From Gammaproteobacteria bacterium (GTDB taxonomy: Bacteria; Pseudomonadota; Gammaproteobacteria; Burkholderiales; Sulfuricellaceae), in NCBI GenBank assembly GCA_018823025.1, contig JAHJJI010000103.1, positions 1 to 33,040 on the forward strand: 33,040 bases of DNA, written 5' to 3'. Below the pieces are notes generated by a model. That model made no database searches and was not told where the DNA came from. It saw only the letters and a list, made by a program, of their open reading frames with translations. Position numbers and translations under genes: made by a program. The first letter of the stretch is position 1. Each line of letters starts with the position of its first letter. Shown in pieces: positions 1 through 33,040 of this stretch.

Positions 1-36
1 CTTGTGTCGGTGGTTCGATTCCGCCCCGGGCCACCA
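1..36 (+). tRNA. tRNA-Phe, 3' part only (truncated by window edge)
   Basis: The first 36 bases contain a T-arm (GGTTCGATTCC loop region between GGTGG- and CCGCC-like arms), the 3' acceptor strand CCCGGGCC and an encoded CCA at 34-36. The preceding CTTGTGTCGG matches the anticodon-stem 3' side and variable loop that I recall for proteobacterial tRNA-Phe (GAA). The anticodon itself lies outside the window, so the Phe identity is recalled rather than read. Confidence 0.75.
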
Positions 37-121
37 GAATTTGTAGTGCGTAAAAATCCCCCTGGGGTTTGCCCTTGGTCACCATGATTGGGGGGGCTGC
101 CACATCGAACGGCCTCGCTCC

Positions 122-151
122 TTGCCAAGCCCGCGGCGAAAAGGGCACAAT
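122..151 (+). promoter_or_regulatory. Candidate sigma-70 promoter of hemA
   Basis: TTGCCA (122-127, 5/6 to the -35 consensus) and CACAAT (146-151, 4/6 to the -10) are separated by 18 bases. The expected transcription start falls at about 158, which is the hemA ATG. No good Shine-Dalgarno sequence stands at the normal distance before that ATG. The match could be chance in a short interval, so this is only a candidate. Confidence 0.3.
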
Positions 152-157
152 TGAGCC

Positions 158-1408
158 ATGCAGTTATTCACCCTCGGAATCAATCACCAAACCGCCCCCC
201 TGGCAGTTCGCGAACAGGTCGCCTTCCATGCTGAAACGCTGGAACAGGCACTGCACGACTTGGTTGGCCAGCGCCCGGTAAAAGAGGCAGCGATTCTTTC
301 TACCTGCAACCGCACTGAAATCTACTGCAACACCGACAGCCCACAGCAAGCCATCGAATGGCTGGCGGATTACCACCACATCAAGCCGCAGGCGATCGCG
401 CCGCACCTCTACACCCTGCCGCAAAACGAGGCGGTAAAACACGCTTTCCGTGTCGCCAGCGGGCTGGATTCGATGGTGCTGGGCGAGACCCAGATTCTCG
501 GCCAGCTGAAACAGGCGGTGAACACCGCCGAACGCGCCGGCACCTTGGGCACGCTGCTGCACAAGTTGTTCCAGCGCACCTTTTCGGTTGCCAAGGACGT
601 TCGCACCCAGACCGAGATCGGCGCCAACAGCGTGTCTATGGCCGCCGCAGCGGTGCGCCTGGCGGAACGCATCTTCCCCTCGATAAAAGATCAGAACGTC
701 CTGTTCATCGGCGCGGGCGAGATGATCGAATTATGTGCCAACCATTTCGCAGCACAGCACCCCAAGCATATTACCGTCGCCAACCGCACCCTGGAGCGCG
801 CCAGCGCGCTGGCCCTGCGGCTAGGCGGCAGCGCCATCACCCTGACCGAGCTGCCGGACCACCTCGCCACCCACGACATCATCGTCACCTCCACCGCCAG
901 CCCCCTCCCAATTCTCGGCAAAGGCCTGGTCGAGCGCGTTATCAAGCAGCGCAAGCATCGACCGATATTCATGGTGGACCTGGCGGTGCCGCGCGACATT
1001 GAGGCCGAAGTCGGCGAACTGGACGACGTGTTCCTCTACACCGTGGACGACCTCGCCCAAGTGATCGAGGCCGGCATTGGCAATCGACAGCTGGCCGCCC
1101 AGGAAGCCGAGGCGATTATCGAGGTTCAGGTGGAAGACTTCATGCACTGGATGGATACTCGCAGCGTCGTGCCCACCATCCGCGCCCTGCGCGACCATGC
1201 TGAACGGCAGCGCCGCCACGAGCTGGAGCGCGCCCAGCGCCTGCTCGACAAGGGAGAGGACCCGCGCGAAGTGCTCGAACAGATGAGCCGGGCGCTGGCC
1301 AACAAATTCCTCCACGACTCCAGCCACGCTCTCAACCACGCCAGCGGAGAAGACCGCGCCCAGCTCGAAGCATTGCTGCGCCGTCTGCATCACATACACC
1401 CCGAATAA
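158..1408 (+). CDS. hemA: Glutamyl-tRNA reductase
   Basis: Catalyses NADPH-dependent reduction of glutamyl-tRNA(Glu) to glutamate-1-semialdehyde, the first committed step of C5-pathway tetrapyrrole (heme) synthesis in the cytosol. The 416-residue protein has the normal family length. It starts [15 protein letters not shown], carries the catalytic-cysteine motif STCNRTE with Cys50, has a nucleotide-binding segment FIGAGEM near residues 185-191, and ends in the helical dimerisation domain. It is followed 15 bases later by prfA and then prmC, the usual proteobacterial hemA-prfA-prmC order, so the three are probably one operon. The ribosome-binding site before the ATG is poor. Heme supply suits the heme-rich NO reductase encoded downstream, but that link is only thematic. 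Confidence 0.97.
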
Positions 1409-1423
1409 TTTAGAAGATTCCCA

Positions 1424-2506
1424 TTGAAACCCTCTATCCAATCCAAGCTCGACCAGCTTGCCGAACGCCTGGTTGAACTCACCCAGCGACTGAGCAGCAA
1501 CGACGCCACGTCGGACATGGATAACTATCGCCGCCTGACCCGCGAGCATGCTGAAATCACCCCGGTGGTCGAGCTCTACCAACGCTTCCAGCAAGCCGAA
1601 CAGGATCTGAAAACCGCCCAGGAAATGCTGTCCGACCCGGAGATGAAGGCCTTTGCAGAGGACGAGGCAAACAGCGCCAAAGAGCAACTCGCGCAGATCG
1701 AAATTGACCTGCAAAAGCTGCTGCTGCCGAAGGATCCCAACGACGAACGCAATATTTTTCTGGAAATCCGCGCCGGCACCGGCGGCGACGAGTCGGCCCT
1801 GTTCTCCGGCGATCTGTTCCGCATGTATGCGCGCTACGCCGAAAGGCAGCGCTGGAATGTGGAAATCCTGTCGGAAAGCCCGGGCGAGATGGGCGGCCAC
1901 AAGGAAATCATCGCCAAGATAGTCGGCCAGGGCGCCTATTCAAAACTCAAGTTCGAGTCCGGCGGCCACCGCGTGCAACGTGTACCGGCGACCGAAACCC
2001 AGGGCCGGATTCACACCTCGGCCTGCACCGTCGCCATCATGCCGGAAGCGGACGAACTGGCTGAAGTGAACCTCAATCCCGCCGACCTCAGAATCGATAC
2101 CTACCGCGCATCGGGCGCTGGCGGCCAGCACATCAACAAGACCGATTCGGCGGTGCGCATTACTCACCTGCCTACCGGCATCGTGGTGGAGTGCCAGGAC
2201 GACCGCTCGCAGCACAAGAACAAGTCGCAGGCGATGTCGGTGCTGGCGGCGCGCATCATGGACGGGCAGTTGCGCGAACGCCAGTCCAAGGAAGCCGCTA
2301 CCCGCAAATCGCTGATCGGCAGCGGCGACCGCTCAGAACGCATCCGCACCTACAACTTCCCGCAGGGGCGCATCACCGACCACCGCATCAACCTTACCCT
2401 GTACAAGATCGATCAGATCATGGACGGCGACCTGGATGAACTGGTCGGTGCGCTGATGTCCGAACACCAGGCGGAGCAACTAGCCTCCCTGGGCGGGGAA
2501 GAATAG
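1424..2506 (+). CDS. prfA: Peptide chain release factor 1
   Basis: RF1 recognises UAA and UAG stop codons and triggers peptide release on the ribosome. The 360-residue protein has the full family length. The stop-codon recognition tripeptide PAT is at residues 188-190 and the catalytic GGQ at 233-235, within [18 protein letters not shown]. The chosen start is a TTG at 1424, because the resulting N-terminus [16 protein letters not shown] is the standard RF1 beginning and no ATG lies close by in frame. Its glutamine at GGQ is the target of the PrmC methyltransferase encoded next, 15 bases downstream. Confidence 0.97.
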
Positions 2507-2521
2507 CAGGCACTCAACACC

Positions 2522-3379
2522 ATGCCTGCCACTCTGGACACCTCGCTGCGACAGGGCACTGATGCGCTGGGCGCAGCACTGAATCTTGACCCCAGAGAAT
2601 CCCGTCTCGAAGCGCAAATCCTGCTGTGCCATGCACTTCAGCAACCTCGCTCCTGGCTGGCTGCGCATGACCGTGACCCCCTCCTTCCGGAGCAGGCCGC
2701 TGCTTTTGCTGCGCTGCTACAACGCCGCCTCCAGGGCGAACCCATTGCTTACATCCTCTGCGAACGCGAGTTCTACAGCCTTGCTTTCAAGGTCACCCCG
2801 GCGGTGCTGATTCCGCGCCCGGAAACCGAGTTGCTGGTGGAACTGGCTCTGGAGCGCCTGCCTGCCGACGACTCAGTCCGGGTGCTAGACCTGGGTACCG
2901 GCAGTGGCGCTGTGGCTGTGACGCTGGCATTGCACCGTTCCTTGGCAGAAGTCATTGCGGTGGATCAATCCGCTACAGCGCTGGAAGTGGCGCGGGAAAA
3001 TTCGCAGCGCTTGGGTGCAGACAATCTGAGTCTGATCCAAAGCGACTGGTACAGCGCCCTGAACGGAGAGAAATTCAACCTGATTGTATCCAACCCACCC
3101 TACATCGCTGCTGCCGACCCTCACCTGACACAGGGCGATGTGCGCTTCGAGCCTGTCTCTGCGCTAGCTTCAGGCGAGGACGGCCTCGACGACATCCGGA
3201 CTATCATCCAGGGTGCTGCAGCCCACCTCAAGCCTAACGGCTGGCTGCTGTTCGAACACGGCTATGACCAGGCGACGGCGTGCCGCAAACTGCTGGCCCA
3301 GGCGGGCTTCAAGCAGGTAGCCTCGAGCGCCGACCTGGCTGGCATCGAACGCGTGAGTTATGGCCTATGGGCATCCTGA
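2522..3379 (+). CDS. prmC: Release factor glutamine methyltransferase
   Basis: Methylates the glutamine of the GGQ motif in release factors, using S-adenosylmethionine. The 285-residue protein has an N-terminal helical domain, a SAM-binding glycine motif DLGTGSGA at residues 123-130, and the substrate-amide-binding NPPY motif at 191-194. It directly follows prfA, whose product it modifies, and is probably cotranscribed with hemA and prfA. Length and motif spacing are normal for the family. Confidence 0.96.
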   Translation: MPATLDTSLRQGTDALGAALNLDPRESRLEAQILLCHALQQPRSWLAAHDRDPLLPEQAAAFAALLQRRLQGEPIAYILCEREFYSLAFKVTPAVLIPRPETELLVELALERLPADDSVRVLDLGTGSGAVAVTLALHRSLAEVIAVDQSATALEVARENSQRLGADNLSLIQSDWYSALNGEKFNLIVSNPPYIAAADPHLTQGDVRFEPVSALASGEDGLDDIRTIIQGAAAHLKPNGWLLFEHGYDQATACRKLLAQAGFKQVASSADLAGIERVSYGLWAS

Positions 3380-3384
3380 TTTGT

Positions 3385-3407
3385 AACTTGCATTTTTAAT
3401 ACATCTT
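3385..3407 (+). promoter_or_regulatory. Predicted NsrR operator before the DUF2249/NnrS-like/CopZ-like unit
   Basis: A 23-bp imperfect dyad reads AACTTGCATTT, T, TAATACATCTT. Against the published enterobacterial NsrR consensus (AAGATGYATTT, N, AAATRCATCTT), 9 of 11 positions match in the left half and 10 of 11 in the right. A good -10 (TAAAAT, 3410-3415) follows directly, so a repressor bound here would block the -35/-10 region. An Rrf2-type NsrR homologue is encoded at 18279-18698 in this window. Binding itself is inferred. Confidence 0.72.
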
Positions 3408-3459
3408 ATTAAAATAGTCGGACACTCACCTCCGATTAATCGTTTCAAGGAACCCGAAA

Positions 3460-3720
3460 ATGTCTCACAATTGTGCCAACATCATCTCCCCAGACATGCT
3501 CTACCCATTCGACGCTCGCGGCGTTGCAAAACGCTTCCGCCACGCAGCCATCTTCGGTGCTCTGGATTCGCTGCATCCAGGCGAAACCATGCGCTTCGTC
3601 AACGACCACGACCCACTACCGCTGCTGGCTCAATTGATGGAGCGCTACGGTGACGCTATAGCAATTGTGTACGTCGCCCGCGAACCCGGCCAGATCGTGA
3701 TTGATTTCAGCCGCAAATAA
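3460..3720 (+). CDS. DUF2249 domain protein (first copy)
   Basis: An 86-residue soluble protein with the DUF2249 pattern: a PFDARG segment near residues 16-21, then LHPGETMRFVNDHDPLPL near 45-62, in an alpha/beta SirA/TusA-like fold. No enzymatic function is established for the family; genes for it often accompany hemerythrins and denitrification genes. AAGGAA (3447-3452) is a good ribosome-binding site seven bases before the ATG. It is the first gene behind the predicted NsrR operator and lies 12 bases before the NnrS-like gene at 3733, so it is probably derepressed by nitric oxide. A second DUF2249 gene is at 10048-10305. A role as small carrier or partner of the adjacent membrane protein is inference. 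Confidence 0.85.
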   Translation: MSHNCANIISPDMLYPFDARGVAKRFRHAAIFGALDSLHPGETMRFVNDHDPLPLLAQLMERYGDAIAIVYVAREPGQIVIDFSRK

Positions 3721-3732
3721 TAGGCAGCAGAC

Positions 3733-4854
3733 ATGCTGGTGACGCTAGCGATAACGGCGCTGGCAAGCTTTGCCGGCGCCGTTATCCTGGCCTGGTTCCA
3801 GCCTCTGCCTCCGGCCACCCACCTCCATCTCGCCCTGGCTGCGGGCGTCATGCCGCTGATCCTGGGTGCAATGAGTCATTTCGTTCCGGTGCTGACGCGA
3901 AGCGGATCGCCCGCTGCCGCCATTCACGCAATCCCCTTGCTGGCGCTGGCTGCTGGCGTACTGGCCGTTTTTTCCTTTATCGCCCCCAACCAGGCTTATT
4001 ATTTCGCCGCCCTGCTTGCGCTGGCCGCTGCGACCATGTTTGCCGGCTGGATAGCCAGTCGCGGTCGATCAGCCCTGGGCAAACCCCATCCCTGCCTGCA
4101 CTGGTACCTCGCCGCGATCGCCTGCCTGATACTGGCGCTGGCGGCGGTGGCGGCCATGGCAATCTGGCCGGAGCAACGGCTGGCACTGAAACGACTACAT
4201 CTTCATCTCAACACTCTGGGATTCATTGGGCTGACTGCCATTGCCACTCTGCAGGTACTATTACCCACGGCAGTCGGGCGGCCAGATCCGCAGGCTGCGA
4301 ACCGATTGCGTCAGGATTTAAAATGGGCGCTGGGCGGCACGCTGCTGATCTCCGTCGGGGCTGCCTGGCTCACACCGCTGGCATGGCTGGGCACGCTGTT
4401 GTGGGCGTTACCCGTATTGCGGCTGGGCCTGGCCTGGCTCACTCTGTATCACGCTGAAATTCAGCATATCCACGGTGCAGCGCCCTCGCTCGCCACAGCC
4501 CTGGCCGGATTTTCCGCCGCCCTGCTATTCGGTGTCCTGCACGCAACTGGCGTGCTCCTCCCCAGCAACAGCGCCCATGCCTTCATCCTCGCCTTCCTGT
4601 TCCCGCTGGTGACCGGCGCGATCAGTCAGTTGCTGCCGGTCTGGCTAAAACCCGGACCGCAAAACGTCTGGCACGAACAAATGCGGCAACGACTGCAGTG
4701 GGGCGGCGGAATACGTGGCCTGCTGTTTCTTGGCGGTGGCCTGCTCCTGGCCGGCGGCTGGCGCGGTGGAATGATACTGGCTGTGGCAGCGCTCGTGCTG
4801 TTCCTGCTGCAGCTGATCGGTGCAGCAGGAATCCTGCTTAAGCGATATGACTGA
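3733..4854 (+). CDS. NnrS-like polytopic membrane protein (first copy)
   Basis: A 373-residue, very hydrophobic protein with roughly eleven to twelve membrane helices. Histidine-bearing helix starts are visible: HLHLALAAGVMPLILGAM near residues 31-48 and LHLHLNTLGFIGLTAIATL near 156-174. The same pattern occurs in the minus-strand protein at 8735-10051, and both resemble the NnrS/heme-copper-like group linked to NO stress. The likely location is the cytoplasmic membrane; heme or metal binding by the histidines is inferred. It lies between a DUF2249 gene and a CopZ-like gene whose start overlaps its stop by 8 bases, so the three are translationally linked behind an NsrR-type operator. The molecular function is unknown. 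Confidence 0.78.
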   Translation: MLVTLAITALASFAGAVILAWFQPLPPATHLHLALAAGVMPLILGAMSHFVPVLTRSGSPAAAIHAIPLLALAAGVLAVFSFIAPNQAYYFAALLALAAATMFAGWIASRGRSALGKPHPCLHWYLAAIACLILALAAVAAMAIWPEQRLALKRLHLHLNTLGFIGLTAIATLQVLLPTAVGRPDPQAANRLRQDLKWALGGTLLISVGAAWLTPLAWLGTLLWALPVLRLGLAWLTLYHAEIQHIHGAAPSLATALAGFSAALLFGVLHATGVLLPSNSAHAFILAFLFPLVTGAISQLLPVWLKPGPQNVWHEQMRQRLQWGGGIRGLLFLGGGLLLAGGWRGGMILAVAALVLFLLQLIGAAGILLKRYD

Positions 4855-5284
4855 TTGTTGCTCTTCCCCAAAATGCGCAAAGCCTCATCCGAATAAGCAT
4901 CGGTGTCCGGTCAACGGCAAGAAATATGCCGAAGTCCCGGAGAAAACTGTTGTCCACCACATAAAGCAGGTGTGGGAACGGGAACCTAGGAGCTGCCGCT
5001 ACTTTTTTTGCGATGATCCTGCTTGCGATGTCGTCTATTTCGGAGACGATGATTCCGTTGTTCTGAAATCACAGCTCAGAATCCTGGTTGGCGCCAAGGA
5101 GGCGTCGAATGACGCACTAGTCTGTTATTGCTTCGGGGTAACAAAAGCGGATGCATTGCGCGACTCCAAGGCAAGGGATTATGTTGTCTCCCAGACAAAA
5201 CAGGGGCTTTGCTCATGCGAGACAAGCAATCCTTCCGGGCGTTGCTGCCTAAAAGATTTTCCACGCAGCAAGGGCTCTGAATAA
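4847..5284 (+). CDS. CopZ-like protein with zinc-binding and BFD-type [2Fe-2S] regions
   Basis: A 145-residue cysteine-rich protein. The N-terminal half has CPVNGKKY (Cys20), then Cys50, Cys55 and Cys60 in CRYFFCDDPAC, resembling the zinc-binding part of Archaeoglobus-type CopZ. The C-terminal half has CYCFGVTK (Cys93, Cys95) and later cysteines at 122, 124, 133 and 134, resembling the [2Fe-2S] BFD fold. The classical CopZ C-terminal CxxC copper domain is absent. The ATG at 4847 was chosen because it overlaps the upstream stop codon (ATGACTGA) and gives a natural N-terminus; an upstream GTG at 4820 is possible. It could move electrons or metal for the NnrS-like protein, but that is inference. 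Confidence 0.75.
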   Translation: MTDCCSSPKCAKPHPNKHRCPVNGKKYAEVPEKTVVHHIKQVWEREPRSCRYFFCDDPACDVVYFGDDDSVVLKSQLRILVGAKEASNDALVCYCFGVTKADALRDSKARDYVVSQTKQGLCSCETSNPSGRCCLKDFPRSKGSE

Positions 5285-5336
5285 CCTCAAAAGATCATCG
5301 AAAAATTCGCACTTTTGTTTCTGAACGTGACGTAAC

Positions 5337-5364
5337 TTTACTCTCACCCGTTCTGGGATATACT
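5337..5364 (+). promoter_or_regulatory. Candidate sigma-70 promoter of the CHASE/GGDEF gene
   Basis: TATACT (5359-5364) matches the -10 consensus in 5 of 6 positions, and TTTACT (5337-5342) is a weak -35 at 16 bases spacing. It lies in the 112-base interval between the CopZ-like stop and the cyclase start codon. No experimental or conservation support is available here. Confidence 0.3.
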
Positions 5365-5396
5365 GAATTCAACCGGGCCAATTGAGATTCATTATC

Positions 5397-7787
5397 ATGA
5401 ATTCGGCAGGACCCCCTACCTCATCGACCCTCCAGAGCACGGGAGACTTGCTCTCTCATCCCAGCGTGAAAGAGGCCGCCCTGGCACCTAAAGGCTTGCT
5501 GGTGGTCTCGCTGGTTCTTCTTTTCTCTCTGACATTGACCTTCTGGGGCTGGCACCAGGCCAAACAGAACGAAATCGCTAGCGCACAGAAGATTTTTGAA
5601 ATCCGTGCGGACGAAGTCAAAACTGCAATTGAAAAGCGCATGGAAACCTACATACAGGTGATGCGTGGCGGAGCTGGCCTGTTTGATGCATCCGTCTCAG
5701 TCGATCGGGAAGAATGGCGCGTCTACGTCCAGAAACTTAATCTGAACACCAACTACCCTGGCCTGCAGGCGTTGGGCTACCACCAACTCGTCAGCGAAAA
5801 AGACAAGGCTTCACACGAAAATGCCGTCCGTGCGGAGGGCTTCCCCGGCTATGCCATCCATCCTGCCGGGCAACGTCCCGAATACTCCCCCCTGGTATTC
5901 ACCGAGCCTTTTGCGGGGATGAATCTCAAGGCATTCGGATATGATGCCTATACTGAACCGAAGCGCCGCGCCGCCCTGGAAACTGCACGCGACACGGGGC
6001 AAGCAACTGTCAGCGCAAAAATCACGCTATTGCAGCAGGATGAAAAGCTGAAGCCACAACCCGGTTTTATCATGGTCTTTCCCATTTACCGGCATGGCCA
6101 GCCCACTGCGACCACAGAACAACGCCGCGCCGCCCTTACCGGCCACATTGTTGCAGCTTTCCGCATGGCCGACCTGATGGCAGGCATTCATGGCACAGGC
6201 CAACCCGCGATCGACATGCATATTTTTGACGGCACCGAACTCTCTCCGGAAAACCAGCTTTACGACAGCGACCAGGCAAACAGTTATAAAAGCAGTTTCA
6301 TTACCCGCAACAATACCATCATCGGAGGTCGCACCTGGACACTGCTTTTTTCCTCTTTGCCCGTCTTCGATAGCGCCCTGGATTATCAGCGGCCACATAC
6401 GCTACTCTTATTTGGCGTTATGGTCAGTCTGCTACTGGCCGCACTGACATGGGCACTGATTGCTGCCCGCACGATGGTGACAGCACGCGCCAATGCACTA
6501 GACAGAATGCAGCAAGCCATGCAGGCACTGAAGGAAAATGAAACCCTGCTGGACAACATTGTGGAAAACATCCCCATTTCAATCATCATCAAGGATCCCA
6601 AGGATGAATTCCGCATTACCCGCTGGAACAAGGCATCCGAATCCATTTTCAGCTTGCCTCGGGAGGAGGTTCTTGGGCGAAACGCCTATGACAACTGGCC
6701 GCGGGAACAGGCCGATTTTTACCAGACCTGTGACGAGCAAGCCATGCGGGAAGGGCAAATTGTGGACGTTCCCATCGAAGCCAGTACTTCCGGCATTGCC
6801 ACCATTTACCTCCACACCCAAAAACTGCCGTTGTTCGACGCCGAAGGCAACCCATCCCACCTGCTTGTGATCTGTGATGACATTACCGAACGCAAGCGCA
6901 CCGAAGACCAACTGCGTCTTGCTGCCCAGGTATTTGAAAACAGCGGCGAAGGTATCCTGGTAACCGACCAGGATAACCTCATTATTTCGGTCAACCGGGC
7001 CTTCACCACCATCACTGGATATTCGGAGCAGGAAGTCATCGGCGCCGATCCAAAAATTCTCAGTTCAGGGCAACAAAGCAAGGAATTCTATCAGCTGATG
7101 TGGGCAACGCTTCTCGAGTCTGGCAAGTGGAGCGGTGAAATATGGGACCGGCGCAAAGATGGAGAAATCTATCCCAAATGGCTTACGCTCAGCACCATCA
7201 AGAATCATGCGGGCCAGGTGGTCAATTACATCGGTTCTTTTTCCGATATCACCGAACGCAAGGCTGCTGAGGCACATATCCGCTTTCTGGCGGAGCACGA
7301 TGGACTTACCCGCCTGCCCAACCGCATGCTGTTTCAGGACCGGTTAAAGCAGGCCGTCGCACATGCCGGACGAAGGCAGGAGCGCCTGGCATTGATGTTC
7401 ATCGACCTTGATCACTTTAAGAATATCAACGACTCACTCGGCCACAATATTGGCGACCGGTTGTTGCAAGCCGTGGCAAAACGGCTCACCCAGAACGTGC
7501 GCGAGGGAGACACGGTGAGCCGACAGGGCGGAGATGAATTCATCATCCTGCTTCCAGATCTAGAAAATGCGGTTGATGCGGTCTTGGTGGCGGAGAAACT
7601 GCTCACAGCAGTACGGCAGCCCTACCAGTTCGATGGCCAGGAGGTCAATATCAGCTTCAGTATCGGCATCAGCCTTTACCCGGATGACAGCCGTGACATG
7701 AATGAGCTAAGAAGGCAGGCCGACGCGGCGATGTATCAGGCAAAGAAGGACGGGCGCAACACTTACCGTTTCTTCATTCGGAGATAA
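5397..7787 (+). CDS. Membrane diguanylate cyclase: CHASE-PAS-PAS-GGDEF
   Basis: A 796-residue sensor that should make cyclic di-GMP from two GTP. In order: a membrane helix near residues 33-52, a periplasmic CHASE-type sensory domain near 80-290, a second helix near 330-355, two PAS domains (about 380-500 and 510-620), and a GGDEF domain (about 630-790). The active-site motif GGDEF is intact at 711-715, and an inhibitory RxxD site (REGD) lies five residues before it. There is no EAL domain. The ATG at 5397 is preferred; an in-frame TTG at 5382 would add five residues. The stimulus is unknown. It ends 36 bases before the convergent dioxygenase gene. Confidence 0.9.
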   Translation: MNSAGPPTSSTLQSTGDLLSHPSVKEAALAPKGLLVVSLVLLFSLTLTFWGWHQAKQNEIASAQKIFEIRADEVKTAIEKRMETYIQVMRGGAGLFDASVSVDREEWRVYVQKLNLNTNYPGLQALGYHQLVSEKDKASHENAVRAEGFPGYAIHPAGQRPEYSPLVFTEPFAGMNLKAFGYDAYTEPKRRAALETARDTGQATVSAKITLLQQDEKLKPQPGFIMVFPIYRHGQPTATTEQRRAALTGHIVAAFRMADLMAGIHGTGQPAIDMHIFDGTELSPENQLYDSDQANSYKSSFITRNNTIIGGRTWTLLFSSLPVFDSALDYQRPHTLLLFGVMVSLLLAALTWALIAARTMVTARANALDRMQQAMQALKENETLLDNIVENIPISIIIKDPKDEFRITRWNKASESIFSLPREEVLGRNAYDNWPREQADFYQTCDEQAMREGQIVDVPIEASTSGIATIYLHTQKLPLFDAEGNPSHLLVICDDITERKRTEDQLRLAAQVFENSGEGILVTDQDNLIISVNRAFTTITGYSEQEVIGADPKILSSGQQSKEFYQLMWATLLESGKWSGEIWDRRKDGEIYPKWLTLSTIKNHAGQVVNYIGSFSDITERKAAEAHIRFLAEHDGLTRLPNRMLFQDRLKQAVAHAGRRQERLALMFIDLDHFKNINDSLGHNIGDRLLQAVAKRLTQNVREGDTVSRQGGDEFIILLPDLENAVDAVLVAEKLLTAVRQPYQFDGQEVNISFSIGISLYPDDSRDMNELRRQADAAMYQAKKDGRNTYRFFIRR

Positions 7788-7823
7788 TCGCTTAATCTTC
7801 GGGTTTCTTGCGGTTCGGTTTTC

Positions 7824-8726
7824 CTATAAACCGTACACTTCCCGCACTCCGGTACCGGCAATCCGGTCATAGTAGCGTGCGCGGTAGAGCAGGCGCTTCT
7901 TGTCCGGCGTGTCATTGAAACCGGCGCGGTCGTGCAACACATTGTTGCTGACCAGCCCCATCCCTGGTTCCAGGCGGCCACGGTAAATAAACGCCAAGTC
8001 GCTGGTGAGGAGCTTTTCCAGAAAGGCAACCGCCGCCAGGGTCAAATCGTCCTGCTTCCACACGATGCTGCGAGTGCGCGCGGTGTAACGCATGTGCAGG
8101 TCGCCGCTTTCCGGATGGATGGAAAACACCGGGCCAACCGCATCCGGCCTGGCCACGCCATCCTCCTCGACTCGCGCCGGGATGGTCATGGCATCGGATT
8201 GCATCAGGGCACGGATAAAACTGGGGTTCTCGTCGCGCATCAGCAAGTAGGCGATCTCGTGATCCAGCAAGGCATTTTCGCCCCCTTCCGCCGAACTCTG
8301 CACGCAATGCAGCTGCAGACCCCAGATCTGGTGCTCCGGCGTATTGTAGTAGCCATCGGTATGCCACTTTATTGGCTTGTTGGAATAGGGGATGAAATCG
8401 TGGCGCTGCCCGCCCTCCACCACCCTGAGCGAAGTCAGTCCATCGTCGTCGGCGAGCATGTTGCAATCCAGCCGCTCCAGTCCATACCGCTTGCCGAGCA
8501 AGCGTGGGATATTCTTGTCAGAATCGGTGCCGGTCTTGCTGGCATAGACCGCCATATTGGTTTTCTGGCAGATCTGCAGAATCGCCTGATATTCAGCCTG
8601 CGTCAGGCTGCGTGGATCATTGATTTCAACCAGGATCTGCTCCAGGCGGGTAGGGTAGCCTTCCAGCTTGCGGCTGCGCCATGCCTGAAAAGCGCTTTCG
8701 TTTTCAAGTACAAATGGACTCTGCAT
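7824..8726 (-). CDS. TauD/TfdA-type Fe(II)/2-oxoglutarate dioxygenase
   Basis: A 300-residue protein with the facial-triad pattern of TauD-like oxygenases: His122 and Asp124 in KWHTDGYY, a distal histidine (His265) in NNVLHDRAGF, and a following arginine (Arg278) suited to bind 2-oxoglutarate. Such enzymes use O2, Fe(II) and 2-oxoglutarate to oxidise a substrate; this substrate cannot be told from sequence. The ATG at 8726 was chosen because GAGAGG stands five bases before it; a TTG at 8738 would add four residues. It is the last gene of a minus-strand run (hemerythrin, DUF2249, NnrS-like, this gene), 8 bases after the NnrS-like stop. An oxygen-dependent enzyme in an NO-linked operon is unexpected. 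Confidence 0.85.
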   Translation of the reverse strand: MQSPFVLENESAFQAWRSRKLEGYPTRLEQILVEINDPRSLTQAEYQAILQICQKTNMAVYASKTGTDSDKNIPRLLGKRYGLERLDCNMLADDDGLTSLRVVEGGQRHDFIPYSNKPIKWHTDGYYNTPEHQIWGLQLHCVQSSAEGGENALLDHEIAYLLMRDENPSFIRALMQSDAMTIPARVEEDGVARPDAVGPVFSIHPESGDLHMRYTARTRSIVWKQDDLTLAAVAFLEKLLTSDLAFIYRGRLEPGMGLVSNNVLHDRAGFNDTPDKKRLLYRARYYDRIAGTGVREVYGL

Positions 8727-8734
8727 GATACCTC

Positions 8735-10051
8735 TCAAGTTGTTGACAGATCACCCTTAGGTGCTAGTTTGGCGTTCTGTTGGTAGATCCGGAAAGCGTT
8801 CAGCAGATTGATCTCCAGCAATACCATGGAAGCGCCGAACAGCAACGCCGCCGGATAAATCAGCGGCGGCCAGAGCACGGACAAAGCGAGCGCAGGTACA
8901 GCCGCGAAATGCAGCCACATCTGTCGGCGCATTCCCGGCTCCGGCATGATCAGTTTCATGTTCGGCACCCTCGCCACGCCCATCAGCAGGCTTTGCAGGT
9001 GAAACCAGATCAGGAACGGCACGATTTTATACAGCATCCCGTTGACCACCGACACTGCAAAACCGGCAATAAACAGGAACGCCAATACAAGATTATCACC
9101 TTGCATTTTATCCAATGCAGGAATGACCTGCCCGGCAACGCCCAATGCCAAAGCAAGCAGCAGACACGCCATGCCGAAGCGCCAGAACAGCAACGTCACA
9201 TCAGACTGCTTGCGGCGTCGCTGCAACTGGAGGCGCAAAGTAACAAGCGCAAAAACAGTGAAAATGGTTGCGGCGGTCAAACCCACTGCCAGCGTCACCT
9301 GCTCCTGCACCCCCTCAGGCAACCAGTAAACAACCGACCACAGCAGCAAAAGCACAAATAGCGCCGTCGTCAGCCAACGCGTCAGCAACTTGGGGTAGGA
9401 AGGAGTAAGCTGGAACATCGGCACTACCTGGTAGGAAACACCTGCCACCAGCAGCCCAATCCACCCCAGCAAGCCCCAGGTCAAATGAAGATTGGTCAGT
9501 CGCACCCGTTCGATCAGCCACCAATCCCAGCCGTAATTACTGGCCAATGTAAGACCGAGGGCAACAGTAACCACCAGCGAGCCGACCGCAAATCGCATCC
9601 CAACCACGGTCGGGTTGGCTGCAGATGCCCGCTTCAGGCTCAGCCCTACGGCAACGGCAAACACCGTAAATCCGCTGCCCAGCAGAACCATTGCGATGCG
9701 CATCGGCCAATGCACGCCGAAGAGAAAACCGCCTGCCAGCAGCAGCACGCCTGGCAGCAGCAAAACATGGACGGTACGCGCCACGCCCACCGGATGTGCA
9801 ACGGGTGAACCGGCCACTACCGGCAGCATCTGCATCATAGCTCCCACCATTGCCATGCCGAGAAAACCCAGCGTCATCAAGTGAGTCAACGCCAGCACTG
9901 ATGGCTGCCAGCGGCTGTCCATCAGGGAAGGCCCGTACCACAAAGCAAGCAGGGCGGCCAACAGACCAAACAGCGGCGCACTCAGAAAAAATCGGAATGG
10001 CACCCGGATCGGCGGCGCCTGACTGAAAGATAGGCCCGCTTCCAGCTTCAT
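8735..10051 (-). CDS. NnrS-like polytopic membrane protein (second copy)
   Basis: A 438-residue protein with about twelve membrane helices. It shares landmarks with the first copy (3733-4854): a histidine-started helix LTHLMTLGFLGMAMVGAMM ending in a proline/valine turn and an SP.AHP segment, and later LHLTWGLLGWIGLLVAGV followed by a proline break. These suggest conserved heme or metal ligands in a fold related to NnrS and heme-copper oxidases; no cofactor can be proven from sequence. Its ATG overlaps the stop of the DUF2249 gene upstream by four bases (ATGA), so the two are translationally coupled, exactly the pairing seen at 3460-4854. A role in NO tolerance or heme/metal handling is inferred from context. 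Confidence 0.78.
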   Translation of the reverse strand: MKLEAGLSFSQAPPIRVPFRFFLSAPLFGLLAALLALWYGPSLMDSRWQPSVLALTHLMTLGFLGMAMVGAMMQMLPVVAGSPVAHPVGVARTVHVLLLPGVLLLAGGFLFGVHWPMRIAMVLLGSGFTVFAVAVGLSLKRASAANPTVVGMRFAVGSLVVTVALGLTLASNYGWDWWLIERVRLTNLHLTWGLLGWIGLLVAGVSYQVVPMFQLTPSYPKLLTRWLTTALFVLLLLWSVVYWLPEGVQEQVTLAVGLTAATIFTVFALVTLRLQLQRRRKQSDVTLLFWRFGMACLLLALALGVAGQVIPALDKMQGDNLVLAFLFIAGFAVSVVNGMLYKIVPFLIWFHLQSLLMGVARVPNMKLIMPEPGMRRQMWLHFAAVPALALSVLWPPLIYPAALLFGASMVLLEINLLNAFRIYQQNAKLAPKGDLSTT

Positions 10052-10305
10052 TCCTGCAGGCCATAGGGCGCAGCAGCCGCATCCCCCTTGCGCCAGATCA
10101 GAATCTCATGATGATCTTCCGATTTGGCTTCGGCCAGATGGTTAAACCCTCGTTTCGACAGCAGCGGGTAGAGCAAGCAGGGTTCGCGATGATGGATCAT
10201 GCGCACACGTTCGCCCGGCTGCAACGTCGCAACAGCATCCAGCACCCTTTCCAGCGGCTCGGGCGGCTCCAGCCCGCGGACATCCAGCACGCGCTCCTGA
10301 CTCAT
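10048..10305 (-). CDS. DUF2249 domain protein (second copy)
   Basis: An 85-residue protein with LDVRGLEPPEPLERVLDAV near residues 7-25 and LQPGERVRMIHHREPCLLYPLL near 28-49, the DUF2249 pattern. It parallels the 86-residue protein at 3460-3720 (DARG versus DVRG, HPGETMRF versus QPGERVRM, HDP versus HRE) but is clearly divergent, so the duplication is old or the copies were acquired separately. It sits 14 bases after the hemerythrin stop and overlaps the NnrS-like start. The family has no assigned reaction; a carrier or partner role for the adjacent membrane protein is inference. Confidence 0.85.
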   Translation of the reverse strand: MSQERVLDVRGLEPPEPLERVLDAVATLQPGERVRMIHHREPCLLYPLLSKRGFNHLAEAKSEDHHEILIWRKGDAAAAPYGLQE

Positions 10306-10319
10306 CGCCGTTTTGCCCG

Positions 10320-10760
10320 CTACGCGCCCACAGCACGCATCTGTTGCAGCACCGCTTCCATTTCACCTGCCAGTGCCCGGTCGGCCATGAGATAGAGCAT
10401 CTGCTCTTCCTTCATGTTGTGCTGCTGCATCATCACCAGCAGCGTTTCAGCCTGACCCAGAAATTCGTCCCGGTCCTGTTGCTTCACCGCATCGGACATG
10501 GCATCGAATAATTCGCGCATCTGGACATGCTCCATCCGCATCACCTGGGTCGGCCCCATGCTCATGCCGGTATGCTCCTCGAAAGCGGGAAACAGCACCT
10601 CTTCCTCCATCTTGAAATGATGGTGCATGGAATCAAGAAAGCCCTGCAAACCGGTAGCGATCGTGCCCCAATCCTTGCCGGAAGCAGCGGCTTCCGCCTG
10701 CGAGAATAATTCATCGCAGCGATGGTGATCGCTGGTCATATAACTACTGATGGTGTCCAT
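10320..10760 (-). CDS. Hemerythrin-like di-iron protein
   Basis: A 146-residue four-helix protein with the histidine/carboxylate pattern of hemerythrin-HHE domains: DHHRCDELF at residues 11-19, HHHFKMEEEVLF near 46-57 (HxxxE), MRMEHVQMREL near 75-85, and QQHNMKEEQMLY near 112-123 (HxxxE). These would bind a non-heme di-iron centre that can react with O2 or NO. It is the first gene of the minus-strand run and is divergent from norC across a 390-base control region. AGGA stands before the ATG at a normal distance. It may bind or sense NO, or help repair iron centres as YtfE does; the N-terminal YtfE domain is absent, so it is not a RIC orthologue. Confidence 0.88.
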   Translation of the reverse strand: MDTISSYMTSDHHRCDELFSQAEAAASGKDWGTIATGLQGFLDSMHHHFKMEEEVLFPAFEEHTGMSMGPTQVMRMEHVQMRELFDAMSDAVKQQDRDEFLGQAETLLVMMQQHNMKEEQMLYLMADRALAGEMEAVLQQMRAVGA

Positions 10761-10942
10761 ATATAATCCTGCGTACCCAATTAAATGCTGAAGAAAATTG
10801 AAAATCAGACCGGACCAGTGAAATCCGATGATTATTTGATATAAAATCTCATGCCCGTCGCCGAATAAACACCCGCTTCTATCAGGATAAAAACTCGCGG
10901 CAGGAGGCGCTCTTATTCTTGTTTAAGCGCTTCTCAGAATCC

Positions 10943-10956
10943 TTGACCTAAATCAA
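10943..10956 (+). promoter_or_regulatory. FNR/DNR-type binding site before norCB
   Basis: TTGACCTAAATCAA fits the FNR/Dnr consensus TTGAT-N4-ATCAA in 9 of 10 specified positions. A -10-like TAAATT lies at 10979-10984; a start point seven bases after it (about 10991) places the centre of the box at -41.5, the classical class II activator position. Activation of norCB by an FNR/NnrR-type regulator is therefore likely; no such regulator gene is in the window. Confidence 0.75.
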
Positions 10957-11037
10957 GGTTGGTTTCTCCCGTATCCACTAAATTGCAGCCTGCATCGTAA
11001 AGGATAGAAGAGCCATCTTTGTTCCAAGCAGGGCAAC

Positions 11038-11087
11038 GGAGCAAACCAGCCCCAGCCTGAAGGGGTTATGCAATAATCGGTTGCTCC
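11038..11087 (+). other. Stem-loop in the predicted norCB leader
   Basis: GGAGCAAACC (11038-11047) pairs with GGTTGCTCC (11079-11087) with one bulged A. Inside, CCCC (11050-11053) can pair with GGGG (11062-11065). If transcription starts near 10991, the structure lies in a 160-base untranslated leader, about 50 bases before the norC ribosome-binding site. No U-tract follows, so it is not an ordinary terminator. A role in RNA stability or control is inference. Confidence 0.45.
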
Positions 11088-11150
11088 ATTTAGTTGAATA
11101 AGAAGCGAAAAGAAGGTTTCTTGGATTAAGATTAACTTTAGGAGGTAAAC

Positions 11151-11585
11151 ATGAGCCAAGCATTTACCAAGTCAATGGCGCGAAACATTTTTTTCGGGGG
11201 ATCGGCATTTTTTTTCCTGCTCCTCGTCGCCCTGACTTTTGACACCATGCAGGTTCTGCCGAAGCGAGACCACCGGGAAAATATCACTCCCGCAGTGGAG
11301 CGCGGGAAAATGGTATGGGAAAAGAACAACTGCATCGGTTGTCACACACTACTTGGTGAGGGTGCCTACTACGCGCCAGAACTTGGTAATGTCTACGCAC
11401 GACGTGGCGGCGGTGAATTCATCAAGGCCTGGATCAAGAGCCGCCCCGCCGAAGGCACACCAGGCAACCGTCGCCAGATGCCACAATTCAACCTGACCGA
11501 TCAGGAACTGGATGACATGGTGGCATTCCTTAAGTGGACCGGTGAAATCAACACCGCCAAATGGCCGCCGAACATCGAAGGTTAA
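11151..11585 (+). CDS. norC: Nitric oxide reductase cytochrome c subunit
   Basis: The membrane-anchored cytochrome c subunit of cNor, which passes electrons from periplasmic donors to NorB. The 144-residue protein has one N-terminal membrane anchor (about residues 12-30), the heme c motif CIGCH at 61-65, and Met110 in RRQMPQF as probable axial ligand, all at normal spacing. GGAGGT (11141-11146) is a strong ribosome-binding site. It is followed 42 bases later by norB, which has its own AGGAGG (11615-11620). An FNR-type site and a structured leader lie upstream. Confidence 0.97.
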   Translation: MSQAFTKSMARNIFFGGSAFFFLLLVALTFDTMQVLPKRDHRENITPAVERGKMVWEKNNCIGCHTLLGEGAYYAPELGNVYARRGGGEFIKAWIKSRPAEGTPGNRRQMPQFNLTDQELDDMVAFLKWTGEINTAKWPPNIEG

Positions 11586-11600
11586 TTTTGGCCACCCTGA

Positions 11601-13004
<1,404 letters not shown>

Positions 13005-13010
13005 AGCTTG

Positions 13011-13039
13011 AAAGGGAGGGGTTCGCCCCTCCCTTTTTT
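13011..13039 (+). terminator. Rho-independent terminator after norB
   Basis: AAAGGGAGGGG (13011-13021) and CCCCTCCCTTT (13026-13036) form a perfect 11-bp stem closed by a TTCG tetraloop, and a T-run continues to 13039. It lies directly behind the norB stop and separates norCB from the accessory nor genes. Confidence 0.95.
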
Positions 13040-13128
13040 AACTTCAAATACCATACTATTTTAATAGGCTATTATCCCGGGACAGCAAGCGCTAGAATGT
13101 CGCGTTTTGCACCACACCGAATTAGTCC

Positions 13129-13250
13129 AATTCCGAATAAACAGGAAAACAAGGCGGCAAGAATCAAGGCAACCCATACAGCACGTACTGTATGCCGAGG
13201 AGCCCAGGACAAAGCCGGCGCAGTGATCATTTTTATCCGGAATCGGAATT
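13129..13250. repeat. Small inverted-repeat element between norB and norE
   Basis: AATTCCGAATAAA (13129-13141) is mirrored by TTTATCCGGAATCGGAATT (13232-13250); the outer 8 bases, AATTCCGA/TCGGAATT, are perfect and the right end carries six extra bases. In the middle is the palindrome ATACAG-CACGTA-CTGTAT. The size (about 120 bases), terminal inverted repeats and lack of coding capacity resemble a MITE-like element. No target-site duplication was established. The norE gene starts 8 bases after it. Confidence 0.5.
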
Positions 13251-13258
13251 AAACATCA

Positions 13259-13849
13259 ATGTCTACTCAAATCCTTACCCTGGATAGCCACAAGGCCGGC
13301 ACCCCGCCAGGCGATCTGGCAATCTGGTTTTTCATATTTGCCGAACTGCTGGCATTCGGCATATTCTTTCTTGCTTACGCTTTTGCGCGTGCCAACAATG
13401 TCGAGCTATTCAATGAATCGCAGCAGCACCTCAATCGCGAATCCGGCGCCATCAATACCGTGGTCCTGATAACCAGCAGCTATTTCGTGGTGCGTGCCGT
13501 TGCCGCCATCCGCGAAGGGCTATCGCGCCAGTGCGTCTACTGGCTAGGCGCAGCCATCGGACTGGGTGGCGTATTCCTGGTCATCAAGCTGTTTGAGTTT
13601 CACGCCAAATTTTCCGCCGGGATCTCACTCAGCACCAATACCTTCTACATGTTCTATTTGTCGCTCACCATCTTCCACTTCATGCATGTCATTCTCGGCA
13701 TGGTGATTCTGGCGGCAGTGATGCTGAAAGCTCATCAAGGCGGCTATACTGCGGAGCACCACACTGGTGTCGAGACCGGGGCCTCCTACTGGCACATGGT
13801 GGATCTTCTGTGGATCATCCTGTTCCCCCTGGTTTACGTCATTCGTTGA
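13259..13849 (+). CDS. norE: NorE-type, cytochrome oxidase subunit III-like protein
   Basis: A 196-residue membrane protein with about five helices and the heme-copper oxidase subunit III signature, including SYWHMVDLLWIILFPLVYV near its end. NorE proteins are not catalytic but raise NO reductase activity or membrane assembly. Its length (two helices fewer than ordinary CoxC) and position directly before norF, norQ and norD favour NorE over a cytochrome oxidase subunit. The ATG has only a weak ribosome-binding site, and the inverted-repeat element at 13129-13250 lies just before it, so its promoter may be inside or beyond that element. Confidence 0.88.
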   Translation: MSTQILTLDSHKAGTPPGDLAIWFFIFAELLAFGIFFLAYAFARANNVELFNESQQHLNRESGAINTVVLITSSYFVVRAVAAIREGLSRQCVYWLGAAIGLGGVFLVIKLFEFHAKFSAGISLSTNTFYMFYLSLTIFHFMHVILGMVILAAVMLKAHQGGYTAEHHTGVETGASYWHMVDLLWIILFPLVYVIR

Positions 13850-13855
13850 GAGAAA

Positions 13856-14143
13856 ATGCATAACATCGAAAACCAACGCAGCCAGTTCATCCGCCCCTGC
13901 ACCCGCGTCTGGCTCGGATTACTGGCGCTGACCAGCGTCACCTACGGCATTGGCAGAATGGAACTGGGCGGCACCCAAATCGTGATGCTGGTACTGATCA
14001 TCACCTTCATCAAGGGCGAAATGGTCGCCGGCTTCTTCATGGGCCTGCGCAACACCAGCCTGCTATGGCGCGCCATCATGGCGTCCTGGCTGGTGATAGT
14101 CGGCGGCGGCATTGCCATCGCCTACCTGGTCGGACTCAAATAA
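13856..14143 (+). CDS. norF: NorF-type small membrane protein (subunit IV-like)
   Basis: A 95-residue protein with three membrane helices, of the prokaryotic cytochrome c oxidase subunit IV type: the second helix is followed by FIKGEMVAGFFMGLRNTSLLWR, a family hallmark. It starts six bases after norE behind GAGAGAAA. NorE and NorF are known as a pair supporting maturation or activity of NO reductase. Confidence 0.85.
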   Translation: MHNIENQRSQFIRPCTRVWLGLLALTSVTYGIGRMELGGTQIVMLVLIITFIKGEMVAGFFMGLRNTSLLWRAIMASWLVIVGGGIAIAYLVGLK

Positions 14144-14187
14144 CTGCAACCAACACGCCCACCCTCTGTCAAAGTGAAAGTACCCTC

Positions 14188-14970
14188 ATGAGCAACGTGC
14201 CATTCTACAAACCGCACAGCAACGAAATCGAATTGTTCGAACACGCTTACAGTAACCAGTTGCCACTGCTGATAAAGGGGCCGACCGGCTGCGGCAAAAC
14301 CCGCTTCGTCGCGCATATGGCAGCCAAACTCAACCGGCCGCTGTACACCGTGGCCTGCCACGACGACCTGACTGCCGCCGACTTGGTCGGCCGCCATCTG
14401 ATCGGTGACGGCCGCACCTACTGGAGCGATGGCCCGTTGTCACGAGCAGTGCGTGAAGGCGGAATCTGTTATCTGGACGAGGTGGTGGAGGCGCGCAAGG
14501 ACACGACAGTCGTTCTGCATCCTCTCTCCGACGATAGGCGTATCCTGCCGATCGAGCGCACCGGAGAAATTTTGCAGGCGCCACCGGAGTTCATGCTGGT
14601 GGTGTCGTACAACCCCGGCTACCAGAACTTTCTGAAAGGGATGAAGCCGAGCACGCGCCAGCGCTTCGTTTCCCTGCGCTTCGACTTTCCAGAAAGCGCG
14701 CTGGAGCAGGAAATCCTGATCGGTGAAACCGGCGCCGACGCGATGCTGGCGAAGCGCCTGGTCAACCTCGCCAATGCCCTGCGCGCGCTCAAGGAGCACG
14801 ACCTGGAGGAGGCTGCCAGCACGCGCCTGCTGGTCTATGCCGCAACGCTGATCGGCAGTGGCTTCGACCCGGTGGATGCATGCCGTGCAGCGATGGTGGA
14901 AACCCTGACTGACGATGTAGAAACCGCCGATGCATTGATGGAGATTGTCCATGCCAGTTTTGGAAGATAA
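14188..14970 (+). CDS. norQ: NorQ, AAA+ ATPase for NO reductase maturation
   Basis: A 260-residue MoxR-type AAA+ ATPase of the CbbQ/NorQ family. The Walker A motif GPTGCGKT is at residues 31-38 and the Walker B ICYLDE at 93-98; conserved VVSYNPGYQNF follows at 138-148. Together with the NorD von Willebrand protein it inserts the non-heme FeB iron into NorB. The ATG at 14188 was chosen because MSNVPFYKPHSNEIELF is the usual start; the open frame continues upstream into norF sequence. Its end overlaps the next gene by 20 bases. Confidence 0.94.
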   Translation: MSNVPFYKPHSNEIELFEHAYSNQLPLLIKGPTGCGKTRFVAHMAAKLNRPLYTVACHDDLTAADLVGRHLIGDGRTYWSDGPLSRAVREGGICYLDEVVEARKDTTVVLHPLSDDRRILPIERTGEILQAPPEFMLVVSYNPGYQNFLKGMKPSTRQRFVSLRFDFPESALEQEILIGETGADAMLAKRLVNLANALRALKEHDLEEAASTRLLVYAATLIGSGFDPVDACRAAMVETLTDDVETADALMEIVHASFGR

Positions 14971-15349
14971 CGAACAGGAAACCCCCGGCCAGTCCCTGGC
15001 GGTCTGGGCGGAAACACTATACCTCGCCAATCTGCTATTGGCGCCGGGGCTGGCCTTTCTCATACTGCTCTGGCTGTATTTCAAGCGTAGCGCCAATATG
15101 CCGGCACTCGCCCTCTGCCACCTGCGCCAGGCTCTCAGCGCCAGCGTCTGGGCCGGTACCCTGCTGGTGATCGCCAACCTGCTCATCATCCTGCTCGGCG
15201 GCTATGCCGCGCCGAATACCTGGGTTATCGTTATCATCTATTTCACCACCTGCCATTCCACCCTGGTGCTGCTCGGCGTGCTCGGCCTGGCCAAGGCGAT
15301 GGCCGGGCAGAAGTATGTCTATCCGCTGGTAGGAAGGCCTTGTGACTAA
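14951..15349 (+). CDS. Small membrane protein inside the nor operon
   Basis: A 132-residue protein with about three membrane helices (near residues 15-42, 57-88 and 93-115). I do not recognise a named family; I recall similar genes beside NO reductase genes in betaproteobacteria. The ATG at 14951 lies inside the end of norQ and has GGAG eight bases before it; its stop overlaps the GTG of the ferredoxin gene by eight bases. This tight packing argues for a role in the same process, perhaps as membrane partner of the ferredoxin-like protein. The function is unknown. Confidence 0.75.
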   Translation: MPVLEDNEQETPGQSLAVWAETLYLANLLLAPGLAFLILLWLYFKRSANMPALALCHLRQALSASVWAGTLLVIANLLIILLGGYAAPNTWVIVIIYFTTCHSTLVLLGVLGLAKAMAGQKYVYPLVGRPCD

Positions 15350-16370
15350 TACTCAGCAAAAGCGATTATGGTTCCAGGCTGGCTTCTTCATCCTGTTCAT
15401 GCTGGCACCGGTATTCGACCTGTTCCGCTTCGACCTCAACGTTAAACACTTCTTCTTCCTCGGCTTCAATTGGACACTGGGGCTGGACGATCTCCTCACC
15501 CAGAAAATCAGTGCCGGCGAGGCCGCGCTCAACCTCATCCTGCGCGGCGGCCTGCCGATCCTCGGCGTGATCGGCACCGTCATCTGGATTTCATGGAAAT
15601 ACGGCCGCCTCTACTGCGGCTGGCTGTGCCCGCATTTTTCGGTGGTGGAAACCATTAACAGCGTACTGCGCCGCGCCATCGGCAAGCAGAGCATCTGGGA
15701 CAGACACCCCCTGCCGGAACGCAATGCCGACGGCAGCATCACCAGGGCCAACCCCCTTTACTGGCTGGTGGTGGTACCGCTGGCGCTGGCCTTCGCCTTT
15801 ACCTGGGCGGTGGCGCTGCTCACCTATATGCTGCCGCCGGCCGAGATTTACGGCAACCTGTGGCATGGCGAACTGACTGGCAACCAGGCACGCTTCATCG
15901 GCATCGGCACGCTGCTGTTTTTCATCGAGTTCATGTTTGCGCGCCACCTGTTCTGCCGCTTCGGCTGCGCCGTCGGCCTGTTCCAGTCGCTGGCCTGGAT
16001 GGGCAACCGCAAGGCGATGGTGATTGGTTTCGACCGCAAACGTGCCGAATCCTGTATCAACTGTAACGCCGCCTGCGATAACGTCTGCCCGATGCGCATC
16101 AAGCCCCGCTCGACCAAGCGCCACATGTTCACCTGCACCCAGTGCGGCCAGTGCGCCAACGCCTGCACCCAGGTCCAGGCCGGCAATCCCCGCGGCACCC
16201 TGTTGAAATGGGTGAACAAGGAATGTGCGCTGGACAAGTCAACGCGCGATTTCGGGCACCATGAAAACATTCCGGAGAATTGTTTTAGCGTCAATCCTCC
16301 AGGGCAACCAGAAAGAATCCTCCCTAACCACTTACCGCAAAGGACGCCAAGTATCGCAAAGGAAAGCTGA
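15342..16370 (+). CDS. NapH/CcoG-like membrane polyferredoxin inside the nor operon
   Basis: A 342-residue protein with about five membrane helices. It has two membrane-side cysteine pairs, CGWLCP (Cys92, Cys96) and CRFGC (Cys205, Cys209), as in NapH, NosR and CcoG. Two soluble [4Fe-4S] motifs follow: Cys238, 241, 245, 249-Pro, and Cys265, 268, 271, 275. The second motif lacks the usual proline after its last cysteine. CcoG reduces copper for cbb3 oxidase and NapH oxidises quinol; which activity applies here is unclear. Its place between norQ and norD suggests supply of electrons or reduced iron to the FeB insertion machine. Residues 331-342 are encoded by the left arm of a palindromic repeat, so the native C-terminus has been altered. 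Confidence 0.85.
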   Translation: MTNTQQKRLWFQAGFFILFMLAPVFDLFRFDLNVKHFFFLGFNWTLGLDDLLTQKISAGEAALNLILRGGLPILGVIGTVIWISWKYGRLYCGWLCPHFSVVETINSVLRRAIGKQSIWDRHPLPERNADGSITRANPLYWLVVVPLALAFAFTWAVALLTYMLPPAEIYGNLWHGELTGNQARFIGIGTLLFFIEFMFARHLFCRFGCAVGLFQSLAWMGNRKAMVIGFDRKRAESCINCNAACDNVCPMRIKPRSTKRHMFTCTQCGQCANACTQVQAGNPRGTLLKWVNKECALDKSTRDFGHHENIPENCFSVNPPGQPERILPNHLPQRTPSIAKES

Positions 16371-16410
16371 TCGGCAATCCTTTGCGTACACTTGCGTCCT
16401 TGGCGGTTAA
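16332..16410. repeat. Palindromic repeat, copy A (ferredoxin-like gene / norD)
   Basis: The left arm, beginning TTACCGCAAAGGACGCCAAG at 16332, is mirrored by the right arm ending CTTGCGTCCTTGGCGGTTAA at 16410, with few mismatches over about 32 bases. The same family occurs at 27191-27278. The left arm overlaps the 3' end of the ferredoxin-like coding sequence. I recall such ACCGCAAAGGACGCAAAGG palindromes as common dispersed repeats in betaproteobacterial genomes. Confidence 0.88.
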
Positions 16411-16422
16411 CAAGGCTCTGAA

Positions 16423-18264
16423 ATGGAAGAAACAGTCGGCGCCTTCTGGCACAAGCTTATCACCGGCGCGGCGGAGAAGCGCTATCCGCAGGAAGCGGTG
16501 ACACTCACAAGCATCAGCAAGACCGCCGGCATCTTCTTCCGCGCTCTCGGCGGCGATAGCGGTCTCAGCGTCAGCGCCACCAGCGCGACCGAACACGGTG
16601 CGCGCCGCAGTCTGAAGCAGCGCATTGCCGGCAGCGGCGCAAGAACCGAACTGACCTGGCTTGACGAAAACACCCTGCGCCTGCCCACAGTACTCGACAT
16701 CCTGCCACAGCGCAGCCTCAACCGTGATCTCTACCTGTGGCTGATTGCACTGGCGGCAGTGGATGAACCTGACACACCCGCCTGGGTGGTGCGCAACCAG
16801 CAGGCCACCTTGACGGTATTCGATCGCTTCCCCGGCATCCGCTCGCGCTACCAGCGCCTGCTCGATGCCACGCTGGCATTGCGCCCTGACCCGGCCAATC
16901 TGCCGGAAGACGAAGCGGCCATGGAGCAGGCCATTCGTGCCGCGCTGGCCAACCCGGGCAGTGTGGACAAACTACCGCGCGCCAGCCGGCCACCCCATCC
17001 GGTACACCTGTGGCTGCACCCCAACCCGCCGCGCACATTGCCGAATCAGGCCGGCGGCAACGCCCCACCATCCGGCGAGCCGCAGCAGGAAGGCGACGGC
17101 AAGAGCAAGAAAACCGATGACACCAAACGCCGCCAGGCCGAACGGGTGGACATGCCGGACAACAAGAACCCCTTCATCCTCTTCTTCCGCGCCGAAAGCA
17201 TTTTCAGCTGGGCCGAATACGTCAAGGCCAACCGTCCGACCGAAGACAACAACGACCCGGGTGCCGACCCGGCCGCCGATGATCTCAACCACCTGAGCGT
17301 GGCGCAGGACGGAAAAAGCGTTGCCTCGCGCCTCAGGTTCGACCTCGACCTGCCTTCCGCAGCACAGGACGACCTGCCTCTCGGGCAGGGCATTCTGCTA
17401 CCGGAGTGGCACTACAAAAAGCAGATTCTACAGCCCAACCACTGTTGCCTGCAGCCGATGGTCGCGCGCGCAGCGCCGCCCTGCGCCCTGCCACACCACC
17501 TCGCAGCCACCGCGCGCCGCATCCGCAGCCAGTTCGAAGCGCTGACCCCGGCGCGGGTGTGGATCAGGGGTCAGTTCGACGGCACCGAACCCGACTTGGA
17601 CGCCTGCGTCCAGTTCACCGCCGACCGCCTCTCCGGCCACGCCGCAGAACGCGGCCTGTACCGCGCCCACCACTACCGCGACCGCGATCTGGCCTGTCTG
17701 ATGCTGGCCGATCTGTCGCTCTCCACCGACGCATGGGTCAGCGATACCGCCCGTGTCATCGACGTCGTCCGCGACAGCCTGTACCTGTTCGCCGAGGCGC
17801 TGTCCGCCACCGGCGACCGTTTCAGCCTGTACGGCTTTTCCTCGCTGAAGCGCGAAAACGTGCGCTTTCACGTCATCAAGGAATTCGGCGAGAAATACAA
17901 TGCCAGCGTGCGCGGTCGCATCCAGGCCATCAAGCCCGGCTACTACACTCGCATGGGCGCCGCCATCCGTCACGCCAGCCAGCTTTTAGCAAAGCAGCAG
18001 GCCACGCAAAGGATTTTATTTATCCTCACCGACGGAAAACCCAACGACCTCGACCAGTACGAAGGACGCTACGGCATCGAAGACACCCGCGTCGCCCTGC
18101 TCGAAGCACGGCAGATGGGGCTGCGTCCATTCTGCGTCACGATCGACGAAAAGGCCGGCAGCTACCTGCCGCACTTGTTCGGCATCGGCGGATATGTTGT
18201 AATCAGGAAACCATCGGAACTACCGAAACAGCTGCCGCTGCTGTATGCGCAGCTGACCCGCTAA
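16423..18264 (+). CDS. norD: NorD, von Willebrand factor A protein for NO reductase activation
   Basis: A 613-residue soluble protein whose C-terminal third is a von Willebrand A domain with a metal-ion-dependent adhesion motif DLSLS (Asp430, Ser432, Ser434) and a later LTDGKPND. NorD/CbbO proteins act with the NorQ ATPase to insert FeB iron into NorB. The middle (about residues 205-245) is a charged, low-complexity linker, usual for the family. It is preceded by palindromic repeat copy A and followed 14 bases later by nsrR. Confidence 0.94.
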   Translation: MEETVGAFWHKLITGAAEKRYPQEAVTLTSISKTAGIFFRALGGDSGLSVSATSATEHGARRSLKQRIAGSGARTELTWLDENTLRLPTVLDILPQRSLNRDLYLWLIALAAVDEPDTPAWVVRNQQATLTVFDRFPGIRSRYQRLLDATLALRPDPANLPEDEAAMEQAIRAALANPGSVDKLPRASRPPHPVHLWLHPNPPRTLPNQAGGNAPPSGEPQQEGDGKSKKTDDTKRRQAERVDMPDNKNPFILFFRAESIFSWAEYVKANRPTEDNNDPGADPAADDLNHLSVAQDGKSVASRLRFDLDLPSAAQDDLPLGQGILLPEWHYKKQILQPNHCCLQPMVARAAPPCALPHHLAATARRIRSQFEALTPARVWIRGQFDGTEPDLDACVQFTADRLSGHAAERGLYRAHHYRDRDLACLMLADLSLSTDAWVSDTARVIDVVRDSLYLFAEALSATGDRFSLYGFSSLKRENVRFHVIKEFGEKYNASVRGRIQAIKPGYYTRMGAAIRHASQLLAKQQATQRILFILTDGKPNDLDQYEGRYGIEDTRVALLEARQMGLRPFCVTIDEKAGSYLPHLFGIGGYVVIRKPSELPKQLPLLYAQLTR

Positions 18265-18278
18265 CTAGCCGACCCTCC

Positions 18279-18698
18279 ATGCACCTGACCCGCTACACCG
18301 ACTATTCCCTGCGAACGCTGATTTATCTCGGCACGAGACCGGAAAAGCTCGCCACCATCAGCGAAATCGCCGCCTATCACGACATCTCGCGCAACCACTT
18401 GATGAAAGTGGTGCACCAGCTCGGCGCAAACGGCTATATCGACACCCTGCGAGGCAAAGGCGGCGGCATCAGACTGGCGCGCCCGCCGAATCAGATTGTG
18501 GTGGGCGACGTGGTGCGCAGCATGGAAGAGAACATGGACATCGTTGCCTGCTTCCAACCCGACTTCAACGCCTGCGTTCTGGCACCCGCCTGCCGCCTGA
18601 AAACCGCCATGAGCGAGGCCCTGCAAAGCTTTCTTGCGACGCTGGATCTGTATACCCTGGCCGATCTGATCGGCGAACAGGGCAGCCCCCTGGTTTGA
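18279..18698 (+). CDS. nsrR: NsrR, Rrf2-family nitric-oxide-sensing repressor
   Basis: A 139-residue Rrf2-family regulator with an N-terminal winged helix (MHLTRYTDYSLRTLIYL start, KGGGIRLA wing near residues 60-67) and three Fe-S ligand cysteines at 91, 99 and 105. NsrR carries an Fe-S cluster that reacts with NO, releasing its operators. IscR has similar cysteines, but the length, the CxxP...C....C pattern and the position at the end of a nor operon favour NsrR. A near-consensus NsrR site lies at 3385-3407. No NsrR dyad was found directly before norC or norE, so its control over its own operon is not evident. Confidence 0.9.
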   Translation: MHLTRYTDYSLRTLIYLGTRPEKLATISEIAAYHDISRNHLMKVVHQLGANGYIDTLRGKGGGIRLARPPNQIVVGDVVRSMEENMDIVACFQPDFNACVLAPACRLKTAMSEALQSFLATLDLYTLADLIGEQGSPLV

Positions 18699-18717
18699 TG
18701 TTTGCTTCAGTCATGCC

Positions 18718-18969
18718 ATGAAATATCAATGTCCAAACTGCAGCTTTACCATTTTCAACCGCCGCGTCAAAAAGTGCGAATCATGCGGTACACCGCTTCC
18801 GCCCGAACTGCTTTATACGGACAAGCAAATCGCGTCAATTGATGACGAATTCGAAAAAAATAAACTCAAAGTTGCCCAACTACGACGCAGCTTGGGCGGC
18901 GGTGCCGACGGAGGCTCCACAGGTGGGGATAGCGGCTGCGGTGATGCTGGCGGTGGGGAATGCGGCTAA
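18718..18969 (+). CDS. Small zinc-ribbon protein with glycine/cysteine-rich tail
   Basis: An 83-residue protein. The N-terminus has two CxxC knuckles (Cys5-Cys8 and Cys20-Cys23), a zinc ribbon. A charged helix follows (about residues 34-60), and the last 23 residues are mostly glycine with aspartate and two cysteines. No ribosome-binding site is obvious before the ATG, 19 bases after nsrR. I do not recognise the family; zinc binding is inferred from the cysteine spacing. It precedes slyX by 18 bases. Confidence 0.7.
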   Translation: MKYQCPNCSFTIFNRRVKKCESCGTPLPPELLYTDKQIASIDDEFEKNKLKVAQLRRSLGGGADGGSTGGDSGCGDAGGGECG

Positions 18970-18987
18970 ATTAACAGGAGTACCGAA

Positions 18988-19197
18988 GTGAGCGACGAAG
19001 AACGTCTGGTCGATATCGAAATAAAACTTTCCCATCAGGAAAATACGGTCGAAGAGCTGAACAAGGTGGTCTGCCAGCAACAAAAAAAGCTCGACCACCT
19101 GGAAGCAGTCTGCGAAGCGCTGATCCGGCACGTCAAGGAATTATCGGATGGCGCAGCCGAACAGCGCACAGCGAATGAAACGCCGCCCCATTATTAG
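18988..19197 (+). CDS. slyX: SlyX family protein
   Basis: A 69-residue, almost wholly coiled-coil protein (heptad-like pattern over residues 5-50) ending in a short PPHY tail, the signature of SlyX. The start is a GTG at 18988, with AGGAG nearby (18975-18980). The biological role of SlyX is not established. A 274-base interval follows before the next gene; it contains a short GGCAGC/GCTGCC inverted repeat near 19280 but nothing I can name. Confidence 0.88.
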   Translation: MSDEERLVDIEIKLSHQENTVEELNKVVCQQQKKLDHLEAVCEALIRHVKELSDGAAEQRTANETPPHY

Positions 19198-19471
19198 TGG
19201 CGGCAAACAGTTCGTATCCACCTTCATTTAGCGTGTATCCCAGCAGGTACAACCGTCCTCAGCTGCGAAATTGACCGGCAGCTCGGGTCGTCCAGCGCTG
19301 CCCGGCCCCTGCCTCCAGAGTTAATTTTATCCTGATGGAACGGGACCTTAGCATCACGTAGACGATTTCGAATTTGCGTAAAACCGGGAAATGAGAAAAA
19401 CTGTTACCTAAGACATTCACTCTCCGAGCGAGTGTTGTCGATCTCTCCGGGCCGTACAAGGAAGCCAGATA

Positions 19472-20767
19472 GTGCCAAACAGTCAGCTCACTCTAAAGAA
19501 ACTCAAGACCCTTTTGGACCATCTCCATGACGGAGTATTTTCCATCGAAGAGGGAATGATGGTTTACGCCAACCAGGCTCTGTCGACGCTCATCGGTTAT
19601 CCCCTCGACGAAATCCTGCAACAGCCCTTTACCTGTTTTGTCTACAAAGAGGATCTGGAGAAAATCGTCAGCCATTATCAGGCTCGCTTACAAGGTGAAA
19701 ATGTACCCAATGAGTACGAGTTTCGCATGCTCTCCAAACAAGGCAATGCCATTGATGTGCGTATCAATGTCGGGGTCTCCGTAGCTCCGGATGGCTTACG
19801 CACCTCGATTGGGACAATTAAAGATCTCCGCGAAACAAAACGTACTACTCGTGATCTGGCCAGGTCCCGGCACGATATTGAATCTATTCTCGACAATATG
19901 CCGGATGTTTTCTATCGCACTGATTTGCAAGGCCTGATCACACTGATGTCGCCTTCTTGTAAAGAAGCGCTTGGGTATGAAGCGGAAGAGATGATAGGTC
20001 AACCTCTGGCCAGCTTTTATTGCACGCCTTCTGAGCGAGCAAAAATACTTAATGCATTAGAAGAAGGTAAAGGCAAAGCCCGGCATGTTGAAGCCTGTCT
20101 GACTCACAGGGATGGCTCCGCCGTTTGGATTTCAACCAATGCTTACCTGCGGCTAGATGAAAATGGACAGGCCATCGGCGTCGAAGGCATCGCACGCAAC
20201 ATTTCCGAGCGTAAAGAACTGGAAGATAAACTCACGGCCTTTGCTCGAATCGACGATCTGACACAAGTCTACAATCGGCGTTATTTCTATGAAGAAGCCG
20301 AAAAGCAGTTGATCCTTGCACACCGCTATCAACGGCCTGCGGCAATACTGATGCTGGATCTGGACCGCTTCAAACAAATTAACGATACCTATGGTCACCG
20401 TGCCGGTGATGAAGTGCTGAAAGATTTTGCTCAAATATGTCGCGATACAATCCGGGAGACCGATATCTTCGGTCGTACCGGCGGCGAGGAATTTGCTGTC
20501 CTGCTACCCGAAACAGAGCTGGATTCAGCTTTTCTGCTCGCACAAAGAATCTGTTCCCGGGTTAATTCAAGCACATTCAAGTTGAATCAATGCATCTTGT
20601 CTTATTCTGTCTCGATCGGTGTGGCTATTATAGATTCAGAGAAAATAAATATTGGAAAATTACTGTCTCATGCCGACAAGGCTCTTTATGAAGCCAAAGA
20701 AGCCGGGAGAAACTGCGTCCGGATATACGGTGCCGAGAAATCAGAATCGGCAACTCATATGCGCTGA
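19472..20767 (+). CDS. Cytosolic diguanylate cyclase: PAS-PAS-GGDEF
   Basis: A 431-residue protein with two PAS domains (about residues 8-120 and 130-250) and a GGDEF domain (about 255-420). The active-site motif is GGEEF at 337-341, a functional variant, with an inhibitory RxxD site (RETD) five residues earlier. There is no membrane helix, so it senses an internal signal. The start is a GTG at 19472 with AAGGAAG (19458-19464) before it. It converges with nnrS, 18 bases from its end. It may tie c-di-GMP output to redox or NO state through PAS cofactors, but none is evident from sequence. Confidence 0.9.
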   Translation: MPNSQLTLKKLKTLLDHLHDGVFSIEEGMMVYANQALSTLIGYPLDEILQQPFTCFVYKEDLEKIVSHYQARLQGENVPNEYEFRMLSKQGNAIDVRINVGVSVAPDGLRTSIGTIKDLRETKRTTRDLARSRHDIESILDNMPDVFYRTDLQGLITLMSPSCKEALGYEAEEMIGQPLASFYCTPSERAKILNALEEGKGKARHVEACLTHRDGSAVWISTNAYLRLDENGQAIGVEGIARNISERKELEDKLTAFARIDDLTQVYNRRYFYEEAEKQLILAHRYQRPAAILMLDLDRFKQINDTYGHRAGDEVLKDFAQICRDTIRETDIFGRTGGEEFAVLLPETELDSAFLLAQRICSRVNSSTFKLNQCILSYSVSIGVAIIDSEKINIGKLLSHADKALYEAKEAGRNCVRIYGAEKSESATHMR

Positions 20768-20785
20768 TGGCCGCTGCAAGGATCG

Positions 20786-22012
20786 TTAGCCCGGCTGCCC
20801 ATCCGAGCGTGGCCGCCAATACTTGGGCGCGTATTTGACGAACCAGGGCGCGAAGCAGGCAAGCCAGACCGCAGCGGCAAGCAGGTAGAAATGACCTGCC
20901 GCCGCCCCAGCCAGCGGCAGATCACCACCGATACGAGCCAGCGCAGCAAGCTGGAATCCCCAGAACAGAGCCCAGGTGGAGCCATCCGCCTCGAGTTCTG
21001 CACCGGAATGGCCCAGCGTGACGCGCGAGGCCATGCCCAGCACCATCGAGCCAAACAGGCCGATGGTCAGGGCATGCAATGGCGCGAAACCCAGCATGCT
21101 GATGCCGGCCAGCAGTGCAAGGCTCTGCACGGCATACAGCGCCAGCGCGACCGAGGTCCAGGCAAAGCCGACATGCAGCACTGCCAGCAAACGGATTTCG
21201 AAGCTGCGCCGCAGTTGCCAGTGCCAGCTCAAATGCATTGTTTGCGCCAGCAGGGGCAAGTCAAACAGCCACAACCAGGCGTTCCAGCCGAGGATTTCCA
21301 GCATGCCGTGACCATAGCTGCAAACCAGCATCACACCGAGTGCCCCGGTGGGCCGAACTATTTGATAGTTGTCCAGCACCCGGCTGGAAAAAAACGGAAT
21401 CATGCGGTGGCAGATGGTGAAGAAGATCGGCAGCAGCAAGAACCATACTCCGGCCTTGAGAGAAAACAGCGCGAACAGGGCGTTGCCGGTCACCAGCCAG
21501 AGCAGGAAGGCAAGGATGCCGACCCAGCCCATGCCGAGGGCGACGCTGGTAATTCTGGGGTGCAGCTTGTCGGGGTGGCGGGCGGTGATCAGCACGTCCA
21601 GCAGCGCATAAAAAGCGACACCCCAGCCGGCGAGTATCAGCACCAGCGCGACGATCAGCAGGCCTTTGCCGGCCAACAGGCCGATGTAGAACAGCAGCAC
21701 GCCGCACGCCAACAACAGGAAAGCCGGCACATAGCGACGCGGCGGTATCTTAGTACCGTTCATCCAGTTGGGATAGACGGTCATCAGGAAGCCGAAGATG
21801 AAAAAAGGGAAGAAGCCGTAAATCATCAGGAAGCCGTGCGCCCAGGTCGCCGGTATCGTCCAGGCCGGCGCCAGCCAGGCGGAAGTGTAACGACCGATCA
21901 ACTCGGTCAGCCACCAGGCGATAACAGCCAGTCCCTGTACCGCACCAGCCAGGAACATCATGCGATGGGGCGCAGCAGAAAACGTGCGCCAGACAGTATT
22001 AACTTGCGACAT
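20786..22012 (-). CDS. nnrS: NnrS family heme-copper-type membrane protein
   Basis: A 408-residue protein with about twelve membrane helices and the recognisable NnrS pattern: WAHGFLMIYGFFPFFIFGFLMTVYPNWM near residues 52-79, histidine-bearing MHLSWHWQLRR, and PLHALTIGLFGSMVLGMASRVTLGHSG near 308-334. NnrS proteins bind heme and copper and protect cells from nitrosative stress, probably by limiting iron-nitrosyl complexes rather than by reducing NO. It stands alone on the minus strand, divergent from the kinase gene. A perfect GTAAAA-N5-TTTTAC palindrome lies 20 bases before its start. Confidence 0.93.
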   Translation of the reverse strand: MSQVNTVWRTFSAAPHRMMFLAGAVQGLAVIAWWLTELIGRYTSAWLAPAWTIPATWAHGFLMIYGFFPFFIFGFLMTVYPNWMNGTKIPPRRYVPAFLLLACGVLLFYIGLLAGKGLLIVALVLILAGWGVAFYALLDVLITARHPDKLHPRITSVALGMGWVGILAFLLWLVTGNALFALFSLKAGVWFLLLPIFFTICHRMIPFFSSRVLDNYQIVRPTGALGVMLVCSYGHGMLEILGWNAWLWLFDLPLLAQTMHLSWHWQLRRSFEIRLLAVLHVGFAWTSVALALYAVQSLALLAGISMLGFAPLHALTIGLFGSMVLGMASRVTLGHSGAELEADGSTWALFWGFQLAALARIGGDLPLAGAAAGHFYLLAAAVWLACFAPWFVKYAPKYWRPRSDGQPG

Positions 22013-22031
22013 ATTCAGCCTTGATTCAACC

Positions 22032-22048
22032 GTAAAACGCTATTTTAC
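22032..22048. promoter_or_regulatory. Candidate operator before nnrS
   Basis: GTAAAA-CGCTA-TTTTAC is a perfect inverted repeat with six-base arms and five-base spacer. It contains TAAAAT on the minus strand, a plausible -10 for nnrS, whose ATG begins at 22012. Part of it (AACGCTATT, 22036-22044) recurs in inverted orientation at 22128-22136 (AATAGCGTT) in the same divergent region. The binding protein is unknown; the site fits neither the NsrR nor the FNR consensus. Confidence 0.4.
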
Positions 22049-22199
22049 TCCGGTTCCGCCCGACTGGCCGCGATGGACTCACCAAAAGTAAGCGCCTGCA
22101 GGCGACAATCCGCTCTATCTATTGCAGAATAGCGTTGTATATCGATTCCCCAATAATTTTTGCCACGCAGCCAGATAGCGAGTACCCCCTGAAAACAGC

Positions 22200-24662
22200 A
22201 TGAATCAAGACTTACAGAAAATAGACCGATTTGAAGTGACCCGGATTCTGGGCAAGGGCGCGCAGAGCGTGGTTTATCTTGCGTACGACCCCAAACTGCA
22301 ACGCGAAGTGGCGATAAAAACCCTGCATTTCACGAAACAGAAGGACCAGCAGAACGAGATTCAGGCGCTAATCCAGGAATCGCGCACGGTCAGCAAGATG
22401 CGCCACCCTAACCTCGTACCCATTTTTGAGGCCGGGGAATACGAAGGCGACCCTTATCTGGTGTTCGAGTATGTCGAGGGGCAGACCCTGGCCGATCTGC
22501 TAAGGGAAAAAGGGGCGCTATCCGCCAACGAGGCCATCGGCATTATTGCCCCGGTGCTTGATGCCGTCGCTCACGCCCACCAGAACGGCATCATCCATCG
22601 AGACCTCAAGCCCTCCAACATCCTGATCAGCCCGGAAGGCATCCCGCGCGTGATGGATTTCGGCATCGCCGAACGCATCTCCGACAAACCGGGCGAGCAC
22701 GACGACGACCTGATAGGCACGCCAGCCTATATGGCGCCGGAATACATCGACGGCCGGATGATTAGCGAAAAAAATGATATTTTCGCCGCCGGCCTGATCC
22801 TTTACGAAATGGTGGTTGGACACAAAGCCGTGCAGGGCAGCAATATTTACCAGATCATGCACCGCATCGCTTCCGAACCGATTGAACTCCCCCCGAGCGG
22901 CGAAATATCCATCGACGAGAAGCTCGGCGACATCATCCTCAAGGCACTGGCAAAAAACCCTCTCGACCGCTATGCCAGCGCCGAGGAAATGGGAGACGCG
23001 TTACACTCGTTCATGCTGGCGGGCGAAGAAGCCGCTCCTCTCTCCGCCGAATCGAAACAGAGCACGCTGGATTTCCTGCTGCGGCGGATGCGCCACAGAG
23101 GCGACTTCCCAGCCCTGTCGGAGTCAGTCAGTTCCATCAACCGTGTGGTTTCCTCCGACCGGGAAAGCATCAACAAGCTTTCCAACTCGATCCTGAAGGA
23201 TTTCGCCCTCACCAACAAGATTTTGCGACTGGTCAATACCGCCTTCTATAGCACATACGGCGGCGGCACCATCAGCACCATTTCGCGCGCCGTGATTATT
23301 CTCGGCTTTGACGCGGTGCGCAACATCGCCGTCACCCTGATCCTGTTCGAACACATGCAGAACAAGGCTCATGCGACACACCTGAAGGAAGAGTTCATTC
23401 AGGCCCTGTTCAGCGGGCTCATCGCCAAGGATATTGCCAAAGGCGCTGCCAAAGACGTCAAGGATCCGGAAGAAGCCTTTATCTGCTCGATGTTCCATAA
23501 TCTGGGCCGCCTCCTGACCATGTTCTACTTTCAGGAAGAGGCGGAAACCATAAACCGGGTTATGGCCCAGAAAGAATGCAACGAAGATATTGCTTCCGCC
23601 CAGGTGCTCGGCATTTCCTACCAGGACTTGGGCATCGGCATCGCCAAAACCTGGGGTTTCCCGGAACAGATCGTGCACAGCATGCGCAAGCTGCCGCCCG
23701 ACTCCGTACCCCGTCCCAAAACCTCCATGGACAAGCTGCGCATCATCACCAGTTTCTCCAATGAGCTATGCGCTATCGTTGCCCATACGCCCAGCGAAGA
23801 CCGGCTGAAATCTATCAAAAAACTCTCCGGGCGCTATGGTGACAGCATGCCGATCCAGGAAAAACAGTTACAGCAGACGCTGGAAAAAGCCCTTGATGAA
23901 ATTACTCAGTTCGCCGGCACGGTGCGTCTGGGGGTAAGAGAGAGCCGAATTGGCAAGCAAGCCGCCAACTGGACCGGGTACACCCATCAAGTAGATGCCG
24001 CAGGAGCATCAGAACACACTGCTGAAGGTACCGAGCTGACCGAGGCAGAGACGCAGATGCAGGACACGGTGGCGATCACCGCAACCGAGGGAGTCACACT
24101 GGCCCAGGGAAAGCTGCCAGAAGGCATGGGAAACAAGCCGGATGCCGGCAATGCCCAAGCCATCCTCACCGCCGGCATCCAGGACATCAGCAATTCCCTG
24201 GTGGATGGCTGCTCCCTCAACGACCTCCTGCGCATGATCCTGGAAACCATGTACCGCAGCATGGACTTTCAGCGCGTGCTGTTATGCATCAAGGATGCCA
24301 AGCAGAACGCCATGGTCGGGCGCTTCGGCTTCGGCGAGGATATCAACCAGATCATCAAGACCTTCAAGTTCCCCCTCAGCTATACCCCGGATGTGTTCCA
24401 CGCCGCCTTGTCGAAGGGCGTGGACATCCTGATTTCCGACATCAACGAACCGAAAATCAAGGATCGCATTCCGGACTGGTATCGCAAGGCTATAACCGCC
24501 CAGACCTTCGTGCTGTTTCCGCTGAATATCAAAAACGTACCTGTAGCGCTGATATATGCGGACAAGGAGCCTGCAGGCGGCATCAATATGCCGGAAAACG
24601 AGCTGAGCCTGTTGAGGACACTGCGCAACCAGGCCTTGCTGGCCATCAAGCAGACGCTATAG
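22200..24662 (+). CDS. Ser/Thr protein kinase - HDOD - GAF fusion
   Basis: An 820-residue signalling protein. Residues 10-275 are a complete Hanks-type kinase: glycine loop GKGAQSVVY (18-26), catalytic lysine Lys40, HRDLKPSN (133-140), DFG (153-155) and APE (179-181). Residues about 288-500 are an HDOD domain, with a typical RHRGDFPALSESVSSINRVVSSD beginning and SNSILKDFALTNKILRLVN. A linker follows, then a GAF-like domain near 655-815. No membrane helix is seen. HDOD domains bind signalling partners without known catalysis. It is divergent from nnrS and may respond to a related signal, but the substrate is unknown. A 132-residue protein gene follows 55 bases downstream. Confidence 0.92.
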   Translation: MNQDLQKIDRFEVTRILGKGAQSVVYLAYDPKLQREVAIKTLHFTKQKDQQNEIQALIQESRTVSKMRHPNLVPIFEAGEYEGDPYLVFEYVEGQTLADLLREKGALSANEAIGIIAPVLDAVAHAHQNGIIHRDLKPSNILISPEGIPRVMDFGIAERISDKPGEHDDDLIGTPAYMAPEYIDGRMISEKNDIFAAGLILYEMVVGHKAVQGSNIYQIMHRIASEPIELPPSGEISIDEKLGDIILKALAKNPLDRYASAEEMGDALHSFMLAGEEAAPLSAESKQSTLDFLLRRMRHRGDFPALSESVSSINRVVSSDRESINKLSNSILKDFALTNKILRLVNTAFYSTYGGGTISTISRAVIILGFDAVRNIAVTLILFEHMQNKAHATHLKEEFIQALFSGLIAKDIAKGAAKDVKDPEEAFICSMFHNLGRLLTMFYFQEEAETINRVMAQKECNEDIASAQVLGISYQDLGIGIAKTWGFPEQIVHSMRKLPPDSVPRPKTSMDKLRIITSFSNELCAIVAHTPSEDRLKSIKKLSGRYGDSMPIQEKQLQQTLEKALDEITQFAGTVRLGVRESRIGKQAANWTGYTHQVDAAGASEHTAEGTELTEAETQMQDTVAITATEGVTLAQGKLPEGMGNKPDAGNAQAILTAGIQDISNSLVDGCSLNDLLRMILETMYRSMDFQRVLLCIKDAKQNAMVGRFGFGEDINQIIKTFKFPLSYTPDVFHAALSKGVDILISDINEPKIKDRIPDWYRKAITAQTFVLFPLNIKNVPVALIYADKEPAGGINMPENELSLLRTLRNQALLAIKQTL

Positions 24663-24717
24663 CGCGGACAACCCGGACGTACTCGCCTTCAAACAAATCA
24701 TCCAGGAAAACCACATC

Positions 24718-25116
24718 ATGATGGAATACATTTTTTTCAACGCCGAACTGGCCGAACGCTTCGCCGAATTCGCACGCCTGATCGGCGCCGGCTGCGAGGA
24801 ACGTAGCGACAACATGGGGCTGATCGTGGCCGTGCCGGAAGATCTCGACGAGGAACTCGACAACCGACTGGACACCTATTACGCCCATCTGCTCGACGAG
24901 CAAGCCGAGATGGTGGAACAAACCGAGCCCGGCCTCAAGCACAACACTTCCATCAACATCACTCTGGCTGACGGCCGGACCTGCGCGATCCGCATCGAGC
25001 CGGTGATGATGAACCGGCTGATGGGCTGCCTCAGCATCGACGAAATCCATCAGTTCGCCACCACCATCGCCCGCAGCGTTGAGAATCCGGACAACCGCCC
25101 ACTGTGCCAGACCTGA
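24718..25116 (+). CDS. Hypothetical protein after the kinase
   Basis: A 132-residue, acidic, soluble protein that I do not recognise. It starts MMEYIFFNAELAERFAEFA; residues 30-65 are strongly acidic, and IRIEPVMMNRLMGCLSIDEIHQFATTIARSVENP near 94-127 looks like a compact helical end. AGGA stands about ten bases before the first ATG. It is in line with the kinase gene and may be cotranscribed. No membrane helix, signal peptide or metal motif is visible. Confidence 0.75.
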   Translation: MMEYIFFNAELAERFAEFARLIGAGCEERSDNMGLIVAVPEDLDEELDNRLDTYYAHLLDEQAEMVEQTEPGLKHNTSINITLADGRTCAIRIEPVMMNRLMGCLSIDEIHQFATTIARSVENPDNRPLCQT

Positions 25117-25229
25117 TTCATCTTTCTTGACCAGGCAGGGTTGATGCTTTCGGGCAGTCATGCTAGCCTAAACAGCCTTTATCGACCTTTAAATCCGAAT
25201 AGCTTTTAGCTGGCAGAAACCGACATCCG

Positions 25230-26180
25230 ATGGTTCTTTCCGACCGTATACACACCTATGGGCAACTCCTGTTGCGACGCCATGGCGAGCGTGTGCACAA
25301 GATCGCGCTCGACGCCGGCCTGACCTGCCCCAACCGCGATGGCAGCAAAGGGATCGGCGGCTGCACCTTCTGCAACAACGAATCGTTCAGCCCCAATGGG
25401 CGCAAGCCGCCCACCCTGCAGGAGCAACTGAGCTCGGGTAGAAACGCCATCACCCGCTGCACCCGCGCCAAAAAGTTTATCGCCTACTTCCAGGCCTATA
25501 CCAACACCTACGCCAAGATCGAACAATTGCGCGCGATGTACGAAGAAGCCCTGGCCGAGCCTGACGTGATCGGGCTCTCCGTCGGCACCCGCCCCGACTG
25601 CGTGCCGCCGGAGGTGCTCGACCTGCTCGCCGGATACTGCGAGCGCGGCGTCGAAGTCGTACTTGAGCTCGGCCTGCAATCCGCCTTCGATGAAACCCTG
25701 AACAAGGTAAACCGCGGCCACGGCCTGGCCGAATACCTCGCCACCACGACCGCGGCCCGCGAGCGAGGTATCCCGGTATGTGCCCACCTGATTGTCGGCC
25801 TGCCCGGCGAAACCGAGGAACACTACCACGCCAGCCTGGATACCGTAATCGAGCACGGCGTGGACGGGCTCAAGCTGCACCCACTGCATGTCGTCAAGCA
25901 CACCGTGCTTGCCCAGGAATGGCGGCGCGGCGAATACCAGCCGCTGAGCCAGGAAGACTACACCCGCATCGTCTCCGACCTGATCGAACGCACGCCGGAG
26001 GATATTGTCTTTCACCGCGTCACCGGCACCGCATCCAGGGATATTCTGCTTGCCCCCGACTGGTGTTCGAAGAAATGGGATGTACTCAACAAGATCGAGC
26101 AGGAACTGAGAAGGCGGGATACCCGTCAGGGACAGTTCGCCCGCCCCATAACCAAGGAAGAACTCAGACATGTCGCCTAA
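25230..26180 (+). CDS. yhcC: YhcC-type radical SAM protein
   Basis: A 316-residue radical SAM protein of the YhcC (TIGR01212) group. The cluster cysteines are 33, 45 and 48 in CPNRDGSKGIGGCTFCNN, the wide first spacing being typical of this group. SVGTRPDC near 110-117 and LIVGLPGE near 184-191 are further family landmarks. The reaction is unassigned. It begins an apparent operon with ubiU, which starts inside its last 11 bases. Confidence 0.9.
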   Translation: MVLSDRIHTYGQLLLRRHGERVHKIALDAGLTCPNRDGSKGIGGCTFCNNESFSPNGRKPPTLQEQLSSGRNAITRCTRAKKFIAYFQAYTNTYAKIEQLRAMYEEALAEPDVIGLSVGTRPDCVPPEVLDLLAGYCERGVEVVLELGLQSAFDETLNKVNRGHGLAEYLATTTAARERGIPVCAHLIVGLPGETEEHYHASLDTVIEHGVDGLKLHPLHVVKHTVLAQEWRRGEYQPLSQEDYTRIVSDLIERTPEDIVFHRVTGTASRDILLAPDWCSKKWDVLNKIEQELRRRDTRQGQFARPITKEELRHVA

Positions 26181-27183
26181 AGCCTCTCTTGAACTGGTCT
26201 GCCCCGCAGGCAACCTGCCCGCACTGAAGGTCGCCGTCGATAACGGCGCCGACTGCGTCTACATGGGCTTCAAGGACAACACCAATGCACGCGCCTTCGC
26301 CGGGCTGAACTTCGACCAGGCCAGCGCCCGCGAAGGCGTACGCTACGCCCACGCCAGGGGCACCAAAGTGCTGCTCGCGCTCAACACCTTCCCCCAGTCC
26401 GACACATGGGAGCGCTGGCAGGCGGCGGTGGATAACGCAGTGGAACTCGGCATCGACGCCGTCATCCTGGCCGACCCCGGCCTGATGCGCTACGCAGCAA
26501 AGAACTACCCGAACCTGCGCCTGCACCTGTCGGTGCAAGGCTCGGCCACCAACTACGAAGCGATCAACTTCTACCACGAGCACTTCGGCATCCAACGCGC
26601 GGTCATCCCGCGCGTACTGTCGCTGGCCCAGGTCGAACAGGTGGTGAAAAACACCCCGGTGGAAATCGAATTGTTCGGCTTCGGCGGCCTGTGCGTCATG
26701 GTCGAAGGGCGCTGCGCACTGTCTTCCTATGCCACCGGCGAATCGCCCAACACCTGCGGGGTGTGCTCACCAGCCAAGGCGGTACGCTGGGAACAAACTC
26801 CCACCGGCCTGGAATCGCGCCTTAACGGCATCCTGCTCGACCGCTACGGCAAGGATGAAAATGCCGGCTACCCGACCCTGTGCAAGGGCCGTTTCGAAGT
26901 CAACAATGAAACCTACTACGCCATCGAAGAACCTACCAGCCTGAACACCCTGGAGATGCTGCCGGAGATGATCGCCATGGGCATCGCCGCGATCAAGATC
27001 GAAGGCCGCCAACGCAGTCCCGCCTATGTCGAACAGGTCACCAAGGTATGGCGCTCCGCCATCGACTCCGCCAAACGCGCACCAGACAGCTATGCCGTCA
27101 ACCCGGCGTGGATGGCGCAACTGAACAAAGTCGCCGAAGGGCAGCAGAACACCCTGGGCGCATATCACCGACCGTGGAAATGA
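26170..27183 (+). CDS. ubiU: UbiU, U32-family component of O2-independent ubiquinone hydroxylation
   Basis: With UbiV it forms a complex that hydroxylates the ubiquinone ring without O2, as needed for respiration under denitrifying conditions. The 337-residue protein starts LELVCPAGNLPALKVAVDNGAD, the U32 peptidase beginning. Four cysteines (175, 182, 199, 238) align with the [4Fe-4S] ligands of E. coli UbiU (169, 176, 193, 232) at a constant offset of six. It overlaps yhcC by 11 bases and is separated from ubiV by palindromic repeat copy B. The partner gene ubiT is not in the window. Confidence 0.94.
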   Translation: MSPKASLELVCPAGNLPALKVAVDNGADCVYMGFKDNTNARAFAGLNFDQASAREGVRYAHARGTKVLLALNTFPQSDTWERWQAAVDNAVELGIDAVILADPGLMRYAAKNYPNLRLHLSVQGSATNYEAINFYHEHFGIQRAVIPRVLSLAQVEQVVKNTPVEIELFGFGGLCVMVEGRCALSSYATGESPNTCGVCSPAKAVRWEQTPTGLESRLNGILLDRYGKDENAGYPTLCKGRFEVNNETYYAIEEPTSLNTLEMLPEMIAMGIAAIKIEGRQRSPAYVEQVTKVWRSAIDSAKRAPDSYAVNPAWMAQLNKVAEGQQNTLGAYHRPWK

Positions 27184-27190
27184 ATAGCAA

Positions 27191-27278
27191 TTCACCGCAA
27201 AGGACGCAAAGGTACGCGAAGGAATTCAACTTAATAAAAGGCTTTCCCTTGCGTTACCTTGCGTCCTTTGCGGTGCAA
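27191..27278. repeat. Palindromic repeat, copy B (between ubiU and ubiV)
   Basis: The left arm (27191-27224, core ACCGCAAAGGACGCAAAGG) is mirrored by the right arm (27243-27278, core CCTTGCGTCCTTTGCGGT). The loop is AT-rich. It belongs to the same family as 16332-16410. Here it fills nearly the whole gap between two genes of one operon, where it could form a strong RNA hairpin. Confidence 0.9.
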
Positions 27279-27301
27279 AAAGTTTTTAAAGAGAACTCGA
27301 T

Positions 27302-28222
27302 ATGAAACTAGCACTCGGCCCCATCCTCTACTACTGGGAACGCGAAACCACCTTCAATTTCTACGACGAAATCGCCGCCTCTCCGGTGGATACCGTCTAC
27401 CTCGGCGAAACCGTCTGCTCGCGCCGCCACACCCTGCGCACCGAGGACTGGATTGAAGTCGCGGACAAGCTCGCCGCCGCCGGCAAGGAAGTCATCCTCT
27501 CCAGCCAGGCGCTGATCGAATCCGAATCCGATCTGAAGACCCTGCGCCGCATCGTGGACAACGGCAAATTCATGGTGGAAGCCAACGACATGGGTGCAGT
27601 GCATCGGCTCTCCGCCGCCAGGCTTCCCTTCGTCTCCGGCCCCCACATCAACACCTACAACCCGCAGACCCTGTCCCTGCTGGCCGAACTCGGAGCGAAG
27701 CGCTGGGTCATGCCGGTAGAGATGTCGCGCGTCGCGCTCGGCCACATGCTGCGCGACCGACCATCCAATTTGGAAACCGAGGTGTTCGCCTACGGCCGTC
27801 TGCCGCTGGCCTTCTCGGCGCGCTGCTTTACCGCCCGCCACCACAACCTGCCCAAGGACGACTGCCAGTTCCGCTGCATGGACTACGTCAACGGACTCAC
27901 CCTGAAAACCCGCGAAGGCCAGCCCTTCCTCGCCCTGAACGGCACACAGACCCAGTCCGCCAGCGTCTACAACCTGATCGGCGAACTCGATGCGATGCGC
28001 GAAACCGGCGTCGATGTGGTACGCGTCAGCCCGCAGGCATTTTTCACTGCAAAAATTCTCAGATTATTCCGCGAAGTCATGGACAATCGCCTCCCCGCCC
28101 AGACGGCCAACCAGCAGATGACCAAGCTCATGCCCGACCAGGCCTGCGACGGCTACTGGCATGGCCGCCCCGGCATCGAACAGAGCTATCTGCAAGCGTC
28201 TTCGGCTGAGAATGCGGCCTGA
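27302..28222 (+). CDS. ubiV: UbiV, U32-family partner of UbiU
   Basis: The 306-residue protein acts with UbiU in oxygen-independent ubiquinone synthesis. Cysteines 39, 175, 188 and 192 correspond to the E. coli UbiV [4Fe-4S] ligands (39, 180, 193, 197), the last three shifted by five. It starts MKLALGPILYYWERETTFNFYDEIAASPVDTVYLGE, a typical UbiV N-terminus. It lies directly behind repeat copy B, and GAGAA before its ATG is a modest ribosome-binding site. A 221-base gap without a recognisable gene follows. Confidence 0.94.
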   Translation: MKLALGPILYYWERETTFNFYDEIAASPVDTVYLGETVCSRRHTLRTEDWIEVADKLAAAGKEVILSSQALIESESDLKTLRRIVDNGKFMVEANDMGAVHRLSAARLPFVSGPHINTYNPQTLSLLAELGAKRWVMPVEMSRVALGHMLRDRPSNLETEVFAYGRLPLAFSARCFTARHHNLPKDDCQFRCMDYVNGLTLKTREGQPFLALNGTQTQSASVYNLIGELDAMRETGVDVVRVSPQAFFTAKILRLFREVMDNRLPAQTANQQMTKLMPDQACDGYWHGRPGIEQSYLQASSAENAA

Positions 28223-28443
28223 TTCAACGGCCTGGCCCCTGCCAAATTCATCTGCTAGCGGGATGGGGGAGTTTCCTGTCTACGCCTAGACTCAGTCTGC
28301 CCTATACTGCATCGACTTTTAGGATTCAATCGAATCTACCCCGATTTTGTATTTCCCATCACCCGCCATAACGTATTCTGAGATTTTGTTTCAAAAGTCG
28401 CGGTGGTACCATTTCAGATCTTCTGAAAAAGCTGGAGCCCCTC

Positions 28444-29940
28444 ATGACCACCCCATCGCTGATCGCCAAGAACGATACTCAGGAACTTTTTCTGCTGCCG
28501 CAACTGGCCAACCGCCACGGCCTCATCGCTGGCGCCACCGGTACCGGAAAAACGGTTTCGCTGCAGGTGATGGCGGAGAGTTTCAGCCGCATCGGCGTGC
28601 CGGTGTTCATGGCCGACGTCAAGGGCGACCTTTCGGGCATCAGCCAGCCCGGCACGGAAAAACCCAAAATCGTGGAGCGCATCGCAAAACTGGGACTCAC
28701 CGACTTTGCCTTTGCCGGCTGCCCGGTCACATTCTGGGATGTGTTCGGCGAACAGGGTCATCCGGTCCGCGCCACCATCTCCGAAATGGGGCCGCTGCTG
28801 CTGGCCCGCATGCTCAATCTCAACGACACCCAGGCCAGCGTGCTGACGCTGGTGTTCAAGATTGCCGACGACAACGGCCTGCTGCTGCTTGACCTCAAGG
28901 ACCTGCAGGCCATGCTGCGGCATGTCGGTGACAACGCCAAACAGTTCACCACCCAGTATGGCAATGTCTCCGCTGCCAGCATCGGCGCCATCCAGCGCGG
29001 CCTGATCACGATGGAATCCGAAGGCGGAAAGCATCTGTTCGGCGAACCGGCGCTGAATATCGACGACCTGATACAGTGCGATGCCAAGGGGCAAGGCATG
29101 ATCAATATCCTTGCCGCCGACAGGCTGATGCAATCTCCCAAGATCTACGCCACTTTTCTGCTGTGGATGCTGTCGGAACTATATGAAAGACTGCCGGAAG
29201 TGGGCGACGTGGACAAACCCAAGCTGGTGTTTTTCTTCGATGAGGCCCATCTGCTCTTCAACGATGCGCCCCAGGCACTGCAGGACAAGATCGAACAGGT
29301 AGTCCGGCTGATCCGCTCCAAAGGGGTAGGCGTTTACTTCGTCAGCCAGAACCCGCTCGACATCCCGGACAAAGTACTGGGTCAGCTCGGCAACCGCATC
29401 CAGCACGCCCTGCGCGCCTTCACGCCGCGTGACCAGAAAGCCGTGCGCGCCGCGGCGGAAACCTTCCGCGCCAATCCCGGCCTGGATGGGGAAGCCGCCA
29501 TCACCGAGCTTGCGGTGGGCGAAGCCCTGGTTTCCCTGCTCGACGAAAAGGGCCGCCCGCATCCGGTGGAACGCGCCTTGATAGTCCCACCGCGCAGCCA
29601 GCTTGGCCCCGTCAGCTCAGAACAACGCCAGGCGATCATCAGACAATCGGTGCTATTCGGCCACTACGAAGCCGAGGTGGATCGCGAATCCGCCTATGAA
29701 AAACTGAAGGAACGGGCGGAACAGAGTACCTCGCCCGCCACACCCTCCAGCGAGGCGGCAGGCGAAAAGCCCGCAAGTGGCGGCTGGCTGGACAGCATCG
29801 GCGACATGCTGGGCGGTGGCAGCAGCCGCCAGGGCGTCGCTGAAGCCGCCATCAAAAGCGCCGCCCGCGCCATCGGCTCGCAACTCGGACGCCAAATTAT
29901 CCGTGGTGTGCTGGGATCGATTATGGGTGGGAAACGTTAA
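28444..29940 (+). CDS. HerA/YjgR-type (DUF853) ATPase
   Basis: A 498-residue ATPase of the DUF853/YjgR group, related to HerA-FtsK translocases. The Walker A motif GATGTGKT is at residues 30-37, and the Walker [13 protein letters not shown] has its Asp-Glu at 266-267; [36 protein letters not shown] is a conserved late segment. The C-terminus has a disordered stretch (about 425-450), then glycine-rich [12 protein letters not shown] and an amphipathic end. The cellular role is not established. It stands alone behind a 221-base intergenic region; GGAG precedes the ATG. Confidence 0.9.
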
Positions 29941-30124
29941 TGGCCTGGTTGCAAGATGCTCCCACTCATTTGCCTGCCGCATCATTGGGCACTTTGTGCA
30001 TGATACGCATGTTTTCTGATTGAGAAATTCACTACTATCTGGAGATTTCCGGAGGGCATAATTTAACTTACTCTGAACCGATTCATTCAACCCGGATTAT
30101 CCATTAGAGGTAAATCGGGGTATT

Positions 30125-30203
30125 CCCCCCTTTGAAAAAGGGGGGCTAGGGGGGATTTGATGCGCCGCCAAATCCCCCTCAATCCCCCTTTTCCAAAGGG
30201 GGA
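30125..30203. repeat. Large G/C-run palindrome between convergent genes
   Basis: The left arm (about 30125-30160: a CCCCCC-TTTGAAAAA-GGGGGG hairpin, then CTAGGGGGGATTTG) is mirrored by the right arm (about 30169-30203: CAAATCCCCCTCAATCCCCC, then TTTTCCAAAGGGGG), with few mismatches over 34 bases. Each arm also folds on itself. I recall such AAATCCCCCTCAATCCCCC palindromes as widespread dispersed repeats. Lying in the 286-base gap between two convergent genes, it may act as a two-way terminator. Confidence 0.85.
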
Positions 30204-30226
30204 AGCAGGTCAAATTTTCTAATGAA

Positions 30227-30517
30227 CTATTTGGGTTCAAACTCCCCCAGCGGCTGAAAACAAAAAACGAACCGTCCGTCATCGAAATTCACCGCCAGTT
30301 CCGCGCCGTGATTGAGACCGTAATCCCAGAACCCCTTGACTAGGCAGCCCTCATGACACTCGCTGACACCGCGCGGCGATTCCAGATCGCGGTCGCGGTC
30401 ATACCACGACAGCAGCATGTTTTCACCGGTCAGATTGTCGGCGATCACCGTGGCAAGTTTGATGGCGGCGTCGAAGTCGAGGACGATTTCGTTGGCAGCG
30501 ATGTGCAGCGTCTTCAT
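30227..30517 (-). CDS. Small hypothetical protein (possibly AF1514-like)
   Basis: A 96-residue protein starting MKTLHIAANEIVLDFDAAIKLATVIADNL. Conserved-looking features are MLLSWYDRDRD near residues 34-44, SECHEGC near 53-59, and VNFDDGRFVFCF near 77-88. It reminds me of the small archaeal/bacterial AF1514 family, but I cannot confirm this. The ATG at 30517 is preferred over an upstream in-frame start at 30607, which would add an unlikely 30-residue extension. No function can be given. Confidence 0.65.
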   Translation of the reverse strand: MKTLHIAANEIVLDFDAAIKLATVIADNLTGENMLLSWYDRDRDLESPRGVSECHEGCLVKGFWDYGLNHGAELAVNFDDGRFVFCFQPLGEFEPK

Positions 30518-30660
30518 GGGCGTTTCCGATAAAAAAGTGCTTGCCGGAGAATATACATCGCATCGATGAACGACGACAAATTCCCACACCAACACAACTC
30601 CAAACATCGGTCTGTGTCAGTCGATAAAGCCTCCGCCCTCTCCTGCTATACTTTGATCCA

Positions 30661-32301
30661 TTGCCTTGCCCTAAGCCTTCCATCTTGAACCAGCCCTCCA
30701 GCACCATAGCCTGCCACGACGACGGCCTGAACAGCGCGAGCTGGAATGCCGGTTTCGACCAGAACTGGCTCACCCTGCACGCGCGCGGCGACCGGCCTGA
30801 TCTGCTGCGCTTTTACCGCAGCCGACCAGCGGCGAGCGCCGGCCGCCACCAGGCGCTGGCGCGCGAGATCCGGCTGGACTACTGCCTCACGCGCGGCATC
30901 GAGGTGGTGCGACGCGCCAGCGGCGGAGGGGCGCTTTACCTCGACGAAAACCAACTGGGGCTGAGTCTGATCATCCGCCGTCCAGCGGAATGGGGGGGGA
31001 TGCAGGACATCCTCTCCCGCTTCTGTGCAGCGCTCGCCGATGGCCTTGCTCACCTCGGCATCCAGGCACACTTCAAGGCGCCCAACGACCTGGAAATTGA
31101 TGGTCGCAAACTGGCTTCCGCCTTCATCGCTACGGCAGGCAATTCGCTGCTGCTGCAGGCGACGCTGCTGATAGACGCCAACATCAAGACCATGCTGGAA
31201 GCGTTGCGCGTGCCGACCGAGAAGCTCACCGTAACCGGGCTGGAAAGCGCGCGCCAGCGGCTGGTCACGCTGAAGGAACTGCTCGGTGAAGTGCCTGAGG
31301 ATGCGGTGCTGCAGCAGACGCTGCGGCTAGCGATCGCAGAGGCGCTGGGGGTGAGTTTTTCTGATGCTGCGTCGGAAGCCGTGGATTCCCGCTGGTGCGG
31401 GAATGACGGCATCAGCGGCGTGGGCGAGTGGCACGTGGAAGACGACGGCACGCTCGAATCCCTGCACAAGACTGCCGGCGGGGTGCTGCGCGTGCGCCTG
31501 TGGCCGGATGCCGGGCAGCAGCACATCGAACACATCCGCTTTGCCGGCGATGTGAACCTGCACCCGGCCGATACGCTGGAACACCTGGAGCATGCGCTCG
31601 CTGGTCTGCCACTGGCACAGGCGGAAGCGGCCGCCCGTGCTTTCTTTGGCAACTTTCCCTGCGACTTGCTCGGCTTTTCACCGGAGGACGTGATCCGGGT
31701 GCTGCAGCTGGCGCTGGCCAAGCTCGACCAGCAGCGGGAGTTCGGCCTGAGTCCGGCCCAGGCCAATAGCCTGATGGTGCTGGGCAGCGAAACCACGCAC
31801 GACACCCCCGCCATCCTCGCGCAGGCTACCGTGATGCTGCTGCCCTACTGCGCCAAGCCGGCCTGGTGCAAATGGCGCCACCAGGACGACTGCGTGGAAT
31901 GTGGCAAATGCGAAGTGGGCGATGCCTACCGCCTGGCGCGCGAACGCAATATGCAGGTAACCACCATCACCCACTACGAACACCTCACCGCCACCCTGGC
32001 GGAGATGAAAAACAATGGTGTCGAAGCCTATGTCGGCGCCTGCTGCAGCCAGTTCTTCATCAAGCGCCACCACGCTTTCCGCGAGACGGGCATGGCGGCA
32101 GTGCTGATGGATATCAGCGGCGCCAACTGCTACGAGCTGAAGCAGGAAGAAGCGGCCTACGCCGGCCAGTTCCAGGCGGAGGCCAGTCTCGATGCCGACA
32201 TGCTAGCCAAGGTGATGCAGCACGTGCCGGCCCAGCCTGACGAGCCGCCGCAGGGCATAATCCCATTGATCCCCTTGAACGAAACCAGAAAGCGCGCATG
32301 A
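30661..32301 (+). CDS. Lipoate-protein-ligase-like domain fused to DUF116
   Basis: A 546-residue two-domain protein. Residues about 20-230 are a lipoate/biotin ligase (BPL_LplA_LipB) domain with RRASGGGALYLDENQLGLSLI near 88-108 and the lysine of NDLEIDGRKLASAF near 142-155. Residues about 385-500 are DUF116, with the cysteine array Cys397, then CK.....DDCVECGKC, and later GACCSQFF. DUF116 probably binds a metal or Fe-S cluster; its role is unknown. The start is uncertain (TTG at 30661 or TTG at 30685; no ATG is close). A dRS3-type repeat (31378-31410) lies in frame in the linker. The stop overlaps the cupin gene start (ATGA). The lipoylated target is unknown. Confidence 0.82.
   Translation: MPCPKPSILNQPSSTIACHDDGLNSASWNAGFDQNWLTLHARGDRPDLLRFYRSRPAASAGRHQALAREIRLDYCLTRGIEVVRRASGGGALYLDENQLGLSLIIRRPAEWGGMQDILSRFCAALADGLAHLGIQAHFKAPNDLEIDGRKLASAFIATAGNSLLLQATLLIDANIKTMLEALRVPTEKLTVTGLESARQRLVTLKELLGEVPEDAVLQQTLRLAIAEALGVSFSDAASEAVDSRWCGNDGISGVGEWHVEDDGTLESLHKTAGGVLRVRLWPDAGQQHIEHIRFAGDVNLHPADTLEHLEHALAGLPLAQAEAAARAFFGNFPCDLLGFSPEDVIRVLQLALAKLDQQREFGLSPAQANSLMVLGSETTHDTPAILAQATVMLLPYCAKPAWCKWRHQDDCVECGKCEVGDAYRLARERNMQVTTITHYEHLTATLAEMKNNGVEAYVGACCSQFFIKRHHAFRETGMAAVLMDISGANCYELKQEEAAYAGQFQAEASLDADMLAKVMQHVPAQPDEPPQGIIPLIPLNETRKRA
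31378..31410. repeat. dRS3-like palindrome embedded in coding sequence
   Basis: ATTCCC-GCTGGTGC-GGGAAT (31385-31404) fits the neisserial dRS3 pattern ATTCCC-N8-GGGAAT exactly, with outer GCCGT/ACGGC pairing. It encodes the peptide AVDSRWCGNDG (about residues 240-250), a translation I recognise from copies of this repeat in many proteobacterial proteins. It lies in the linker of the ligase/DUF116 fusion and keeps the frame. Confidence 0.88.
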
Positions 32302-32783
32302 AACGCATCGACCAGACTCTGCTCACCACCCTCTCCAGCCAGGCAGCCGCCTCGCCGCGCAAGCGGGCGCACTACAACCTACACCCCCAACTCGACGATC
32401 CGGTCCAGCGCCTGTGCATCGCCATGGAACCCGGCACCTACGTCAGGCCGCACCGCCACATGCAGCCGGAAACCTGGGAAATCCTGCTGATCTTAAGCGG
32501 TGCCGTGGCGCTGCTGACTTTCGACGATAGCGGAAGAGTAATGAAGCGGATCGAACTGGCTGCAGGCGGAGAAGTCACCGCAGTAGAAATCCCGGCCAAC
32601 ACCTGGCACGCGGTGGTATCTCTGAAAGCGGGCACAGTGGTATTCGAAGTCAAGCAGGGTCCTTATACGACGATCACCGAGGCTAACTACGCTCCCTGGG
32701 CACCCGCTGAAGGAGTGCAGACGGAATCGCTGGAGGGGTGGTATCACCGTGCTCAAGCAGGGGATGTTGTGCCTGGCTATTGA
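32298..32783 (+). CDS. WbuC-type cupin protein
   Basis: A 161-residue cupin-fold protein. The first cupin motif is seen in GTYVRPHRHMQPETWEILLILSG (about residues 46-68), with histidines 52 and 54 and Glu58 or Glu61 as likely metal ligands; the second is IPANTWHAVVSL (about 98-109). The N-terminus KRIDQTLLTTLSSQAAASPRKRAHYNLH matches WbuC family proteins, first named from O-antigen loci, although no such genes are here. It overlaps the upstream fusion gene by four bases (ATGA), so the two are coupled. The substrate is unknown. Confidence 0.85.
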   Translation: MKRIDQTLLTTLSSQAAASPRKRAHYNLHPQLDDPVQRLCIAMEPGTYVRPHRHMQPETWEILLILSGAVALLTFDDSGRVMKRIELAAGGEVTAVEIPANTWHAVVSLKAGTVVFEVKQGPYTTITEANYAPWAPAEGVQTESLEGWYHRAQAGDVVPGY

Positions 32784-33040
32784 ATTTGGATGACCAATGG
32801 GGTGTGCGCTTCGCGCAATTGTTTGGGTGCCGGGGGTAGCCCGGCGAGCTAGTTGCTTTCTTTAAACGGCTAAAGAAAGTAACCCAAGAAAGCCGTCCCT
32901 ATCCACCGCCCTTCGCTACGCTACGGGTTCCCTGCGCTGCTCGCCGAACCGGGCGGCTGCGGAACTCGGCCTGCGGCCTCAGACAGTCCTCGCCGAAATC
33001 CCCCGGCCCGGCTGTGCTGCTCGGCGGCGGCCCAAGGGGA
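32784..33040. repeat. Gene-free tail, probably a dispersed repeat
   Basis: No supported gene is seen in these 257 bases. A near-perfect hairpin, CTTTCTTTA-AACGGC-TAAAGAAAG (32856-32879), extends outward with GTT/AAC pairing. The GC-rich sequence after it resembles a long dispersed intergenic repeat I recall from beta- and gammaproteobacteria (AAAGAAAGTAAC followed by C/G-rich text ending CAAGGGG). It runs off the window edge, so its full extent is unknown. Confidence 0.5.

Follow-up and report, generated by a model that had tools for sequence, protein, structure and literature searches.

We take COG4309 to be the same family as the DUF2249 domain. In catalytic haem-copper oxidases and NO reductases (NOR) a six-histidine haem/metal set is spread over helices 2, 6, 7 and 10, and the N-terminal side of the oxidases is cytoplasmic. 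The HCO homology proteins of Pei et al. 2014 are reportedly 12-helix oxidase homologues from denitrification contexts, many with two conserved histidines, and proposed to hold one haem. As for DUF2249, the passages of Rodionov 2005 drawn on here tie COG4309 to NO regulons (NsrR/NnrR) and propose its relevance to NO reductase, and a 2024 paper refers, in the part used here, to work that connects DUF2249 with haem-copper oxidases and hemerythrins. Excerpts from the literature using the DUF2249 name (PMC6282519 among it) call the function of the domain unknown. The sections of PMC6282519 considered here report that the Thermus DUF2249 protein DrpA is periplasmic and that deletion of drpA, drpB or both alters nar and dnr expression; DrpB, its operon partner, is described as membrane-binding, with a DUF1858 and two DUF2249 domains. 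As far as these excerpts go, DrpA and the COG4309 genes are linked to denitrification like the DUF2249 proteins studied here, but DrpB lacks the oxidase-like fold of the membrane proteins described below. The first-pass annotation of the present locus knew of no described function for a DUF2249–membrane protein pair; this holds for the mechanism, while publications already connect DUF2249/COG4309 with NO regulons, hemerythrin and the haem-copper superfamily.

Two DUF2249 cassettes in one locus

The window, i.e., the whole stretch of 33,040 nucleotides that was analysed, carries two cassettes where the first-pass annotation had placed them: DUF2249-A with the membrane protein MP_A (3460-4854, plus strand), and hemerythrin, DUF2249-B and the membrane protein MP_B (10760-8735, minus strand; hereinafter the triad). 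Both DUF2249 proteins exceed the PF10006 gathering score of 29.5 (93.7 and 63.5 bits for A and B, respectively), and a search of the 3.35-Mb genome (145 contigs) gave no third copy. A 12-nt gap separates DUF2249-A from MP_A, and the start of MP_B overlaps the end of the DUF2249-B gene by 4 nt. The CopZ-like, hemerythrin and dioxygenase genes likewise lie where they had been noted, with matches to NF047645, PF01814 and PF02668, respectively, and a CHASE-PAS-GGDEF protein is encoded between the cassettes.

Table 1. Features of the window considered in the text
Feature	Position	Strand	Evidence
NsrR-like palindrome	3385..3407		upstream of DUF2249-A; consensus match
DUF2249 A-type (DUF2249-A), 86 aa, motifs RHAAIF and NDHDP	3460..3720	+	PF10006 E 6.3e-27
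MP_A, 12-helix haem-copper-oxidase-superfamily homologue, 373 aa	3733..4854	+	AlphaFold2 and fold match
CopZ-like Fe-S metallochaperone	4847..5284 (start inferred; longest ORF from 4820)	+	NF047645 E 1.5e-48; PF18423 E 8.4e-14
TauD/TfdA-family Fe(II)/2-oxoglutarate dioxygenase-like protein	7824..8738	-	PF02668 E 9.9e-20
MP_B, 12-helix haem-copper-oxidase-superfamily homologue, 438 aa	8735..10051	-	family profile; fold of related fusion
DUF2249 B-type (DUF2249-B), 85 aa, PPEP motif, TusA-like	10048..10305	-	PF10006 E 1.7e-17
Single-domain hemerythrin, 146 aa, probably leading the operon	10320..10760	-	PF01814 E 2.3e-22
FNR/DNR-like box TTGACCTAAATCAA	10943..10956		one mismatch; divergent hemerythrin/norC promoter region
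norC and norB (cytochrome c NO reductase)	11151..13004	+	PF00034, PF00115
norQ-like AAA protein (14182-14970, start inferred), small membrane protein, Fer4_5 membrane protein, norD-like VWA protein	14182..18264	+	PF07728/PF08406, PF12801, PF00092
Rrf2-family regulator, NsrR candidate	18279..18698	+	PF02082 E 1.1e-35; start codon at 18279
True NnrS of the window	20786..22012	-	PF05940 E 1.3e-73

MP_A and MP_B as oxidase-superfamily homologues

The first-pass annotation staked its pairing on homology between the two membrane proteins, and profile-profile comparison recovers it (P 96.9%, E 1.4e-10), with the histidine helices matched as had been proposed: H32 and H156 of MP_A align with H57 and H189 of MP_B, respectively. 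The AlphaFold2 model of MP_A (pLDDT 91.6) matches the cbb3 subunit 9g6b_A with a VIA Z of 31.7 over 361 of its 373 residues, and the predicted structure of a natural DUF2249–MP_B fusion displays the haem-copper oxidase/NO reductase subunit I fold (Z 34.2 over 401 residues). In both predictions, 12 transmembrane helices form the three 4-helix units of the superfamily. At the sequence level, the only PDB sequences that the MP_B family profile matches at E<=1 are three cbb3 oxidase chains, reaching CcoN with E 4.2e-5 to 2.7e-4, and residues 18-110 of MP_B match the C-terminal part of CcoN. The MP_A profile finds nothing relevant among PDB sequences (a single irrelevant match at E 0.91), its sequence tie to the superfamily running via MP_B only.

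MP_A and MP_B thus share the 12-helix fold of subunit I (cbb3 CcoN, cNOR NorB) over nearly full length; however, they are shorter and have invariant histidines in helices 2 and 6 only, any cofactor being putative. Each family has one such histidine per helix, at matching places, H57 and H189 being the only histidines invariant across 60 MP_B members. None is invariant in helix 7 or 10 (13 MP_A rows, 60 MP_B), and the six-histidine catalytic set is absent from both proteins. Since the invariant oxidase-type histidines are those of helices 2 and 6, MP_A and MP_B are probably not ordinary terminal reductases; we infer one bis-histidine haem in each. A further ligand is possible, as a helix-10 histidine (H282) occurs in 7 of 13 MP_A rows, the window's included, and 50/60 MP_B carry H351 close to where helix 10 ends.

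Both membrane proteins had been called NnrS-like, a label that proves loose: the NnrS Pfam model PF05940 matches neither of them up to E 1, but some relatives do match NnrS (5/60 for MP_B, best E 5.6e-7; 2/23 MP_A loci below the cut-off). The MP_B profile itself reaches NnrS with E 5.1e-6, while the MP_A profile gives no match (P 1.9%). NnrS shares the superfamily and an NO-related context with both, and profile similarity with MP_B. Their assignment as NnrS proper was dropped, PF05940 being unmatched; a separate true NnrS lies at 22012-20786.

DUF2249 subtypes are matched to their partners

Our survey comprises 147 DUF2249 domain matches from two genome samples, the window's own two left out. 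These are matches and not genes (three loci hold tandem DUF2249 domains), those near contig ends are kept, and the samples are even draws with kinship ignored in the counts. Subtypes were sorted by one strict motif rule; neighbours were counted from HMM matches on six-frame translations, the greedy gene caller being unreliable in GC-rich genomes, and fusions were accepted after a reading-frame check. The RHxxIF or A type never directly precedes MP_B (0/57); its partners are MP_A, an NnrS-related family, NnrS or NorB. For the remaining DUF2249 domains, hemerythrin fusions apart, MP_B is the only partner directly downstream (60/83), mostly with hemerythrin upstream. A reverse test, in which the window's own genes are counted, started from 23 MP_A loci and 57 loci with strong MP_B matches (E below 1e-70, a cut that we set). 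DUF2249 lies directly upstream of MP_B in 47 of the 57; it is missing there in 10/57 MP_B and 13/23 MP_A loci, of which two MP_B and two MP_A loci carry it directly downstream. One natural DUF2249–MP_B fusion of 530 aa (L179/L198) was found. A further count, with DUF2249 and hemerythrin beside MP_B in 72/80 loci, is set aside as evidence because the query carried a fused DUF2249.

Rarity of this adjacency elsewhere, which the first-pass annotation named as the case against its pairing, was not what we found: DUF2249 is often directly beside such proteins. Its idea of a functional unit stands on the homology of the membrane proteins, the recurrent adjacency and the one fusion. The pairing is, however, subtype-specific and not freely exchangeable, and 31 of the 57 A-type domains lack such a membrane neighbour.

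The subtypes also differ in their conserved residues. Across 56 A-type domains, the first motif is invariant in R, H and F and the second in N, D, H and P, the two invariant histidines being confined to this type; among 52 B-type domains beside MP_B no cysteine or histidine is conserved at 90%. DUF2249-B resembles the TusA sulfurtransferase in fold (36.3 bits against PF01206, cut-off 28.6; in the fusion, the DUF2249 portion matches the SirA-like 3hz7 with TMt 0.78) but lacks its catalytic cysteine. That position is the first proline of PP in 67/78 B-type domains (PPEP in the window), and CPxP occurs in 3/78, none of them beside MP_B. A sulfurtransferase role for DUF2249-B was therefore dropped. 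These residues also bear on the earlier suggestion that DUF2249 may be a small carrier, the cargo brought to the membrane protein being conceivably a metal, haem or sulfur. The TusA-like fold would suit such a role, the invariant RH and NDHDP motifs of the A type could bind metal, and in the window a CopZ-like metallochaperone directly follows MP_A. Yet the idea is weak because the B type has no conserved cysteine or histidine, with proline usual at the TusA site, and the CopZ-like gene recurs in no other surveyed locus, nor in 80 named loci; we regard a carrier as unlikely.

The hemerythrin partner

The third partners had been thought exchangeable, which the survey contradicts for the B unit: hemerythrin accompanies 55 of 61 MP_B-adjacent DUF2249 matches, CopZ, seen in this window only, was dropped as a regular partner, and relatives of the dioxygenase occur in 6 survey genomes, the window's included. 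H12, H48, E52, H78, H114 and E118 of the hemerythrin, which we take to be its di-iron ligand set, are identical in 56/56 triads (window included), as is C15, and the protein probably binds iron. It shares the invariant His/Glu pattern with RIC/YtfE; however, hemerythrin is the only domain detected in its 146 aa, and its match to the RIC/YtfE NCBIfam is partial (E 1.2e-7) and outside membership (31.5 bits, cut-off 254).

Regulation and co-occurrence with NO reductase

Against the NsrR consensus used here, to which the mismatch counts are relative, the palindrome upstream of DUF2249-A has 5 mismatches, the best in the window (next best 8); the lowest count in 60 order-1 random windows, a control for the window site only, is 6. 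NsrR-like sites also precede the DUF2249-A gene in genomes G156 (5 mismatches), G170 (6), G203 and G286 (7 each), though only 8/57 A-type upstream regions have one at <=7 mismatches. FNR/DNR-like boxes with 0-1 mismatch lie upstream of hemerythrin in 21/56 triads, the window included, versus 2/56 random stretches (one of 320 bases per locus). Across 200 genomes, kinship ignored, NOR (a match to the window NorB at E 1e-20) is present in 42/57 genomes with MP_B versus 24/143 without, and MP_B in 22/23 genomes with MP_A versus 35/177 without; the MP_A and MP_B genes are <=10 kb apart in 9 of the 22. The putative sites and the co-occurrence with NO reductase point to participation of the triad and pairs in NO handling.

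Some of these associations would also fit cassettes that help mature NO reductase or insert its cofactors: norCB is adjacent in the window, a NorB homologue lies directly beside DUF2249 in four survey matches, and relevance to NO reductase was proposed for COG4309 in the cited passages of Rodionov 2005. Such assembly factors seem quite improbable, given that no NOR was found at the above threshold in 15/57 MP_B genomes and that the cluster already has NorQ- and NorD-like genes, NorQ and NorD being the FeB insertion pair described in the cited part of PMC9976466. By analogy with what is proposed for Thermus DrpA/DrpB, the membrane protein and DUF2249 might instead signal nitrate or NO to regulators, as the nar and dnr phenotypes of the deletions (in the cited sections of PMC6282519) and the CHASE-PAS-GGDEF protein between the cassettes would allow; with hemerythrin as the usual B partner, and DrpB, as described in those excerpts, unlike MP_A or MP_B, a sensor is likewise a poor prospect. 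That the pairings arose by chance or by inheritance within lineages, with no joint function behind them, is hardly credible: synteny is common to relatives and many A-type domains lack such a neighbour, but hemerythrin upstream and MP_B downstream flank 14/31 DUF2249 matches in a class-wide sample of genomes nearly all from different families, and the natural fusion also argues against it.

A proposed NO-handling unit

The genome survey and the structural models suggest that the pairs, one with hemerythrin, are real working units of the NO response. We propose that MP_A and MP_B would hold a single b-type haem apiece, set between helices 2 and 6, and would have no oxidase/NOR catalytic site of the usual kind. 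The subtype-matched DUF2249 would be an adaptor that docks to the membrane protein from the cytoplasm, so placed because the fusion puts it N-terminal to the latter. Hemerythrin would act as a cytoplasmic di-iron partner. Induced by NO or anoxia, such a unit may work alongside NorCB to bind or relay NO, or electrons for it, and may shield the iron of the cell in the way reported for NnrS. Taken whole, we consider this the best explanation and its chances about even. The genomes with MP_B in which NOR was not found (15/57) and the periplasmic location of DrpA, as given in the cited sections of PMC6282519, run contrary to it. A bolder version, which we deem very unlikely, makes the triad an undescribed membrane-bound NO reductase, with quinol electrons passing via the single MP_B haem and the DUF2249 adaptor to the cytoplasmic di-iron hemerythrin. 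There NO would be reduced to N2O, on the cytoplasmic face of the membrane, which would complement NorCB.

On the proposed adaptor reading, DUF2249 gains a concrete candidate role as a soluble protein paired by subtype with membrane proteins of the oxidase superfamily, and the partner-locked operon of hemerythrin, DUF2249 and MP_B, with the one natural fusion, provides material for testing it. Should MP_B pass electrons or NO on to the di-iron protein, denitrifiers would have a further NO-handling layer besides NOR and NnrS.

Organization of the two DUF2249 cassettes

The two DUF2249 (PF10006) genes of the window are the sole matches to this family in its 3.35-Mb genome, and each forms a cassette with the gene of a polytopic membrane protein, MP_A or MP_B. 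Farther on, the region holds norC and norB, genes resembling COX3, norQ and norD, and the genes of an Rrf2 regulator and of a true NnrS.

Features of the two cassettes and the surrounding region
Feature	Coordinates	Strand	Remarks
NsrR-like palindrome	3385-3407		best in the window
DUF2249-A	3460-3720	+	directly precedes MP_A
MP_A, polytopic protein	3733-4854	+	CopZ-like protein gene next
CHASE-PAS-GGDEF protein	5382-7787		between the two cassettes; first of two GGDEF-type signalling proteins in the nor region
MP_B, polytopic protein	10051-8735	-	TauD-family dioxygenase gene next
DUF2249-B	10305-10048	-	directly precedes MP_B
Hemerythrin		-	gene before the DUF2249-B/MP_B pair
Hemerythrin C15 codon	10716-10718
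FNR/DNR-like box	10943-10956		one mismatch
GGDEF-type signalling protein	19472-20767		second in the nor region; identified by eye from the sequence
Protein kinase + HDOD protein	22200-24662		single protein; gene adjoins nnrS

MP_A and MP_B belong to the haem-copper oxidase superfamily

Neither MP_A nor MP_B of the window passes any Pfam cut-off; structure prediction and profile comparison place both in the haem-copper oxidase superfamily. The predicted structure of MP_A (pLDDT 91.6) has 12 long helices and finds its best matches in cbb3 CcoN (9g6b_A, Z 31.7, rmsd 3.1, 361 residues), with the cNOR chain 4xyd_A (Z 29.0) ranked under additional cbb3 chains. The model of a natural DUF2249-MP_B fusion (pLDDT 92.4) shows a β-α-β-α-β-β domain followed by 12 long helices, and matches cbb3 with Z 34.2 over 401 residues as against Z 32.8 for cNOR. 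At the sequence level, profiles of MP_A (13 relatives) and MP_B (60 relatives) align over 267 columns (P 96.9%, E 1.4e-10), pairing H32 with H57 and H156 with H189. The MP_B profile also matches NnrS (16 sequences; P 86%, E 5.1e-6), as compared to P 1.9% for the MP_A profile. A PDB sequence search with the MP_B profile (to E 1) recovered three cbb3 oxidase chains only (E 4.2e-5 to 2.7e-4), in which residues 18-110 of MP_B pair with the C-terminal portion of CcoN, H57 falling on the second histidine of the CcoN HVH motif. Further, a COX1-model search of nine genomes showed four weak MP_B-profile matches to lie inside COX1 proteins, and, among 60 MP_B members, Pfam matches at E 1 or better are to NnrS in five and COX1 in three.

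H57 and H189 alone are invariant in 60 MP_B sequences (22-92% identity to that of the window), while 13 MP_A sequences share H32, H49, H119 and H156. The helix boundaries in the models put H57/H32 in helix 2 and H189/H156 in helix 6. Oxidases and NOR have further ligands in helices 7 and 10, and these helices contain no invariant histidine in the 60 MP_B or 13 MP_A sequences. However, H282 in helix 10 (7/13 MP_A, including that of the window) and H351 close to the end of helix 10 (50/60 MP_B) count against a strict two-histidine reading.

Elsewhere in the window's own genome, adjoining genes (L278:2221-3296, corresponding to G000:C16:5220-6295) code for two short proteins resembling oxidases. 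One has 136 aa and matches COX1 (E 5.1e-7); in the other, a thioredoxin-like domain precedes a segment that matches NnrS weakly. A CRP/FNR-type regulator gene is found close by on the opposite strand. Comparable pairs occur in genome G176 and, going by coordinates, in G203. Possibly, these short proteins are homologues of oxidases that consist of a single unit and form oligomers.

DUF2249 subtypes are locked to distinct membrane partners

In the class-level sample 24 of 143 genomes have DUF2249, and in the order-level sample 68 of 200, giving 147 domain matches with the window's two left out. For 61 of these the gene directly downstream is MP_B, for 58 the one directly upstream is a separate hemerythrin, and for 55 both hold (class 14/31, order 41/116). 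Sorting by a strict motif, combined with length filtering, divides the 147 into 57 A-type (RHxxIF), 78 B-type, seven hemerythrin-fused and five other domains, four of the last being a PCEP variant of B. Comparison of their neighborhoods establishes a partner lock. Downstream of the 57 A-type domains are MP_A (9), an NnrS-related family (7), NnrS (4) or NorB (2), with MP_A or NorB upstream in four more; 31 have no such membrane neighbor, and MP_B is directly downstream of none. The 83 B-type and other domains have MP_B downstream in 60 and upstream in six (three loci with tandem domains), and MP_A, the NnrS-related family, NnrS and NorB beside none; the seven hemerythrin-fused versions lack any such membrane partner. 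In the reverse direction, across 200 genomes, DUF2249 is directly upstream in 47 of 57 strong MP_B loci and 10 of 23 MP_A loci, and directly downstream in two of each. The natural DUF2249-MP_B fusion is a further link.

The NnrS-related family (L124, L094, L116, L096, L176, L163) is a third membrane family beside A-type domains, of about 370 aa, with several invariant histidines and similarity to NnrS (E 2.7e-8); two members scanned had no Pfam match. In loci L061, L093 and L169, MP_B directly precedes a tandem pair of DUF2249 domains, after which come an additional DUF2249 domain, of the A-type, and NorB (L061, L093) or NnrS (L169).

Conserved residues of DUF2249 and hemerythrin

All 56 A-type domains compared carry the same residues at the RH and NDH..P positions, while the conserved core of 52 B-type domains beside MP_B comprises D, L, PPEP and a few P, L, G and I positions, with neither Cys nor His. 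The DUF2249 part of the fusion matches SirA/TusA structures (3hz7, TMt 0.78, but E 0.07). Hence, DUF2249-B resembles a TusA fold that lacks the cysteine used in sulfur transfer, and an adaptor is a better reading than the small carrier envisaged in the first-pass annotation. The fusion places DUF2249 on the side of the N-terminus of the membrane part, which in oxidases is cytoplasmic.

Alignment of 56 triad hemerythrins, the window's included, shows H12, C15, H48, E52, H78, H114 and E118 to be identical; we take the His/Glu pattern to be an intact di-iron site. C15, identical in 56/56, lies three residues past a likely iron ligand.

Regulatory sites and co-occurrence

The NsrR-like palindrome recurs upstream of DUF2249-A in G156 (same genus), G170, G203 and G286, and a scan of the regions upstream of 57 A-type domains gave sites with seven or fewer mismatches in eight. 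FNR/DNR-like boxes (0-1 mismatch) occur upstream of some other A-type domains and of the hemerythrin in 21/56 triads as compared to 2/56 random stretches; the whole window has 20 sites (up to two mismatches) against 10 expected. In 200 genomes, by counts that ignore kinship, NOR is present in 42/57 with MP_B versus 24/143 without, NnrS in 53/57 versus 50/143, and MP_B in 22/23 with MP_A versus 35/177 without. MP_A and MP_B lie on one contig within 10 kb in nine of the 22 genomes with both.

Functional implications

We take COG4309 to be DUF2249. Rodionov 2005 (PMC1274295) assigns COG4309, along with nor genes, to the regulons of NnrR and NsrR. A Haloferax paper (PMC11218638) reports four induced DUF2249 genes; for a connection of DUF2249 with haem-copper oxidases and hemerythrins it cites Pei 2014 and Alvarez-Carreno 2018. 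A Thermus paper (PMC6282519) describes drpAB phenotypes. Among the titles and abstracts returned by full-text searching, none concerned the subtype-locked triad; mention of it would be likeliest in Pei 2014 and Alvarez-Carreno 2018.

The closest functional model for the cassettes is NnrS, which is reported to guard the iron pool against dinitrosyl iron complexes and not to remove NO directly (PMC9246220). We propose that MP_A and MP_B would each bind one haem and lack a classical active site, with DUF2249 as a putative cytoplasmic adaptor, and that the cassettes might function in NO/iron protection or in electron relay to hemerythrin.
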